A stretch of DNA of 64,000 bases from Sunxiuqinia elliptica (GTDB lineage: Bacteria > Bacteroidota > Bacteroidia > Bacteroidales > Prolixibacteraceae). The stretch spans positions 744,001-808,000 of the forward strand of contig NZ_FONW01000002.1 of the NCBI RefSeq assembly GCF_900113005.1, given 5' to 3'. The notes under the pieces are model-generated. The model was not told the origin of the DNA and did no database searches. It worked only from the letters and a program-made list of their open reading frames with translations. The translations under genes were made by a program, and so were the position numbers. This document shows positions 1 to 64,000 of the stretch, in pieces. How positions within the stretch are numbered: the stretch's first letter is position 1; every line of letters begins with the position of its first letter.

Positions 1-29
1 GCGCCATCTTCGATAAATAGAATTTTCAA
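1..29 (-). CDS. Possible N-terminus of a response regulator, cut by the window edge
   Basis: Reading the minus strand from a TTG at 29, the first codons give MKILFIEDG. This looks like the first beta strand and acidic pair (here E-D) of a CheY-type receiver domain. It lies 37 bp downstream of the histidine kinase stop and on the same strand, where a partner regulator would be expected. Only nine residues are visible, the start codon would be TTG, and the next acidic position is Gly, so the call rests on a short motif and on context. Confidence 0.3.
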
Positions 30-66
30 ATTTCTTATTGGAGCAAATGATTTTTATCGGATTATT

Positions 67-1380
67 TCAAGCTTTTATTGTTCCTTTAATATTTTGAATG
101 ACAGTTTTATAGGGAATGGTGAAATGAAACGAAGCTCCTTTACCTTCCTCACTTTCAACACAAATCTTACCACCTAATAATTCTACATAAGCTTTTGATA
201 TAGATAAACCTAAGCCAGATCCTTCATAGTTCCAGCTGTGTTTAGGGCTGTATTTTCTGAACCTTTCAAAAATCGTTTCTGCCAGTTCATTGTTAATTCC
301 AGAACCCGTATCTGTCACATAGAATTCCAGAAATGCGCCTTTCTTGACATAGCCGAACTTGATCCCTCCTTTTTCAGTAAACTTGATGGCATTTTTGACC
401 AAGTTGAATAGAATCGCGTCGAGTTTATTTTGATCGGTGTTGATAATACCTGCTTTGTCGGGTAAGCTGTTGTGCAAAGAAAGTTGAATGCCTTTCTTGT
501 CGGCTTCCGGTTTGAAGAAAGTGTAAACAAAGTTGAGTTGGTCATTTATATTGGTTTTAGAAATAGAAATTTCCATTTGTCCCGCTTCTATTTTTGAAAT
601 ATTAATTACATTATTGATTATTGACATTAGGTGATTTCCACTCTGTTCAATGATATCGATGTACTTTTGCCCCAATTCATTTTGAGTCATTATTTTCTTC
701 AGAAGTTCTGTAAATCCCAGGATACCATTCATTGGTGTCCTGATCTCGTGGCTCATATTAGCAAGGAAGGCTGATTTTAGATAGTCGTTTTCTTCAGCCT
801 TGTTTTTAGCTTTGACTAGTTCCAGTTCTACCTTCTTGGGGAGGGTGATGTCCAGGGCATTTACCAGATATTGTTCTCCATCTTCAACAACATTACCTGA
901 AAGGTGCAGGTACCTGGGGGTGTTTTCATTTGTGATCATAGCAACTTCACAACCTTTTTGGGTCTCGCCTTCAAATAATTTGTGTAGAAAACGGTTAAAG
1001 ATTGACTTTGAGTGATGCACAAGGAATAATTCAAAAGGGTAGCCTTTCAGCTCAAAGCGAGACTTGTTTAGCATGCTAGCTCCGCTAAAGTTTAATGAAA
1101 TGATTTTTCCCTCTTTATTAAGAATAAAATAGCTCGTTGGGGCAAAATCATATAACTTAGCATATCGGTCTCTAAGTCTCAGTGCCTTAGTAACTGCTAA
1201 TACTAATTTCTTATTTTGGAGTTCCAACTCAAGCAGACGAAGCTTTAATTTCTTATTGTGCTTTTCTATATCTTCTCGAAGATTATGCGAGCTCGGTTTA
1301 AGTGTTTTCTTTGATGTTAACTCTTCTGTCTTTTGACAAAGTAATTTGACATCCGTTTGCTTATGAAGAGTTTTCATCAT
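67..1380 (-). CDS. PAS-domain sensor histidine kinase
   Basis: Probable cytoplasmic sensor kinase of 437 residues with no transmembrane segment or signal peptide. Residues about 35-75 form a charged coiled coil, about 73-180 a single PAS domain, then a HisKA domain with SHEIRTPMNG, phosphoacceptor His211, and a HATPase_c domain with the N box around NLVKNAIKF, DTGSGI and the G2 box GSGLGLSI. All catalytic boxes are intact. There is no attached receiver domain, so a separate response regulator is expected, and a candidate start of one lies just downstream at the window edge. The signal is unknown. Two adjacent ATG codons (M1, M2) open the frame and either could be used. Confidence 0.93.
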   Translation of the reverse strand: MMKTLHKQTDVKLLCQKTEELTSKKTLKPSSHNLREDIEKHNKKLKLRLLELELQNKKLVLAVTKALRLRDRYAKLYDFAPTSYFILNKEGKIISLNFSGASMLNKSRFELKGYPFELFLVHHSKSIFNRFLHKLFEGETQKGCEVAMITNENTPRYLHLSGNVVEDGEQYLVNALDITLPKKVELELVKAKNKAEENDYLKSAFLANMSHEIRTPMNGILGFTELLKKIMTQNELGQKYIDIIEQSGNHLMSIINNVINISKIEAGQMEISISKTNINDQLNFVYTFFKPEADKKGIQLSLHNSLPDKAGIINTDQNKLDAILFNLVKNAIKFTEKGGIKFGYVKKGAFLEFYVTDTGSGINNELAETIFERFRKYSPKHSWNYEGSGLGLSISKAYVELLGGKICVESEEGKGASFHFTIPYKTVIQNIKGTIKA

Positions 1381-1612
1381 GTATGAAAATTATGATTTAT
1401 CAACTATTTTTGGTCTGCACGAGTTGTTTTATTGATTTTAGCTACTATAGCTGTTTATTAGTTTTTCCAAGCTAGTAATAGAGCTATGTAGATTAGCATT
1501 TTTCAGACATCTTTATTGAATTCGGTAATACAAAAACGTTTTTCATCTGACATCTCTTTTAGTGTTTGGCTTTAAGGAAATGAACAGGCAGCTTAATGAC
1601 CTTGGAATGGAG

Positions 1613-1735
1613 TTATATTTTTCCGATTTCACTCTTCTTTTGTTGTTTGATCTGCTTTGCAAGTCTTTTCTCTTTTAAAGTCCTAGCTGGTGCTTTCTTA
1701 TTTGATTTTCCTTCTTTTGTTTTCGATTTTGACAT
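1613..1735 (-). CDS. Lysine-rich 40-residue microprotein
   Basis: A 41-codon frame (ATG at 1735, TAA at 1613) encodes a very basic peptide beginning MSKSKTKEGKSNKKAPA and continuing with TLKEKRLAKQIKQQKK. About a third of the residues are lysine, there is no cysteine and no hydrophobic segment. Small proteins with a KKAPA...TLKEKR pattern are familiar to me from Bacteroidetes genomes, though I cannot name a family or function. The frame lies alone in the gap between the radical SAM gene and the sensor kinase. It is more protein-like than the overlapping plus-strand frame, which is only Phe/Leu-rich complement of the lysine codons. It might bind nucleic acid or ribosomes, but that is a guess from charge only. 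Confidence 0.6.
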   Translation of the reverse strand: MSKSKTKEGKSNKKAPARTLKEKRLAKQIKQQKKSEIGKI

Positions 1736-1809
1736 AACTTTCACTTATTTTTTTTTGATTCTTCTATATTTCGACTTTCTCAATTTTCGTAATTGGTTCA
1801 ATAAAAGTA

Positions 1810-1845
1810 CCTCAATACCTGGTGCGAAGTATTATACAATTGAGG
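1810..1845 (-). terminator. Stem-loop downstream of the radical SAM gene
   Basis: Arms CCTCAAT (1810-1816) and ATTGAGG (1839-1845) pair over a 22-nt loop about 45 bp past the radical SAM stop codon on the minus strand. The T-tract that follows on the minus strand is weak (ACTTTTATT), so this may be a terminator or only a 3'-end stabilising hairpin. The rest of 1381-1891, apart from the microprotein, shows nothing that I can identify. Confidence 0.35.
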
Positions 1846-1891
1846 ATATAAGTTACATCATTCTCACATTAAAAGAATTTCTTATGAAGCC

Positions 1892-3373
1892 TCAGTCTTG
1901 TATCCCATATACTTTTCGAAAGTGGTAACCATAAACCGTATAAGTAATGGCATCATAAATGGCTGCCGGTCGATTGAAAAGAGTCCAAATGACCAACTTC
2001 CAATATTCTCGTCTTCCTTTATTTAAAAGACCAATAATCAGGATAGATTTAAGAAAAGCCCTGAATAAGGAAAAGGAAATCTTACTACGGTGCTCGATCT
2101 TTCTATTGTAACTTAAGATCAGTTTTCGAACCCTTTTGTAATAGGGTTTTGTGCTGTAAATACTATAAATGATATGGTGATAGCCTTCCTGTAGGTTTTT
2201 TAATCCCATTTTGGGAACAAAATTTGTCGTCATATCTGTGTTATTGCCGTTTAGTTCAAAAGTTAGCCTATCCTGTGCTTTCATTTGATTGTATAATTTG
2301 GTATGCTTGGGGGCATTTAGCAGACCAACCATAGCAGAAACAATTCCACTTTTCTGAATAAAGTCAACTTGACGTTGAAAAACACTTGGAGAATCACTGT
2401 CAAATCCCACAATAAACCCGGCAGAAACATGCAATCCGGCTTTCTGAATCCTCTGGACACTTTGCAACATATCTCTATTTCGATTCTGAACTTTATGGCA
2501 TTCTTCAAGAGAGCGTTCATCAGGAGACTCGATTCCAATAAATGTTGATGTGAAACCTGCTTCTGCCATCAATATCAATAATTCTCTATCGTCAGCTAGG
2601 TTGATAGAGGTTTGAGCACTGAATGAAAAAGGATAGCGATGTGCTCGCATCCATTCTGCGATAGCAGGTAATATCCTATTTTTAACTTCTTTCCGATTTC
2701 CAATTAGGTTATCATCCACAATTGAGATTGGTCCTCTCCAGTTTAGGCTGTATAGCATTTCTAATTCTTGTATAACCTGACGAGGCGTTTTGATGCGGAC
2801 TTGGTGTCCCAATAAGGAAGTTATTTCGCAAAAATCGCAAGAGAAGGGACATCCCCGGGAGATTTGTATATTCATTGAAGCATATTCATTGATTGATAGT
2901 AAGTGGAAGTCTGGAGCGGGGGTGGACTTCATATCTGCATATTTTTCTGTTTGATATAGTCGTAACGGGTTGTTTTTTTGTAAATCATTTAAAAACAGGG
3001 GCATTGTAATTTCTGCTTCATTCAAAATGAAATGCTCAATTTGGGGATAGCAACTGTATTCCTGTGTAAAAAGAGGTCCTCCAGCAACCACTTTCGTATG
3101 AAGTTTTACGCATTTAGCTAGGACTTTATCGACAGATTCTTTTTGAATATACATGGCACTGATGAATACGTAGTCTGCCCAATGGATGTCATTGTCTTGA
3201 AGACTTGTAATATTCATATCTATCAGCCTTTTCTCCCAATTTGAAGGAAGCATGGCAGATACTGTTATTAAACCCAATGGGGGAACTGCTGCTTTTTTTG
3301 ATATAAATTTTAAAGCATGCTTGAAGCTCCAAAATGAATCAGGGCACTCTGGATATATCAATAGTATTTTCAT
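1892..3373 (-). CDS. B12-binding-domain radical SAM protein (DUF4070 type)
   Basis: A 493-residue enzyme of the cobalamin-dependent radical SAM class. Residues about 1-130 form a Rossmann-like B12-binding domain that, as often in this group, lacks a clear DxHxxG motif. A radical SAM barrel follows, with the cluster motif CPFSCDFC (Cys175, Cys179, Cys182). The region after the barrel (YSIYSTKPYYKRV) resembles the DUF4070 C-terminus found in HpnP/HpnR-like proteins. Members of this family methylate or rearrange unactivated carbons in lipids and other products; the substrate here is unknown. It is the last gene of a three-gene minus-strand operon, 20 bp after its neighbour. A link to hopanoids would be inference: no hopanoid genes are visible. 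Confidence 0.88.
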   Translation of the reverse strand: MKILLIYPECPDSFWSFKHALKFISKKAAVPPLGLITVSAMLPSNWEKRLIDMNITSLQDNDIHWADYVFISAMYIQKESVDKVLAKCVKLHTKVVAGGPLFTQEYSCYPQIEHFILNEAEITMPLFLNDLQKNNPLRLYQTEKYADMKSTPAPDFHLLSINEYASMNIQISRGCPFSCDFCEITSLLGHQVRIKTPRQVIQELEMLYSLNWRGPISIVDDNLIGNRKEVKNRILPAIAEWMRAHRYPFSFSAQTSINLADDRELLILMAEAGFTSTFIGIESPDERSLEECHKVQNRNRDMLQSVQRIQKAGLHVSAGFIVGFDSDSPSVFQRQVDFIQKSGIVSAMVGLLNAPKHTKLYNQMKAQDRLTFELNGNNTDMTTNFVPKMGLKNLQEGYHHIIYSIYSTKPYYKRVRKLILSYNRKIEHRSKISFSLFRAFLKSILIIGLLNKGRREYWKLVIWTLFNRPAAIYDAITYTVYGYHFRKVYGIQD

Positions 3374-3393
3374 CGTCTTATTTTAGTTTGTAG

Positions 3394-3918
3394 TTATTTT
3401 TTTAAACTATTTGGAATCGTAAAAGGAATAAAGAAGTCAACAGTAAATTTCTCATGACTTTCTTCATTTAGATCATCAATGAAATCCTGATAAAACTTTT
3501 TAAACCGTTTCAAATCATCATGAGCCAATAGAAATAGCAACTTTTGGGTGTTGTGAAAATTGAACCCATCAATGTTTGTGTAGATTATAATTACTTCAAA
3601 GTCATTGACTTTGTCGCGTTTGTGTAGGTGAAAACTGATGAATTTATTTTTGTTTTGTTGGGGCGTTACGACATACCTATAGTTTTGAGCTATCCGGTCC
3701 CACTCAAAAAAGATAATGAAATCATTGATTGAAAAATGCGGAATGATGAACTTTTTAAAGATATCCTCCAGATAGTATTTCTCCTTCTTGTTCAAAATCA
3801 AATAAATTAAGACAGTTCTAGTTACGGATCCGGATGTGTTGGCTTTTCCTTTAACAGATTGCAGTGTACTCTGAAATAAAAACGTTAACTCGTTTTTATC
3901 CTGGTTATGGAACTTCAT
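3394..3918 (-). CDS. Conserved-looking protein of unknown function
   Basis: A 174-residue soluble protein that I do not recognise. It has no signal peptide or membrane segment, is rich in Phe, Lys, Asp and Asn, and its pattern of alternating hydrophobic residues suggests a mixed alpha/beta fold (for example FEVIIIYTNIDGFNF near residues 108-122). It sits 20 bp before the radical SAM gene and 67 bp after the AraC-type regulator, all on the minus strand, so the three are probably co-transcribed. Its job may be linked to the radical SAM reaction, but nothing in the sequence shows how. Confidence 0.75.
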   Translation of the reverse strand: MKFHNQDKNELTFLFQSTLQSVKGKANTSGSVTRTVLIYLILNKKEKYYLEDIFKKFIIPHFSINDFIIFFEWDRIAQNYRYVVTPQQNKNKFISFHLHKRDKVNDFEVIIIYTNIDGFNFHNTQKLLFLLAHDDLKRFKKFYQDFIDDLNEESHEKFTVDFFIPFTIPNSLKK

Positions 3919-3985
3919 TCATACACAAAATTCTGGAATTTGGATTATTGTTTCGTTACACATTTCCAAAATAATTTTGTATGAT

Positions 3986-4546
3986 TCACACATTTTCAAG
4001 TGTTTTTCGTCTTTTGTTCTTTAACTTTTTGAAATGAGAAGGGGTTAGTCCTGTAATTTTTTTAAATTGGTTTGATAAGTGAGAAACACTGCTATAGTGC
4101 ATTTTGTATGCTATCTCTGTAAGATTTAACTCATCATAGACAATGAGTTCTTTGACCCGTTCAATTTTGTGGGTTAGATAAAACTTTTCAATAGTAATGC
4201 CTTTAACTTCAGAGAAAAGATTGGCAAGGTAAGTGTAATCGTAATTGAGTTTTTCACTTAAATAGTCGGAAAGATTAATTTTGAGTTGATCTTCACTATA
4301 GTGAGTTAGTTCAATGATTGCAAGTTTTACTTTTTCAACTAGAATGCTTTTTTTGTCATCCATTAAGCATAGACCTGATTTCTTTAATGCTGCTCCCAAT
4401 TGTTTTAATCTTTCTGGGGCAACATTGCCAATAATATTTACCTCTCCAATTTTGACATAAGTATACTTTAGTCCAAGTTTTTCAAGTTCCGCTTTTACCA
4501 CCATTTGGCAGCGAATACAAACCATATTTTTAATATAAAGTTTCAA
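3986..4546 (-). CDS. AraC-family regulator with an N-terminal CxxC (HMA-like) domain
   Basis: A 186-residue regulator. Residues 1-70 resemble a heavy-metal-associated-type ferredoxin-like domain: an opening beta strand followed by CIRC (Cys10, Cys13), a helix, then VKIGEVNI. Residues about 90-180 form the two helix-turn-helix units of the AraC family, ending in the usual SSVSHLSNQFKKITGLTPSHFKK signature region. The CxxC pair could bind a soft metal or act as a redox switch; this is inferred from the motif. It is the first gene of the minus-strand operon with the unknown protein and the radical SAM enzyme and probably regulates it or itself. The combination is short for an AraC protein. Confidence 0.85.
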   Translation of the reverse strand: MKLYIKNMVCIRCQMVVKAELEKLGLKYTYVKIGEVNIIGNVAPERLKQLGAALKKSGLCLMDDKKSILVEKVKLAIIELTHYSEDQLKINLSDYLSEKLNYDYTYLANLFSEVKGITIEKFYLTHKIERVKELIVYDELNLTEIAYKMHYSSVSHLSNQFKKITGLTPSHFKKLKNKRRKTLENV

Positions 4547-5202
4547 AAGTTTTATGTTTATTATTGAATGAAGTTTTTTAAAGTTGTCGATAATATGATG
4601 TTCTTTTTCAGTGTGTTCTGGTTATCTGTTGGTGCTTCTTTTATCCCTTACTAACTTAAACGTATGGTTTAAGCATTGGTTCTGTTTTTTCGAACGATGA
4701 TTACTCAATGGTCTAGTAGTTATCTCTGTTGTGCTAGAAGTTTAATAGAACGCTTCTTTGATGTTGGCTTCAGTTGATCGAAGTATGGATATTAATCGAT
4801 TACTTGAGCAGCAATTTCTTTTCAACTCTTCTGTTTTTTGACATGTATTGTGCATACTCTAATTATGAGGTAAGTATCCGTTTGACGCAGATGAGTTGCA
4901 AGTTCATCGCTGATTTCGAGAATAATGAAAGCCTGTAGATCATAGGTTTACAGGCTTTTTTGTTTTAATAAGATCTAATTATTATCGTACCAGTACCTAA
5001 TCTTTTCCCTTTTTGCTTTTTATCAGGTGCTGGGTATCTTTTGTTGTGTTGCTGAAACCATTGGCGTTAATTGATCAGTGATCCTGCCAAAAAAGAGAAA
5101 GATCGTTCTTTGTGATGAAAAGTTGTATAATATTTATTTATTTATTTATCTGCTATATGTCAATAATTTCTAAATTTGAAATTACTTCTAAAAATAGGAG
5201 TA
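4547..5202. other. Long intergenic region between divergent AraC-type regulators
   Basis: This 650-bp gap separates the minus-strand CxxC regulator from the plus-strand membrane regulator and must hold both promoters, none of which I can place with confidence. A plus-strand reading frame with no stop runs from 4762 to the TAG at 4936-4938, with an ATG at 4843 giving 31 residues. It ends inside the 5' arm of a terminator-like hairpin. It could be chance in AT-rich DNA, or the region could specify a small RNA. No tRNA-like fold was seen. Confidence 0.4.
4928..4961 (+). terminator. Rho-independent terminator without an assigned upstream gene
   Basis: Arms AAAGCCTGTA (4928-4937) and TACAGGCTTT (4949-4958) pair perfectly over an 11-nt loop and run into a T-tract interrupted by one G. 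The direction is plus. No recognisable plus-strand gene lies upstream, so it may end a small RNA or a very short coding transcript that starts within 4550-4900. Confidence 0.65.
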
Positions 5203-6330
5203 ATGGCAGATATTGTTTATAGTGTAATAACAGCATTTACAAGTGGAGGAAGTCTTGTCTTTGGGCTTTGTTTCCTTTTTCTATATATCCCCAAGAGTAC
5301 TTTTCTTGGAGGTTATCGGATAGCTCGAAAAACGGCAGCAGCAGCCTACTTGGGACTATCGTCACTGTACTTTATCGAAATATTTTTTGATAATCATGAT
5401 ATTGGACATCCTTTATCCCAGTCGATTAAATTAACTGTAGGTTCACTCCAAGCGTTGTTTTTTACTTATACTTTTATTTCTCTCATCAATACTCGTTTTG
5501 TAACAGGGAAAAAAATTCTGAGGGAACTTCTCCCGCTTCTTTTCTTTGTTGTTATCATGGTATTGGGTTATGCTTTGGAATCTAATTTTTTGATATTTAG
5601 AATAAACTACTACTTATTTGTGGTGTACTATGTGTCTCAGCTGATTCGATATTTAATTTTATTTCTTGAAGAATATCGAGCATGTTTTGGCAGGGCTGAC
5701 AATTATTACTCTGGTGAAGAAAACTTGCGCTTTCGCTGGATTTACTATTCTTTTTTTGGCATGTTTGCTATTGGAGTAATGTTGCTCTTATTGTTGTTTT
5801 TCCCTGAACGTAAATTTGTTTACTATCTTTTTATTTTAAGTTTTATGCCGTTTTATTCTTATTTCGGTGTAGGTTTTATCAACTATGCATACCGTTACAA
5901 AATTATTGAACCACTGGCCTCCGCAGGTAGCCAATGTGAAATTTTGATAGCGAACAACAGCGACAAAAGTAAACAGTCTGAAATTATTGGAGAGGCATTG
6001 AACCGTTGGGTAATTCAGGAACGGTTCTTGCAGCAAGGCCTTACCATTGAAGACTTGTCCTCTGAATTAAATACCAACCGTACGTATTTGTCGGCTTATA
6101 TCAACCAGGTAAAGAAGCAATCGTTTCGTTCGTGGATAAATCACCTGAAGATAGGTAAAGCCCAAAAATTATTATTGGATCATCCAGAAATGTTGGTGGT
6201 TGAAGTAGCATGTTTAGCTGGCTATTCCGATAGCAGTAATTTTAACAAGCAGTTTGTGAAAATTACTGGTAGCTCTGCTCAAAATTGGAGGAATCGTCAG
6301 CTTGCTCAAAATCCAATCAAGGCAAAATAG
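5203..6330 (+). CDS. Membrane-anchored AraC-type transcriptional regulator
   Basis: A 375-residue protein with six or seven hydrophobic helices in its first 235 residues (for example LLFFVVIMVLGYAL and FFGMFAIGVMLLLLLFF) followed by a cytoplasmic AraC DNA-binding domain of about 100 residues containing two helix-turn-helix units (LSSELNTNRTYLSAYIN and VACLAGYSDSSNFNKQF). This layout is common in Bacteroidetes, where the membrane part is assumed to sense an envelope or extracellular signal. I chose the ATG at 5203, which follows AGGAG by two bases. A TTG at 5176 would add nine residues. The target is unknown; it is followed by a long gap, not by an obvious operon. Confidence 0.88.
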   Translation: MADIVYSVITAFTSGGSLVFGLCFLFLYIPKSTFLGGYRIARKTAAAAYLGLSSLYFIEIFFDNHDIGHPLSQSIKLTVGSLQALFFTYTFISLINTRFVTGKKILRELLPLLFFVVIMVLGYALESNFLIFRINYYLFVVYYVSQLIRYLILFLEEYRACFGRADNYYSGEENLRFRWIYYSFFGMFAIGVMLLLLLFFPERKFVYYLFILSFMPFYSYFGVGFINYAYRYKIIEPLASAGSQCEILIANNSDKSKQSEIIGEALNRWVIQERFLQQGLTIEDLSSELNTNRTYLSAYINQVKKQSFRSWINHLKIGKAQKLLLDHPEMLVVEVACLAGYSDSSNFNKQFVKITGSSAQNWRNRQLAQNPIKAK

Positions 6331-6989
6331 AGGAGTAGGGGCGTATTCGATATGTGCAATGCTTTGTTTCGGGATTATCTATGCGCATTTTTATCGGCAA
6401 TATTTTTTTCCAATACTACAGGTCTAGATTAATTATGACTTTGTTAGCCAAGATAATCTGTATGAATATAATTTATTGTTCACTACTTTCCCTGTAGTAT
6501 AAAAGCTGCTGCTAATTAGTTAATTGCTGTATTGACTGTTTTGTATTGCTGTTTTTACCTGACGTTTTTGCTATTTCTACCCTAATTATTAGTCATTCCT
6601 ACCATTATCCAGGAGTAGTGATTCCTATCTTTAGTATGTAAAATAAAGTTGGTGATTGTTTAAAAAAACACTTGTTTTTATTATGTCATCGTCCTCTTCC
6701 TCTTCTTATGGAGATTTTTATTTACCTGATTTTTTTTATCAGGCGGAAAAACAAGCAGAAATAGAGACGTTGTTTTTCCGCTGTTCTAAAAAAGTTGTTT
6801 TCTAATAAATCCAGGAACAAAAAAAATAATGGGAATCAAATTTAAAGTAATAGGAAAAAGGTAATTGGAAAGCCTTAGTTGTACAGTTCATAGTCTTTCT
6901 TCTCTGGATTTATATACAAGAGTAGCTGTATGAACCAATGCTGCTCATTTTCCCATGAATCTTCTATATATAAATAAAAACTTCAACAA
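6331..6989. other. AT-rich intergenic region with two inverted repeats
   Basis: This 659-bp gap contains no plausible gene. Near its right end are two overlapping inverted repeats: CCTGAT/ATCAGG (6725-6730 and 6738-6743, a run of T between) and GCGGAAAAACAA/TTGTTTTTCCGC (6743-6754 and 6770-6781, 15-nt loop, 12 perfect pairs). The second is not followed by a T-tract. They lie about 210 bp before the PLC-like gene and could be a terminator for the upstream regulator, an operator, or a leader RNA structure. Confidence 0.45.
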
Positions 6990-7850
6990 ATGAATGAGCT
7001 AACTTTTGACCAGATAACATTCAAGGCCTCTCACAACTCCTATGATAGAAAAGAGTCCTTTAGTGAGCAGCTAACATTTAATCCCAAGGAGCCACATAAC
7101 AGTGGGTGCATGGGACTAGAATTGGATATATGGAGACATTCGTCTAATTATAAGCCTTTCGAATCAATTGGGGCAAACTACTTTACAGTTGCTCATACAC
7201 TCCTCTTTGGTAGTACACCTCTGTCTTCCTTCCTGTCGGAAATACTTGACTGGCATCACCGTAACTCTCAGCATAGTATCATTTTAATCACCTTAGATAT
7301 TAAAAGTGCTCATGGAGGTTACGATAAATTTCACGAGGAAATCGACACATATTTAAAATGTCACTTTGATGAGGATCTAATTTTCAAACCCCATCAGCTC
7401 ATGAAAGACTCGTCGCTATCGCTATGCGAAAATGTAATCAAGACTGGTTGGCCCGCGCTTTCTGCCTCAGAGATTAAGGGAAAGTTTATCTTCTGCTTAA
7501 GTGGGAATAAGAGTTGGAAGTCAGAGTATGCCAAAACTAGTTTGAACCACCGTTATTGCTTTAGCGATCAAGATATGTCTGATTCCGATAAGGCGGTTCA
7601 CCCGCCAAGCAATGGGAACATTGTGTTTTTCAATTTCCACATCCATAATAGCAATAAAGATACATGGATGAGTTCCATCCCTCCTTTTGCCCAGAAAAAA
7701 TTAATTACCAGAACCTACATATCGAACTCCGAAACCAATTGGAGCAATTGCATTAAGGCAAATGTTAGTGCCATTGCTACCGATAAGGTAAGCAACAACA
7801 GCTGGTGTAAAGTCAGCAATTCGCACGGGTACCGAGAGAAATTGAAGTGA
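6990..7850 (+). CDS. PLC-like phosphodiesterase (PI-PLC TIM-barrel family)
   Basis: A 286-residue protein resembling the Ca2+-dependent PI-PLC-like phosphodiesterases. The barrel-start signature SHNSY places one catalytic histidine at His15. The strand GLELDIW supplies acidic residues (Glu44, Asp46) in the position of metal ligands, and AHTLL gives the second expected histidine (His69). ITLDIK forms a further strand. No signal peptide or lipobox is visible, which is unusual for a family that is often secreted. The natural substrate is unknown. Its stop overlaps the longest possible frame of the following surface protein by 4 bp, but that protein more likely begins 50 bp later. Confidence 0.75.
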   Translation: MNELTFDQITFKASHNSYDRKESFSEQLTFNPKEPHNSGCMGLELDIWRHSSNYKPFESIGANYFTVAHTLLFGSTPLSSFLSEILDWHHRNSQHSIILITLDIKSAHGGYDKFHEEIDTYLKCHFDEDLIFKPHQLMKDSSLSLCENVIKTGWPALSASEIKGKFIFCLSGNKSWKSEYAKTSLNHRYCFSDQDMSDSDKAVHPPSNGNIVFFNFHIHNSNKDTWMSSIPPFAQKKLITRTYISNSETNWSNCIKANVSAIATDKVSNNSWCKVSNSHGYREKLK

Positions 7851-7900
7851 TGCCAACCAGTAGGTATTTCCAATTCAGAAATTTTAAACAAAAAATAATC

Positions 7901-10900
7901 ATGAAACAGATTCTACTCTTCTTCGCATTGCTTATGGCTGTAGTAACAACTAATGCGCAAGGCCCCACATCTTACACCCTTACAGCTGACGACATAACAG
8001 TGAATGAAGGCGGTGTAATTCTAAGTTGCAACATTAACGATTTTAATACCGAGACCTATGCATTTGGGAATATTATTATTCCACAAACCATCAACAAAGA
8101 GGGCGTTGATATAGCCATTACCAGCATTAACGATTGCGTTTTTATGCTACTTCGCCTAGCAAGTGTAGTAGTTCCAGAAGGAGTAAAAAATATTGGTTAC
8201 CAAGCTTTTTATAGCTGCCATTTAACCAGCATTACGCTTCCCAATGGACTACAAAGCATTGGAGGCTATGCATTCGCCTTTAACAACTTAACCAGCATTA
8301 CGTTCCCCAATGGGTTACTAAACATTCGCAGCTACGCGTTTTCCAGTAACCAGTTAACAAGTGTAACTCTTCCGGAAACATTAATTATCATTGAAGAATG
8401 TGCATTCGCCAACAATAACAACCTTACATTAATTAATCTGCCCAAACACGAGTCAACCCCAGGTTTCGAAGGATGGATTGACTATAATAAGCAAAAGGTG
8501 ATAAAGACCGAAGAGGGCAACTATACCGTATCAAATTTCTATGTTCCCTACTACGCCATTATACCCTATACTCTTACTGCTGACGACGTAACAATTGACA
8601 ACGAAGGGTGTATTATAAGTTGCAATATACTGAAAGGCACAAAGCTAACTATCCCCCAAACCCTAAACAAAGAAGGGCCAGAGATCACCATTACCGGAAT
8701 AGGAAGTAGTGTATTTGCCAGCAGGGGACTTCAGGATATTACGCTTCCAAACAGCATAACCAGCATTGGCGAAGAAGCATTTGCAACTAACAGCTTAACC
8801 AACCTTGTCCTACCCCAGACTCTAAAAAGCATTGGAAATGCTGCATTTTCCTATAACCGATTACAAGGTGTAGACTTTCCTGAAACAGTAACAAGCATTG
8901 GAGAGAGCTCCTTTAGTAGCAATAACATAATGAGCGTAACGCTCTCCGAAAAACTGGTGAACATAGGCTTTAAAGCATTTGCCTATAATGGCAACCTAGC
9001 ATCCATCACCCTACCCAAGCACGACGCAACTCCCGGTTTTACAGGATGGAAGGATGGTAGCGGAGCAATGGTACCTCTAACCGATGGAAACTACACCGTA
9101 AGCGTTTTTGCTACTTCCTACACTGCTTTTATATCGGAGCCACTTGCCCCTGCCGCACCAACACTAGCTGGCAAAACGCACAACAGTATTATCCTTACTG
9201 TAGTTGAAGGCTGTGAGTACAGCATCGACAATGGCACAACATGGCAGGATGCAGTTCTATTCGAGGGGTTGAACGAAAATACCGCGTACACTTTTGTTCA
9301 ACGCTATGCTAAAACTGAAATATCCTTAACCTCTCCGGCAAGTGCCCCATTAACGGTAACTACAGATAAACCTTCTCAATCGGCACCTTCGGCACCAACC
9401 TTAGCAAGTAAAACGCATAACAGCATTACTCTAAACAGCGTGCAAGGCTGCGAGTACAGCATCAACAACGGCACAACATGGCAGGATGCTGTTTTATTTG
9501 ACGGATTAGTTGGTAATACATCGTATATTCTTATTCAACGTTATGCCGAAACTGAAACATTCAGTGCTTCACCCCAAAGTGCTCCATTAACGGTAATTAC
9601 AGATAAAGCCTCTCCTTCGGCACCTGTAGTCCCGGTATTGGCAAGCAAAACGCAAAATAGTATTACTCTTAAGGCAGTTGAAGGTTGCGAATACAGTATT
9701 GACAACGGCTTGAGCTGGCAGCGAGAAGTATTGTTCGAAGGTTTGGAAATGAACACAACTTATATTTTTGTCCAACGCTATTTCGAAACCAATACGGGTT
9801 TTGCTTCTCCATCAAGTGCTCCTTTTATGGTAACGACAAATAAAACACCACAAACAGCACCTGACGCACCAATATTGGTAAGTAGAACATACAACAGTAT
9901 TATCCTTGCTGTAGTTGAAGGCTGCGAGTACAGTATCGACAACGGTGCAACTTGGCAGGATGCGACACTATTTGAAGGCTTGCAGGCGAATTTTAGTTAT
10001 ACTTTCGTTCAGCGTTATGCTGAAACAGAAATGTATAGTGCTTCAGCTATAAGTGCCTCAGTAACGGCGACTACCAAGAAAATCTCTCAATCGGCACCTG
10101 CTGCACCAACCCTTGCTGGCAAAACTGAAAGCAGTATCACTTTAAATGCAAAGGCAGGTTGTGAATACAGTATTGATGGTGGGGGAAGTTGGCAGAATAC
10201 CGTTCTTTTTGATGGATTGGAGAGTGGAACTTCTTATACTTTACTGCAACGTTATGCAAGAACCAGTATACACTATGTTTCACCGGCAAGTGTCCCATTG
10301 ATTGTTGTAACTGAAAAAGCTCAACAATTGGCTCCGGCAGCACCAACACTGGCGTCCAAAACTGAAAACAGTATTACCCTCAATGCAGCAGCTGGCTGTG
10401 AGTACAGTATTGATGGGGGAGTAAGCTGGCAGAGTGACGTTTTGTTTGACGGACTTGAGATTAGTACTGCTTATGTGCTTGTGCAGCGTTATTTTGAAAT
10501 AGATACGCACTATGCTTCAGAGCTAAGTGAAGCATTAACAGTTGTCACAGATAAAGCACAAAAAGCGGCTCCTGTGGCTCCAACACTAGCAAGCAAAACA
10601 GATAGTAGCATCGTTTTGACTGTGCAGGAAGGGTGCGAGTACAGCATCGACAACGGAGAAACATGGCAGGACACTGTTCTATTTGATGGCTTGGATGGTA
10701 ATACTTTGTATAGGCTTATCCAACGTTATGCTGAAACGGACATGTCCCATGCTTCGCTAGCGAGTGAATCATTAACGGTAACAACCGATATTTCAACAGC
10801 AATTGATGAGTTAGAGAACGGAGGGATAAAGTTATACCCTAACCCCTCGAATAATGTGGTAACTGTAAGCAATGCTCCTGTGGGGGCTTGTTTAATTGTA

Positions 10901-11038
10901 TATGATATTTCAGGAGGGATGGTATTACAAACGATGATAACCGATCGCCAACAACTGATTGATGTAAGTCGGTTGAAAAGCGGTGTTTATCTCGTGAAAA
11001 TTGGTGCTGTGCCTCAAAGGTTGATCGTTCAGAAATAG
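7901..11038 (+). CDS. BspA-like repeat surface protein with type IX sorting domain
   Basis: I chose the ATG at 7901 because it opens a clear signal peptide (MKQILLFFALLMAVVTTNAQ); an ATG at 7847 would add 18 unlikely residues. The mature protein holds two tandem modules of about 198 residues, each starting YTLTADD and each containing BspA-type leucine-rich repeats (SITLPNGLQSIGGYAF). Then come seven 79-residue Fn3-like repeats carrying GCEYSIDNG..W, and finally a Por secretion C-terminal domain (KLYPNPSNNVVTV to LIVQK). The protein is therefore predicted to cross the outer membrane by the type IX system and stay at the surface, perhaps in adhesion. Codon choice in the first half is richer in A/C-ending codons than in the neighbours, hinting at separate origin. 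Confidence 0.9.
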   Translation: MKQILLFFALLMAVVTTNAQGPTSYTLTADDITVNEGGVILSCNINDFNTETYAFGNIIIPQTINKEGVDIAITSINDCVFMLLRLASVVVPEGVKNIGYQAFYSCHLTSITLPNGLQSIGGYAFAFNNLTSITFPNGLLNIRSYAFSSNQLTSVTLPETLIIIEECAFANNNNLTLINLPKHESTPGFEGWIDYNKQKVIKTEEGNYTVSNFYVPYYAIIPYTLTADDVTIDNEGCIISCNILKGTKLTIPQTLNKEGPEITITGIGSSVFASRGLQDITLPNSITSIGEEAFATNSLTNLVLPQTLKSIGNAAFSYNRLQGVDFPETVTSIGESSFSSNNIMSVTLSEKLVNIGFKAFAYNGNLASITLPKHDATPGFTGWKDGSGAMVPLTDGNYTVSVFATSYTAFISEPLAPAAPTLAGKTHNSIILTVVEGCEYSIDNGTTWQDAVLFEGLNENTAYTFVQRYAKTEISLTSPASAPLTVTTDKPSQSAPSAPTLASKTHNSITLNSVQGCEYSINNGTTWQDAVLFDGLVGNTSYILIQRYAETETFSASPQSAPLTVITDKASPSAPVVPVLASKTQNSITLKAVEGCEYSIDNGLSWQREVLFEGLEMNTTYIFVQRYFETNTGFASPSSAPFMVTTNKTPQTAPDAPILVSRTYNSIILAVVEGCEYSIDNGATWQDATLFEGLQANFSYTFVQRYAETEMYSASAISASVTATTKKISQSAPAAPTLAGKTESSITLNAKAGCEYSIDGGGSWQNTVLFDGLESGTSYTLLQRYARTSIHYVSPASVPLIVVTEKAQQLAPAAPTLASKTENSITLNAAAGCEYSIDGGVSWQSDVLFDGLEISTAYVLVQRYFEIDTHYASELSEALTVVTDKAQKAAPVAPTLASKTDSSIVLTVQEGCEYSIDNGETWQDTVLFDGLDGNTLYRLIQRYAETDMSHASLASESLTVTTDISTAIDELENGGIKLYPNPSNNVVTVSNAPVGACLIVYDISGGMVLQTMITDRQQLIDVSRLKSGVYLVKIGAVPQRLIVQK
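9145..10800 (+). repeat. Seven tandem 237-bp (79-residue) repeats inside the surface protein gene
   Basis: Each unit begins APxAPxLxSKT, passes through GCEYSI(D/N)NG and VLF(D/E)GL, and ends QRY followed by SAPLTVTTDK. Seven units follow one another without gap. They have diverged at many codon third positions and in the loop between QRY and the last strand, so they are an old array, but long stretches such as the GCEYSI codons remain close to identical. The length fits an Ig/Fn3-like beta sandwich. Confidence 0.88.
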
Positions 11039-11062
11039 CGACTTCTTTATTACTCAATTTGG

Positions 11063-11099
11063 AAGATGGTATTGCTTGGAGGAGTACCATCTTTTTTAT
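11063..11099 (+). terminator. Terminator of the surface protein gene
   Basis: Arms AAGATGGTA (11063-11071) and TACCATCTT (11085-11093) pair perfectly, with a 13-nt loop and a T-tract directly after, 25 bp past the stop codon. Confidence 0.85.
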
Positions 11100-11261
11100 A
11101 AAAGAATAGGAGATAAGTTGTCGTTGAGTTTAAGTAGACAATTCTGTTTTTGGGAATTATGCAGAAAAATGAATGCTTCCTCACTATTTAAAATTCTTGT
11201 GAGTAAAGAGCCTGAGAGGAGGCTTTTATTGATTAATCCAGAATAGCTTATTGGGTGTTGA

Positions 11262-11304
11262 AGCGTATGAAAAATGAAAAGCTAAAATTCATTTTCCATA
11301 CGCT
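11262..11304 (-). terminator. Long inverted repeat at the 3' end of the AspT-type transporter gene
   Basis: Seventeen-base arms (11262-11278 and 11288-11304, outer part AGCGTATG/CATACGCT) with one mismatch surround a 9-nt loop just past the transporter stop codon. The T-tract on the minus strand is poor, so it may act as a 3' stabiliser as much as a terminator. Confidence 0.55.
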
Positions 11305-11310
11305 CTTAAA

Positions 11311-12966
11311 TTATAGAAATACCAGCACCAGGATTTGCGCTAAAAGTACGCGCAAAAACATGACTAGCGGATAAACAGTTGCATATGCTGTTGATTGTGC
11401 CTGGATAGGAGACAACGAGTTGGCGTACTCCAATGCGGGAGGGTCAGTCATTGCTCCTGATAGTAAGCCACAAATCGTTAGATAGTTGAATTTTAAGAGT
11501 CGGGCTATTACGGCAATGATAATGAGCGGAATAATGGTGATTGCTACACCATAAGCCATCCACAAATAGCCTCCATTAACGATTGTACTAACAAAGTGTT
11601 TTCCGGCGGAAAGTCCAACGCAGGCCAGGAATAAGATAATTCCCAACTCGCGAATAAACAGGTTTGCTCCCGGAGTCATGTAAAAGTCAAGCTTTCCGAT
11701 ACGTCCTTTGTGTCCTAAGAATAAAGCAACCAGAAGAGGTCCTCCAGCCAATCCTAATTTAGCAGGAGCAGGAAGTCCCGGAATTGCAAATGGAATACTT
11801 CCAATTAAAACACCAGCAAGAATCCCGATAAACACCGGAATAATATTGGGGTGTGATAGATCTTTCATGGAGTTACCAAGTAGGTTGACTACATCGTTTA
11901 AAGATTTTCGTTCACCAACAATGCGCAGAGTATCACCAAATTCAATACTGTCTTTTTCGTGAGGCATGATTTCGTTTCCGGCCCGAAAGATGCGCGTAAT
12001 ATTAACCGGATATTGACGTGAAATACCAATTTCCTTAATGGTTTTTCCGGCCATTTTTTTATTGGTGAAAACAACATGGCGCATTCCCATTCTGCCTGAA
12101 ATGTTGAGTTCTCCGGTTTTATGGAGTTTTCCAACCTTTAGCTCTAGTGCATTAAACTTTTTTCGACTTGAAACCCCATAGATTACATCGCCATCCTGAA
12201 TTTGATCCTCTTCTTCAGGAACAAAAAAGTCTTTTTCTCGAAAAACCCGGGAAATGACAAACTCCCCGGCTAAAGTTTCTTTTAAGAAAGCAAAAGATTT
12301 CCCGAAAAGAGCTTGGTTGGTTACCGTTAAATTTACTGCAATTAACTTCCCCGAAACTCCGGATACTTTTCCAGAATAGCTTTTAGCTTCTTCTTTAATT
12401 TTCACTCCAAAGAAATAGCGAATGATGAGCATTGTTAAGATGATCCCGATAATCCCAAAAGGATAAGCTACGGCGTATCCCATGCCTGTTAGCTCAGTTA
12501 ATTCCGGATTGCCCATTTGTTCTGTAATAACTTGTTGGGCTGCTCCCAAACCAGGAGTGTTGGTTACAGCTCCACACATAATTCCGGTGATAACCGCAGA
12601 GGGAACATCGAAAATAAGCTTAATGGCAACGGCAATGAAAAAGCCCAGAACGACAATTCCTCCGGCGAGGGCATTGAGTTGTAAACCATCACTTTTAAGT
12701 GATGAAATAAACCGGGGACCAACCTCAAGTCCAATTGAATAGACAAATAGAATTAAGCCAAACTCCTTGACAAAGTGCAACACGTTGGCATCGGTTGTTG
12801 CTCCTAAATGGCCTATCAACAGGCCTGCAAACAGCACACCGGAAATGCCTAGTTTGATGTTGAAAATTTTGATTTTCCCAAGCAGAATACCGATAATCCC
12901 GGTTAAACTGAGGAAAACAAGCGTTGAGGCAGTTCCCGATTGCGTAAATAGTTTTAAAAATTCCAT
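11311..12966 (-). CDS. AspT/YidE/YbjL-type transporter with two RCK_C (TrkA_C) domains
   Basis: A 551-residue membrane protein from the ATG at 12966; the frame could extend 18 residues further, but MEFLKLFTQ is the usual start. It has the two-fold repeat of the aspartate:alanine exchanger family: a hydrophobic half (residues 1-180), two soluble TrkA_C domains in the middle (about 195-365), and a second hydrophobic half. Matching motifs near the end of each half are CGAVTNTPGLGAAQQ and SGAMTDPPALEYAN. Relatives exchange amino acids or dicarboxylates, but most YidE-like members have no proven substrate. It lies about 640 bp downstream of a cobalamin riboswitch on the same strand; whether that controls it is uncertain. 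Confidence 0.88.
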   Translation of the reverse strand: MEFLKLFTQSGTASTLVFLSLTGIIGILLGKIKIFNIKLGISGVLFAGLLIGHLGATTDANVLHFVKEFGLILFVYSIGLEVGPRFISSLKSDGLQLNALAGGIVVLGFFIAVAIKLIFDVPSAVITGIMCGAVTNTPGLGAAQQVITEQMGNPELTELTGMGYAVAYPFGIIGIILTMLIIRYFFGVKIKEEAKSYSGKVSGVSGKLIAVNLTVTNQALFGKSFAFLKETLAGEFVISRVFREKDFFVPEEEDQIQDGDVIYGVSSRKKFNALELKVGKLHKTGELNISGRMGMRHVVFTNKKMAGKTIKEIGISRQYPVNITRIFRAGNEIMPHEKDSIEFGDTLRIVGERKSLNDVVNLLGNSMKDLSHPNIIPVFIGILAGVLIGSIPFAIPGLPAPAKLGLAGGPLLVALFLGHKGRIGKLDFYMTPGANLFIRELGIILFLACVGLSAGKHFVSTIVNGGYLWMAYGVAITIIPLIIIAVIARLLKFNYLTICGLLSGAMTDPPALEYANSLSPIQAQSTAYATVYPLVMFLRVLLAQILVLVFL

Positions 12967-13146
12967 TGATTTTGGTTTAATGAAAGAAAAATGGAAGCAA
13001 GAAATTTGTCCTGCTTCCAATGAGCAATCTATCTAAAACTCGAAAAGAGTAATTAAATTAATTATTGTTTGGTAGCTGTGACCATATTTAGAATGACTGT
13101 TTTCAGTGGCATTCCAATCATAGTGTATGTCGATCCATTTAATGGT

Positions 13147-13467
13147 TTATGGAGAGTGATATCCAACAGTTCTTGGAGGACAATCGAGGCAGATGAAGAA
13201 AAATGAATTCATTTGAGATAAGATGTTGTAAGTTAGGGGTGAAGACGACAAGAAAAACACAGTCTTTAATACCCCTGTCTTTTTTTGGGGATTGACAAAA
13301 CTGTCACGACCTGTTACTTGTTGCGTTTTCCAATCCTTTTGATCTATAGACTTCCCCTCCTGTTGCAGCTTCTTAAGCAAGCTCTGGCCAAGAAAATATT
13401 TCTTGCAAACCGGGTTCATTAACCGATTTGTTCTAATACGAAGTAACCCCAGATTTAATGTAAGCAT
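13147..13467 (-). CDS. Possible small protein downstream of the cobalamin riboswitch
   Basis: A 106-codon frame on the minus strand. Its ATG is preceded by AAAGGA (13475-13480) at a 7-nt spacing, a better ribosome site than most genes here have. The middle part (MNPVCKKYFLGQSLLKKLQ, then KSIDQKDWKTQQ) is protein-like, but the last 35 residues are not, and I recognise no family. It is the first frame after the riboswitch. It may be a real small gene, a leader peptide, or the remains of a lost gene. Confidence 0.3.
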   Translation of the reverse strand: MLTLNLGLLRIRTNRLMNPVCKKYFLGQSLLKKLQQEGKSIDQKDWKTQQVTGRDSFVNPQKKTGVLKTVFFLSSSPLTYNILSQMNSFFFICLDCPPRTVGYHSP

Positions 13468-13606
13468 ACAGCAATCCTTTAATTTAATAATACGACCTTA
13501 ATTTTTTTAGGCGATTAATGAATAGCGAAGGAGACGAAATAGATCAATGTCGTGAATTCGTTCCTGACCATTGCCTTAAACCGCGAAAGCAATTGCCGTT
13601 CATATA

Positions 13607-13768
13607 AATAAGACAGGTCTCCTGGCTTGTCCATTTTGCAGCGCCTTCCCATTTAAAAACTAAACAGTGGCATGTAGCTGAAAAATAAGTTACGGACTTT
13701 ACAGTTGCGCGACAGCTCACGATTTGAACGTGATTCCCTATTAACTCCCTTTCACAGGAGATCTTATT
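13607..13768 (-). promoter_or_regulatory. Cobalamin (B12) riboswitch aptamer
   Basis: Read on the minus strand, this stretch has the conserved blocks of the AdoCbl-class aptamer in order: AATAGGGAAT, GAGCTGTCGCGCAACTGTAA, GCCACTG, AATGGGAAGGCG, and the B12 box AGCCAGGAGACCTGTC. The outer stem P1 is closed by AATAAGA (13762-13768) and TCTTATT (13607-13613). The aptamer points to lower coordinates, towards the 106-codon frame and then the AspT-type transporter. It is not in front of the TonB receptor at 14040-16457, which lies upstream of it and ends in its own terminator. I see no clear expression-platform terminator after it. Confidence 0.92.
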
Positions 13769-13966
13769 CGTAATATTGAAATGAACGCGGCCGCAAAAGT
13801 AAGCCCAGAATAAGGAAAAACAAAGGGAAAACACTTTTTCTTTTTTCGTGATGTGCTTTGTCTTTGTTTATTGTGTTGCTATATAGTGTGTTGTGTGGTG
13901 TGTAATTCTGACTTATGCTCGTTTTTTTTTGAGGCGTGGTCGTTCGGTGGTAAAAAATGATGTTGC

Positions 13967-14013
13967 AAAAAAAAGAGGCAACAACCCGTTAAGGGTTTTC
14001 TGCCTCTTTTTTT
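13967..14013. terminator. Bidirectional terminator after the TonB receptor gene
   Basis: AAAAAAAGAGGCA (ends 13980) pairs with TGCCTCTTTTTTT (14001-14013). The loop contains a second small hairpin, AACCC/GGGTT. A- and T-runs flank the stem on both sides, so it can work on either strand; its main job is to stop the minus-strand TonB receptor transcript before the riboswitch. Confidence 0.88.
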
Positions 14014-14039
14014 GTATAGGGAAAATGTTTTTATGTCAA

Positions 14040-16457
14040 TTAAAAGATGTTGCCAAATTTAACACCAAAGTTTAACGTACGTGGTAACGAAGGACCGTAA
14101 ATATAACCAGCATCACGGTATACGCCTCGGTCATAATCTTTTTGTATTTGATTGAAGATATTCTTGACTCCGGCATAAAACTGCATTTCTGTTTCGTTCC
14201 CAAAATGAAAGTCGTAGTAGAACAAAAGGTCTGCAACCACAAAACCATCTGCTTTTTTCAGCATTTCTCCTTCAATAATATCTCCACGGGAAATTGCATC
14301 CAACACCAATTGTTGTTCTTGTCCTTCAAAATCAGCCGGATTGAGTCCGAAGTGAGGCACATACATGGATCCGGTATAGTTTAACGACAAAGATGTGTTG
14401 AAGTGATGCGATGGTTTCCAAATGAAAGTAGCATATCCATATTGATTTGGGGTGCGCATAAAGTCTTTTGAAACACTGGTTTCTTCATCTCCCCAGGCTT
14501 GAGGCGATTCATAGCGACTGGCTTGAACAGTCAGACCAAGTTGTGCTTCCAGGTGGTCAGATAAGAAAGACTTCCATTCCAGGTTAACGCCGGCAACATA
14601 AGCATCATCTTCAGCATTTATTCGCATGTAAGCGAAATTACCATTATCATCTGTCGGGTAATATTCGTTGGCAAATGGATCTTTTAAGCGGGTGTAAAAT
14701 CCTTCGATCAATACGTCATTCAAGGTGTTTTTTAAGCTAAAAACAGGGTTCAGCGAAGCCGTAAAAGCATTGGAAGTTTCTTGTTTCAGATCCTCCGAAT
14801 TAAAGGTTTCAACCCGGGTCGCATTAACCAGCTCGATGTGCAGGTCTTCATTGAAAACTTGGGGAGCACGGTAACCTTGGGCGTAACCAATACGAAAACG
14901 TACTTCAGGAGAGAATTTGTACATAAGCCCTACTCGTGGCACTAAAACCCCTTTACTTAAATCGTCCTCATCGCTTTCTTTATCAGTTATCCAGTACCGG
15001 TCATAACGAAGGCCGAGAGATAGGTTTACCTTTTCTGATTTCCAATCGTGTTGAATAAATGAACCTAAGGTGTTGACTGATTGCTTAGTTAAAGTCGTGT
15101 TCGCTTCTCCGTTGGCTCCAAGTTTTATGTCATGCAGGTAATCGTTGGTGTTATCAATTCCGAAAATGGTGGTTGAGGGAGCAACTAAAAAGTGATCGGC
15201 ATGAAAACCATAGTGAGCACCAACCGAAGAAGTAAGGTTTTTGGTGTCGCCATAGGCATTTGCATCCTGCTGAGCACCATAATACGAACCTCTTTGTACG
15301 TGCTGGGCAGAAGCGTAAACGGTCAACTTGTCATAGCTTCCGTTGGTAAAAAGATCATACGATAAGTTTCCTCCGGTAATCAAATGGTCCAGTTGCTCAG
15401 TGATATCTGTTTCGTGGGGAAGGAGGTCGAGCTTATTTCCGCCACGGCGAAATTCGCTGATGCGGTAGCCATCCAATGAAATCTTGCTTTTCGCTCCGGG
15501 CTTGTGAAAAACATTAAATCCAAAGGTGGTGTTTTCCAGTTCAACCATTTCTGTAAAGCCGTCACCATTGGCATCATAAGCGTCTCGGTTACGTAGCATG
15601 GAGTATATGTAGCCTCCCGTTTTTCGGTCATCGGTAATGATTGACGCATTCAGGTTAAGTTGCCCATCAGTAGCCAGTTGATCACGGTCTTTAGCTCCAA
15701 CGCCAATAGTTCCAAATCGGCCATCAAAACTGAAAGAGTTTCGATTGGGTTCTTTGGTAATGATATTAACCGTTCCGGCAATGGCATTTCCCCCAAACAG
15801 GGCGGATCCACCTCCACGAACAACTTCCATGCGTTCGACCATATTGGCCGGAATTAGTTCCAGTCCATACACCCCGGCCAGACCGCTAAAAACGGGGCGG
15901 CTATTCATCAGAATTTGGGTGTAGGGGCCTTCCATACCATTCATTCGAAGCTGTGTGAACCCACAATTTTGGCAATTGGTTTCGGTGCGCAGTCCAGGGG
16001 TGAAAACCAACCCTTCAGCAATATTCACCGATTGGGTATTTTGCATCAGTTCTGGTGAAATGGATGTGACAATAACCGGGGCTTCTGCTCTGTTGGTTTG
16101 ATTACGATCGGCAGTAACCACTACACTTTCAATGTTTAAAACATCTTTTTCAATGTCGAATTTTATTTCCAGTGTTTTATTGGCCTCTGTTTGTACTTTT
16201 TTTGAATGACTTTTATAACCAATACCAGTAACCCGGACAGTTAATTCACCTACGGGGAGGTTGATAAGCTGGTAGTGACCAGTTCCATCGGTTGCTGTTC
16301 CGATTGTTGTCCCGTCAATGGTGACATTAATAAAGGGAACATGCTCTCCTTCGCATTGAACGTGTCCTATAATGTTGGCGTCTGTATTTTTTTTCTGTGC
16401 TTGAATTAAAGTTACTGAAGCAAAAAGAATAATTGCAAGGAATGCTATTTTTTTCAT
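14040..16457 (-). CDS. TonB-dependent outer-membrane receptor, probably for a metal complex
   Basis: An 805-residue outer-membrane receptor. A signal peptide (residues 1-20) is followed by a CarboxypepD_reg-like domain (about 28-112), a plug (about 120-235; QLRMNGMEGPYTQILMNSRP and VVRGGGSALFGGNAIAG) and a 22-strand barrel ending in a C-terminal Phe (NFGVKFGNIF). This is a FepA/CirA-type receptor, not a SusC: it has no SusD partner. The plug carries an unusual NCQNCG pair of cysteines (near residue 160). It follows a His-rich small membrane protein by 143 bp and lies across from a DtxR-type regulator, so iron, heme or manganese uptake is likely. The exact ligand cannot be read from the sequence. 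Confidence 0.88.
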   Translation of the reverse strand: MKKIAFLAIILFASVTLIQAQKKNTDANIIGHVQCEGEHVPFINVTIDGTTIGTATDGTGHYQLINLPVGELTVRVTGIGYKSHSKKVQTEANKTLEIKFDIEKDVLNIESVVVTADRNQTNRAEAPVIVTSISPELMQNTQSVNIAEGLVFTPGLRTETNCQNCGFTQLRMNGMEGPYTQILMNSRPVFSGLAGVYGLELIPANMVERMEVVRGGGSALFGGNAIAGTVNIITKEPNRNSFSFDGRFGTIGVGAKDRDQLATDGQLNLNASIITDDRKTGGYIYSMLRNRDAYDANGDGFTEMVELENTTFGFNVFHKPGAKSKISLDGYRISEFRRGGNKLDLLPHETDITEQLDHLITGGNLSYDLFTNGSYDKLTVYASAQHVQRGSYYGAQQDANAYGDTKNLTSSVGAHYGFHADHFLVAPSTTIFGIDNTNDYLHDIKLGANGEANTTLTKQSVNTLGSFIQHDWKSEKVNLSLGLRYDRYWITDKESDEDDLSKGVLVPRVGLMYKFSPEVRFRIGYAQGYRAPQVFNEDLHIELVNATRVETFNSEDLKQETSNAFTASLNPVFSLKNTLNDVLIEGFYTRLKDPFANEYYPTDDNGNFAYMRINAEDDAYVAGVNLEWKSFLSDHLEAQLGLTVQASRYESPQAWGDEETSVSKDFMRTPNQYGYATFIWKPSHHFNTSLSLNYTGSMYVPHFGLNPADFEGQEQQLVLDAISRGDIIEGEMLKKADGFVVADLLFYYDFHFGNETEMQFYAGVKNIFNQIQKDYDRGVYRDAGYIYGPSLPRTLNFGVKFGNIF

Positions 16458-16599
16458 CTTATTTTATTGTTTTCTATATGTTTATAATATTCTTCGGGGC
16501 AGTTCTCGCCTCGGAGAATGTCATGTAGAACTATTTCCTCCGGCTTGGATGGAAAAGTAGGGATGTCAAATCAGGAGATTTGGCTATCCTAAATCCTAT

Positions 16600-16968
16600 T
16601 TAAAACAATGAATAAGGGGGAGCTCTTCCTTTTGTGCAGTGCCTAAAAGCTGAACGATAATTGTGTTTTGAGGTGAAAAAGCCTTGGGCGATTTCAGATC
16701 GGAATATGCTCAATGTTAACAACAACGCAGCAAAAAAGAGGAGCTGAAGATGCGAAATGAGGGTCAACTCATTTGAGCTGTGGTTATGCTTTTTAAAAGG
16801 TGCTGAATCTTGCCCTTTATTATACGGGTGGGCATGAACCACGATTTTTCCGTTGGTTAGCTTATGTGCATGGAGAAAAACGACATTATTAACAACAAGC
16901 AGCCCCATGGCAACGATGACCAGGCTTGCAACCAGTTGTTTTATTTTGTGGGTTAATGTCGTTTTCAT
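16600..16968 (-). CDS. Small histidine-rich membrane protein
   Basis: A 122-residue protein with an N-terminal hydrophobic segment (about 10-30), a loop with many histidines (HAHKLTNGKIVVHAHPYNKG and KKHNHSS), and a second hydrophobic segment (about 88-105). The His-rich loop should face the periplasm and could bind a transition metal. It is the first gene of the minus-strand unit leading to the TonB receptor and shares its upstream region with the divergent DtxR-type regulator. A periplasmic metal-handling role fits, but no named family is recognised. Confidence 0.75.
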   Translation of the reverse strand: MKTTLTHKIKQLVASLVIVAMGLLVVNNVVFLHAHKLTNGKIVVHAHPYNKGQDSAPFKKHNHSSNELTLISHLQLLFFAALLLTLSIFRSEIAQGFFTSKHNYRSAFRHCTKGRAPPYSLF

Positions 16969-17046
16969 AATTAGATGAAACAGATTTTTCCTAAAAGTGT
17001 TGTCAAATTATAAAATTTTATACTTTATGTTGTACAAATATATAAA

Positions 17047-17062
17047 GTTAGATTAGTCTAAC
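17047..17062. promoter_or_regulatory. Predicted DtxR/MntR-type operator
   Basis: GTTAGA-TTAG-TCTAAC, with six perfect base pairs per arm, lies between the His-rich membrane gene and the divergent DtxR-type gene. Iron- and manganese-responsive DtxR-family regulators bind palindromes of this kind. It overlaps the place where the -33 element of the regulator promoter should be, so binding would block that promoter. A second perfect palindrome, TATAAAATTTTATA (17009-17022), lies nearer the divergent gene. Confidence 0.6.
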
Positions 17063-17083
17063 AATTTTATTTGAATAATATTT

Positions 17084-17091
17084 TATCTTTG
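17084..17091 (+). promoter_or_regulatory. Bacteroidetes-type -7 promoter element of the DtxR-type gene
   Basis: TATCTTTG matches the Bacteroidetes -7 consensus TAnnTTTG exactly and would start transcription near 17098, about ten bases before the ATG. A clear -33 TTTG at the usual spacing is not present, which may mean dependence on another factor. Confidence 0.45.
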
Positions 17092-17108
17092 TAACAAAGA
17101 CTTCACAA

Positions 17109-17765
17109 ATGACTTTGAAAACGAAAGAAAATTACTTAAAAGCGATGTATATGCTAGCCGAAGAGGAAGGTGTGATTTCTTTGTCTGGACTTGGAAAAAG
17201 ATTGGGGGTGAGTAAGCCAACAGTTAATAGTATGGTGAAGCAGTTTCAGCATGAAGGTTGGGTTGAGTACCAAAAGTATAAGCCCATTGAATTGACGTCA
17301 CAAGGGAAAAAGGAGGCTGCTTTGGTTATCAGACGGCATCGTTTAGTGGAGATGTTTTTGGTGGAGAAGATGGAGTTTGGTTGGGAAGAAGTGCATGACA
17401 TTGCCGAAGAAATGGAGCATGTTGAAGCAGAGATTCTCTTTGACCGAATGAATGACATGTTGGGCAATCCGGCTTTTGATCCGCATGGATCACCAATACC
17501 GGATAAAAACGGGAATGTACTGTCGAGACCATATTTAAGCTTATCCGAAATGAGACGAGGTGATCGGGTCGTTGTAAAGGCTTTGCGAGATGATAATAAG
17601 GAATTTTTGGATTACTTAAATGGTCGGCACATTCGCTTGGAAGTGGAAATGCTCGTGGAACAGATTGAGACCTTTGATAAAAGCATGACGATTTCGATTG
17701 AAAAAGAACCGAGCTTAAATTTGAGCAAGGAAGTTTGCGATAGGCTCTTGGTTGAACGTTTGTAA
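17109..17765 (+). CDS. DtxR/MntR-family metal-dependent transcriptional regulator
   Basis: A 218-residue regulator. Residues 1-62 form the winged helix (LSGLGKRLGVSKPTVNSMVKQF). Residues 63-140 form the metal-binding and dimerisation domain, with the usual HRLVEMFL, HDIAEEMEHVEAE and FDPHGSPIPD motifs supplying His and Glu ligands. The rest is a FeoA/SH3-like domain. Family members repress uptake genes when Fe2+ or Mn2+ is plentiful. It is divergent from the His-rich membrane gene and TonB receptor, with a palindromic operator between them, so it most likely controls both sides. Confidence 0.93.
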   Translation: MTLKTKENYLKAMYMLAEEEGVISLSGLGKRLGVSKPTVNSMVKQFQHEGWVEYQKYKPIELTSQGKKEAALVIRRHRLVEMFLVEKMEFGWEEVHDIAEEMEHVEAEILFDRMNDMLGNPAFDPHGSPIPDKNGNVLSRPYLSLSEMRRGDRVVVKALRDDNKEFLDYLNGRHIRLEVEMLVEQIETFDKSMTISIEKEPSLNLSKEVCDRLLVERL

Positions 17766-17771
17766 AACAAC

Positions 17772-17807
17772 CTTTGGTAGATAGAGCAAATGCGACATTT
17801 ACCAAAG
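17772..17807. terminator. Stem-loop between convergent genes
   Basis: CTTTGGTA (17772-17779) and TACCAAAG (17800-17807) pair over a 20-nt loop just after the DtxR-type stop codon and before the convergent deacylase gene. The T-tract is weak. Confidence 0.4.
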
Positions 17808-17858
17808 ATGCTTAATCGTTTGTAGCTCACTTTTTTGACAATCAGGTTTTTCCGAGTT

Positions 17859-19073
17859 TTACTTTTGGGGCCACTTTATGCGATAACCGATATTCCACTC
17901 AATTACATCAGCAACCGAGAAATTGTGGGCCCTTATTAAAATGCCCATGTACATATCGTTTTTAAAGTGGTATTTTAATCCAAATTTCTGATACAGAGAC
18001 TTGATGTTCGGGTCTTTTTTGCGGACGGCTAAAACCCCAAGATACGAGGCAACTGATAATCGGTCAATTGTAAATTCATAGGTGCCAAATACGCCAAGCA
18101 TCATTCGGTCTAAAGGTCTGTTAGCCAGTTCAACGATTGGTTGCTGACTGAGATTTTCGGGGTTGGTTACTTGTACATTAGCTTTTTCATCATAAGTAAG
18201 ATCAATTCCTACGCCAAACTTATTTTTCCAGGTGGTTTGTTTCAGCAAGGCGGCTGAGATGTTAAGGAATGAATGGATGGTGTCAGTCACGGCTGCTACG
18301 CCCTCTTGAGTTGCAGCTGTATTTGTATTTTCATAAAGTTCATTACTTTTACCACCTCCAATTTGCAGGGCTAATTCATAGTGCTGTTGATAAGTTGGCT
18401 GAGGAGATATGACTAGTAATGGACGATCTTTAAAATTGTAACTAAACTCGATGGATGGAGCCATTAGGTTGAGTCCTTTGTTGGGCTGTTTTATGCTACC
18501 ATTTGAGAAATGGGTAAATCCTAAAGCTCCTCGTACATCCCATCTTGGGCTCAAGGCATACTCGTAAAACAGGTTGGCATCAATATAGACTGTTCGGTAG
18601 GATCCGATAGCAACATTCCAAGGGTTTGTTTCTTTGTTGTAAGGCTCCCAGTTGTAGGTTAAGCCAAAGCCCAGTTCGTATCCCCAGACACTCTTTTTTC
18701 CTCGTTTTAAGGGGAAACCCATAAAACCAAACAAGGCTGTTGGTGTTCCCAACTCATCAACGTTAAAGAAATTCGCATTGTAAAAACCGACTCCGTAATA
18801 CGGGAAATTAAAAATGTGGTGCCATTCTCTGTTCCCAGCTGTTTGCACGCTGTACGAAAGACTTAAAGCCTGAAAATAGTCGATTGCCTTTTGGGTATTA
18901 TTGGTGCCTTTTACAAAGTCATTGCTTTGTAGGACATCTCCTCCATGATAGCGTAATCCAATTGAATTATAGCGTTTGGGCTTTTGGCTTTTTATGGAGT
19001 CGTTCATCTGCTTCTCCTGTGCGAATAATTGCAAGGAAAATGCAAACATGCAAATTGCTATGATTGTTTTCAT
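17859..19073 (-). CDS. Acyloxyacyl hydrolase, PagL-like lipid A deacylase
   Basis: A 404-residue outer-membrane protein from the ATG at 19073, which opens a signal peptide (MKTIIAICMFAFSLQLFAQ); a frame-extending ATG 13 codons earlier is unlikely. The middle part matches the PagL-like family: GYELGFGLTYNW, a run of beta strands, and THFSNGSIKQPNKGLN, which holds the catalytic His-x-Ser pair. Such enzymes remove an ester-linked acyl chain from lipid A in the outer membrane. The protein is about twice the length of Pseudomonas PagL, as is usual in Bacteroidetes, with extra beta-rich sequence on both sides. Confidence 0.82.
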   Translation of the reverse strand: MKTIIAICMFAFSLQLFAQEKQMNDSIKSQKPKRYNSIGLRYHGGDVLQSNDFVKGTNNTQKAIDYFQALSLSYSVQTAGNREWHHIFNFPYYGVGFYNANFFNVDELGTPTALFGFMGFPLKRGKKSVWGYELGFGLTYNWEPYNKETNPWNVAIGSYRTVYIDANLFYEYALSPRWDVRGALGFTHFSNGSIKQPNKGLNLMAPSIEFSYNFKDRPLLVISPQPTYQQHYELALQIGGGKSNELYENTNTAATQEGVAAVTDTIHSFLNISAALLKQTTWKNKFGVGIDLTYDEKANVQVTNPENLSQQPIVELANRPLDRMMLGVFGTYEFTIDRLSVASYLGVLAVRKKDPNIKSLYQKFGLKYHFKNDMYMGILIRAHNFSVADVIEWNIGYRIKWPQK

Positions 19074-19271
19074 CAGTATAATTGTTATGACATTTAAACT
19101 AGGGGCCGTCAAAGATAGAATATATGTTTTATGGGGAGATATGATCCGATTGGGGCTTGACGATAAAGTTCATGTTTTATTAAAATTACAAAGTTGCTTT
19201 ATTGGTTTTGGCTATGCAGCTAAAGCTTAACGTCGATTTATTTCGTAAGTTTGTATCTTGAAACAAACCCA

Positions 19272-19835
19272 ATGGATTTTGTGCTAGCCAAGAGTTTCAA
19301 TGAAATATATACGGCTTTTTATCGAAAATCGTATTTGTACGTGAAGTCGTATGTGCAGGAGGAGATGGTTGCAGAGGATATTGTCTCAGATTCTTTGATT
19401 AAGTTGTGGGAGCAGCTAAAGCAGAAGCCTATTGATCCTGTTGCCCCATATCTATTTTCCATGCTGAAGAACCGGGCACTGGATCATTTAAAACATCAAA
19501 CCATTAAGCATGATGTGCATGGCTTGATGACAGAAGGGTTGGAGCGAGAGCTGCAAATTCGGATTTCTTCTCTCGAGTCCAGTGATCCGAAAGAAGTATT
19601 TTCGAATGAAATCCAGCAAATTGTTGAAAAGACACTTAACTCCCTTCCTGAAAGGACAAGGGAGATTTTCATTTTAAGTCGTTTTGGCAATAAATCACAC
19701 AAAGAAATTGCTGAACGATACAACATCTCTGTAAAAGGGGTTGAGTATCATATTGGGCAGTCAGTTAGTGTGTTACGAGTTGCGCTTAAAGATTATTTAC
19801 CGCTTGTTGGGATCTTGTCTTTCCTGAAATTGTAA
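19272..19835 (+). CDS. ECF sigma factor (RpoE-like, PUL type)
   Basis: A 187-residue sigma factor. Region 2 spans about residues 10-75 (DIVSDSLIKLWEQL) and region 4 about 120-180 (LPERTREIFILSRFGNKSHKEIAERYNIS). I prefer the ATG at 19272; a TTG at 19251 would add seven residues. It stands 104 bp before a FecR-type anti-sigma gene and then SusC/SusD, the standard trans-envelope circuit in which substrate binding at SusC releases the sigma factor to transcribe the locus. Confidence 0.92.
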   Translation: MDFVLAKSFNEIYTAFYRKSYLYVKSYVQEEMVAEDIVSDSLIKLWEQLKQKPIDPVAPYLFSMLKNRALDHLKHQTIKHDVHGLMTEGLERELQIRISSLESSDPKEVFSNEIQQIVEKTLNSLPERTREIFILSRFGNKSHKEIAERYNISVKGVEYHIGQSVSVLRVALKDYLPLVGILSFLKL

Positions 19836-19939
19836 AAAAAATGAAAATTTTAACTAGGGATCTTTCTCTTTCAATCGTACTCTAAATTGAAGGACAGAAT
19901 AAGCTGTGTCTTATTTTACAGAATTAAGCACTTTGAAAG

Positions 19940-20884
19940 ATGGAAAAACTTCTTTTAAAATATATTGACGGAGAGTGTACTGAGGAGGAGAAAGTGAAGG
20001 TCGCAGCATGGCTCGATGCAGATTCGAAGCATATGAAAGAGTACCTGGCGTTGCGAAAGTTGAATGATATTTCAATTTGGCAAACAGATTCTTCAATTCC
20101 GGTTTACGAAAAGAAAAAAGGACGTGGCATTAAGTTGAATAAAGCAACAATGTTCGAACTGCTTAAAATTGCAGCCATTTTCGTTATCGCCTTCATAGCT
20201 GTTCGGTTTTTTGCCCCCGGTAATGGATTGAAAGACGAGCTGGTGATGCAAACCTTGCATGTTCCTGCCGGGCAGCGTGCGGAATTGACTTTGCAGGATG
20301 GGACAAAAGTATGGTTAAATGCAAAAACGACCTTGACATTTCCAACACAGTTTTCAGATGAGGTGCGTGAAGTAAAACTAGATGGTGAAGGTTTCTTTGA
20401 GGTAGCTCGCAATGAGCGTAAACCATTCATTGTGAATGCACAGAAATATGATGTGAAAGTATTGGGGACAAAATTTAACCTAATTGCTTATTCGCAAGAT
20501 GGCGGTTTTGAAACAGCACTGCTTGAAGGAGCTGTTGAAGTGCTGGAGCACAGCAAAACAAAAGGGATTGTTCTTGAGCCTAATGAACAAGCATTACTCG
20601 AAGATGGGCAGCTTATCGTTTCTTCCATCGTTAATAGAGATCGTTTTTTGTGGCGTGAAGGAATTATCAGCTTTGACAACGCAACTTTTCCCGAACTGGT
20701 GCATAAACTTGAGCTCTATTTTGATCGGGGTATTGAGATTAGAAATCCGAAGATGTTGAATTACAAATACTCCGGGAAATTTAGAATGAAAGATGGCGTG
20801 GAGCACATCATTCGGGTACTGCAGCTAAACCATGCCTTCAATTATCAGATTGATGAAGAGCAGAACAAAATAGTAATTGATTAA
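19940..20884 (+). CDS. FecR-family anti-sigma factor
   Basis: A 314-residue inner-membrane regulator. A short cytoplasmic sigma-binding part (1-70) precedes one membrane helix (about 72-91), a FecR domain (about 105-210; VPAGQRAELTLQDGTKVWLNA) and a DUF4974-type C-terminal domain (about 240-310) that contacts the STN domain of the partner SusC. It holds the upstream sigma factor until the signal arrives. The partner SusC follows after 120 bp. Confidence 0.93.
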   Translation: MEKLLLKYIDGECTEEEKVKVAAWLDADSKHMKEYLALRKLNDISIWQTDSSIPVYEKKKGRGIKLNKATMFELLKIAAIFVIAFIAVRFFAPGNGLKDELVMQTLHVPAGQRAELTLQDGTKVWLNAKTTLTFPTQFSDEVREVKLDGEGFFEVARNERKPFIVNAQKYDVKVLGTKFNLIAYSQDGGFETALLEGAVEVLEHSKTKGIVLEPNEQALLEDGQLIVSSIVNRDRFLWREGIISFDNATFPELVHKLELYFDRGIEIRNPKMLNYKYSGKFRMKDGVEHIIRVLQLNHAFNYQIDEEQNKIVID

Positions 20885-20915
20885 TAACTAAAAACCACAA
20901 GCTTATGAAAAAAAA

Positions 20916-20939
20916 CGGAAGGTGCGCTAACACCTTCCG
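20916..20939 (+). other. Stem-loop between anti-sigma and susC genes
   Basis: CGGAAGGTG (20916-20924) and CACCTTCCG (20931-20939) form nine perfect pairs with a 6-nt loop in the gap between the FecR-type gene and the SusC-type gene. There is no T-tract, so it is probably an mRNA processing or stability element, or part of the susC leader, not a terminator. Confidence 0.65.
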
Positions 20940-21004
20940 CTAACTGGTCGATACCTGATCACTCGCTAAAACAATTCAAGTATTAACAACCAAAAAACAA
21001 ATTT

Positions 21005-24000
21005 ATGAAAATTTATTTGTCAGGGAATTTCTTTGACTTAATGAAACAGCCATTACGGAAAATGAAAACCACATTTTTGATAGTAATCATGTTTGCTTCC
21101 TCGCTGTTTGCAACGAATGCCAAATCACAGGTGGCTAAAGTGAATATTTCATTAAGAAATGTAAGCGTCTTAAAGGTGCTTCAAACAATCGAGAGTCAAA
21201 CTGATTATTTGTTTGTCTACAATAGAGATGAAGTTGACTTAAACCGTGCGGTCAATGTTGATGCATCGAATCGTACCGTCGATGATGTCCTTTCAGCTGT
21301 CTTTACGAATACAGATGTTGCCTATAAAAAATTGGGTACGAGTATTATTCTGATGAAAAATCCAGAACAACAACTACAGGGAGAGCTTAGGGTAACTGGA
21401 TTGATAACGGATTCATCAGGAGAACCGTTACCCGGCGTAACTGTTGTAGTGAAAGGCACCACTATTGGAATAACGACTGATATTGATGGTAACTACAGCC
21501 TAAAAGTACCATCAGCTTCTTCAACTTTGGTTTTTTCTTTCGTGGGAATGATAAGCCAGGAAGTTGTGGTGGGTACTCAACGAACAATTAATCTCACGAT
21601 GAAAGCTGATGCTATTGGCTTGGAAGAAGTCGTGGCTATTGGTTATGGAACTCAAAAAAAAGCAACGCTGACAGGTGCTGCGTCTTCTGTTAAAACTGCA
21701 GATCTGGACGAAATTTCTACACCTGCTTTGTCAAATACCTTAGCTGGACGAGCTTCAGGAATCACAGTTATCAATAACTCTGGGTTTGCAGGAGCCACGT
21801 CTTCCATTAAAATTCGGGGTAGTCTTACTGACCCTTTATTTGTTATTGACAATGTTGTAAAAGACAAGTCTGCTTTTGATGCTTTAGATCCTAATGAGGT
21901 TGAAGAAATTTCATTTTTGAAAGATGCTGCAGCTGCTTCGATATATGGGATGAAGGCTGCCGATGGAGTCGTTTTAGTAAAAACAAAAGGAGGAAAGCTA
22001 GGTAAGAGAGCAGAGTTTACTTATAAGGGGAGCTATTCTTTCCAGGAAACGACATACAATACCAATGACTACACGGCCTTAGATGAGGTTATTTATCGCA
22101 ACGATTTTGAAAAAACATATGGTCGTGATCCTTATTACACCGATGAAGAAGTAGCTTATATCAGAGATAATAACATCAACTATAACTTGTATGATGTCAT
22201 TTGGAAGAACCCAACGCAACAACAACATTCAATTAGTGCTAGTGGAGGAAGTGATAAAACAAGCTACTATTTTATGGGGAGCTTTCATAAGTCAGATGGC
22301 TCGTACCAAAATACCAATTATCAACGGTTTAATTTCCGATCCAATGTAACAAGCCAGTTAACTGAAAGACTGAAACTGAATGTCAATGTTAGTGGAAATC
22401 AACGTGAGATTAATCGTTTCTTTTGGCCCTATGACTATGATAATGGTGAAGGGTTTACGGTTGGCGATTTCTACCGGGCTACGTTCAATGTATCACGCAT
22501 TTTTCCTTGGTATGTTGCTCCTGACGGAACACCATTAAAAAAACGCACTGAAGATGCGATACCTACAGTGGGATCCAATTGGGGCTTTCATCCTGGTGAA
22601 AATATTTTCAGTACAGGGAATCGGAATCTAATTTACCGAACCGCAAATGTTGTTGCCCGCTTGGACTGGGATTTGAGTTCAATTACCCAAGGACTTTCAA
22701 CCAGTTTTATGGGGAATTATACTGCTGATGATAAAATTCAGAAAGATCTTCGTTTGCATCAAACCTACTATAAGCCAGCATTAGATCCTGATATCAGGAC
22801 AAAGATTGATGAATCGGTACCTGTAGATCAGTGGCAAGAAAAGGTGCACAACCTAAGTCAGAGTTATGAAAATATTTATCAACGTTCAGGTTTGAGTCAC
22901 AATTATCAGTTGAACTGGTTTTTAGACTACCAACGTACATTTGGGAAGCATGAAGTAACTGCAATGACCGTGTATGAACAACGGGGGTATTATGGTTATG
23001 ATATGAATGGAACCGCTTACAAATTATTGTCGCGGGATGTTGATCAAATTTTTGCAACTTCTTCTGACTCAGAAGACCGTACATTTACCGGATGGGAAGG
23101 AAACAATGCTTTTGTTTCCTGGATTGGACGGTTCGGCTATAATTATGCAGAAAAGTACATTGCCGAGTTTTCTTTTAGGTACGATGGCAATTATCGTTTC
23201 CCGAAGAGCACTCGTTGGGGATTATTCCCATCTGTTTCTGCTGCATGGCGTTTGACTGAAGAGAATTTTCTGAAAGATATTTCTTGGTTGTCAAATTTAA
23301 AGCTGAGGGGGTCTTTTGGTACATCTGGGAATGATATTTTTGGAAATAATGCAATTCCAGCATTCATGTATCAAAATAATTATATTCCGGCAAATGGTTT
23401 TGTGTTTGGAAACTCAGTGAGTAATGGAATTCGCCCTGGTGCTATTCCAAATCCAGATGTCACTTGGGCTAAAACAAAAAGTTGGAATGCAGGAGTCGAT
23501 TTCGGTTTTTGGGGCGGTCAACTAACTGGTGAGATTGATTATTTCTATCGGTTTAACTACGACATACTTGGATCGCGTATAAGAACTATTCCTACCACTT
23601 GGGGAGGCACTGCTCCTGCTGAGAATTATATCGAAACAGATATTCGGGGAATCGATTTTTCTTTGCAATATCACAACAATATCGGTGAGTTTAAATATGA
23701 TATTGGCTTTAACATGGGATATGCTAAAGATAAGGTGTTGACAATTGATGAGACTGAAGGATTGCAAGATTGGCGAAGCCAAATTGGAAAACCGAAACAT
23801 CGGGTTTTTGGATATATTTCAAAAGGAATGATTCGTGATCAAGCTACCTTAGATGCTCTTCCCGAAGGATTTACTCAATTTGGCCGTGAGCCCATGTTGG
23901 GAACCTTACTTTTTGAAGATATTCGCGGAGCAAATTATTCAGAAGGGCCTGATGGAAAGATCGATAGTAATGATGCTACTTTCTTGTCAGATAACGGTAT

Positions 24001-24478
24001 TCCGCGAATTAATTACGGCTTTACATTCAATGGAGAATGGAAAGGAATTACAGTTAATGCCTTATTTCAGGGAGTTGGAGCTTATGATCGGATGATCAGA
24101 ACCCGAAATGGGGATGGAGTATTCCAGGTTGGAGACCGACCTTACTTTGGTTTGTGGAAAGACCATTGGAGTGAAGATAATCAGGATGCAAAATACCCAC
24201 GCCCAATGGGATGGATGAAACCTGAAGCTGGTGGTGGCGGTTCAACTTTCTGGATGAAAAATGGGGCTTATTTGCGTTTGAAAAACCTCAATGTCGCTTA
24301 TGATCTTCCAAAACAGTGGCTTCAGCCGATAGGAGTGAAACGTCTGCAGTTTTTTGTTAACGGAACAAACCTGCTTACCTTTTCCGAAGTGAAAGAGATT
24401 ATGGATCCGGAGCAGGAGACACTTGACTCCTATCCTGTTATGAAAACGTATTCTGCGGGACTTACTTTAACCTTTTAA
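21005..24478 (+). CDS. SusC/RagA-family TonB-linked outer-membrane protein (locus 1)
   Basis: A 1157-residue glycan importer. After an N-terminal signal region (to about residue 43) comes an STN domain (about 48-100; LRNVSVLKVLQTIESQ) that talks to the anti-sigma factor, a CarboxypepD_reg-like domain (about 128-205; GEPLPGVTVVVKGTT), a plug with the SusC signature VVAIGYGTQKK, and the barrel, ending in Phe (AGLTLTF). It should form a lidded transporter with the SusD-like lipoprotein encoded 12 bp downstream. Presence of the STN domain ties it to the sigma/anti-sigma pair just upstream. Confidence 0.96.
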   Translation: MKIYLSGNFFDLMKQPLRKMKTTFLIVIMFASSLFATNAKSQVAKVNISLRNVSVLKVLQTIESQTDYLFVYNRDEVDLNRAVNVDASNRTVDDVLSAVFTNTDVAYKKLGTSIILMKNPEQQLQGELRVTGLITDSSGEPLPGVTVVVKGTTIGITTDIDGNYSLKVPSASSTLVFSFVGMISQEVVVGTQRTINLTMKADAIGLEEVVAIGYGTQKKATLTGAASSVKTADLDEISTPALSNTLAGRASGITVINNSGFAGATSSIKIRGSLTDPLFVIDNVVKDKSAFDALDPNEVEEISFLKDAAAASIYGMKAADGVVLVKTKGGKLGKRAEFTYKGSYSFQETTYNTNDYTALDEVIYRNDFEKTYGRDPYYTDEEVAYIRDNNINYNLYDVIWKNPTQQQHSISASGGSDKTSYYFMGSFHKSDGSYQNTNYQRFNFRSNVTSQLTERLKLNVNVSGNQREINRFFWPYDYDNGEGFTVGDFYRATFNVSRIFPWYVAPDGTPLKKRTEDAIPTVGSNWGFHPGENIFSTGNRNLIYRTANVVARLDWDLSSITQGLSTSFMGNYTADDKIQKDLRLHQTYYKPALDPDIRTKIDESVPVDQWQEKVHNLSQSYENIYQRSGLSHNYQLNWFLDYQRTFGKHEVTAMTVYEQRGYYGYDMNGTAYKLLSRDVDQIFATSSDSEDRTFTGWEGNNAFVSWIGRFGYNYAEKYIAEFSFRYDGNYRFPKSTRWGLFPSVSAAWRLTEENFLKDISWLSNLKLRGSFGTSGNDIFGNNAIPAFMYQNNYIPANGFVFGNSVSNGIRPGAIPNPDVTWAKTKSWNAGVDFGFWGGQLTGEIDYFYRFNYDILGSRIRTIPTTWGGTAPAENYIETDIRGIDFSLQYHNNIGEFKYDIGFNMGYAKDKVLTIDETEGLQDWRSQIGKPKHRVFGYISKGMIRDQATLDALPEGFTQFGREPMLGTLLFEDIRGANYSEGPDGKIDSNDATFLSDNGIPRINYGFTFNGEWKGITVNALFQGVGAYDRMIRTRNGDGVFQVGDRPYFGLWKDHWSEDNQDAKYPRPMGWMKPEAGGGGSTFWMKNGAYLRLKNLNVAYDLPKQWLQPIGVKRLQFFVNGTNLLTFSEVKEIMDPEQETLDSYPVMKTYSAGLTLTF

Positions 24479-24490
24479 TCTGAACGAACG

Positions 24491-26245
24491 ATGAACACAA
24501 GAAAAATAAAAATAGTTAAAACACCGAAAGTTGTTTTTGCGTTGTGCATGCTCATTCTTTTAGGAAGCGCAGGTTGTAATAACATCTTGGATGATGTTGA
24601 AAATTTAGGTCAATATCCTCCTGATAAAGTGTGGGGGAGTGAAGTGTTGGCGAATGCTTATTTGACAGATTTATATGCTTCTACTTTACCATCGTGGCCG
24701 GTGAACTCGGGAGTTTATGTTGATGAGTGTGGTCCAGGAGTAATTACAACTGATTTTATAACCTCGCAAAATGGAACATTCAAGTATTGGCCTTATTCAA
24801 CAATACGTCGAATTAATATTCTTTTTCAGGAAATTGAAAATGGAACTCTGGAGGATGACGTCAGAAATACGATAAAAGGGCAGGCTTATTTTTTAAGAGC
24901 CTGGCATTATTTCAAAATGGTTTCTTATTATGGGGGAGTCCCAATTATTAAAGAACCGCAAGATCTGGATGTAGATCTTATGGTAGGGCGAAACACAACA
25001 GCAGAGTGCTTTGACTTTATTATCGAAGATTTGGATGCTGCCTATCAGCTTCTTCCTTCTCGCTTTAAAAATGAAAACTTTGGACGTATTGATAAAGCAG
25101 CTGTTTTAGCGTTTAAAGGACGAGTTTTATTGCATAAAGCAAGTCCTCAGTTTAATCCATCTAATCCGTATGATAACAGTTATTGGCAGGAAGCCTATGC
25201 GGCCAATAAAACGGCAAAAGATGAATTGAATAATTGGGGATATAGACTCGCAGATACTTATGATGCCATTTTTAAAGAAGAGCAAAATGATGAGGTGATT
25301 ATGGCTACTGTTTATGTCAATCCAGGAAAAACAAATGGTCGTCAGGAACATGGTGTGAGGCCCCTTTCTGAATCGAAGAACTCAACAGGATTGGATCAGC
25401 CTATTTGGAGTTTTGTTGAAGCTTATCCGATGGTTGATGGCAAAAAGCCAGGAGAATCTGCAAACTATTCATATGATGTTCAAACCTACTGGCAAAACAG
25501 AGATCCTCGTTTTTATGCTACCATTGCTTATAATGGGGCATTATTTGAATTAGGAGCGCAAGCGGAACGTCGTCAGTATACAACTTTTGATTTAGTTCCT
25601 TCAACGCTGGCTAATGTTGATGATATTTTTGGAGAGAAGCAAACCTTTGGACGAACGGGCTTTTATTGCAGAAAAGGACTAGAGGAAGAGTTGCCGGCAA
25701 CAGAAGTGGAGACAAACAGCACCGATTGGGTTGAGATCCGTTATGCAGAAGTGTTGTTGAACTTTGCCGAAGCGGCTAACGAAACGAACAAGTCTGATGA
25801 AGCCATTGCTGTATTAAAACTCATTCGCAAACGTGCCGGAATTGAAGAAGGTGCAGATGGCATGTATGGCTTGTCTGCAGACATGGCGCGAGAGGAATTG
25901 CGTGATGCTATTTTAGCAGAGCGTAGGATTGAGTTTGCTTTTGAAGGGAAACGCTTCGATGACCTAAGACGAACTCGTCGTTGGCATTTGCTTGATGGAA
26001 CACGGAAATATGGATTGGAAGCATTTGTCAAAGATGAATATGTTGACGCTGAAGGTAACTTGACAAAAACAGACTTGATGCCTGAAGACTTTACTTATAC
26101 TGTTCGTGAAGTGATTAATAACATTCCGGAAATGGTGGTTCCTGAAAGCTATTATTTTTATCCACTTCGATTGAGCGATTTGGAGAAAAACCCCAACTTG
26201 GAGCAAAATGCTGCTTGGGGAGGAACATTCAATCCCGAATTATAA
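24491..26245 (+). CDS. SusD/RagB-family surface glycan-binding lipoprotein (locus 1)
   Basis: A 584-residue lipoprotein with the lipidation site at Cys29 (LGSAGC). The fold is the TPR-rich SusD type: an N-terminal SusD-like part, GQAYFLRAWHYFKMVSYYGGVPII near residues 135-160, and the RagB/SusD C-terminal part with RRIEFAFEGKRFDDLRR and a final YPLRLSDLEKNPNLEQN. It forms the lid of the SusC transporter and is followed at once by a strong terminator. Confidence 0.96.
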   Translation: MNTRKIKIVKTPKVVFALCMLILLGSAGCNNILDDVENLGQYPPDKVWGSEVLANAYLTDLYASTLPSWPVNSGVYVDECGPGVITTDFITSQNGTFKYWPYSTIRRINILFQEIENGTLEDDVRNTIKGQAYFLRAWHYFKMVSYYGGVPIIKEPQDLDVDLMVGRNTTAECFDFIIEDLDAAYQLLPSRFKNENFGRIDKAAVLAFKGRVLLHKASPQFNPSNPYDNSYWQEAYAANKTAKDELNNWGYRLADTYDAIFKEEQNDEVIMATVYVNPGKTNGRQEHGVRPLSESKNSTGLDQPIWSFVEAYPMVDGKKPGESANYSYDVQTYWQNRDPRFYATIAYNGALFELGAQAERRQYTTFDLVPSTLANVDDIFGEKQTFGRTGFYCRKGLEEELPATEVETNSTDWVEIRYAEVLLNFAEAANETNKSDEAIAVLKLIRKRAGIEEGADGMYGLSADMAREELRDAILAERRIEFAFEGKRFDDLRRTRRWHLLDGTRKYGLEAFVKDEYVDAEGNLTKTDLMPEDFTYTVREVINNIPEMVVPESYYFYPLRLSDLEKNPNLEQNAAWGGTFNPEL

Positions 26246-26273
26246 AAAAAACGAATTTGAAATATTGGAAAAT

Positions 26274-26302
26274 GGATTGCCCATTGGGCAATCCGTTTTT
26301 TT
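26274..26302 (+). terminator. Strong terminator after susD of locus 1
   Basis: GGATTGCCC (26274-26282) and GGGCAATCC (26286-26294) pair perfectly over a 3-nt loop, followed by G and seven T. It separates the susCD transcript from the enzyme genes. Confidence 0.92.
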
Positions 26303-26325
26303 CAGTAAATGGCTTTTTTTGATTT

Positions 26326-26357
26326 TTTGTAATTCGATGTGGTGTTTTCGTACTTTG
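26326..26357 (+). promoter_or_regulatory. Predicted Bacteroidetes-type promoter of the GH109 gene
   Basis: TTTG (26326-26329) and GTACTTTG (26350-26357) are spaced by 20 bp, which matches the TTTG / TAnnTTTG pattern except for the first base of the -7 box. Transcription would start near 26364, about 105 bases before the GH109 ATG. Placement directly after the susD terminator supports a separate promoter. Confidence 0.4.
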
Positions 26358-26470
26358 TTCTAAAATAGGGAGTAGGGGGTATCAGAAACCAAAAATTGAA
26401 AATCTAACAAATCATTGTGTAGAATATCGACTATCTTAAGGACTTGAACTAATTTTTAACCTAAATAAAC

Positions 26471-27820
26471 ATGGAAAAGAACAGAAGAGCCTTTCTAAAA
26501 AATACCCTTGCTGCTACGGCAGGAATGGTTATGGTTGGAAATGTAAGAGCCGGACATCAGCCAGCCCCATCAAATCACCAATCTGTTTTTGGATTGAAGT
26601 CAAAACCGCTTGATGTAGTCCGCTTGGGGATGATTGGCCTGGGAGGCAGAAATCGCGGTCACCTTGGGCATTACCTGAAAATAGATGGAGTTGAAATAAA
26701 AGCAGTCTGCGATATTGACTCGGATTGCACCGATAAATCGGTTAAAATGTGCGTGGATGCAGGCAAACCAGCTCCGGATACATACACCCGCGGAGAGTAC
26801 GATTACCGCAGACTACTGGAACGCGACGATATTGATGCAGTGGTAATTGGAACTCCATGGCGATGGCATACGCCCATGTGTGTTGATGCCATGATATCCG
26901 GCAAACATGCCTTTACTGAAGTCCCGGCTGCTGTTACCCTTGAAGAGTGTTGGCAACTGGTTGATACTGCTGAGAAAACGCAGAAGAACTGCATGATGAT
27001 GGAAAACGTTTGCTATGGACGTGAGGAACTCATGGTGCTGAATATGGCCCGTTTAGGGGTGTTTGGAAAATTGACCCACGGAGAATGTGCTTACATCCAT
27101 GATCTGAGGGGGCAGATGAAATCCATTGATAAAAATATTGGTTCATGGCGAACTACCCATCACGAAAAAAGAAACGGAAACCTTTATCCTACACACGGGC
27201 TCGGTCCTATTGCCCAATATATGAACGTTAATCGTGGAGATCGATTCGATTACTTGTCATCCATGAGTTCGCCAGCACTTGGGCGTGCTGAATACGCTCG
27301 GGAGAATTTTCCTCCTGATCATATCCGAAATCAGCGGAAATACATTTGTGGCGATATGAATACCACGCTAATCAAAACTAAACTTGGACGAAGCATTATG
27401 GTACAACACGACACAACAACGCCACGCCCTTATGATCGGATCAATCTGCTGCAGGGAACAAAAGGCGTATTTCGAGGATTTCCCAACCGTGTTGCAGTGG
27501 TTGAAGGGGGAACTACCCATAACTGGCAGGATATCGATGCGTGTTTTGAAAAGTATGATCATCCCCTTTGGAAGAAAATGGGAGAACTGGCAATCCAAAG
27601 CGGCGGTCATGGCGGAATGGATTTCTTGATGAACTGGCGCATGATCTATTGCTTGCGGAATGGAGAAGCACTTGACCAGGATGTATACGACGCAGCTGCA
27701 TGGTCGGCGATCGGCCCTTTAAGTGAAGAGTCGGTGGGCAATCGAAGCGATTCAGTAGATGTTCCTGACTTTACTCGCGGAAGGTGGATGTTTAATGAGC
27801 CGCTGCCTGTGATTAAATAG
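26471..27820 (+). CDS. GH109-type alpha-N-acetylgalactosaminidase (Gfo/Idh/MocA fold)
   Basis: A 449-residue enzyme with a twin-arginine-type leader ([15 protein letters not shown]), a Rossmann domain with [13 protein letters not shown] (about 51-63) binding NAD, and a C-terminal Gfo/Idh/MocA domain. The stretches [20 protein letters not shown] and STSRG-like [21 protein letters not shown] are typical of GH109. These enzymes remove terminal alpha-GalNAc by an NAD-dependent oxidation-elimination route; blood group A sugar is the classic substrate. It is the first enzyme gene after susCD. Other Gfo/Idh/MocA oxidoreductases are the main alternative, but length and motifs favour GH109. Confidence 0.85.
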
Positions 27821-27877
27821 CTCATTTGCACAGAATAAAAAACGATAGTTGAAGTTCTGTGCCTGAAGTATAACTCT

Positions 27878-27910
27878 AAAAAGGATTGCTTTTGAGGTAA
27901 TCCTTTTTAA
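27878..27910 (+). terminator. Terminator after the GH109 gene
   Basis: AAAAAGGATT (27878-27887) and AATCCTTTTT (27899-27908) pair perfectly over an 11-nt loop. It makes GH109 a probable single-gene transcript. The next gene starts 116 bp later. Confidence 0.82.
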
Positions 27911-28025
27911 GCATTTATTTTTAGACTTAGCAACTTGCAGCAATGTGACTGATCAAGACCAGAAGAGCATTGCAACAAGATGTATTATTTAGCGACCTAC
28001 TACAATTACTTTTACTAGCAACCTC

Positions 28026-30509
28026 ATGCAGAAATATACGAACCTAAAAATATTCTCTTTATTAATTCTGAGCTTTTTCATTTTGCTTTCATGTGAAAAC
28101 AATTCCTTGGAGTTGAAAACGGACACATTAACGATAGCCATGGACAGGAATGGAAGAATTGTCGCCTTGAGCGATGAGAACAACCAAAACTACCTGGTTC
28201 CGGATTTAGGCTCTGCCCTTTGTCAAATCAGAATTAACGGGCAGGATATTTTGCCTACACAGCTCACTCGAAAGGGAAAATACCTGCTGGTAACCTTTGA
28301 CGAGCAAAACACAACATTGAAAATAGCTTTCACCCAGAAACATAATTACATCACCTTTGAACTTGAAGAGATTGAATCATCCGAAGAAATTGAAAAAGTG
28401 ATCTGGGGGCCCTATCATGTAAGCTTGTCCGATAAAATCGGGAAGTCGATAGGGGTGGCTTACAATAACGAATTTGCCATCGGACTTATGGGCTTGAATC
28501 TGAAGAGCTGCGGTGGTTTTGAATTGATTCCACGTGAACGTTTTGGAAATACAGCTCAAAGAACAGAACAGGGAGCTGTGCTGCAGGGATTTACCAAAAA
28601 TCGATCGGTGGAACGATTGGAAAACAGCTGTTTGCAGGAATTAACGCAAACAGTTCCTGTAAATGACTCTGATGCTACCCTCATTGGGTCTAAATTTGCG
28701 ATTTATGGAGTTCCCGCCGAGCAGCTAAAAGAACTGATTCCGGAAATTGAGCAGGAAGAAGATTTACCATATTTAACCCACCAGGGGGAGTGGTTAAAGA
28801 ATTCGTTGTACGCCACATCGTCTAAGTTTATTATGAGGTTTAACGCACAAAATATTGATGATTGTATGGAAGTGGCTGAAAACGCTGGAATTACATGCAT
28901 TTATCACCCCGGGATTTTTGAATCATGGGGAACTTATCCCGTTCGTGAAAAAGATTTTCCAAATGGGTATCAGTCGGTTCTGGAGTGTGCTCAAAAGGCA
29001 AAAGCCCGAAACATCACATTGGGGGCGCATACCTTGTCCAATTTTATAACGACAAACGATCCGTTGGTCTCTCCTGTACCTCATTCCGGACTTCAATTGG
29101 CCGGGGTAACTTACCTTGAAGAAGCCATTTCCGAAGATGCTACCGAAATAATGCTTGCCGATATCCAGATGGCGCCAGCTTATGAGAAAGATAAGCTGGA
29201 TATTTCTCCCGAAGAATTGAGAGCCAATGAAAATAAAAATCGAGAAGCTTTTGCTGTCAAAATTGATGATGAGATCATTGAATACTCTGCGGTAACTAAA
29301 AATGGTCGTTTGGTTTTAACCGGTTGCAAACGCGGTGCTTTTGGTACGCAAAAAAGCAATCATAATGCAGGAGCCAAAACTGGCAGATTGGTTTCGCATT
29401 ACTACAAAGTGTTTTTTGCTGATATCAACTTACAGGATCAGGTGGCTAAAAACCTGGCAAACTTTTTTAATAAGACCAAGTTAGAGCGCCTCAGTTTTGA
29501 TGGTATTGAGGGAGCCATGGCAACCGGGCATGGAAGATATTCATGCGACCGTTTCATAAAGTTTTTTTTCGATAATCTCGAAAACAAAAACATAATTGCC
29601 AACTCGTCGGATGTGATGCACTACAGCTGGCATTATTTTGCAAATGAGAGCTGGGGTGAACCTTGGTGGGCAAAGAATTTCAGGGAGTCGCAGCTCGATC
29701 ATCGCCTAAAGGTGCAAAAAGAATTAGCCGAAGACCTGATGCCTCGAAAAATGGGGCAATTTAGAATTGATTCAAAAACCACCTTAAAAGATATTCAGTG
29801 GGTGATGGGGCTGTGTGCGGGGTACGATGCCGGTGTCGATTTTTACATTAGCCCTAAAAGCATTCATGAAAACCCGGAAGGAAATGAGATTTTAAGCGAG
29901 ATTAAGAGATGGGAAAAAGTACGTTGGGACCAAACGTTGACGGACGAACAGAAGGAAAAGCTTAGAGATCCCTTTAGCTTTTATCAACTTAACGATTCGG
30001 GAGCTCAAGCCCAATTGGTTTTTGTTGAATCCTGGGCTCCTGAAACTGGTAAAATTCAAGGAGACAACGATCGAAATACCTTGCCGGAATCCATTTTGAA
30101 AAGAGAATCAGGAACGGTTATCTCTTTGGATTATGAGCATGTAAATATGCAAAAAGAGCCGGGGCAGCCAACGTTTGCCGAATGGGAATTTTTCTGTGCC
30201 GGAGAAAAACAAAAATTACAGTTTGTAATAAGGCTTCCCAAGGAAAGTAACGAAAAAGTAAGCGGATTGTATTTGAAAAAAGGAGTAGTGCAATGTGAGA
30301 TCCCTTTCGTCCTGACCCCTGGAGAGTATGTCGTGGCGCAGGCTGATGGAAAAGTCAAGCATTATTCAGCAGAAGGAAAACTTCTGGCGACAAAGCCAAT
30401 TACCGAACTCCTTGTCGAGAAAGGAAAGAATACAATTCTGTTTGATTATAAGGGTAAAGGCCGTGAGGCTGGGCCTCAGGTGATTGTAAATTTCAAAATA
30501 AAAAAATGA
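28026..30509 (+). CDS. Large lipoprotein of unrecognised family, probable TIM-barrel glycosidase (copy 1)
   Basis: An 827-residue lipoprotein (Cys23 in ILLSC). I do not recognise a named family. The N-terminal 270 residues look like a beta sandwich of the galactose-mutarotase kind. From about 275 strands and helices alternate as in a barrel (GITCIYHPGIFESWGTYP; NITLGAHTLSNFITTNDPL), with an inserted beta unit (EIIEYSAV ... GCKRGAFGT), then SFDGIEG (Asp492, Glu495) and NESWGEPW (Glu541, Glu545). The last 170 residues are beta-rich. The two acidic motifs are kept in the paralogue at 38862 and are the best candidates for catalysis. Position among glycosidases suggests action on the same glycan. 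Confidence 0.75.
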   Translation: MQKYTNLKIFSLLILSFFILLSCENNSLELKTDTLTIAMDRNGRIVALSDENNQNYLVPDLGSALCQIRINGQDILPTQLTRKGKYLLVTFDEQNTTLKIAFTQKHNYITFELEEIESSEEIEKVIWGPYHVSLSDKIGKSIGVAYNNEFAIGLMGLNLKSCGGFELIPRERFGNTAQRTEQGAVLQGFTKNRSVERLENSCLQELTQTVPVNDSDATLIGSKFAIYGVPAEQLKELIPEIEQEEDLPYLTHQGEWLKNSLYATSSKFIMRFNAQNIDDCMEVAENAGITCIYHPGIFESWGTYPVREKDFPNGYQSVLECAQKAKARNITLGAHTLSNFITTNDPLVSPVPHSGLQLAGVTYLEEAISEDATEIMLADIQMAPAYEKDKLDISPEELRANENKNREAFAVKIDDEIIEYSAVTKNGRLVLTGCKRGAFGTQKSNHNAGAKTGRLVSHYYKVFFADINLQDQVAKNLANFFNKTKLERLSFDGIEGAMATGHGRYSCDRFIKFFFDNLENKNIIANSSDVMHYSWHYFANESWGEPWWAKNFRESQLDHRLKVQKELAEDLMPRKMGQFRIDSKTTLKDIQWVMGLCAGYDAGVDFYISPKSIHENPEGNEILSEIKRWEKVRWDQTLTDEQKEKLRDPFSFYQLNDSGAQAQLVFVESWAPETGKIQGDNDRNTLPESILKRESGTVISLDYEHVNMQKEPGQPTFAEWEFFCAGEKQKLQFVIRLPKESNEKVSGLYLKKGVVQCEIPFVLTPGEYVVAQADGKVKHYSAEGKLLATKPITELLVEKGKNTILFDYKGKGREAGPQVIVNFKIKK

Positions 30510-30586
30510 CATTTCCAGATAAGAGAGCGAATCGGTTGTATCCGTTCTTGTTAAAAGGATGATGGAGATTAAGAAAATGGATATAA

Positions 30587-31444
30587 ATGAAATTTTTAAA
30601 GAATCAATGCAGTCTTTTAGGTTTTCGTGCCGGAATTAAGGTAAGCTTTACAGCCCTACTTATTTTGTCATTTAGTTTTACTGGTTGTATCCAGAAATCG
30701 AAAAGCAAACAGGCAAATAACGAATGGCATATTTTTATTTTGATGGGACAGTCGAATATGGCAGGTTATGGGGAGCTTTTGCCCGAAGATACCATTCCTG
30801 TAGATGGCATTTTTCATATTCCAACAGTTTGTGAGGGAGAATATGTTTGGAAAAACTCTGCCCATCCTTTGCACAACAGGCTAAAATCTGATCGATTTGG
30901 CTTGGGGCTACCTTTTGCTAAAGCGTATTTGGAAAAACATCTCGGGGTGAATGTTGCTTTAATCCCGGTCGCATGGGGAGGTGCCGGAATTGATCGGTTG
31001 AAGAAAGGGACTGATATCTATAATGATGCATTTGCCAAAGCTAAATTCGCGCAAAAGAAAGGGAAAATTAAAGGTATTTTATGGCACCAAGGTGAATCAG
31101 ATACAGTTACGGAAGAGCTGGCTGAAGGCTATGAAGGAAAGCTACACCAGCTAATCGCTGATCTACGTACAGATCTGAATACTCCAGCTCTTCCCTTTAT
31201 TGTTGGGAATTTAGCCGAATTTTATGGTACAAATGAGGAACACAATGCTCCCGCACGAGTGAATCGGATTAACCAGGTGAAATCTGTATTACGTAGTTTG
31301 CCGGGAAAAGTGGAAAACACCGGTTTTGTAGAAAGTACCGGCTGTACATCTATTGACCATCACAACGTTCATTTTGATCGTAATTCGTACATCCTTCTAG
31401 GAAATAGGTATGAGGAAAAATATGAGGAAATTGTTCACAAATAA
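30587..31444 (+). CDS. SASA-domain carbohydrate acetylesterase
   Basis: A 285-residue lipoprotein-like protein (signal segment ending FSFTGC). It has the sialate O-acetylesterase (SASA) motifs: GQSNMAG with the nucleophilic serine, AWGGAGID as oxyanion-hole strand, WHQGESD, and a final DHHNVHFDRNSY with the catalytic Asp-His. Enzymes of this type remove O-acetyl groups from sialic acids, xylan or other sugars. Here it probably clears acetyl groups that would block the glycosidases around it. The following GH29 gene starts 34 bp after its stop. Confidence 0.85.
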   Translation: MKFLKNQCSLLGFRAGIKVSFTALLILSFSFTGCIQKSKSKQANNEWHIFILMGQSNMAGYGELLPEDTIPVDGIFHIPTVCEGEYVWKNSAHPLHNRLKSDRFGLGLPFAKAYLEKHLGVNVALIPVAWGGAGIDRLKKGTDIYNDAFAKAKFAQKKGKIKGILWHQGESDTVTEELAEGYEGKLHQLIADLRTDLNTPALPFIVGNLAEFYGTNEEHNAPARVNRINQVKSVLRSLPGKVENTGFVESTGCTSIDHHNVHFDRNSYILLGNRYEEKYEEIVHK

Positions 31445-31478
31445 TACCTTTGGAAATCTCAATCAAAAAACAGCTAAA

Positions 31479-32888
31479 ATGACAATCCAAGAACTAGGGT
31501 ATTTGTGTTTTCTTACCTTGCTGGTTCCGCTATTTTCAAAAGCTCAGGAACCTGTTCCAATTCCAACTCAAGCACAGCTAGAATGGCAAGATTCCGAATT
31601 GGCTGCCTTGATTTGCTGGGATATGCATGTGTTTGATGGCGAGTTTTATGTGCAAAAAGAAGTGCGTATTACTCCGGTGAAGGACTACAATGCATTTAAT
31701 CCTCAGCAATATAATATGGACCAATGGATTAAGTCGTTGAAAGACGCCGGGTTTAAAATGGCCATTTTTACGGTGAGCCACGAAACCGGGTTCTTTTTTT
31801 ACCAAAGTGATGCAACTCCCTATTGTATGAAAGCATTGAAATGGCAGGACGGGAAAGGCGATATTCTGCGTGATTTTAAGGAAGCCTGTGAACGGCACGG
31901 TATGCTTCCTGGCGTGTATATCGGAACGCGATGGAATGCATTCTACGGAATCCACGATTTTAAAGTGCAGGGTGAAGGGCGTTTTGCTGAAAACCGTCAG
32001 CAACACTACAACCAGATGATTGAGAAAATTGTAGTAGAAGTTTTTACCCGTTATGGTGACTGGGCCATGGTCTGGTTCGATGGTGGTGCTCATGGCCCTG
32101 AACAGGGAGGTCCTGATGTACTTTCTGTTTTCGAGAAATATCAGCCTAACGGCCTGTTTTACCACAACCTGCAACGTGCCGATATGCGCTGGGGCGGGAG
32201 TGAAACAGGGACTGTTCCATACCCTTGTTGGGGAACTTTTCCATATCTATCAACTGGGGCTGGAGAATCAGCCAGGAAAGAGATTGGAGCTAATAATTTT
32301 CAGTTGCTAAAAACCGGTGATCCGGACGGGAAATATTATATGCCAGCCATGAGCGATGCCCCTTTCCGAGGAAATGGTGGACATGACTGGTTTTGGGAGC
32401 CGAATCGAGAACAGATCATTTATCCCCTCGATAAGTTGATTAATATGTACTACAATTCGGTGGGGCACAACACCACCCTTATTCTTGGTGTAACGCCAAA
32501 TGCCGACGGAATAATGCCTGCACCAGACGTAAAACGCTTGAAAGAATTTGGCGATGAAATTAGATGCCGTTTTTCCAATCCAATAGCGACGATTTCAGGT
32601 AGTGGTGAGAAATTAGACTTGACGTTTTCTAAAAAGCAAAAGGTGAACCAGGTCGTGTTGATGGAAGACATTTCAAAAGGCGAGTGGGTAAGAAGATTTG
32701 TTTTGGAAGGGAAAACATCCAAAGGGTGGCAGCAGCTATTCGAAGGTTCATGCATCGGACACAAATTTATTCATCGGTTCGATGCTATGGAGATTTTCGC
32801 AATGAGGTTAAAAATTCTGGAATCAAAAGGGGCTGCACAGATCAAAGACTTTTCAGTGTATTTTATAGATAAGGATGAACAAAACTAA
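31479..32888 (+). CDS. GH29 alpha-L-fucosidase
   Basis: A 469-residue secreted enzyme from the ATG at 31479, which opens a signal peptide (MTIQELGYLCFLTLLVPLFSKAQ). An earlier in-frame ATG at 31410 overlaps the esterase gene and adds 23 unlikely residues. The GH29 barrel shows FKMAIFTVSHETGFFF and the nucleophile motif MVWFDGG (Asp201). A C-terminal beta domain follows. GH29 retains configuration and removes alpha-linked fucose from glycan ends. The order esterase, fucosidase, SGNH esterase with gaps of 34 and 8 bp indicates one transcript. Confidence 0.88.
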   Translation: MTIQELGYLCFLTLLVPLFSKAQEPVPIPTQAQLEWQDSELAALICWDMHVFDGEFYVQKEVRITPVKDYNAFNPQQYNMDQWIKSLKDAGFKMAIFTVSHETGFFFYQSDATPYCMKALKWQDGKGDILRDFKEACERHGMLPGVYIGTRWNAFYGIHDFKVQGEGRFAENRQQHYNQMIEKIVVEVFTRYGDWAMVWFDGGAHGPEQGGPDVLSVFEKYQPNGLFYHNLQRADMRWGGSETGTVPYPCWGTFPYLSTGAGESARKEIGANNFQLLKTGDPDGKYYMPAMSDAPFRGNGGHDWFWEPNREQIIYPLDKLINMYYNSVGHNTTLILGVTPNADGIMPAPDVKRLKEFGDEIRCRFSNPIATISGSGEKLDLTFSKKQKVNQVVLMEDISKGEWVRRFVLEGKTSKGWQQLFEGSCIGHKFIHRFDAMEIFAMRLKILESKGAAQIKDFSVYFIDKDEQN

Positions 32889-32896
32889 CAAGAGGT

Positions 32897-33619
32897 ATGC
32901 AATTGAAAAATCGTTTTATAAAAGTAGCAATCACCATGTTGTCGTTTGCTCTTCTTTCTTTTATAAGTGAAAGTGGAGAGAGAACGAAAATCAAAGTGGC
33001 CTGTGTGGGAGACAGTATTACGGTTGGAGCTCGTTTGGAGAACCCTGAAAAAGATTCATATCCTTCGCAACTTCAGCTGCTTTTAGGTGAAAGCTATCAG
33101 GTCGAGAATTTCGGAGTTGGAGGAAGTACCCTGATTCGTAAAGGATACCCCACAGTATGGAGCCAGCTGGCTAAAATAAAACAGTCCAAACCGGATATTG
33201 TCATAATCAGTTTGGGGACAAACGATACCTGTGGAATGGGAACTTGTGGCGATCGAAAATGCTGGGAATATAAGGATGATTTTCCCGGAGATTACCGAGA
33301 CCTGATCGATTCGATAAGTCACTTTTCTTCAAAACCAAAAATATGGATCTGTGCTCCTTCGCCCATGGTCCTTGAAACGCCGGGGCTTAGTGAGGAGCGG
33401 ATGAATGGTTTGACAGAACGAAAACCCCGATTGCAGGAGCTAATCGATGTAATAAAGAAACTGGCAGAAGAAAAAGAACTTGGTTTTATCGACTTGAATA
33501 CTCCGTTGAAGGATAAACCGAGCTTATTCACCGAGAAAGATGGCGTTCATCCCAATCAGGCAGGCTACAAAGCGATTGCCGAATTGGTGAACAGGGAGCT
33601 TATGAAAGTATTGAAGTAG
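32897..33619 (+). CDS. SGNH/GDSL-family esterase
   Basis: A 240-residue secreted hydrolase. A signal peptide (about 1-25) precedes GDSIT with nucleophile Ser40, block II GVGGST, block III SLGTNDT and block V DGVHPN (Asp215, His218). All four SGNH residues are present. Likely substrate is an acetyl or other short acyl ester on a sugar. It begins 8 bp after the fucosidase stop and would complement the SASA esterase upstream. Confidence 0.88.
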   Translation: MQLKNRFIKVAITMLSFALLSFISESGERTKIKVACVGDSITVGARLENPEKDSYPSQLQLLLGESYQVENFGVGGSTLIRKGYPTVWSQLAKIKQSKPDIVIISLGTNDTCGMGTCGDRKCWEYKDDFPGDYRDLIDSISHFSSKPKIWICAPSPMVLETPGLSEERMNGLTERKPRLQELIDVIKKLAEEKELGFIDLNTPLKDKPSLFTEKDGVHPNQAGYKAIAELVNRELMKVLK

Positions 33620-33797
33620 AAGTTATATAATTCCAGAAAATAAGTTAATGAATAGTGCGTATCTAGTCTTTCTACTGCTTGTAGTTTCAGCTCTGACAAC
33701 CGCAAAGATTGTTCTTTTATCAGTAGAACAAACAAGGGGAATGGCAATGAGTTGAAAATTGTCCGGCGTGTTTGAAAAAATAAATAATCATAAACGA

Positions 33798-35873
33798 ATG
33801 AAATTTACTACTTATTTACTACTAGTTCTTGTATTGATCACGACGATGGGGTGCAATACAAATTCTGAGTTTACAATCGACAATAATTTTTTGTCGCGCA
33901 CACTCAGTGTCGAAGGGGGATCACTTCACACCTTAAAATTGAAAAATAAAGTATCCGGAAAAGAGTTGATTCCACAAAACAAAACCGAATTTCAAATCCG
34001 GATTTCAGCGGGAACGGATAAGGAAGGGACCGATGTAATCCTTACTTCTGCTGATTTCATGATGAAAGAAGTTTTAACACAAACACCCGAAAAACTGGTA
34101 TTCTTGTTAAAAAATGAAGAGCACGACATGGAAGTTGAGGTGGTTTATGAAATTCAGCCCGATGCTTTTTATATGAATAAGTCTCTCAATATCCGATCGG
34201 GTAAGGAAACAACACTTGAGAGAATTGATGTTGAAACAATAAAGCTTGATGATATCTACCAGCCCTACCAAATGAAACAGATTACGGCCTGGGGACCATC
34301 CAAGTGGCGTCCGGGATTAGGGCAACCATTGTACACAAAAGAATCAGCAACTTTTTGGGGAACCGAGTTTCCTGCTTCCTATAACTATGTGGAAAACAAG
34401 ACTGCTTTTTGCGGTTACCTGTGGGGAAAAGAGCTTCAGCCTGGACAGACCTACTCTTCATATCGGTCGGTGTTTGGTGTTGGTGATGATGCTAATTTGA
34501 TACAAGACACTTTTTTTGAATACATTGATAACATTCGAGTTCGCCCGCTTCGTTTGCAGGTGCAGTACAACAGCTGGTTCGATTTTGGCCCCCGGGTGGA
34601 TAAAGAACAATTTGAGCAGAGTGTAAATAAAGTCAGTGAGGAATTGAATACCAAACGGGGTGTTCCTCCATTTAAAGCTTTTGTAATTGACGATGGCTGG
34701 CAGAATGTTAAAACAGACTGGAGCGACAAAGTCTGGAAAGTGAATGCAAAATTTGATACCGATTTCGCTACAAGTATTGAAAATGTTGAGCAAGCTGGTT
34801 CTTCTTTAGGCTTATGGTTAAGCCCTGGTTGTAACTTTGGTGCGCGTCCTGCTGTTCCCTTGATGCGTGAAAAAGGCATGGAAGCATTGGAGCAGTACAT
34901 GTCGCTGGCAGGACCAAAATATATGCAGTTGTTGGAAGACCGGATGGTGGAACTAACAAGGCAAGGAGTAACGTATTTCAAACTCGACGGATTGTTTGGT
35001 CATCTTAATCGTCGTGAGTTTGATTTCAATGGGGACGATTATGGTGTGCCAACGATGTCGCAACTCGACACCAAAGGGTTTAGTCCGGCAGATGAACGCT
35101 TAAACGACCCAAAATACGATGAGCTAAAAACCTATTACTTGGTTGCCGGTACTGAGCGACTGATGCAGATTTTTCAAAAACAGCATGAAGTGAATCCGAA
35201 TGTTTATATTGTAATTTCAAACGGAGCTTACTTAAGTCCGTGGTGGCTGCAATACATCGATGCCGTATGGATGATTAATGCCGGTGATGCAGCAGGAGGA
35301 AGTAATCGGACACAAGAATTGGTTTATCGTGATGGTGTTTATTACGATACCTGGGTGAAAGAAAAAACACAATTTCCGATAAATTCTGTTTTTAACCACG
35401 AACCCAAGAAAACCAAAACAGGAGAGAGCAAAGAACAATTTAGCGAGTACCTATGGATGAATCTTTCTCGTGGAACAGGCTTTGTTGAGCTGTACATCAA
35501 AACAGAAAAGCTGTCAGAAGCCGATTGGGATGTTTTGGCAGATGGATTAAAATGGGCACATAAAGTTTTTCCATATTTCAAAAATGCCAGAATGCATGGT
35601 GGAAATCCTAAAAAGATGGAAGTATACGGTTATACGGGGTGGAATGAAAACGGTGGATATGCCTCATTTCATAATCCTTCTGAAACTGAAGTACAAACCT
35701 ATACGTTTACTTTGGATAGAGCTTTTGGGGTGAATAAGAGTTTGGATAAACTTACCGTTTCTTCACCTCTATCCAATGTGGCGGAATTTGTAGGAAAATC
35801 GTTTTTAAAAGACGAAATCGTTGAGATTACTCTGAAACCAAGAGAAGTAAAGGTGCTTGAATTTGAAAAATAG
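33798..35873 (+). CDS. GH36-like alpha-galactosidase, lipoprotein
   Basis: A 691-residue lipoprotein from the ATG at 33798 (MKFTTYLLLVLVLITTMGC), chosen because it opens the lipoprotein signal; the frame could begin 13 codons earlier. An N-terminal beta sandwich (to about 245) leads into a clan GH-D barrel with FVIDDGWQN, GLWLSPGCNF and YFKLDG, where Asp397 is the predicted nucleophile. A beta domain ends the protein. Clan GH-D enzymes act on alpha-galactosides or alpha-N-acetylgalactosaminides. GH36 is my best match, though GH27-related families remain possible. Confidence 0.78.
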   Translation: MKFTTYLLLVLVLITTMGCNTNSEFTIDNNFLSRTLSVEGGSLHTLKLKNKVSGKELIPQNKTEFQIRISAGTDKEGTDVILTSADFMMKEVLTQTPEKLVFLLKNEEHDMEVEVVYEIQPDAFYMNKSLNIRSGKETTLERIDVETIKLDDIYQPYQMKQITAWGPSKWRPGLGQPLYTKESATFWGTEFPASYNYVENKTAFCGYLWGKELQPGQTYSSYRSVFGVGDDANLIQDTFFEYIDNIRVRPLRLQVQYNSWFDFGPRVDKEQFEQSVNKVSEELNTKRGVPPFKAFVIDDGWQNVKTDWSDKVWKVNAKFDTDFATSIENVEQAGSSLGLWLSPGCNFGARPAVPLMREKGMEALEQYMSLAGPKYMQLLEDRMVELTRQGVTYFKLDGLFGHLNRREFDFNGDDYGVPTMSQLDTKGFSPADERLNDPKYDELKTYYLVAGTERLMQIFQKQHEVNPNVYIVISNGAYLSPWWLQYIDAVWMINAGDAAGGSNRTQELVYRDGVYYDTWVKEKTQFPINSVFNHEPKKTKTGESKEQFSEYLWMNLSRGTGFVELYIKTEKLSEADWDVLADGLKWAHKVFPYFKNARMHGGNPKKMEVYGYTGWNENGGYASFHNPSETEVQTYTFTLDRAFGVNKSLDKLTVSSPLSNVAEFVGKSFLKDEIVEITLKPREVKVLEFEK

Positions 35874-35933
35874 AATCAGGATAGCTTTTCTGATCGTGTT
35901 GTGAAACTTAGACTACTACTTAATTAAAAAATC

Positions 35934-38729
35934 ATGCGACATTCAATTTTAAAAAAACTAATGTATAGCGCATTGGGCATTGTTTTATTTTGCTCAACAG
36001 GTGCCGCACAACAAGTATTGAAACTATCTGACCTGGATATTTCACTAGCGCAGCAAACCTATGGAGCACCGGTGAAAAATAAGTCAGTAAGTGGAGAGCA
36101 ACTCTCAGTTGCCGGAGAGGCATTTCGTGAGGGAATTGGTGTTCATTCTCACTCGGTTATCAAAGTAAAGATGAACAATGGCCGCCGCTTTACGGCTAAA
36201 GTTGGTGTGAATGATTCGGAAATAAATTACGAGGCAGCAACGATTCAGACCATTCCGTTAGCAGATGGAAAACGGGTTTATTACCAGGTAACCGATGAGC
36301 AAAAGCAATTTGCAGGAATTGAAGGGCAGGATGGAAAACCTGATGCGGGAACTGTGGTGTTTAAGCTCCTTCATAACGGGAAAGAGATTTTCAACAGTGG
36401 CATCATGCGTCAGGGAGATGCTCCCCAAACGATTGACGAGAAAGTGCGCGGAGGAGTTTTGGAACTGGTGGTTGAAGATGGCGGAGATGGCGAAAGTGGA
36501 GACCATGCTGTGTGGCTTAATCCGCAATTTGAATACTTCGAAATTGCTCCGACAATTGCCGCTCCTGATTTTGCGATTAAGGTAAAGCAGGATGAAACGA
36601 TCAAAAAAAAGTTGGATGCTTTAATCTCAGCGTTGCCGGAAATTGAACAGCCCCTGACTCAACCGGACTATGATTGGCTGATTGACAATTCAAAAGCCAA
36701 AGCCGAGGTTTACCGGAGCAATGAAAACAAAGACCTGGTGCTAAGCAATGGGCTGGTGGCCCGGGTATTTCGGGTTTCACCCAACTTGGCAACCATTGAC
36801 TACATCAACCAAATGACCGGCGAAAGTTTGTTGCGTGCTGTTTCCAACGAGGGAACGCTGACCATCGATGGGAAAACCTATACCATTGGCGGTTTGAGCC
36901 AGCAACCAGAATACGCTTATACCCTAATGCGCTGGGTTGATCAATTAGCAGCACTACCCAACGCCTTTCAGGTGCAAAAGTTTGAAGTGAAAGAATTGGA
37001 TGACCGGATGGCATGGAAGCAAATTCGCTGGGCAGCTAACACGGAGATGCCAAGCGGGAAACAGTTGGTATTTACCCTGACGAAAAATGCTATTGTTGTA
37101 AAAGTTCATTTTGTGCTTTACGATGGAATTCCAACCATCAGCAAGTGGGTGGAAGTGATCAACGAGGGCGATCTGTTGGTGCAGGTCAACCAGTTTAAGC
37201 TGGAGCAGTTGGCGATGGTTGAAGGGGAGAGCCTTGTGGGAACTCCTGCAGAATGGATTAAACCCAATATTCATATTGAAACCGATTACGCATTTGGAGG
37301 CATGCAGCAACGCAACTCAGATGTGACCACTTACTGGGAACCCGATTCTCGTTATACTTCACAGGCCAACTATCCCTTGCAAACCCCTTGCTTGTTGGAG
37401 GTAAAACCGCCATTGGGGCCGGAAACTGCTATTCGTCCCGGAGAGTCGCTGCGTACCTTTCGGGTATGGGAAACACCGATGGATAGTTACGATAAAGAAA
37501 GAAGAGGGTTGTTCGTCCGCAAGATGTATCGGACAATCTCGCCTTGGACTACTGAAAACCCAATTTTCCTGCACCTGACCAATTCCAAGGAAGAGGTGGT
37601 GAAGCAAGCCATTGATCAATGTGCTGAGGTTGGTTACGAAATGGTGATTCTGAGTTTTGGAAGTGGTGTAAACATGGAAGATGAATCGGACGAAAACTAC
37701 GCATATTTCAAAAAGCTGGTGGACTATGCCAACTCCAAAGGCATTGAGCTGGGAGGCTATAGCCTGCTTTCGAGCCGCTGGATTAGCGATGAGGTTGATG
37801 TTATTAACCCGAAAACCGGAAAACGTGGTGGAATGATTTTTGGCTCTTCGCCTTGCCTGAGCAGCGAATGGGGTTACAACTACTTCCGGAAAATCAGGAA
37901 GTTTTATGAGAAAACCGGCATGAGTGTCTTTGAAAATGATGGTTCTTACCCCGGAAATGTATGTGCTTCAACAAGCCATGCGCATCACAATGGATTGGGC
38001 GACTCGCAATGGAAACAGTATGCCCAAATTCAGGGCTTGTATAAATGGATGCGTGGTGAAGGGATTTACATGAATATTCCTGATTTCTATGTCAACTCAG
38101 GCTCCAATAAAACCGGGATTGGTTACCGGGAAGTAAACTGGTCGTTGCCACGTGAACGGCAGTTGGTACTTGGGCGCCAGAATATTTACGATGGTTTGTG
38201 GGATCGGATTCCAAGCATGTGTTGGACGTTTACTCCGCTGACTCAGTATCACGGAGGGGGTGCAGCTGCTACCATTGAGCCTTTGAAACATCACCTGGAT
38301 GCTTACGAAAATCAGATGATGCAGAATTATGGCTCCGGCGTACAATCCTGTTATCGCGGGCCACGGCTTTACGATGCTCCTGAAACCAAAGAGCTTGTTG
38401 TTCGGGTAATTGACTGGTATAAAAAGTACCGTAACATTCTAAACAGCGATCTGGTGCATCTGCGTCGCCCATCTGGAAAAGACTGGGATGGATTTCTGCA
38501 TGTTAATCCTGAATTGAAAGAAAAAGGGCTGGCGATGTTTTTCAACCCAACCAATGAAGATCTAGTACGGGAAATCACACTGCCGCTTTATTATACCGGA
38601 TTAACCCAAACGGCAACGATTCGCGAGCAGGAAGGAAAAGCAAAGAACTATAAGCTGAGTCGGGAATATGAAGTGAAACTCAGCATCCACATTCCAGCGA
38701 ATTCCTACAATTGGGTAGTGATTGAGTAG
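35934..38729 (+). CDS. NPCBM-domain protein with a clan GH-D-like barrel
   Basis: A 931-residue secreted enzyme. A signal peptide (about 1-25) precedes an NPCBM/NEW2 carbohydrate-binding domain (about 30-205; FREGIGVHSHSVIKVKM, AGIEGQDGKP), a beta-sandwich (about 260-480), and a barrel (about 530-800) with EMVILSFGSGVN, GIELGGYSLLSSRW and SVFENDGSYPG, where Asp669 is the probable nucleophile. The C-terminal beta part ends NYNWVVIE-like. NPCBM stands for novel putative carbohydrate-binding module and was first seen beside alpha-galactosidases. Activity on alpha-Gal or alpha-GalNAc is inferred. The exact GH family is not settled. Confidence 0.75.
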   Translation: MRHSILKKLMYSALGIVLFCSTGAAQQVLKLSDLDISLAQQTYGAPVKNKSVSGEQLSVAGEAFREGIGVHSHSVIKVKMNNGRRFTAKVGVNDSEINYEAATIQTIPLADGKRVYYQVTDEQKQFAGIEGQDGKPDAGTVVFKLLHNGKEIFNSGIMRQGDAPQTIDEKVRGGVLELVVEDGGDGESGDHAVWLNPQFEYFEIAPTIAAPDFAIKVKQDETIKKKLDALISALPEIEQPLTQPDYDWLIDNSKAKAEVYRSNENKDLVLSNGLVARVFRVSPNLATIDYINQMTGESLLRAVSNEGTLTIDGKTYTIGGLSQQPEYAYTLMRWVDQLAALPNAFQVQKFEVKELDDRMAWKQIRWAANTEMPSGKQLVFTLTKNAIVVKVHFVLYDGIPTISKWVEVINEGDLLVQVNQFKLEQLAMVEGESLVGTPAEWIKPNIHIETDYAFGGMQQRNSDVTTYWEPDSRYTSQANYPLQTPCLLEVKPPLGPETAIRPGESLRTFRVWETPMDSYDKERRGLFVRKMYRTISPWTTENPIFLHLTNSKEEVVKQAIDQCAEVGYEMVILSFGSGVNMEDESDENYAYFKKLVDYANSKGIELGGYSLLSSRWISDEVDVINPKTGKRGGMIFGSSPCLSSEWGYNYFRKIRKFYEKTGMSVFENDGSYPGNVCASTSHAHHNGLGDSQWKQYAQIQGLYKWMRGEGIYMNIPDFYVNSGSNKTGIGYREVNWSLPRERQLVLGRQNIYDGLWDRIPSMCWTFTPLTQYHGGGAAATIEPLKHHLDAYENQMMQNYGSGVQSCYRGPRLYDAPETKELVVRVIDWYKKYRNILNSDLVHLRRPSGKDWDGFLHVNPELKEKGLAMFFNPTNEDLVREITLPLYYTGLTQTATIREQEGKAKNYKLSREYEVKLSIHIPANSYNWVVIE

Positions 38730-38777
38730 GTCTCATGCTTATTAGGAAAGAAAGAAAACGGAATAAATGTGGAGGCT

Positions 38778-38812
38778 CCTTATCATTTCAGAGTTGTGGC
38801 GAAATGATAAGG
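38778..38812 (+). other. Intercistronic stem-loop
   Basis: CCTTATCATTTC (38778-38789) and GAAATGATAAGG (38801-38812) make twelve perfect pairs over an 11-nt loop between the NPCBM gene and the second large lipoprotein gene. No T-tract follows, so it is more likely an mRNA stability or processing element than a terminator. Confidence 0.6.
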
Positions 38813-38861
38813 GAAAATGCGATACGGTAATTCAGAACAGTTATAAAAAAAAACAAAACCA

Positions 38862-41321
38862 ATGAATAAACTATTTTTATTGCTCATGCTGGCTTATTGT
38901 ACAGTGGCATGTACGATTAGCTCAACCAAGTCACTCCTTGAAAACGATCACTTTAAGATTTCCATTGATGATAAGGGCCAGCTAACAGAACTTCTGGATA
39001 AAAAGTCGGGTGAAAATCTCTTGATGCCGGGTTACAGTAGATCTATGCTCTCGATAGAATGCGAAGGAAATAACTACCCGATTAGTCGCTGGGAGTGTTC
39101 AGGAGAAACGATGAAATTTGAATTTGCTGAAGCGGGAGCTGAAATTGATGTAAAAATTGAAAATAAAAGTGATTATCTCACCTTTGAGATTACGAATATA
39201 ACTTGCGAGAAATTGATTGATAAAGTCACATGGGGGCCTTATCATGTTTTGCCTTCAGAGAAAATTGGTCAATCCATCGGAATCGCTTATGATGATACGA
39301 TTGCTGTTGGATTTATGGGCTTGAACCTAAAAAGCCGGGGCGGATTTGAAATATTACAACGGGAACGGTTTGGAAATGCCGCCCAAAAGATTGAAGGCGG
39401 TGCCAGTTTAACCGGCTTTGTACGTGATCGTTCAACCTATCGTGTTGTCGATAATTGGGAGCAAAAGTTAGGACAGGCGGTGCCGGTTAACGATGGCGAT
39501 GCTGAAATTACAGGCGCTAAATTTGCCATGTATTGTGTGCCTGCCGAAAGTCTAACAGCGGTTATTGAGAAAATTGTACTGGAAGAAAAGCTACCTCATA
39601 TAAAAAATGGGGATACATGGAATAAAATTTCCAACTACTCAACATCTTCAAAGTTCATCATGCCTTTCAATGTGAAAAATATCGATGACTGTATTGATAT
39701 TGCCCAAAAAGCCGGGATTACCTGTGTGTATCACGGTGGAATTTTTGAAACTTGGGGAACCTTCAATGTAAGGGAAAGTGATTTCCCAAATGGCTACCAG
39801 TCGGTTCGCGAATGTTCTGATAAAGCAGAAAAGCAAGGCATCAATCTTGGAGCTCATACATTAACCAATTTCATTACTACAAATGATCCATTGGTAACTC
39901 CAATACCTGATACTGGCTTGGTTCAAGCAGGAATAACCCAGTTAGAAAATGATATTTCGGAAACTGACAAAGAATTGAGGTTGGCTGAAGAGGCCATGCG
40001 CCCGGCCTACTACGAGCCTAACTTAGACAAAGTAAACCCACGATGGAGAGAGCACACAGCTGTGCGTATTGGCGATGAAATTATTGAGTATGCTTATTCA
40101 ACCGCCGATGGCAAGTTAATTCTCAAAGATTGCAAGCGTGGAGCATTCGGAACAAAAGCTGTTGCGCATAAAAAGGGAGAGCAGGTGGCCCGGCTGATGT
40201 CGCACGGGTATAAAGTATTTTTCCCAAATATCAATTTGCAAGACCAAATGGCTAAGAACCTGGCCCGGTTTTTCAACGAAGCGAAATTGAAACGAATTAG
40301 TTTTGATGGGATTGAAGGTGGCTTGGCTTGTGGGCATGGACGTTATGGAAGCGATCGTTTTGTTAAGGTCTTCTATGATAATTTAGAGAACCCAAATATT
40401 GTTGCTAATTCATCGGATGTAACACATTTTGGCTGGCATTATTTCTCGAACGAAAGCTGGGGAGAACCTTGGACTTCGCAAAATTTTAGGGAAGCACATT
40501 TAGACCACCGGATTAAGGTTCAGAAAGGCTTAAAAGAAGATTTATTACCCCGAAAAATGGGACAGTTTAGTATTAACGAGAGAACGACCAAAAAAGATAT
40601 TGAATGGGTAATGGGACTTGGAGCAGGTTTTGATGCCGGTGTTGATTTTTATATCAGTCCTAACTTTGAGGAGATTAATCAAGAGGCCGAGGGTATCTTG
40701 TCTGAAATCAAGAAATGGGAAAATGCCAGAATGAACGGCCTTTTTACCGAAGAACAAAAAAGAAAACTTCGTGATCCTTATACTTTCTATAGTTTAAGCA
40801 TTGAAGATGGCCATACTCGTTTGGTATTTATTGAATCGTGGGCTCCGGAAGGAGGACGCGCACAAGGCGAGAATGAATCAAATACTTTACCTACTACAAT
40901 TTTGGCAAGTACGCCGGAAAACCCTGTTTCGATAGATTATAAACATACAAATATGACCACGGAACCTGGAAAGCCAACTTCCTCCAGCTGGGAATACTTT
41001 TGTGCCGGAGCTGCCCAAAAATTGCAGTACGTTGTTCGTCTTCCTAAAACATCAAAGGAGGCTGTAAAAGGAATCTACTTAAAAGTAGGTACGCAGAAAG
41101 CGCTTTTCCCATGCACTTTAGAACCTGGTGACTACATTCTTAACGAGGGAAGCAAAACACTAAAACATTATTCTGAAAATCATCAGGTAAAAGATGAAAT
41201 CGTGCTGCCCGAGAGTTGCTTCACGGTAAGTGAAGGTCGAAATGTAATCGAATTTGATTACAAGGGGAAAGGACGAACTGAAGGTCCGGAGATGATTGTA
41301 AATTTCCGTACAAAAAAATAG
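38862..41321 (+). CDS. Large lipoprotein of unrecognised family, probable TIM-barrel glycosidase (copy 2)
   Basis: An 819-residue lipoprotein (Cys17 in CTVAC), a full-length paralogue of the protein at 28026-30509. By eye more than half of the residues agree over long parts, and every motif noted there is kept: WGPYHV, GFMGLNLKS, SFDGIEG (Asp482, Glu485), NESWGEPW (Glu531, Glu535) and PRKMGQF. The N-terminal 90 residues differ most. Its place as last gene of the locus, before the closing terminator, mirrors that of copy 1 as second enzyme gene. Two copies suggest two linkages or two cellular positions for the same chemistry. Confidence 0.75.
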   Translation: MNKLFLLLMLAYCTVACTISSTKSLLENDHFKISIDDKGQLTELLDKKSGENLLMPGYSRSMLSIECEGNNYPISRWECSGETMKFEFAEAGAEIDVKIENKSDYLTFEITNITCEKLIDKVTWGPYHVLPSEKIGQSIGIAYDDTIAVGFMGLNLKSRGGFEILQRERFGNAAQKIEGGASLTGFVRDRSTYRVVDNWEQKLGQAVPVNDGDAEITGAKFAMYCVPAESLTAVIEKIVLEEKLPHIKNGDTWNKISNYSTSSKFIMPFNVKNIDDCIDIAQKAGITCVYHGGIFETWGTFNVRESDFPNGYQSVRECSDKAEKQGINLGAHTLTNFITTNDPLVTPIPDTGLVQAGITQLENDISETDKELRLAEEAMRPAYYEPNLDKVNPRWREHTAVRIGDEIIEYAYSTADGKLILKDCKRGAFGTKAVAHKKGEQVARLMSHGYKVFFPNINLQDQMAKNLARFFNEAKLKRISFDGIEGGLACGHGRYGSDRFVKVFYDNLENPNIVANSSDVTHFGWHYFSNESWGEPWTSQNFREAHLDHRIKVQKGLKEDLLPRKMGQFSINERTTKKDIEWVMGLGAGFDAGVDFYISPNFEEINQEAEGILSEIKKWENARMNGLFTEEQKRKLRDPYTFYSLSIEDGHTRLVFIESWAPEGGRAQGENESNTLPTTILASTPENPVSIDYKHTNMTTEPGKPTSSSWEYFCAGAAQKLQYVVRLPKTSKEAVKGIYLKVGTQKALFPCTLEPGDYILNEGSKTLKHYSENHQVKDEIVLPESCFTVSEGRNVIEFDYKGKGRTEGPEMIVNFRTKK

Positions 41322-41402
41322 AGCTTGGTAATTTGGGTATCGGTTTTCTGCATTAACCGATTGGAATAAGCATATGGCGATCTAAAAGAAGTACTAATTC
41401 TG

Positions 41403-41440
41403 AAAAAGCTTTCTGACTCCGGAGTCAGAAAGCTTTTTTT
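41403..41440 (+). terminator. Perfect-palindrome terminator closing glycan locus 1
   Basis: Eighteen-base arms (41403-41420 and 41421-41438) form a perfect palindrome with centre GACTCC/GGAGTC and outer AAAAAGC/GCTTTTT, ending in a T-run. It lies 80 bp past the last gene of the locus and can act on both strands. Confidence 0.93.
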
Positions 41441-41551
41441 CTGGATAAATGTTGGATTTTATATAAGATATTTTTGTCTTATTTGTGTCTTTGTCAGAAA
41501 AAATATCCCTATTTTTCAGGCTATTGCTATCAAAATAAAACCTCGTAAGTC

Positions 41552-42115
41552 ATGGAATCAAATCGAAAATTGAGTAAGGAACAGCGTGTTGAGTTGTTGA
41601 GCCTATTGCAAACACGATTCGAGGAGAATCGGAACCGGCATTCTGGAATTGGATGGGATAAGGTGCTAGCGAAACTGGAAAAATCTCCAGAAAAACTATG
41701 GTCGCTTGGAGAGATGGAACGGACAGGAGGAGAACCGGATGTTATTGGATATTCCGAAGCAACTGATGAATATCTATTTGTCGATTGCTCAGCTGAAAGT
41801 CCTAAAGGTCGTCGAAGCCTTTGTTATGATCGGGAAGGACTGGAGTCGCGAAAGAAATTTAAGCCGGAGAATACTGCTGAAGATTTGGCAGACTCTATGG
41901 GGATTACACTCTTAACTGAAGAAGAATATTGGGTTTTGCAGAAAATCGGGGAGTTTGATTGTAAAACATCGAGCTGGCTAAAAACGCCGGCAGCTGTTCG
42001 TGAATTGGGAGGAGCTTTGTTTGCCGATTTTCGTTATGGCCGAGTTTTTGTCTATCATAACAGTGCTCCTTCTTATTATGCTGCTCGAGGATTTCGGGGA
42101 ATTTTGAGAATCTAA
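41552..42115 (+). CDS. DUF4256-family protein
   Basis: A 187-residue soluble protein that matches the DUF4256 family: RFEENRNRHSGIGW, GGEPDVIGYSEATDEYLFVDCSAESPKGRRS, and an ending with GGALFADFRYGRVFVYHNSAPSYY. The function of the family is not known. No signal peptide. It stands alone, after the terminator of the glycan locus and convergent with the hemerythrin gene 25 bp away. Confidence 0.85.
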   Translation: MESNRKLSKEQRVELLSLLQTRFEENRNRHSGIGWDKVLAKLEKSPEKLWSLGEMERTGGEPDVIGYSEATDEYLFVDCSAESPKGRRSLCYDREGLESRKKFKPENTAEDLADSMGITLLTEEEYWVLQKIGEFDCKTSSWLKTPAAVRELGGALFADFRYGRVFVYHNSAPSYYAARGFRGILRI

Positions 42116-42140
42116 ACTTTGATTCTGTAGTTTTATGTTT

Positions 42141-42542
42141 TTACTTAATTGTGCCCAAGTAGGCCCCCAGTTTTCGGTCTGAGTTGGTGGTGTGAATGGT
42201 AAACCATTCCAGTAAAAATTCGAATAACTGATCTTTATCGATGTACTTCGTGTCGAATGTATTGATTATCCCAGCTAACTTTTGCAAAAGATTGTGATGT
42301 TCTTTTTTGTGTACTGCATATTCTGGATAGCCATTGATTAGCATGATATTTTCCTCGCTAATAAAATGGAAATCGGCATACTTATATAGTTCAAGAAATA
42401 GTCCACTAAGAATTCCTTTATCCTCTTCTTTTTGGTAAGCCTCAAAAAGTTTTTGAATTGTTTTTAGAAATATCTGATGCTCGCTGTCAATTTCAGGAAT
42501 TCCTATTTCATATTTCTTTTTCCAGGAAAATTGCTTGTCCAT
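42141..42542 (-). CDS. Bacteriohemerythrin
   Basis: A 133-residue single-domain hemerythrin. All seven ligands of the di-iron site are visible: His22, His59, Glu63 (HFISE), His78, His82 (HKKEH), His117 and Asp122 (HTTNSD). The protein should bind O2 reversibly in the cytoplasm, for storage or delivery to enzymes, or for sensing. It is divergent from the giant PAS sensor kinase across a 303-bp gap, so a link to redox or oxygen sensing is possible but unproven. Confidence 0.93.
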   Translation of the reverse strand: MDKQFSWKKKYEIGIPEIDSEHQIFLKTIQKLFEAYQKEEDKGILSGLFLELYKYADFHFISEENIMLINGYPEYAVHKKEHHNLLQKLAGIINTFDTKYIDKDQLFEFLLEWFTIHTTNSDRKLGAYLGTIK

Positions 42543-42845
42543 AGTCGATTCTTTTTAATAGTAAAAGAGATAATTCACTAGCTGAAACTAAAATGAAAGA
42601 TAGTCAAATTTGTAATATAAATAGGCTTCTTTGAGGTTATTATGATCATATGTTGACCTTTTTTTTGGGGTTTATTTAAGGTTTTGGGGAATTGTTTGGT
42701 AGGATCTTTTTAGTAAAGAGTTTGTTGTGAAGAAATCTAGAATAAGAATAAACAAGCTAAGATGTTATGTAATAGCTCTTGCATACGGTTTTTTTTTTAT
42801 TTTCGAATACACTAAAAGACTTGTGATACTTAACTACTTATCGGT
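42543..42845. other. Divergent promoter region
   Basis: This 303-bp AT-rich gap must hold promoters for the hemerythrin and for the giant sensor kinase. I see no convincing TAnnTTTG box at standard spacing. A short palindrome TATGATCATA occurs near 42639, which may be chance. No gene or structured RNA is visible. Confidence 0.35.
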
Positions 42846-45800
42846 ATGAATGACAAAGCGAGGATGACAGAAGAGAAGTTGCAAATGAAAATACAGCAAC
42901 TTAGCGAAGAGCAAGAGTCGTTAAAAGAAGTGTTGAATGAAGTTCTGTTTAAGTTAGAAGAGCGAAAAAAAGAAATTGAATGTCATAATGCTATATCCCG
43001 CTTGATGCAAACCCCTTCTTTAAGCATTGAGGAAGTCATTCAAGAGATTGTAAAAGTGGTTCCCCAAAGTTGGCAGTTTCCTGATTTTACACATGCTTCA
43101 ATCAAACTCAATGGACAGGTTTTCAATTCTTCAGGAAACTCTAAGAAAACTTATGTATTAACGCAGCCAATTGTCTTGGAAGGCAGGCAACTGGGCGAGA
43201 TCAAGGTCAGTCATAATGCTGTTGTCGTAAAGAATCGAACTCCCTTTTTGGTGGAGGAAGAAGTGTTGTTAAAAGCGATCGCTGAACGAATAAGTAGTTT
43301 TATAAAATATGAGCGAGAGCGAGAGCTGCAAGAGCAAAATAAACAGAAGTATCAGATATTAGTTGAGAACATTAATGATGCCATATTTGAGACAGATGAA
43401 AATGGAGTCTTGACCTATGTAAGTCCTCAAATTGAACAGGTGACTGGTTATACGCCTAGTGAACTTGTTGGACAGTTGTTTTACAGTAAACAGGAACATC
43501 TGAGAGGGATTTTGGAAGAGCGTTTTCGGGTGTTGCAGAAAAAAGGTGGAATAAAGAATGATTACGAGTTTTTAACTAAAACAGGAACAACCTGTTGGGT
43601 GCGAATTTCTTCAAAAGCAAAGTATATTGATGGACAGTTTTGTGGAGCTTTAGGAACTGTTAGTGATATCTCGGAAAAGAAAAAGTTGGAGTTGGAGCTG
43701 ACAAAGAGTGAGTGGCTGTACCGATCAATGATGGATGCTTCACCTGATATTGTGACTATTGCAGACATACATGGGCAGATCATTCTGACCTCTCCGAAAA
43801 CTTTAGAAGTTTTCGGACACGATTCTGTTGACTATTTCACAGGGCGAAATGTTTGGGACTTCATCAAAAGTGAGTCAAAAGAGAAGTGTGAGGCTACATT
43901 CAAATGCCTGTTAGTTGGAGATCGTATAAATGTTGTAGAATTCAAAGCGATAAAATCTGATGGTACGACTTTTTATATTGAAGTAAGTGCTAACTTGATT
44001 CGTAATGAGGAAGGAAAACCTCATCGTATTATTATAATTACACGAGATATAACAGCCCGAAAGCAAGCTGAAAACCAAATGTTGAAATTGTCGCTAGCAG
44101 TGGAGCAGAGTCCGGCAAGTATTGTCATTACCAACATTGATGGTGATATCGAGTATGTTAATCCTAAAACCTGTCAAACAACGGGTTATGCCGCTGATGA
44201 ACTAATTGGTAAAAATCCAAGAATCTTAAAATCAGGAGAAACTTCGGAAGATGAATATGAATATTTGTGGCGTTCTATATCGCACGGAGAAACCTGGCAG
44301 GGAATTTTTCATAATAAACGCAAGAACGGTGATTTTTACTGGGAATCAGCTCAAATAACCCCAATAAAGAATGACGCAGGAGAACTACTTGGATATTTCG
44401 GAGTTAAGGAGGATGTTACCGACTACAAAAATATTCAGGAGGCCCTTTTGCGAAGTGAAGAACGATTTAAACAGGTCGCTGAGCACAGTCAAACGGTGGT
44501 TTGGGAAGTTGATGAGAATGGACTATACACCTATGTTGGTGGAGCTGTGAAACGGGTTTGGGGATATCTTCCAGAGGAAATTGTCGGAAAAAAACACTTT
44601 TATGATTTACATCCTGAAAAAGGCAGAAAAGAGTTTAAACGAGCTGCTTTCAAATTTTTTAAAGATAAGAAGATTATTACAAATCTGGAAAATCAGGTTG
44701 TACCCAAAGATGGAGATCCCCGGTGGATGTTAACCAATGGAATACCTATTTTAGATAAAGAAGGGCAATTCCTGGGATATCGAGGGTCTGACTTAAATAT
44801 TAACGAAAAGAAACAAGCTGACAAGGCTTTGAAGGCCAGTGAAACGATGTTGAATAATGCGCAGGAACTGGCACAGATGGGGAGCTGGGAATTCAATATT
44901 ATAAATAATGAAGTCAATTGGTCTAAGAACTTTTATAAGTTAATGGAAGTTACCGAAAATGACCGAACGGTCTCTTTTGATTATTTTTCGGATCGGATTC
45001 ATCCCGAGGATAAAGATTTACTTGACGAGGAATTGGAGACTTTAATCGAACAGAAAAAGGCAACTTCGCAGCAACATCGGTTGTTAATGCCGGATGGGAA
45101 AGTGAAATGGGTAGAAAACCGTATTGTGCCTGATTTTGATAGTCGGGGAAACCTGATTGCCTTGAAGGGAATAAACTTGGATATCACTGCAAAAAAGATG
45201 GTTGAGCAAGAGTTGGTGAAGCGTGAAGAGAAATTATATGAAGCGCAGAAGTTAGCTCAGATTTGTAGTTGGGAGCATTCTTTTAAAGATCATTCGACAA
45301 TATGGTCGGATAATACTTATGATCTATATCAGATTGATCGGAAACTTGTCCAGCCGTCGTATGAGTATATACTTGAAAATAGAATTCACCCCGATGATGT
45401 TCATTTTTTTGTAGAGTCTGTCGAACAAATTCATCAGGATCCACAGGAATTAAGTTATGATTCTCGTATTGTCTTGCCTGGAGGTGAAATTCGATGGATG
45501 ACAAATGAAATTGTTCCTGTTTTGGAAAATGGAGAGCTGGTTGGCTTAAGCGGAATCAATCAGGATATTACGGATAAGAAAGAGACAGAACTGGCGATTA
45601 CCAATCAGAATAACCGGATGAATGCTGCATTAAGGGCAATTCCCGATTTAATCTTTATCATGAGAGATGACGGGACCTATCTGGAATACTACGCCAACAA
45701 AGAGGAAGAACTCCTCCTTAGTCCGGGTAATATCGTTGGATCAAACATCGCAGATGCTTTTCCAGCGGAGGCTGCCCGCTTTCACTTGGATAAGTTTCGG

Positions 45801-48800
45801 GAATGTTTACGACGAAAGGAGTTAATTAACTACAATTATTCAATCCCGATTAATGGTAGCGAATTATTTTTTGAAGCAAGAATTTCTCCGGTAGATAACC
45901 ATAGCGTTCTTGTGCTTGCTCGCAACATAACAAGTGAACGCGAGCAGGAGGTTCTGCTTAAACGACTCTCGCTGGCCGTAAAGCAAAGTCCTGTGATTAC
46001 CGTAATCACTGACTTGAAAGCCAATGTCGAGTATGTCAATCCTGTTTTTGAGAGAATTACAGGTTACTCTTTAGCCGAAATAATAGGCAAGAATGTACGT
46101 ATTTTACAATCTGGAGAGACTCCTCGTGCTGTGTATAACGAGATGTGGAAGACAATCAAGGCTGGTACAAGTTGGCATGGCGAATGGAAGAACAGGAAGA
46201 AGAATGGAGAGAAATATTGGGAAGATGTAATCATTACACCAATCACTGACGACGATGGTCAGGTGATGAATTATTTGGCGGTTAAACAAGACGTGACAGA
46301 TCGTAAAAAAGCAGATCTGGAAATATTCAACCTCAATCAAAATCTGGAAGAAAAGATAAAACAACGAACAAAAGAATTAGAAAAATCAAATCGTGTTTTA
46401 AAAGAAGAAATCGAGAAGCGTAAGAAGACAGAGCATGAATTAACGCTAAGTCAGCAGAACTACCGCAATGTGGTAGAGAATGTGAAAGAGATTATTTTTA
46501 AAACAGATTTAGAAGGTAACTGGTTGTTCTTAAATCAGGCATGGGAAGAAATTACTGGGTTTACGGTCGATGAATCTATTGGGGAACGTTTTATGAACTA
46601 TGTCTATCCTGATGATCGCCAGCGAAACTGGGAATTATTTGAGCCACTAATCCAACAGGAAAAGGCTCATTGTAAGCACGAAGTCCGCTATTTAACCAAA
46701 GATGGCTCATACATTTGGGTTGAAGTGTTTGCTCGTTTAGGACTCGATGAGGATAACCAAATTATAGGGACTTATGGAACATTGCAGGATATTACAGTAA
46801 GAAAGCGAGCTGAAAACTTTGAACGGGAAGTACTGGATTTGTCCGCCAATTTTACAGGAATATCATTTAATGAGATAGATGGAGCTTTGAATGTTGCTCT
46901 TGAGCGAATAGGACAGTTTCTAACAGCTGATCGAGCTTATATTTTCGAGATTGATAATACACAGGCTTTAATGAGCAACACCTACGAATGGTGCAATCAT
47001 GGGGTTCTCCCAGAGATTAGCAACCTGAAAGATATTCCGGTGGATATCTTTCCAATGTGGATGAAGCAGTTGAAAAGTGGGAATGCTATTATCATACCGT
47101 CAGTGGCAAATTTACCAGAAAGCTGGCATGCTGAGAAAGCAATTTTAGAGCCGCAGGGAATTCAGTCTTTGGTTGTGCTCCCAATGTATGAAGAAGAACG
47201 GTTAATCGGATTTGTTGGACTTGATTTGGTAAAACATCAGCGAGAGTTTCTAGAGATAGAAATCAAAATTTTAAATATCTGGGGAACAATGCTCTCGAAT
47301 TTAGTGTATCGAAAGCAAACCGAGTTTTTGTTGGAACAAACAAGGCAAAATCATGAGACCTTTTATAATACCGTTGATGATTTTCTATACATTCTGAATG
47401 ATGAGTGGAAAATTATCGACATGAATCTTTCTATGTGCAACCGACTCGGTTATTTGAAAGAAGAGCTCCAAAACCGACCAATAAAAAGCTTGCTTTTGGA
47501 GGAGCAAGAACAGCAAGTCGAGAATATCTTTGATAGCTTGTTGGAAGGGCAAACGGATTATTGCACGATTCCGATGGTTACCAAAGGAGGAAATAAAATT
47601 CCGGTTGAAACGAAGTTAAAAAGAGGGTTTTGGGATGGACAATCAGTGGTATTTGGAGCAAGTAAAGATATTTCAAAGCTAAGATTGTCTGAAGAGAAGT
47701 TCTCTACAGCTTTTCACAGTAATTCAGGCTTAATGGCAATTTCAGATATCGAGAATGGGCGTTATTTGGATGTAAACAATGCTTTTTTGGAAGCCGTTGA
47801 GTTTTCTCGAGAGGAGTTAATTGGTAAGAAAGGAACCGAATTGGGTTTATTCCCTGATCCTGGATTCGAGGCTCGAATATTGGATAAGGTTGAAAAGGAA
47901 AAGTCAATTCGAAAATATGAGGTGAATTGGAGAACTAAAAGTGGTGTAATCAGGATTGGCTTGTTGTCGGCAGATACGATTTTTATTGGAGATCGAAAAT
48001 GTATGCTTTCTGTTACTATTGATATTACCGAACGCAAACGAGCAGAAGAAGAAGCCAGTAAAGCACGCATTGAAGCAGAGGAAGCAAACCGGGCAAAAAG
48101 TGAGTTTTTATCACGAATGAGTCATGAGCTGAGAACCCCAATGAATTCAATTTTAGGTTTTGGGCAGTTGCTTGAAATGGGCGAATTAAAAGAGCCTCAA
48201 AAGAGAGGAGTGAAGCATATAATGCAGAGTGGAAAGCATCTTTTGAATTTGATTAACGAAGTGCTGGATATTAGTCGGATTGAGGCAGGGCGCCTTGAGT
48301 TGTCAATTGAACCTGTATCATTAGAAAATGCGATCTATGAGATAATCGATTTGGTACAACCTCAGGTTGAGAGGAATAGTTTAAATCTGAGGTTTGTTGT
48401 TTCTGAAAGCAGTCGAATGTGTGTGATGGTTGATCGTCAAAGGTTTAAGCAGATTATGTTGAACTTAGTCAATAATGCCATAAAGTATAACAAATCAGAA
48501 GGTTCAGCAACCATTGAAACTCAAAGAATAGGCAAAGGACCTAAAAAGATGATACGGATTTTTGTTCGTGACACCGGTCTTGGGATTTCCGAAGAAGATA
48601 TTGAAAAACTGTTTACTCCTTTTGAGCGAATTGGAGCAGAGAAAACACGTACCGAAGGAACAGGTCTAGGCTTAGCCGTTGTTAAAAAGCTGACAGAAGC
48701 CATGGCTGGACGTGTCGGGTTAACCAGTAAAAAAGGAGAGGGGAGTACTTTCTGGGTTGAGTTTCCATTGGGCAATAACAAAGGGAAATGTATAAAGGAA

Positions 48801-49235
48801 CAACGTGAAGAAGCAACAACTATTGCCGAAAATTCAACTATTCGAGGTAAAGCTCTTTATGTCGAAGATGATTCATCAAATGTGGAGTTGGTTAGAGAAT
48901 TACTCGAAAATCAGAGACCCAATATTGAATTGGTGTCCTGTGGAAATGGTGCTGAAGCTCTTAATATAGCTTTAATGCATAAGCCAGATATTATCTTTAT
49001 GGTTAATCATTTGTCGGGCTTGTCGGGAGGTGAGCTGCTCAGGCAGTTTGGAGCAAATGAGAAGTTAGCAGGTGTTCCAGTGGTGGTAATCAGTGCTGAT
49101 GCCATGCCAAAACAGATTATAAAAATGTTGCAGCTTGGCGCAAAAGATTATCTAACAAAACCCTTGGATATTTCAGCATTTCTTCGTGTTTTGGATCGTT
49201 TTCTTGAAGCTGAAGAAGAAGGCAAAGGAAGCTAA
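42846..49235 (+). CDS. Giant multi-PAS hybrid sensor kinase with a degenerate receiver
   Basis: A 2129-residue soluble kinase without membrane segments. In order: coiled coil (1-50), a GAF-like segment (about 55-160), eight consecutive PAS/PAC units (about 170-1160), a coiled coil, a ninth PAS (about 1205-1320), a GAF domain (about 1325-1495), two more PAS units (about 1500-1735), HisKA with SHELRTPMNS (His1760), HATPase_c (about 1855-1980; DTGLGI, GTGLGLAV) and a receiver domain (about 2000-2125). The receiver keeps the acidic pair (YVEDD), the Ser switch (VISADA) and the Lys (TKPLD), but the phosphoacceptor position reads Val2053 (IIFMVNHLSG). Units three and eight are near-copies of each other (LSLAVxQSP), pointing to internal duplication. 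Confidence 0.92.
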   Translation: MNDKARMTEEKLQMKIQQLSEEQESLKEVLNEVLFKLEERKKEIECHNAISRLMQTPSLSIEEVIQEIVKVVPQSWQFPDFTHASIKLNGQVFNSSGNSKKTYVLTQPIVLEGRQLGEIKVSHNAVVVKNRTPFLVEEEVLLKAIAERISSFIKYERERELQEQNKQKYQILVENINDAIFETDENGVLTYVSPQIEQVTGYTPSELVGQLFYSKQEHLRGILEERFRVLQKKGGIKNDYEFLTKTGTTCWVRISSKAKYIDGQFCGALGTVSDISEKKKLELELTKSEWLYRSMMDASPDIVTIADIHGQIILTSPKTLEVFGHDSVDYFTGRNVWDFIKSESKEKCEATFKCLLVGDRINVVEFKAIKSDGTTFYIEVSANLIRNEEGKPHRIIIITRDITARKQAENQMLKLSLAVEQSPASIVITNIDGDIEYVNPKTCQTTGYAADELIGKNPRILKSGETSEDEYEYLWRSISHGETWQGIFHNKRKNGDFYWESAQITPIKNDAGELLGYFGVKEDVTDYKNIQEALLRSEERFKQVAEHSQTVVWEVDENGLYTYVGGAVKRVWGYLPEEIVGKKHFYDLHPEKGRKEFKRAAFKFFKDKKIITNLENQVVPKDGDPRWMLTNGIPILDKEGQFLGYRGSDLNINEKKQADKALKASETMLNNAQELAQMGSWEFNIINNEVNWSKNFYKLMEVTENDRTVSFDYFSDRIHPEDKDLLDEELETLIEQKKATSQQHRLLMPDGKVKWVENRIVPDFDSRGNLIALKGINLDITAKKMVEQELVKREEKLYEAQKLAQICSWEHSFKDHSTIWSDNTYDLYQIDRKLVQPSYEYILENRIHPDDVHFFVESVEQIHQDPQELSYDSRIVLPGGEIRWMTNEIVPVLENGELVGLSGINQDITDKKETELAITNQNNRMNAALRAIPDLIFIMRDDGTYLEYYANKEEELLLSPGNIVGSNIADAFPAEAARFHLDKFRECLRRKELINYNYSIPINGSELFFEARISPVDNHSVLVLARNITSEREQEVLLKRLSLAVKQSPVITVITDLKANVEYVNPVFERITGYSLAEIIGKNVRILQSGETPRAVYNEMWKTIKAGTSWHGEWKNRKKNGEKYWEDVIITPITDDDGQVMNYLAVKQDVTDRKKADLEIFNLNQNLEEKIKQRTKELEKSNRVLKEEIEKRKKTEHELTLSQQNYRNVVENVKEIIFKTDLEGNWLFLNQAWEEITGFTVDESIGERFMNYVYPDDRQRNWELFEPLIQQEKAHCKHEVRYLTKDGSYIWVEVFARLGLDEDNQIIGTYGTLQDITVRKRAENFEREVLDLSANFTGISFNEIDGALNVALERIGQFLTADRAYIFEIDNTQALMSNTYEWCNHGVLPEISNLKDIPVDIFPMWMKQLKSGNAIIIPSVANLPESWHAEKAILEPQGIQSLVVLPMYEEERLIGFVGLDLVKHQREFLEIEIKILNIWGTMLSNLVYRKQTEFLLEQTRQNHETFYNTVDDFLYILNDEWKIIDMNLSMCNRLGYLKEELQNRPIKSLLLEEQEQQVENIFDSLLEGQTDYCTIPMVTKGGNKIPVETKLKRGFWDGQSVVFGASKDISKLRLSEEKFSTAFHSNSGLMAISDIENGRYLDVNNAFLEAVEFSREELIGKKGTELGLFPDPGFEARILDKVEKEKSIRKYEVNWRTKSGVIRIGLLSADTIFIGDRKCMLSVTIDITERKRAEEEASKARIEAEEANRAKSEFLSRMSHELRTPMNSILGFGQLLEMGELKEPQKRGVKHIMQSGKHLLNLINEVLDISRIEAGRLELSIEPVSLENAIYEIIDLVQPQVERNSLNLRFVVSESSRMCVMVDRQRFKQIMLNLVNNAIKYNKSEGSATIETQRIGKGPKKMIRIFVRDTGLGISEEDIEKLFTPFERIGAEKTRTEGTGLGLAVVKKLTEAMAGRVGLTSKKGEGSTFWVEFPLGNNKGKCIKEQREEATTIAENSTIRGKALYVEDDSSNVELVRELLENQRPNIELVSCGNGAEALNIALMHKPDIIFMVNHLSGLSGGELLRQFGANEKLAGVPVVVISADAMPKQIIKMLQLGAKDYLTKPLDISAFLRVLDRFLEAEEEGKGS

Positions 49236-49264
49236 GTAATTTGAAAAACAAAGGAAAGAAACTC

Positions 49265-50455
49265 ATGACTGAAGAAGTGCTCAAAAAAGCGAAAATATTA
49301 ATCGTTGAGGATCAGCAGCCTAATATTGATGTATTAGAAGATTTGCTGAGAATGAAAGGATATCAGGATTTTAAAGCTACAGCAGATCCACGCGAAGTGT
49401 TTCGCTTATTTGCAACCTATGAACCTGACTTGATTCTTTTAGATTTAAGTATGCCTTATTTGTCGGGCTTCGAAGTGATGGAGCAATTACGAAGGATTAT
49501 TCCGGATGATACCTATTTCCCAATATTGATATTAACTGCTGACGCAACAAAGGAAACGAAAGAGAGAGCATTGTCCGAAGGAGCCAGTGATTTTCTAACG
49601 AAACCGTTCGATTTAACCGAAGTTGCTCTTCGTATTCAAAACTTGTTGTATACAAGTTTTTTGCATAAGCAATTGGTTGATCAGAACAAACTTCTGGAAA
49701 AGAAAGTACAGGAAAGAACGAAAGAACTGGAAGAACGGAATCGGGAGTTAATTAAAGCCAAGGAACGCGTAGAGGCGAGTGACCAGCTGAAAACTAATTT
49801 TATCAATAATATTTCTCATGAACTTCGGACGCCGCTGAATGGAATTCTGGGCTATGGGCAGATCCTGGTTGATTCTGACTTGACCTTGGAGGAGAAAACC
49901 TTTTATGCTCCAATGTTAAAGGAAAGCAGCTATCGGTTAATGAATACGATGACAAATATTATGGATATCTCCATGTTAACCTCCGGAAATCAGAAAGTCC
50001 GGAAACGAGAAGTCGATCTCAATCGATTGGTTCAAGATATCGTCGAAGATTTTCAGGCTAACTGTAGTGCCAAAAATGTGGAATTGAACACGACGTTTTT
50101 AACGGATGAATTGGGAATTCACACTGATCCGGAATTACTACGGAAAATTATTCGTCATGTGGTTGACAATGCCGTCAAGTTTACCTCGCAAGGAACGATT
50201 GATATCATTGTTGGTAAAGATGGAGAAAATCTGGTAATTGAAGTGAAAGATACAGGTGTTGGAATTGAGGAAAAATGGCAAAAACGAATTTTTGAGAATT
50301 TTATGCAGGAGTCAACTACAATTACCCGGATATTTGAAGGAACGGGGCTTGGACTCTCTATTTCAAAAGGGTTTGCCGAATTGTTAGGCGGGAAAATAAC
50401 GCTTAAGTCCGAAAAAGATAAAGGTTCAATTTTCACCGTTTTCATTCCTTTTTAA
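49265..50455 (+). CDS. Receiver-histidine kinase (REC-HisKA-HATPase)
   Basis: A 396-residue protein from the ATG at 49265, which follows GGAAAG by seven bases; a TTG at 49241 would add eight residues. The receiver comes first, with phosphoacceptor Asp60 (LILLDLSMP), Thr and Lys (LTADAT, TKPFD). A coiled coil, HisKA with His185 (SHELRTPLNG) and HATPase_c (VKDTGVGI, GTGLGLSI) follow. It begins 29 bp after the stop of the giant kinase, so the two are almost certainly co-transcribed. Its intact receiver could take the phosphate that the Val-bearing receiver next door cannot. No DNA-binding output is seen in either protein. Confidence 0.92.
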   Translation: MTEEVLKKAKILIVEDQQPNIDVLEDLLRMKGYQDFKATADPREVFRLFATYEPDLILLDLSMPYLSGFEVMEQLRRIIPDDTYFPILILTADATKETKERALSEGASDFLTKPFDLTEVALRIQNLLYTSFLHKQLVDQNKLLEKKVQERTKELEERNRELIKAKERVEASDQLKTNFINNISHELRTPLNGILGYGQILVDSDLTLEEKTFYAPMLKESSYRLMNTMTNIMDISMLTSGNQKVRKREVDLNRLVQDIVEDFQANCSAKNVELNTTFLTDELGIHTDPELLRKIIRHVVDNAVKFTSQGTIDIIVGKDGENLVIEVKDTGVGIEEKWQKRIFENFMQESTTITRIFEGTGLGLSISKGFAELLGGKITLKSEKDKGSIFTVFIPF

Positions 50456-50492
50456 GTCTAACGTCATCCTACTTTTTGCATCTGTTTTTGTA

Positions 50493-50535
50493 AGTTTTGG
50501 CATTTTGTTTGGAGGGAATTGCCAAACTGTTTTTT
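50493..50535 (+). terminator. Terminator after the kinase pair
   Basis: AGTTTTGGCA (50493-50502) and TGCCAAACT (50520-50528) pair with one bulged T; a T-run follows after one G. It lies about 40 bp past the stop of the receiver-kinase gene. Confidence 0.65.
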
Positions 50536-50734
50536 GTAATTGTTGCTGGATATTTTTTAGCTATTTTTTAACAATAATTAATTGATTCTATTCTTTTTTC
50601 TCCTTTTGCTGGCTATTTTATAGGATAGAAAATAGGTTGCTTTGTCGCATGTGAACCCGTACAGATAAATCTATCGCATGAGGTGAACTAAACGACCGTT
50701 TTTTGATTTTAGTTATAAATAGCAAGATTATAAA

Positions 50735-52216
50735 ATGACTCTTACAACAGAAAATATCTTATTGGTTGGTTCCATTCTTTTATTCCTTTCGCTAATTGCT
50801 GGAAAAACTTCCTACCGTTTTGGAGTGCCTGTACTGCTTCTTTTTATTTCAATTGGTATGCTGGCTGGCTCGGACGGGATTGGAGGAATTTATTTCGATA
50901 ATCCGAAAACAGCTCAATTCATAGGAATTGTAGCGCTTAACTTCATTTTGTTTTCCGGGGGACTTGATACCGATTGGCGATCCGTCAAACCAGTCTTAGG
51001 TCAGGGAATTACGCTCTCCACCTTGGGGGTGATGCTTACTGCTGGTTTTTTGGGGGTATTTGTTTGGGCTGTTACCGATTTCTCGATTTATGAAGGTCTG
51101 CTACTTGGCTCCATCGTTTCATCAACCGATTCGGCAGCTGTGTTTTCCATACTCCGGTCTAAAAACTTAGCCTTAAAAGGAAACCTACGACCAACTTTGG
51201 AATTGGAAAGTGGTAGTAACGATCCCATGGCCTATATTTTAACCATAGTTTTTACAGGCATTGTGGTTAATCAGCAGGCTAATTTGCTCTCCATTTTCCC
51301 GATGCTTTTGCAGCAACTTTTGATAGGTGGTATTTTGGGTTTGGTAATCGGTAAGTTGGGAAGTATTGTGATTAACCGGATAGAGCTGGTTTACGAGGGC
51401 TTGTACATCGTTTTAGTTATTGCAATCATGTTTTTTAGTTTTTCGGCGACCAATTTTATTGGAGGGAACGGCTTTCTGGCTGTATACATCTCAGCTGTAT
51501 TTCTTGGAAATCAGGAATTAATACATAAAAAGTCAATTCTAAAATCGTTTGACAGCTTTGCTTGGCTGATGCAGATTATTCTGTTCCTTACGCTCGGATT
51601 ACTGGTTTTTCCAAAACAAATAATCCCTTTTGCAGGAATTGGTTTGGTAATCTCCATGGTCTTAATTTTTGTAGCTCGGCCACTTAGTGTTTTTATTAGT
51701 TTGATTCCATTCAAGATCCAAAAGCGAAGTCGTTGGTTTATCTCCTGGGTTGGGCTTAGAGGAGCCGTTCCAATTGTGTTGGCTACCTATCCACTGATTT
51801 ATGGAGCCGAAAAAGCGCATGCTATTTTCAATATCGTTTTCTTTATTTCCATTACTTCGGTTTTAATTCAGGGAACAACTCTTTCGGTTGTTGCCAAATG
51901 GTTGGGGCTAACTTTGCCCGAAAACTTAAAGCCGAGAACGCAAACCGATTTGGAACTAAACGATAGCATCAAATCCAAGTTGAAAGAGGTGGTAATCCCA
52001 GCAACAAGCTCGGTTGTTGGAAAGCAAATTGTCCAAATCGGGCTTCCCAAAACGTCCTTAATAGCAATTATCAAAAGGGAGGATAGCTACATTACACCGC
52101 ATGGAGCAACCGTGTTGAATGCCAATGACAAGTTATACCTATTGGCCGAAGACAACGATTCGGAAAAAGAGGTACTAACTAGTCTTGATATTCCTCTTCA
52201 TAAGTCTGAAAATTAG
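50735..52216 (+). CDS. K+/H+ (CPA1) antiporter with RCK_C domain, NhaP2-like
   Basis: A 493-residue membrane antiporter. About twelve hydrophobic helices fill residues 5-390, with the CPA1 core SGGLDTDW, SIVSSTDSAAVFSILR and ELESGSNDPMAY; the Asp-rich SSTDSAA and GSNDPMA segments carry the ion-binding acidic residues. A TrkA_C (RCK_C) regulatory domain of about 80 residues ends the protein (VVGKQIVQIGLPKTSLIAIIKRED). NhaP2-type proteins exchange K+ or Na+ for protons. Its promoter must lie in 50536-50734, where I see no clear box. It seems unrelated to its neighbours. Confidence 0.92.
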   Translation: MTLTTENILLVGSILLFLSLIAGKTSYRFGVPVLLLFISIGMLAGSDGIGGIYFDNPKTAQFIGIVALNFILFSGGLDTDWRSVKPVLGQGITLSTLGVMLTAGFLGVFVWAVTDFSIYEGLLLGSIVSSTDSAAVFSILRSKNLALKGNLRPTLELESGSNDPMAYILTIVFTGIVVNQQANLLSIFPMLLQQLLIGGILGLVIGKLGSIVINRIELVYEGLYIVLVIAIMFFSFSATNFIGGNGFLAVYISAVFLGNQELIHKKSILKSFDSFAWLMQIILFLTLGLLVFPKQIIPFAGIGLVISMVLIFVARPLSVFISLIPFKIQKRSRWFISWVGLRGAVPIVLATYPLIYGAEKAHAIFNIVFFISITSVLIQGTTLSVVAKWLGLTLPENLKPRTQTDLELNDSIKSKLKEVVIPATSSVVGKQIVQIGLPKTSLIAIIKREDSYITPHGATVLNANDKLYLLAEDNDSEKEVLTSLDIPLHKSEN

Positions 52217-52251
52217 TTGCTATAGCTAGAATAGAGAAAGAAATTAATTGT

Positions 52252-52391
52252 ATTTTCACTTGGCAAAAACAGTGTTTTACAACATTAAACGGATGCATTT
52301 TTCGGTATAATTTTTAACTTTCTTTGTTGAGATGAATAAGAGAAATGGCTTTGTGCCATTTTTTAAACTAAAAAAGCCAAACCGATTTGGC
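52252..52391 (+). repeat. 140-bp direct repeat, copy A (before the sigma gene)
   Basis: Matches 59212-59351 base for base without gaps, with seven mismatches in 140 positions. It contains a hairpin ATGGC/GCCAT followed by T (52346-52365), an ATG-led reading frame (from 52332), and ends in the palindrome GCCAAA-CCGA-TTTGGC. The distance between copies is 6960 bp, which brackets sigma, anti-sigma, susC and susD. Confidence 0.93.
52376..52391. promoter_or_regulatory. Predicted LacI-family operator 1
   Basis: GCCAAA-CCGA-TTTGGC has six-base perfect arms and a central CG, as in LacI-family operators. It lies just before or over the start of the ECF sigma gene. The same motif precedes lacI itself and a close variant precedes the mannosidase. 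Confidence 0.65.
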
Positions 52392-52416
52392 TATCCAACG
52401 AGTAAGAAAACCGAAC

Positions 52417-53052
52417 TTGAAAAGTGGTCAGGAATATGTTTGGGCTTTAAAGTTTGGCGACGAAAAGGCTTTGAAGCTGATAATGGAAAGATGGTATTCC
52501 AAATTGTACAATTTTGCCATCGGGTACCTGAAAAATGAAGGAGGAGTGGAAGAAGTAATTCAAGATGTCTTTCTTCAGCTTTGGGATAACCGCGAAAAGC
52601 TGGCTGATACAACTTCATTAAATGCTTACCTGTTTACCTTAACACGAAACCGCTGCATTGATGCTATTCGAAGAGAACGACTTTTAATTCAATTTCATAC
52701 GGATAAAAAGGCCGAGTACAATTACCTGACGAATAGCTACTATGCCTTATCTGACTCAATTCTTGATCATATCTTTGAACGGGAGTTTCAAGAGGAGATC
52801 GATAAAACCATTCGAGCTTTACCCACACAGTGTCAAAAGGTCTTTTATTTGAGTCGGGAAAAAGGATTGAAAAACCGGGAAATTGGAGAGAAGCTAAATA
52901 TTTCACCAAAAACAGTGGAAACACATATAACCAAAGCATTAAAAACGATTAAAAATACACTGGAACGAAAGTTTCCTGATTCTTTTAATTTGATTTTGAT
53001 CTTGGTGAGAAAAGTTAGGCTGAATACCCGGAAAATCTTGTCAGGCATTTGA
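52417..53052 (+). CDS. ECF sigma factor (PUL type) without an ATG start
   Basis: A sigma factor of about 211 residues. Region 2 (NFAIGYLKNEGGVEEVIQDVFLQLWDN) and region 4 (LPTQCQKVFYLSREKGLKNREIGEKLNIS) are intact. No ATG lies in frame before region 2. The candidates are TTG at 52417, chosen here, and TTG at 52387, which lies inside the LacI-type operator. The only upstream ATG (52332) opens a different frame. The FecR-type anti-sigma gene follows after 131 bp. Control by both LacI and the SusC-FecR signal is implied. Confidence 0.85.
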   Translation: MKSGQEYVWALKFGDEKALKLIMERWYSKLYNFAIGYLKNEGGVEEVIQDVFLQLWDNREKLADTTSLNAYLFTLTRNRCIDAIRRERLLIQFHTDKKAEYNYLTNSYYALSDSILDHIFEREFQEEIDKTIRALPTQCQKVFYLSREKGLKNREIGEKLNISPKTVETHITKALKTIKNTLERKFPDSFNLILILVRKVRLNTRKILSGI

Positions 53053-53183
53053 TTCTCATACTTCTTTAAATACGAAATTCTCGACAAAGAAATGTTGGAA
53101 AAATAGACTTTGGAAAAAAAAATCAAAAATTGACTCAGGGTATTTTTGTGAATTTACGTTTTACCAATAGATACCTGAGAAAA

Positions 53184-54167
53184 ATGACCGACGATTTATT
53201 ATTCAAATACATTACCGAACAAGCAACTGAGGATGAACTTCGGGAAGTTCATGAGTGGATCGCTCAGGCTGAAAGCAATCAGCAACAGCTTGCCCGGATT
53301 CGCAATAGTTGGGTGTTGGCAGGTTTAGATCAAGAGATCGATCTGAAAAAGAAAGAACGCGGGATTAATCGTGTTCTTCAGCAAGTCCGGTGGTTGAATA
53401 AGCAAAAACGAGCCAGAGCTCTTCGTCGCCAATGGTTGCAGTATGCCGCAGTTGCGATACTTCTGGTTGGGCTTTCAGCCTTCTTGGGTTACTTCCTTTC
53501 TACTTCTACATTCGATGCAAACATGGGATATACCGAGGTGCTTGCTCCTCGGGGCGAACGCTCTCAAATCATTTTACCTGATGGTTCTTTGGTTAAACTG
53601 AACGCGGAATCGAAGCTCCGATTCAAAACTGCTTTTCAGTCAAAAAGGCGATCGGTGGAGCTGGAAGGAGAAGCTTTTTTTCAGGTTTCACACGATGCTT
53701 CAAAACCGTTTGTTGTAAAAACAGCTCAGCTTGAGGTTCAAGTGTTGGGAACAAGCTTTGACATTAGCTGCTATCCGGATGATAAGCACATTACCACTTA
53801 TCTGGAAACCGGAAAAGTTAAAGTTAATATGCCCAATGGAGAAGAGTTGATTCTAAAGCCAGATCAGGCGATTAGCTACAATAAAGAATCAGGCGAAATT
53901 CAGAAAATGAATTTGAAGTCAGACTATCTACTGGACTGGACTAAAGGCTTGCTGACAGTCAGAAATGAAACCATTGAAGCTTTGTCTCGAAAATTGGAAC
54001 GGCGATATAACATCCAGATCCTTTTTGGAGATAATGAAGTGAAGCACCACCATTATACGGGATCGATAAACGATGAAGATTTGGATATTGTGCTTGAAGC
54101 ATTGGAATTTACCTCATCATTAAACTATAAACGAAAAGGCAATGTGGTAACCTTATACTCAAAGTAA
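53184..54167 (+). CDS. FecR-family anti-sigma factor (locus 2)
   Basis: A 327-residue inner-membrane protein from the ATG at 53184; an 18-codon extension to 53130 is open but unlikely. A cytoplasmic sigma-binding part with an acidic start (MTDDLLFKYITEQATEDEL), one membrane helix (about 85-108; LQYAAVAILLVGLSAFLGYFL), a FecR domain (about 122-225; APRGERSQIILPDGSLVKLNA) and a DUF4974-like C-terminus are present. It pairs with the sigma factor upstream and the STN-bearing SusC downstream. Confidence 0.92.
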   Translation: MTDDLLFKYITEQATEDELREVHEWIAQAESNQQQLARIRNSWVLAGLDQEIDLKKKERGINRVLQQVRWLNKQKRARALRRQWLQYAAVAILLVGLSAFLGYFLSTSTFDANMGYTEVLAPRGERSQIILPDGSLVKLNAESKLRFKTAFQSKRRSVELEGEAFFQVSHDASKPFVVKTAQLEVQVLGTSFDISCYPDDKHITTYLETGKVKVNMPNGEELILKPDQAISYNKESGEIQKMNLKSDYLLDWTKGLLTVRNETIEALSRKLERRYNIQILFGDNEVKHHHYTGSINDEDLDIVLEALEFTSSLNYKRKGNVVTLYSK

Positions 54168-54169
54168 AA

Positions 54170-54247
54170 CCGGAAAACATTCGCAGTGTTTCCCGGTCTA
54201 AATAAGATTTAATAAACGTGCCAAAAGATTCGCAGTCGTAATGGCAC
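54170..54247 (+). other. Two stem-loops sharing the loop sequence ATTCGCAGT, before susC of locus 2
   Basis: Hairpin one: CCGGAAAACA (54170-54179) with TGTTTCCCGG (54187-54196), one mismatch. Hairpin two: GTGCCA (54218-54223) with TGGCAC (54242-54247). Both hold ATTCGCAGT (54179-54187 and 54228-54236). Neither has a T-tract. They occupy the anti-sigma/susC gap, where locus 1 also has a stem-loop. Confidence 0.6.
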
Positions 54248-54261
54248 TATTTACTAACTAA

Positions 54262-57200
54262 ATGGATTACAAATTTATGAAAAAAAAACACAATGAGGGC
54301 AATCGTGAGCTTGCGCGATGGCTTAGAAAGGGATTTTTAATTATGCGAATATTCCTCGTTTTTATGTTGCTGGGAGTGTTACAAAGTAATGCTTCAGTGT
54401 ATTCTCAGACGAAACGCTTCAGTTTAAATGAAGCTAATATTTCCATTCGGGAAATTCTGACTCAGATTGAACAAGAAAGCGATTATCGTTTTTTTTATGA
54501 GGAAAAGGATTTGCGATTGGATGATCGGGCAAATGTTGATTTTAGCAACAGTACGATCGATGAAGTGTTGAATAAGTTGTTTCGCCAAAAAAACATTGAG
54601 TACAAAATTATGGCGAATAACTTTATTGTTTTAAAGTCACCTGGAACTATAGGCAATCAGGAGATAGCTTCACAACAACTTGCTATTTCAGGAAGAGTTG
54701 TTGATGCCAATGGGGAGCCTCTTCCCGGCGTCACTGTTGTTCTAAAAGGAACAACACAGGGAACAATAACTGAAGCCAGTGGTAACTTCTATCTTCAGGC
54801 TGTTCCGAACGACGCTATTTTGGTTTTTTCTTTTGTGGGGATGAAAACGCTTGAAATTCAAGTCGCAGGGAAATCAAAGATTGATGTCCAAATGGAAGAA
54901 GATGCCATTGGGCTGGATGAAGTGGTTGCGATTGGTTATGGGATCCAAAAAAAATCAGATATCACCGGATCTTTGGTATCCATTTCAGAGGAGGAGTTGA
55001 AAAGTATTCCTGTTGTCGACCCCGCCTTGGCTATCCAAGGACGTGCTGCGGGTGTTCAGGTGATGAATAATTCGCATCAACCGGGAGGAAATGTTTCCAT
55101 AAAAATTCGGGGAACAAACTCGATCAACGCAAACAACGAGCCTTTGTATGTGGTGGATGGTTTTCCATTATCCGGCGGGTTAAAATACATCAATCCCAAC
55201 GATATTATATCAATGGAGATTTTGAAAGATGCGTCAGCAACCGCTATCTATGGTTCTCGGGGAGCTAATGGTGTCGTGTTAATTAGTACTAAAAAGGGGG
55301 AAGCGGGTAAGATGCAGGTTTCCTTTAACAGCTCTTCGAAGATTTCATACTTGTCGAAGAAAATTGAAATGCTGGATGCCCATGAGTTTCGAATGATGAT
55401 GAATGAAGCTTATGAAAACCAAAACATGTTGGACGGAGGAAACAGAGCTTTGCCTTACACGGCAGATGAGGTTGCTAATCCCCAAAATAATATTGATTGG
55501 CAGGAAGAGGCAACTCGGGCAGCATTTAGCCATAACCACAATTTAGATGTAAGTGGAGGAACAGAGAACCTGCTCTATTCCGCTTCTATCGGCTATCGGG
55601 ATGAAGAAGGAATTGTAAAAACATCGGATTGGCAACAAATTAGCACAAGGTTGAGTTTGGAATCTCAGCTAAGTAGCTGGGTTAAGTTCGGCATAAACCT
55701 GAATTATAATGCAATTGACAATGGGTTGGTAGAAACAGACCATGGTGGTAACTCTGTCCCTCGCGCAATGTTGGAAACCTTCCCGGACATTCCTGTTTAT
55801 GACGAAAATAGTGATTGGACAATTGGAACGAATGAAGGTTACGCGAGTCCTACAGCATTAATTTATGGAATTCATAATACCAAAGAAACTGATAAATTTC
55901 TTGGAAATCTGTTTTTCACGCTTGATTTGGGTAAGGGCTTTACCTTTAAAACAACCTATGGCCGTGAAATAGAAACAGCGAAGCAAAGTAAGTTTACCGA
56001 TAAAAAGTTGATCAGCCAGGCCCATACGAGTAGTTCGGCCTATGTTTCAAGCTACAAAATTGAAAGTTGGCAAAATGAAAACTACTTGACCTATCAAAAA
56101 ACAATTGACGATCATAGTTTCGATGCTTTAATCGGGGTTACTTGGTCGAAATATACCTATGAATATTTTGATGTTACAGTTCGAGACTTTCCAACCGATG
56201 CCTTTTTAACTAATCAGTTGCAGGCAGGAGAGGATCTCGCGGCAACAAGTTCGGGTAAAGAAGAATCAAAGCTGAATTCTTATTTTGGACGCTTAAATTA
56301 CAGCTTTAAAAATAAGTATCTGGTAACTGGAACTCTTCGGTCCGATGGTTCTTCCAAGTTTGGCGAGAATAATAAATATGCGATGTTTCCGTCGCTGGCC
56401 TTAGGTTGGAGACTTTCTGAAGAGGATTTCATCCAAGAGTCTGACATTTTTTCAAATCTTAAATTACGTTTAGGATATGGGATTACGGGTAACCAGGAGA
56501 TCGGAAGCTATCGTTCTCTTGAACGCTTGGGAACCATCAATGGCGTGTTGGGAAATCGCCGAGCTACTGGAATTGCTAATGTTCAGATCGCAAATGCAGA
56601 CTTGAAGTGGGAGAGAACCGAGCAGTACAACGTTGGGTTGGATTTTGGGTTCTTTAAGAATCGCCTCGATTTTGTCGTTGATTTTTATAAGAAAAATACC
56701 AATGACTTGCTCCTGCAAGCACCTATTCCTGCCACAACAGGTTTTTCAACCATGCTAAAAAACATTGGAAGTGTAATGAATAAAGGGGTTGAATTTACCA
56801 TGAACTCGGTCAATATTGATAAGAAATTTAAATGGTACACCAATCTGAATGTCTCTTTCAATAAGAATGAAGTTATTGAGTTGGCCAACAACGGACAGGA
56901 TATTTTCCCGATTTGGTTTGTTAATCCGGTAACCATCATTCGCGAAGGAGAATCATTGGGCTCATTCTGGGGATTAACCCGGGAAGGGATCTATCAGAAC
57001 GAAGAAGAAATTCAAGCGCATTTGAAAAATCCGGGAACAACAGTTCCTGGTGATATCAAGTATAAAGATTTAAATAACGACCAAGTTATTGATTCCAAGG
57101 ATCGAAGTATTTTAGGTGATAATAATCCTGATTTTATTTATGGCTTAACCAATGACTTTGTCTATGGACCTTGGAGTTTGACGGTTCAGGTAAGTGGTGT

Positions 57201-57618
57201 GCAAGGAATGCAGGTGGCTAATTTGAATCCAATTGTATTGGAAGATCGGCAAACTTTAACCAACAGCTATAAGTCGCTTTTAGACAGGTGGCATGGTGAA
57301 GGAACCGGGAATAATGAGGTGGCCATGGTACGCATAAGCAGCCAGCTTAATATATCCGATCGGCATATTGAAGATGGCTCATACCTCCGATTTAAGAACA
57401 TCGCCTTAGGCTACAATCTTCCTAAAAGTATTACGCAGAAGCTTCGAATTTCCGATGCAAAACTAACTGTTAGTTTAATCGATTGGTTTACAATTACAAA
57501 CTATGAAGGATATGATCCTGAGGTGAGTACAATGGGAGGTCATGCAAGTCAAGGGATTGAGTTTAGTAGTTATCCAAATTCCAAGTCATTTCTTGTTGGC
57601 TTAAACATTAATTTTTAA
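54262..57618 (+). CDS. SusC/RagA-family TonB-linked outer-membrane protein (locus 2)
   Basis: An 1118-residue glycan importer. The signal region (to about residue 49) is followed by an STN domain (about 52-105; LNEANISIREILTQIEQ), a CarboxypepD_reg-like domain (about 143-222; GEPLPGVTVVLKGTT), the signature VVAIGYGIQKKSDITG, a plug and the barrel ending in NINF. An ATG five codons later is an equal start choice. It works with the SusD-like protein 11 bp downstream and signals to the FecR-type protein upstream through its STN domain. Confidence 0.96.
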   Translation: MDYKFMKKKHNEGNRELARWLRKGFLIMRIFLVFMLLGVLQSNASVYSQTKRFSLNEANISIREILTQIEQESDYRFFYEEKDLRLDDRANVDFSNSTIDEVLNKLFRQKNIEYKIMANNFIVLKSPGTIGNQEIASQQLAISGRVVDANGEPLPGVTVVLKGTTQGTITEASGNFYLQAVPNDAILVFSFVGMKTLEIQVAGKSKIDVQMEEDAIGLDEVVAIGYGIQKKSDITGSLVSISEEELKSIPVVDPALAIQGRAAGVQVMNNSHQPGGNVSIKIRGTNSINANNEPLYVVDGFPLSGGLKYINPNDIISMEILKDASATAIYGSRGANGVVLISTKKGEAGKMQVSFNSSSKISYLSKKIEMLDAHEFRMMMNEAYENQNMLDGGNRALPYTADEVANPQNNIDWQEEATRAAFSHNHNLDVSGGTENLLYSASIGYRDEEGIVKTSDWQQISTRLSLESQLSSWVKFGINLNYNAIDNGLVETDHGGNSVPRAMLETFPDIPVYDENSDWTIGTNEGYASPTALIYGIHNTKETDKFLGNLFFTLDLGKGFTFKTTYGREIETAKQSKFTDKKLISQAHTSSSAYVSSYKIESWQNENYLTYQKTIDDHSFDALIGVTWSKYTYEYFDVTVRDFPTDAFLTNQLQAGEDLAATSSGKEESKLNSYFGRLNYSFKNKYLVTGTLRSDGSSKFGENNKYAMFPSLALGWRLSEEDFIQESDIFSNLKLRLGYGITGNQEIGSYRSLERLGTINGVLGNRRATGIANVQIANADLKWERTEQYNVGLDFGFFKNRLDFVVDFYKKNTNDLLLQAPIPATTGFSTMLKNIGSVMNKGVEFTMNSVNIDKKFKWYTNLNVSFNKNEVIELANNGQDIFPIWFVNPVTIIREGESLGSFWGLTREGIYQNEEEIQAHLKNPGTTVPGDIKYKDLNNDQVIDSKDRSILGDNNPDFIYGLTNDFVYGPWSLTVQVSGVQGMQVANLNPIVLEDRQTLTNSYKSLLDRWHGEGTGNNEVAMVRISSQLNISDRHIEDGSYLRFKNIALGYNLPKSITQKLRISDAKLTVSLIDWFTITNYEGYDPEVSTMGGHASQGIEFSSYPNSKSFLVGLNINF

Positions 57619-57629
57619 ATCGAGCAATC

Positions 57630-59102
57630 ATGAAAAAGTACAAGATATCCCTACTGTTTTTAAGCCTGTTGTTTTTTAGCTCATGCAGTGAATGGTTGGA
57701 AGAAGAGCCTTTAACGTTTTTAAGTTCATCAAATTTTTATCAAAACGATGAAGAAGCAACAGCGGCGGTGTATGCCCTTTATCAACCATTAAGTGATTTG
57801 TACGCTCAGCCTGCGTATGCAGAGTTGATATGGGCCTTGTGGGAACTTCCCGGAGATCAAACGTATTCAAATTCTGGGGTTGGAGTTGTCGCTCAGGATC
57901 AACTTGACCGCTATGAGTTTGATACTGAAATAAAGAACTTTGAGCATTGGTGGAAGTTTTCTTATGTGATTATTAACCGGAGTAACACGGTTATTGAAAA
58001 CATTCAGGAGAATGAAAATATTTCTGAAGGCGTGAAGAAAACAGCGCTTGGCGAAGCTCATTTTATGAGAGGACTCGCTTATTTCGAGTTAGCAGTAGGT
58101 TGGGGAGGTGTTCCCAAAATTTTGGAAGGAGCCGAAGAGCTCTATCCTTCTCGAAGCTCTGCCGTCGATATTTATAATCAGGCGCTTGCCGACCTGACGA
58201 TTGCTGAGGAGAATCTTCCCGTGTCATGGGAGGAGACAGAATATGGACGGGCCACGAAATATGCCGCAAAGGCTTATCTGGCAAAAATCTATTTAACCAT
58301 GGCTGGCTACCCATTACAAGATGCGTCAAAGTTGTCTTTAGCAGCAAGTAAAGCCAAAGAGGTTATCGATAATGGCCCCTATGAGTTGGCCGCCAATGTT
58401 CTTGACAACTGGAATCCGGAGCAGATGGCTCAGGAACAGATATTTGTTGTGAACAGAAAGAGAGGCTTGAATTGGCCCGCATTTGCTTCATATTGGGCTC
58501 CTCGTATGCATGTTGAGTTGGCTCCAGAACCGGGGGCTACTTATTTCGGTGCATTCTATCCTAATTTGGAGTTTTATAACTGGTATCCTGATGAAGATCC
58601 GCGGAAGGGCTTGTTCTTTATGGATGAGGTAACTTCATACAGTGATCCGTCGCTAACGGTGGAACTTCCTTTTCCACATGTGGCAAAATATTACACGCCA
58701 ATCTATTCTGATGGCTCAGATCAGGATATCGTCAGGCTTCGATTTGCTGAAGTTTTATTGATTTTTGCGGAGGCTGAGAATGAACAGAACGGACCAACCC
58801 CTGAAGCATTTCAGGCACTAAACAGAGTTCGGGAAAGAGCTTTTGGTGATGACTCGGGTGATTTAGCCGGGCTCTCAAAGGATGAATTCCGGGAGGCTGT
58901 AAGAAAGGAACGTTCATTAGAACTATGTTTCGAAGGTACGAGCTGGCCAGATATGCTCCGAACGCGAAAATCGAGAAATGGGTCAATATTCGATTATAAG
59001 AATATTGGAAATATAAGCCCTTCTGAAACTAATTTGCTGTTTCCAATTCCGGCAACAGAGATGCTTGCAAACAGTAACTTGGAACAGAATCCTGGATACT
59101 AA
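57630..59102 (+). CDS. SusD/RagB-family lipoprotein (locus 2)
   Basis: A 490-residue surface lipoprotein (Cys19 in FFSSC). It shows the SusD features GEAHFMRGLAYFELAVGWGGVPKI (about 136-159), RFAEVLLIFAEAENEQ, and the ending LLFPIPATEMLANSNLEQNPGY, which is the standard SusD C-terminus. It is shorter than the locus 1 SusD (584). A terminator follows. Confidence 0.96.
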   Translation: MKKYKISLLFLSLLFFSSCSEWLEEEPLTFLSSSNFYQNDEEATAAVYALYQPLSDLYAQPAYAELIWALWELPGDQTYSNSGVGVVAQDQLDRYEFDTEIKNFEHWWKFSYVIINRSNTVIENIQENENISEGVKKTALGEAHFMRGLAYFELAVGWGGVPKILEGAEELYPSRSSAVDIYNQALADLTIAEENLPVSWEETEYGRATKYAAKAYLAKIYLTMAGYPLQDASKLSLAASKAKEVIDNGPYELAANVLDNWNPEQMAQEQIFVVNRKRGLNWPAFASYWAPRMHVELAPEPGATYFGAFYPNLEFYNWYPDEDPRKGLFFMDEVTSYSDPSLTVELPFPHVAKYYTPIYSDGSDQDIVRLRFAEVLLIFAEAENEQNGPTPEAFQALNRVRERAFGDDSGDLAGLSKDEFREAVRKERSLELCFEGTSWPDMLRTRKSRNGSIFDYKNIGNISPSETNLLFPIPATEMLANSNLEQNPGY

Positions 59103-59133
59103 ATCAAAGCGGCATAAGTTTTTAGATACGAGT

Positions 59134-59182
59134 GAGGTCGCAAGAATAGCTTTTGAGGATACCGGCGGCCTCATTCCCTTTT
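59134..59182 (+). terminator. Probable terminator after susD of locus 2
   Basis: GAGGTCGC (59134-59141) and GCGGCCTC (59165-59172) pair with one G-T pair over a 23-nt loop and are followed by CCCTTTTTTG. The long loop lowers confidence. Confidence 0.55.
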
Positions 59183-59211
59183 TTGTGTAACAACGGGCTG
59201 AGGAGAGGATC

Positions 59212-59351
59212 ATTTTCACATGGAGAAAACAGTGTTTTACAACATTAAACGGATGCATTTTTCAGTATAAATTTTAACTTTCTTTGTTGAGATGAATAAG
59301 AGAAATGGCTTCGTGCCATTTTTAAAACTAAAAAAGCCAAACCGATTTGGC
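59212..59351 (+). repeat. 140-bp direct repeat, copy B (before the lacI gene)
   Basis: Second copy of the element at 52252-52391, with seven substitutions and no gap. It keeps the ATGGC/GCCAT hairpin with T-run, the ATG-led frame and the terminal palindrome. Outside the 140 bp the two flanks are unrelated. Confidence 0.93.
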
Positions 59352-59366
59352 AAATCTGTAAAATGA
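59292..59366 (+). CDS. Possible 24-residue leader peptide overlapping lacI
   Basis: The frame begins MNKRNGFVPFLKLKKPNRFG and ends in TGA at 59364-59366, which overlaps the lacI ATG (ATGA). The first 20 codons are also present in copy A, with one silent and one Phe/Leu change. The overlap suggests translational coupling. It could equally be a by-product of a conserved hairpin and operator, so it is offered with low confidence. Confidence 0.3.
   Translation: MNKRNGFVPFLKLKKPNRFGKSVK
59336..59351. promoter_or_regulatory. Predicted LacI-family operator 2
   Basis: GCCAAA-CCGA-TTTGGC, identical to operator 1, lies 11 bp before the lacI start codon and predicts autoregulation, probably by blocking transcription elongation or initiation close by. 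Confidence 0.68.
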
Positions 59367-60376
59367 GAAAGATTTCAATACAAGATATAGCTGAAGAATT
59401 AAAATTGTCCAAGGCAACTGTTTCACTCGTGTTGAATGGGCGGGGAGATGAAAAAAGGATTCGTAAGGAAACTCAGGAGAAGATAAAGAACTATGCAAAG
59501 TTGCACAATTACCGTCCAAATCAGTTTGCCCGGGGACTTAGCCGGGGGAAAAGTGAAATGGTTGGTTTGATTATTCCGAATATCTCGGACAACTTTTACG
59601 CCCGTATTGCAAGCCGGATAGAGCAAAAGGCCAGGTTATCGGGGTACACGGTTGTTTACAGTAGCTCAGGAGAAAATCCGGATCGGGAAAAAGAGCTTAT
59701 TCAAACGATGTTGGATCGGCAAATCGATGGATTGATCATCGCTTCAACTCAGAAAAATCAAGAAGAGATTAAACGATTGAAGAAGATGAATTTTCCTTTT
59801 GTATTGATTGATAGGCATTATCCTGAGATTGAGACCAATTTTGTTATTGTGGACAATGCTGGCGGAGTTGTTAGCGCTGTCGATCAGCTCGTCAAACAGG
59901 GAAGAACGCGAATTGGCTATGTTTCTTTACAATCAGATTTGGAAGCTATCCATCAGCGAACAGAGGGATATTTACAAGCAATGAAAAAACATGGACTTCC
60001 TGTGGAGTCATCATTTGTTCAGGAAGTTAGTCCGGAGTCCTATGAAGTGGAAATGAACCAGGCAATTGCTCATTTGGTTGAGGCAGAGCCGAAAGTTGAT
60101 GGGATTGTGTTTGCAACACACTATTTAACTGCAGCAGGACTGCGTAGTCTAAAAAAGAGAGGCTTGTCGGTACCTGCTGATGTTGCAGTTGTGAGCTACG
60201 ATCAGATGAATGCGTTCGACTTAATTGAACCACCTATGACCTGTGTCATTCAGCCTGTTGATGAAATTGGAGATCGAGCTGTTAATATCTTGTTGGATAC
60301 GATGAGAAAAAATGAAACAACGAAACAGCTTGTTCTTAAAACTGATTTTGTCGTTCGGAAATCCTGTGGCGGATAG
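59363..60376 (+). CDS. LacI-family transcriptional regulator
   Basis: A 337-residue regulator. The N-terminal helix-turn-helix (ISIQDIAEELKLSKATVSLVL, residues 4-24) and hinge (NYRPNQFARGLSRGKS) are classical. Residues about 62-330 form a periplasmic-binding-protein-like effector domain (VGLIIPNISDNFYARIASRIE; DGLIIAST; DRAVNILLD). The effector should be a sugar released in this locus. Three matching palindromes around the gene predict its regulon: the sigma gene, lacI itself, and the GH38-MFS transcript. Confidence 0.95.
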   Translation: MRKISIQDIAEELKLSKATVSLVLNGRGDEKRIRKETQEKIKNYAKLHNYRPNQFARGLSRGKSEMVGLIIPNISDNFYARIASRIEQKARLSGYTVVYSSSGENPDREKELIQTMLDRQIDGLIIASTQKNQEEIKRLKKMNFPFVLIDRHYPEIETNFVIVDNAGGVVSAVDQLVKQGRTRIGYVSLQSDLEAIHQRTEGYLQAMKKHGLPVESSFVQEVSPESYEVEMNQAIAHLVEAEPKVDGIVFATHYLTAAGLRSLKKRGLSVPADVAVVSYDQMNAFDLIEPPMTCVIQPVDEIGDRAVNILLDTMRKNETTKQLVLKTDFVVRKSCGG

Positions 60377-60391
60377 TATTTTTTTGACTAA

Positions 60392-60411
60392 TTGCTAAAT
60401 CGGTTTAGCAA
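60392..60411. promoter_or_regulatory. Predicted LacI-family operator 3, before the GH38 gene
   Basis: TTGCTAAA-TCGG-TTTAGCAA has eight-base perfect arms. Its core AAATCGGTTT is the reverse complement of the core in operators 1 and 2, giving a shared consensus GCYAAA-TCGG-TTTRGC. It lies 106 bp before the mannosidase start. Confidence 0.7.
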
Positions 60412-60517
60412 TGGAGGTGAAGAAAGAAAAACGTCAAGATCTGAGGTTGGAGAACGTGGGAGAATGAGGTAAGACGTATTGTATGGTTCTGATATTTTGA
60501 TTCAAAACGTATAAAAA

Positions 60518-63382
60518 ATGAAAACAATCTTTTTAAAGACATTTATGGTGTTGCTGGTTGCTGTTAATGCCAGTCCATTAATTGCCCAAAATAAGACTGT
60601 GGTATTTAACTATCATAAACCTTATCAAACCAAGTATGTAGATGGTGTTCTGCTGGCTAAAGCCAGCGTTGAATCAGCATCAGTCAAAGGATATGACCAG
60701 TTGATTTTTGATCGTGGTTATCGTACTGGTTTCACACAGCAGCATGATACAACCTGGCTTTGGTTGCCGGTAATTGGGCAGCCGGAAAAAATCCAGTTCA
60801 CATCTGCATCGCAGAAAATGAGTCATCAACAACTATTTACTCCCTTAGTTTCCGATGATTGGGGGTATTTCAAAAATGGACGGATTCATGTTATTTGTTC
60901 TTCCCACCAGGATATTGCCTGGATGAATACGCCAGACTCGTGCCGGCATGAGCGCGTTCATGATATTGTGCTTCCTGCTCTTGACTTGATTGATGAACAT
61001 CCCGAGTTTAAATTTGAGATGGAGCAGAGCCTTAATTTGATGGAAGCGATTGAAGATGCGCCCAATGAACGGCAACGAATTATCAAGTCTTATCAATCGG
61101 GTAATTTTGAGTGGGGTGCAACCTTTACGCAACCTTACGAGGGACTGGAGTCCGACGAGCAGTTGGTCAGACAAACTTACCTCGGGCGCAAGTGGATCAA
61201 GGACAATTTGCCGGGGATGGATGCTAAAGTAGCTTACAACATTGATGTTCCTGGCCGATCGCTTCAGGTACCACAAATACTAAGCAAAGCAGGCATTGAT
61301 TATTTATTCGTTTCCAGAATGAAAGAGGGTTTTTACAACTGGCACAGTCCGGATGGATCAAAAATTTTGACCTACAGCCCGGGAAATTATGGATGGTCTT
61401 TGCTTATTTATAAATATTTGGAAGAAGATGCGATTACTGCACTTCAGAAGTTAAATCAGGTATTAAAGAACTGGAACGACTATTATCAGGAGCATCATTT
61501 GCCACCTCATTATGCTCTGGTTATTAGTACTGATGCCGGTGGTCCCAAGTATTATGAGGAGGTCATTCGAGAATGGAACGAGATTGCCAGCAAGTCAAAA
61601 GCGGGTATTCCACAAATACAACATTCAACGGCCGATGAGTTTCTGAATGAGATCAACACACCCGAAGCTCGTTTTGATTCGATCTCTGGAGAACGCCCAA
61701 ACCTTTGGGTGTATATTCATGGTGCAGCACATTACGAGGCTATTAAAGCAAAGAAACAAGCTGCGGTAAATGTGCCAGCTGCAGAAACGTTTAGCACAAT
61801 TAATAGTTTATTAGAGAATAGCTTTGAGGAATATCCTCAGAAAGAATTGTTTGAAGCCTGGTATAAATCAATTTATCCGGATCACGGATGGGGAGGTAAA
61901 AACGGAGCAATTACCGACAGCATTTTTCAGGCTTCGTTGGAGCAAGGCAATGAAATAGGTCAAAAGATTCTTCGGATGGCATTGGAAAATATATCGGACA
62001 AAGTGAGCTTGCCCAATAAGTATAACGTAATTGTTTACAATGATTTGTCGTGGCCCCGGAATGGGACTGCCAAAGTGGATATTTCCGGATTAAAAGGAGA
62101 TAATTGGGTTTTGGTAGCTCCTGATGGAGAAAGAGTACCTGCTCAAATTGTAGAAAATCAGGAACTGGTATTTCAGGTTAAAAATGTTCCATCGATTGGC
62201 TATAAAACTTATCAGTTAAAAAAGGAGAGTCAAAAAGCTGGAAATTTTGAAGTTGCATCCAACTATTGTGAAAATAATTTCTACAAAATCACTTTTGGAA
62301 ATGGCGGAATAACAAGCTTGTATGACAAGCAATTGGAGAAGGAAATGATCAATTCAACTCGTTTTGCTGCGGGTGACTTGCTTTACATGGGCTACGACGG
62401 ACATGGTGCTGGCGAATTTGTCCAGGTGACTGAACCAAACCTGACAGATTTTGAAGAGCTTCATCAGAAAAATGCGCAGTGGGAGCAGGTTGTAAATGGT
62501 GATATTTTCTCCGTTTTTCAAGCTTCCTACCAAATGGCAGATTTCAAAGTTATTCAAAAGATAACCGTCTATCATCAGAAAAAACAGATTGATTTTGAGT
62601 ACGACATTCCCGATTGGAATGGAAGACATAATCGGCAGATTCGGGCTGCTTTCCCGCTGAATATGAAAGAAGATGCGCAAGTTTCTTATGATGTTCCTAT
62701 GGGGATGATTCATGTTGGGAAGGATGAAATGACTCAGCGTCCGAAAGGATGGGCTTGGGGAGGAACTTATTGGCAGAAGCCGGCAGAAATACGTCCGAGG
62801 GAGATTCAAAACTTTATGACCGCAAGCGATTCGCAAGCTGGGGTTACCATATCAACCAATGTTGTGACTGCCGATTGGGTTGATCCGACGCGGGAAAAAG
62901 CGGACTATACCATCTTGAATTTCGTGCTGCTATCAACGCATAAAAGTTGCCATGGGCTGGGGAACTGGTATCATCAAACAGGAGCGCATGAGTTTAAGTT
63001 TTCACTCAGCTCGCATGAACCAGGTTGGAAAAACGGCTATCATTTTGGGGTTGAAGAAAATCACCCTTTTCATGTTGTGCAGCGGGAGGGCAAGCAGCAA
63101 GGAGCACTCCCAATTGAAAAAGGCTTTGTGACAACTTCTGATGCCTTGACGAAAATTACAGCACTAAAAAAAGCTGAAAATGACGATAACGTTGTGCTTC
63201 GAATCCTTGAAGTGGAGCGGCAAAATAAGGAGGTTTCAGTGACTACCAATTGGAATGCTGAAGCCGTTTATCAGACCAACTTAATTGAAGAAGCACCAAA
63301 CTTGGTACCTCACACAGCCAATGAATTTAAAGTTAAGTTGGAAGGAAGTGCGATTGAAACTTACAAGCTGGAACTAAAATAA
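60518..63382 (+). CDS. GH38 alpha-mannosidase, secreted
   Basis: A 954-residue enzyme with a signal peptide (about 1-23, ending LIAQ). The GH38 catalytic domain begins at HVICSSHQDIAWM, where His130 and Asp132 are zinc ligands, and the nucleophile is Asp243 in YNIDVPGRS. GH38 C-terminal beta domains follow from about 510 to the end. The usual FGHS after the nucleophile reads VPGRS, a common variant in Bacteroidetes. It releases alpha-mannose and lies directly before a sugar porter gene, so mannose or a mannoside is the likely product taken up. A lipobox is absent; periplasmic location is likely. Confidence 0.88.
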   Translation: MKTIFLKTFMVLLVAVNASPLIAQNKTVVFNYHKPYQTKYVDGVLLAKASVESASVKGYDQLIFDRGYRTGFTQQHDTTWLWLPVIGQPEKIQFTSASQKMSHQQLFTPLVSDDWGYFKNGRIHVICSSHQDIAWMNTPDSCRHERVHDIVLPALDLIDEHPEFKFEMEQSLNLMEAIEDAPNERQRIIKSYQSGNFEWGATFTQPYEGLESDEQLVRQTYLGRKWIKDNLPGMDAKVAYNIDVPGRSLQVPQILSKAGIDYLFVSRMKEGFYNWHSPDGSKILTYSPGNYGWSLLIYKYLEEDAITALQKLNQVLKNWNDYYQEHHLPPHYALVISTDAGGPKYYEEVIREWNEIASKSKAGIPQIQHSTADEFLNEINTPEARFDSISGERPNLWVYIHGAAHYEAIKAKKQAAVNVPAAETFSTINSLLENSFEEYPQKELFEAWYKSIYPDHGWGGKNGAITDSIFQASLEQGNEIGQKILRMALENISDKVSLPNKYNVIVYNDLSWPRNGTAKVDISGLKGDNWVLVAPDGERVPAQIVENQELVFQVKNVPSIGYKTYQLKKESQKAGNFEVASNYCENNFYKITFGNGGITSLYDKQLEKEMINSTRFAAGDLLYMGYDGHGAGEFVQVTEPNLTDFEELHQKNAQWEQVVNGDIFSVFQASYQMADFKVIQKITVYHQKKQIDFEYDIPDWNGRHNRQIRAAFPLNMKEDAQVSYDVPMGMIHVGKDEMTQRPKGWAWGGTYWQKPAEIRPREIQNFMTASDSQAGVTISTNVVTADWVDPTREKADYTILNFVLLSTHKSCHGLGNWYHQTGAHEFKFSLSSHEPGWKNGYHFGVEENHPFHVVQREGKQQGALPIEKGFVTTSDALTKITALKKAENDDNVVLRILEVERQNKEVSVTTNWNAEAVYQTNLIEEAPNLVPHTANEFKVKLEGSAIETYKLELK

Positions 63383-63399
63383 AACTAAACGGAAAAAAG

Positions 63400-64000
63400 A
63401 TGACACGGAAACTGATTATTACGACGCTCACCGCATCATTTGGAGGGTTGCTTTTTGGATTTGAAACGGCAGTTATAAATGGAGCTCTTCCATTTATAAC
63501 CCAGTTTTTTAGCCTGACAGATGCCATGAAAGGAGCAACAGTAAGTGCTGCTCTTGTTGGGTGTATTGTGGGAGCTTTGGCTGTTGGAAGACCAGCAGAC
63601 CGCTTTGGACGGCGAACGCTTCTTCGTGTATTGGCTTTATTGTTTTTAATCTCCGCTATTGGTACAGGCTTTGCCGCAAACATTCAGGCGTTTATTATTT
63701 TTCGTTTCATCGGAGGAATTGCAGTTGGTGGTGCTTCCGTTATTTCTCCCATGTATATTTCCGAGATTTCCCCAGCCGAATACCGGGGGCGGTTAACTGT
63801 TTCTTTTCAGTTGGCGGTGGTTGTAGGAATTTTATTTGCATTCTTCACGGACTATTTGCTGATCAATACCGGCGAAAACAACTGGCGTTACATGATGCTG
63901 TCTATGGGATTGCCAGCGATCGTTTTTTACGTGCTCCTCTTTTTCATCGATCGAAGTCCTCGTTGGCTAATAAAAGAAGGGAAACGAGAAGAAGCAATTG
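63400..64000 (+). CDS. MFS sugar porter (partial, runs off the window)
   Basis: The first 200 codons of a major facilitator superfamily sugar:H+ symporter. Visible signatures are LFGFETAVINGALPF in helix 1, the loop GRPADRFGRR between helices 2 and 3, and PMYISEISPAEYRGRL and SPRWLI after helix 6, all typical of the XylE/GLUT sugar porter family. About six membrane helices are seen and the second half lies beyond 64000. It starts 17 bp after the mannosidase stop, so both belong to one transcript. Mannose is the likely cargo. Confidence 0.93.
   Translation, partial: MTRKLIITTLTASFGGLLFGFETAVINGALPFITQFFSLTDAMKGATVSAALVGCIVGALAVGRPADRFGRRTLLRVLALLFLISAIGTGFAANIQAFIIFRFIGGIAVGGASVISPMYISEISPAEYRGRLTVSFQLAVVVGILFAFFTDYLLINTGENNWRYMMLSMGLPAIVFYVLLFFIDRSPRWLIKEGKREEAI

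Follow-up and report, generated by a model that had tools for sequence, protein, structure and literature searches.

The window analysed here, a 64,000-nt stretch of the Sunxiuqinia elliptica genome, contains two nearly identical copies of a 140-bp element, one in front of an ECF sigma factor gene and the other in front of a lacI-family regulator gene. The reading that we favour, with a probability of roughly two in three, is that this element is the control region of lacI, duplicated in front of the sigma/SusCD operon, that the LacI protein represses three units of the locus, and that a crossover between the copies explains the arrangement of a sister genome, where a single element is found and the intervening genes are missing. 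The repeat thus seems to act as a common switch and also as a site of recombination.

A 140-bp repeat brackets a sigma/SusCD block

Copy 1 (52252..52391) and copy 2 (59212..59351), both on the + strand and 6960 bp apart from start to start, form a gap-free alignment in which 133 of 140 positions agree (95%); the mismatches are at element positions 9, 13, 14, 53, 60, 101 and 113, and the longest identical stretches are 38, 40 and 27 nt. The adjoining 40 nt agree at only 10/40 positions on the left and 12/40 on the right, which is the level of unrelated DNA; compared with these flanks, the similarity of the copies is far beyond chance, and the duplication described in the initial annotation is borne out.

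The genes for which coordinates are given here lie on the + strand. A potassium/proton antiporter gene (50735..52216) is the left neighbour of the element in both the window and the sister genome. Between the copies are the ECF sigma factor gene (52417..53052; TIGR02985, 156.1 bits against a cut-off of 126.4) and, assigned by domain search, a FecR-type anti-sigma gene (53130..54167; PF04773, 68.7 bits), a susC-type TonB-dependent transporter gene (54262..57618; TIGR04056, 926.4 bits, cut-off 368.25) that includes an STN domain (PF07660, 40.6 bits), and a susD-type gene (57630..59102); the bracketing of a sigma/anti-sigma/susC/susD block, also part of the initial annotation, is thereby confirmed. 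The sigma reading frame is open from TTG 52387, and we chose TTG 52417 as the start by eye from the homologue in a congener (G002, L064). A Bacteroidetes-type sigma factor, FecR and a SusC with STN domain together make up an ECF sigma/FecR/SusC signalling unit.

Copy 2 is followed by the lacI-family gene (59363..60376), whose domain search result combines a helix-turn-helix domain (PF00356, 40.4 bits, cut-off 27) with a periplasmic-binding-like domain (PF13377, 101.3 bits); among NCBIfam equivalogs, none reached its cut-off for this protein. Next comes a GH38 alpha-mannosidase-type gene (60518..63382), the first of a run that continues with an MFS sugar transporter, a second GH38, an epimerase, and GH76-like, RraA-like, SDR, lactonase and UxuA-type mannonate dehydratase genes, a gene set that fits a mannoside regulon. 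With SusC/SusD adjoining two GH38 genes and a GH76-like gene, the locus has the make-up of a polysaccharide utilization locus.

Might the 140-bp repeat simply be a copy of a MITE-like mobile repeat, its link to an operator being accidental? The genus does have such short repeats, as G002 carries an inverted-repeat-bordered sequence with 40 listed matches there, but a search of both the window genome and the sister found this sequence in neither. The element itself occurs at two places only in its own genome of 5.09 Mb at E<=0.001 (at E<=1 there are 7 matches, the five beyond the two copies being short and weak), and among 60 other genomes a full-length match was found in one genome, at one place; its right end, moreover, coincides with the predicted operator described below. 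The wide scattering that would mark a mobile repeat, named in the initial annotation as an outcome that would overturn its reading, is thus not seen in this genome, and with two copies instead of many we rejected a MITE or IS origin as extremely improbable.

A palindrome confined to the locus is the probable LacI operator

Both copies end exactly at the 16-bp palindrome GCCAAACCGATTTGGC, which gives predicted LacI operator 1 (52376..52391), about 25 bp before the inferred sigma start, and predicted operator 2 (59336..59351), 11 bp before the lacI ATG. The motif scan also located a diverged + strand site, GCTAAATCGGTTTAGC (predicted operator 3, 60394..60409), between lacI and the GH38 mannosidase gene, 17 bp after the former and 108 bp before the ATG of the latter; there is no 140-bp element around this third site.

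Three sites of the motif GCYAAANCGNTTTRGC are present in its own genome, all in the lacI/sigma locus, and two in the sister genome, both in the same locus, while the reversed control pattern has none in either; allowing up to 3 mismatches in the own genome gave five matches, of which two are distant from the locus, compared with three for the control. In the five genomes with a LacI protein at least 57% identical, 13 of 15 motif sites fall in lacI/mannosidase gene clusters, and unrelated reading frames contain the other two (G002:C346 and G097:C13). G097 has sites on both sides of lacI; G002 has an exact site after lacI and a degenerate one 13 bp before it, as well as a lacI remnant between two motif sites on contig C67; a LacI paralogue is followed by the motif at a distance of 22-75 bp in G016, G084 and G102; and the G036 orthologue (57%) has sites in its cluster, none of them directly upstream of lacI. 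No motif sites were found in G023 and G018, whose LacI relatives are 46-47% identical. Of 140 family genomes, 7 carry the reversed control more than once and 6 carry the motif itself more than once; the number of sites thus proves little without their location, which is what counts.

Since the three sites are all at the locus and the motif adjoins lacI orthologues in relatives, the palindrome is, in our view, very probably the operator that this LacI protein itself recognises. A palindromic site shared by the regulator and its targets and rare elsewhere is the arrangement expected of a LacI-family local regulon, and if GCYAAANCGNTTTRGC is indeed the operator, a single repressor would govern lacI together with the sigma/FecR/SusC/SusD and mannosidase operons. 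The earlier suggestion that the duplication places two units under one control is supported by the confinement of the predicted operator to the locus and by its position next to lacI orthologues in G002 and G097, but it was incomplete, as operator 3 and the GH38 operon had been missed.

Hairpin, short reading frames and promoters

Each copy contains, besides the palindrome, a short ATG-led frame, as had been described. In copy 1 this putative leader frame (MNKRNGFVPFFKLKKPNRFG..., 68 aa, 52332..52538, + strand) overlaps the sigma start in another frame; in copy 2 the predicted product is MNKRNGFVPFLKLKKPNRFGKSVK (24 aa, 59292..59366, + strand), and the TGA stop overlaps the lacI ATG (ATGA). 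Each copy also has a hairpin, AAATGGC-N5-GCCATTT (52343..52361 and 59303..59321, + strand), and folding of 33-nt pieces gave -11.8 and -10.6 kcal/mol, with z-scores of -4.57 and -3.85. The hairpin had been described as having a T-run; while the hairpin itself stands, most of the T-run is paired within the stem, and in the terminator scan the hairpin appears for the - strand only. The hallmark of an intrinsic terminator or attenuator, a GC-rich stem with an unpaired T-run behind it on the transcribed strand, is not found here, which leaves the hairpin a weak terminator candidate.

These features raise the alternative that an attenuator matters and not the operator, with the leader peptide and hairpin controlling read-through into sigma and lacI. 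The hairpin z-scores, the stop that overlaps the lacI start, and the retention of the ATG frame in the sister as well as in copies 1 and 2 (which differ there by a synonymous change and a Phe/Leu change) are in keeping with this. Upstream of lacI in G097 and G002, however, the operator persists where no counterpart of the short frame or the hairpin is visible, and this, together with the paired T-run and the missing + strand terminator, makes an attenuator improbable; Rfam gave nothing at the gathering threshold across 50000-62000.

The element had been said to look like a promoter-leader-operator cassette, of which the operator is predicted here as well but the promoter is not clearly seen. 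A simple scan with a Bacteroidetes-type consensus found no clear promoter in the copies, the best match common to both being 8/10; the same scan gave a 9/10 match in copy 1 alone, and in G097 a 10/10 match that abuts the operator. The scan for sigma-70-type promoters was uninformative (22 found, 19.1 expected in shuffles), and the promoter position within the favoured model is a putative one.

A sister genome carries a single mosaic element

In the sister genome, whose LacI is 99% identical to that of the window, the order (L032/L071) is antiporter, one element, lacI, and there is no 7-kb block between them. The single element is a mosaic: sites 9, 13 and 53 are copy-1-like and sites 60, 101 and 113 are copy-2-like, placing the switch between positions 53 and 60, while site 14 is ambiguous due to a 1-bp insertion there. 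The mosaic rests on these six clean sites, for which independent changes would give such an order with a chance of 1 in 20 (1 in 35 when the seventh is counted). It had been proposed that recombination between the direct repeats could remove the 7-kb block, and that the resulting junction be looked for; the sister genome provides this junction, with precisely the expected structure.

Along the mosaic path, the element differs from the sister by no substitutions and one 1-bp insertion, while the lacI stretch diverges by 1.8% (18/1025). We make no claim of purifying selection on the element, as the probability of no change in 140 positions is 0.014 at 3% divergence and ~0.08 at 1.8%.

A single copy could also arise by collapse of the repeat during assembly, given that 140 bp is near the length that short-read assemblers confuse and that the sister genome is a draft of about 70 contigs. 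In that case, however, the 6.8-kb block would be expected on another contig, whereas the best match to it elsewhere in the sister (best 40 of 89 candidates) is 257 bp at 70%; the junction, furthermore, lies inside a 571-kb contig. We consider collapse very improbable.

Loss or gain of the block

As to direction, we moderately favour loss in the sister by recombination over gain in the lineage of the window, because a sigma-fecR-susC-susD block occupies this place in the congener G002 too, where it is followed by operator-(lacI remnant)-operator-GH76-GH38-GH38. The block proteins of G002 share 31-38% identity with their window counterparts, compared with 57% for GH38, so this shared position may be convergence; orthology of the two blocks was rejected as unproven at such identity. 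We also rejected joining the G002 contigs C295 (lacI) and C67 (sigma block), as the exact 55-bp overlap of their ends belongs to the repeat with 40 listed matches.

For gain, the ancestor would have had the order antiporter-element-lacI, and the block would have come as an element-bearing circle, whose integration by a single crossover yields two reciprocal mosaics; gain thus predicts the same mosaic as deletion. The block does look isolated: among the best 11 candidates per genome in 140 family genomes (E<=1e-80) and the best 3 in each of 395 class genomes (E<=1e-70), its own SusD was the sole match, and the SusC relatives that turned up outside it show 39-42% identity. The operator, too, is present in the control region of lacI orthologues and absent from the closest sigma relative found (G002:C84, 65% identical), which argues that lacI is the native home of the operator. 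Gain requires, on the other hand, a donor whose element is already 95% identical. The element had no match among plasmid records, and plasmid SusD matches were only 30-37% identical (6 records), so that a plasmid donor was rejected; foreign composition was rejected on an unremarkable GC profile, the block not being distinct from its surroundings. With the G002 block at the same position also counting against it, gain seems to us the less likely course, if a real one, and loss in the sister remains our preferred reading.

Comparison with known systems

In Bacteroides, SusC/SusD variation by DNA inversion depends on dedicated recombinases that act at inverted repeats. Here as there, a DNA rearrangement alters which glycan-uptake proteins are made, but in our case it is probably a deletion between direct repeats, and no recombinase gene lies between them. 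Another parallel is the wzy locus of Salmonella Typhimurium, for which PMC12074656 describes excision of a 2.6 kb block between perfect 113-bp direct repeats and also a circular form, with reversion during co-culture. Both systems have a non-mobile block between direct repeats of similar length, and blockless relatives with a single repeat (here the sister, L032/L071); the window repeats differ in being 95% identical (133/140) and not perfect, in enclosing 6.96 kb, and in each containing a predicted operator.

Local repressors of the LacI/GalR family, which have palindromic, CG-centred operators, share with our LacI protein the helix-turn-helix and sugar-binding domains and, by prediction, operators next to and in front of their own gene and the target operons; the LacI-family sugar regulons KdgR, UxaR, UxmR and UxuR of Bacteroides are comparative-genomics predictions listed in PMC3878776. 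What differs here is that the control region with the predicted operator is duplicated almost verbatim before an ECF sigma/anti-sigma operon. The sigma/anti-sigma/SusC mechanism of Bacteroidetes utilization loci is also described in PMC3878776, and the window block matches such trans-envelope units in gene content and order and in the STN domain on SusC; its sigma gene is set apart by a predicted LacI operator, which the closest relative found (G002, 65%) does not have. Among open-licence papers on Bacteroidetes, we found none that connects a LacI-type repressor with an anti-sigma/SusC unit, which is weak evidence of absence.

Proposed model and significance

We suggest that the LacI-family protein binds GCYAAANCGNTTTRGC and would thereby repress its own gene, the sigma-SusCD operon via copy 1 and the GH38 operon via operator 3. 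A mannose-derived sugar may release LacI, so that import, hydrolysis and catabolism would be switched on together; the ECF sigma/FecR pair would add a second step, sensed via the transporter. The two 140-bp copies are long enough for homologous recombination, and a crossover within element positions 53-60 would leave the sister with a single mosaic element and without the sigma-SusCD block.

We speculate further, as a rather doubtful extension, that the duplicated promoter-operator serves as a docking site at which modules are exchanged by homologous recombination, sigma/SusCD cassettes being dropped and perhaps re-acquired as circles while local LacI control is retained. If true, this would account for the differing or absent SusCD modules at the same LacI-mannosidase core in the window, the sister, G002, G097 and G036. 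The predicted circuit would have two tiers, with a LacI repressor above an ECF sigma factor, and the locus would be a natural example of how a single recombination step may add a glycan-uptake module to a regulon or take it away, with the regulation of its neighbours retained and undisturbed.

The duplicated element and its locus

The 140-bp element occurs twice on the forward strand, at 52252-52391 before the sigma gene (copy 1) and at 59212-59351 before lacI (copy 2); by repeat search and alignment, the copies are spaced 6960 bp apart, with seven mismatches between them and unrelated sequence on either side. As the initial annotation had noted, they bracket a sigma/anti-sigma/susC/susD block (52392-59211); its products are an ECF sigma factor, a FecR-type anti-sigma factor, an STN-domain SusC and a SusD. 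The element is not scattered through the genome: no third place matches at E<=0.001. Downstream of copy 2 come lacI and then a GH38 gene; the gene run continues beyond the window end (L094) with an MFS sugar transporter, another GH38, proteins resembling GlcNAc-2-epimerase, GH76 and RraA, an SDR, a lactonase and a UxuA-type mannonate dehydratase. The locus is of the mannoside utilization type.

Elsewhere in the window, the reading frames of a second run (19251-26245) share 26-39% identity with the block's sigma, FecR, SusC and SusD, and the LacI motif is absent from this run. The region 42846-49235 holds a single 2129-aa reading frame that by eye looks like a hybrid histidine kinase with many PAS domains; a second kinase/receiver protein, also judged by eye, comes after it.

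Predicted operator sites and proposed control

The right end of both copies coincides exactly with GCCAAACCGATTTGGC, and the repeat search found GCTAAATCGGTTTAGC 17 bp past lacI (60394-60409). The joint motif GCYAAANCGNTTTRGC has three sites in the window genome and two in the sister genome, all within the locus, while its reversed control has none in either. Counting against the operator reading, a 19-bp pattern with at most three mismatches gives five matches in the window genome versus three for its control, and two of the five lie well away from the locus. Within the antiporter gene (51926-51953), CGCAAACCGATTTGG matches most of one operator, probably by chance in a coding region; the sister reads CACAAACCGATTTGGA there.

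The comparison took in five genomes with a best LacI of 57% identity or more (the window genome, the sister, G097, G002 and G036); of their 15 sites, 13 fall within lacI/mannosidase clusters and two inside unrelated reading frames. G097 has one site 14 bp before lacI and another just past it; the congener G002 has a degenerate site ahead of lacI and an exact one behind; and in G016, G084 and G102 a LacI paralogue is followed by the motif at a distance of 22-75 bp. The lack of a site directly ahead of lacI in G036, and of any in G023 and G018 (LacI 46-47% identical), counts against the operator reading. The motif is present in 18 of 140 family genomes; since at least two sites occur in six of the 140 for the motif and in seven for the reversed control, location alone, not number, counts as evidence.

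In G002, a lacI remnant (L090:9594-9815, contig C67) is flanked on both sides by intact operators and precedes GH76/GH38 genes; its gene start is 45% identical over residues 1-56 and is followed by a short end-like piece. Contig C295 bears a better-preserved lacI. The same G002 locus carries a short MITE-like repeat (L090:16960-17084) with inverted ends TAGTGTCGT...ACGACACTA; it has at least 40 matches in G002, whereas neither the window genome nor the sister has any. In G097, the lacI-susCD-GH38 cluster is immediately preceded by genes for a tyrosine integrase and a MobA/VirD2 relaxase (L067:3551-10125), and this version of the cluster may be on, or beside, a mobilizable element.

From LacI-family biology, we suggest that LacI would act at the three sites to repress lacI itself and the sigma/SusCD and GH38 operons, and that a mannose-derived inducer would open all three; the sigma/FecR pair would add a second, transporter-sensed step. 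Within the element the operator comes last, past the hairpin and inside the leader frame, which suggests that the repressor acts as a roadblock rather than by promoter occlusion. In G097, unlike in the window, a 10/10 match to a promoter consensus abuts the operator. The hairpin and short ATG frame noted initially are real sequence features of the element, although neither has a visible counterpart in G097 or G002.

The sister junction

In the sister (L032/L071; L032, an uncultured Sunxiuqinia, is the nearest relative carrying a name), the order is antiporter gene, single element, lacI, and the best match to the block is a 257-bp SusC piece at 70% (40 of 89 first-look candidates scored). Its element is copy-1-like at positions 9, 13 and 53 and copy-2-like at 60, 101 and 113, without substitutions where the window copies agree; position 14 aligns as copy-1-like but is ambiguous owing to a 1-bp insertion there. 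Such a mosaic is the pattern expected from recombination with the crossover falling between positions 53 and 60; under independent change of the sites, this arrangement would have a probability of 1 in 20 for six sites and 1 in 35 for seven. The earlier suggestion that the direct repeats could delete the 7-kb block is supported by one mosaic element and no block found in the sister. Direct-repeat excision is already known, as described for Salmonella wzy (PMC12074656).

The sister antiporter gene (L032:8311-8580; window 50735-50976) is missing the 81 codons at its 5' end, which is also where synteny between the two genomes breaks off; window 47000-50976 gave no sister match at E<=1e-20 in a search run without a positive control.

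Loss or gain of the block

Integration of the block into the window lineage by a single crossover would leave the same mosaic as a deletion, so the mosaic by itself is silent on direction. A gain is also in line with the block proteins of G002 being 31-38% identical to those of the window, versus 57% for GH38; with the window SusD being the sole hit at the thresholds used among 140 family and 395 class genomes, few candidates being scored per genome; and with the closest sigma relative found (G002, contig C84, 65%) having no operator. The orthologues of lacI have the operator in their own control region, and lacI is therefore its likely native home. Against a gain, G002 has sigma-fecR-susC-susD, then operator, lacI remnant, operator, GH76, GH38 and GH38, in the same order as the window. 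On balance we favor loss of the block in the sister over gain in the window lineage by about 2 to 1.

LacI regulons are known, as are ECF/FecR/SusC units and excision between direct repeats. Our literature search, covering open-licence papers with several noisy queries, returned no earlier case of their combination as predicted here, and it is this combination that would be new: a near-verbatim duplicated operator region that would co-regulate an ECF sigma-SusCD cassette and that also marks the boundaries of the cassette's presence or absence between sister species.
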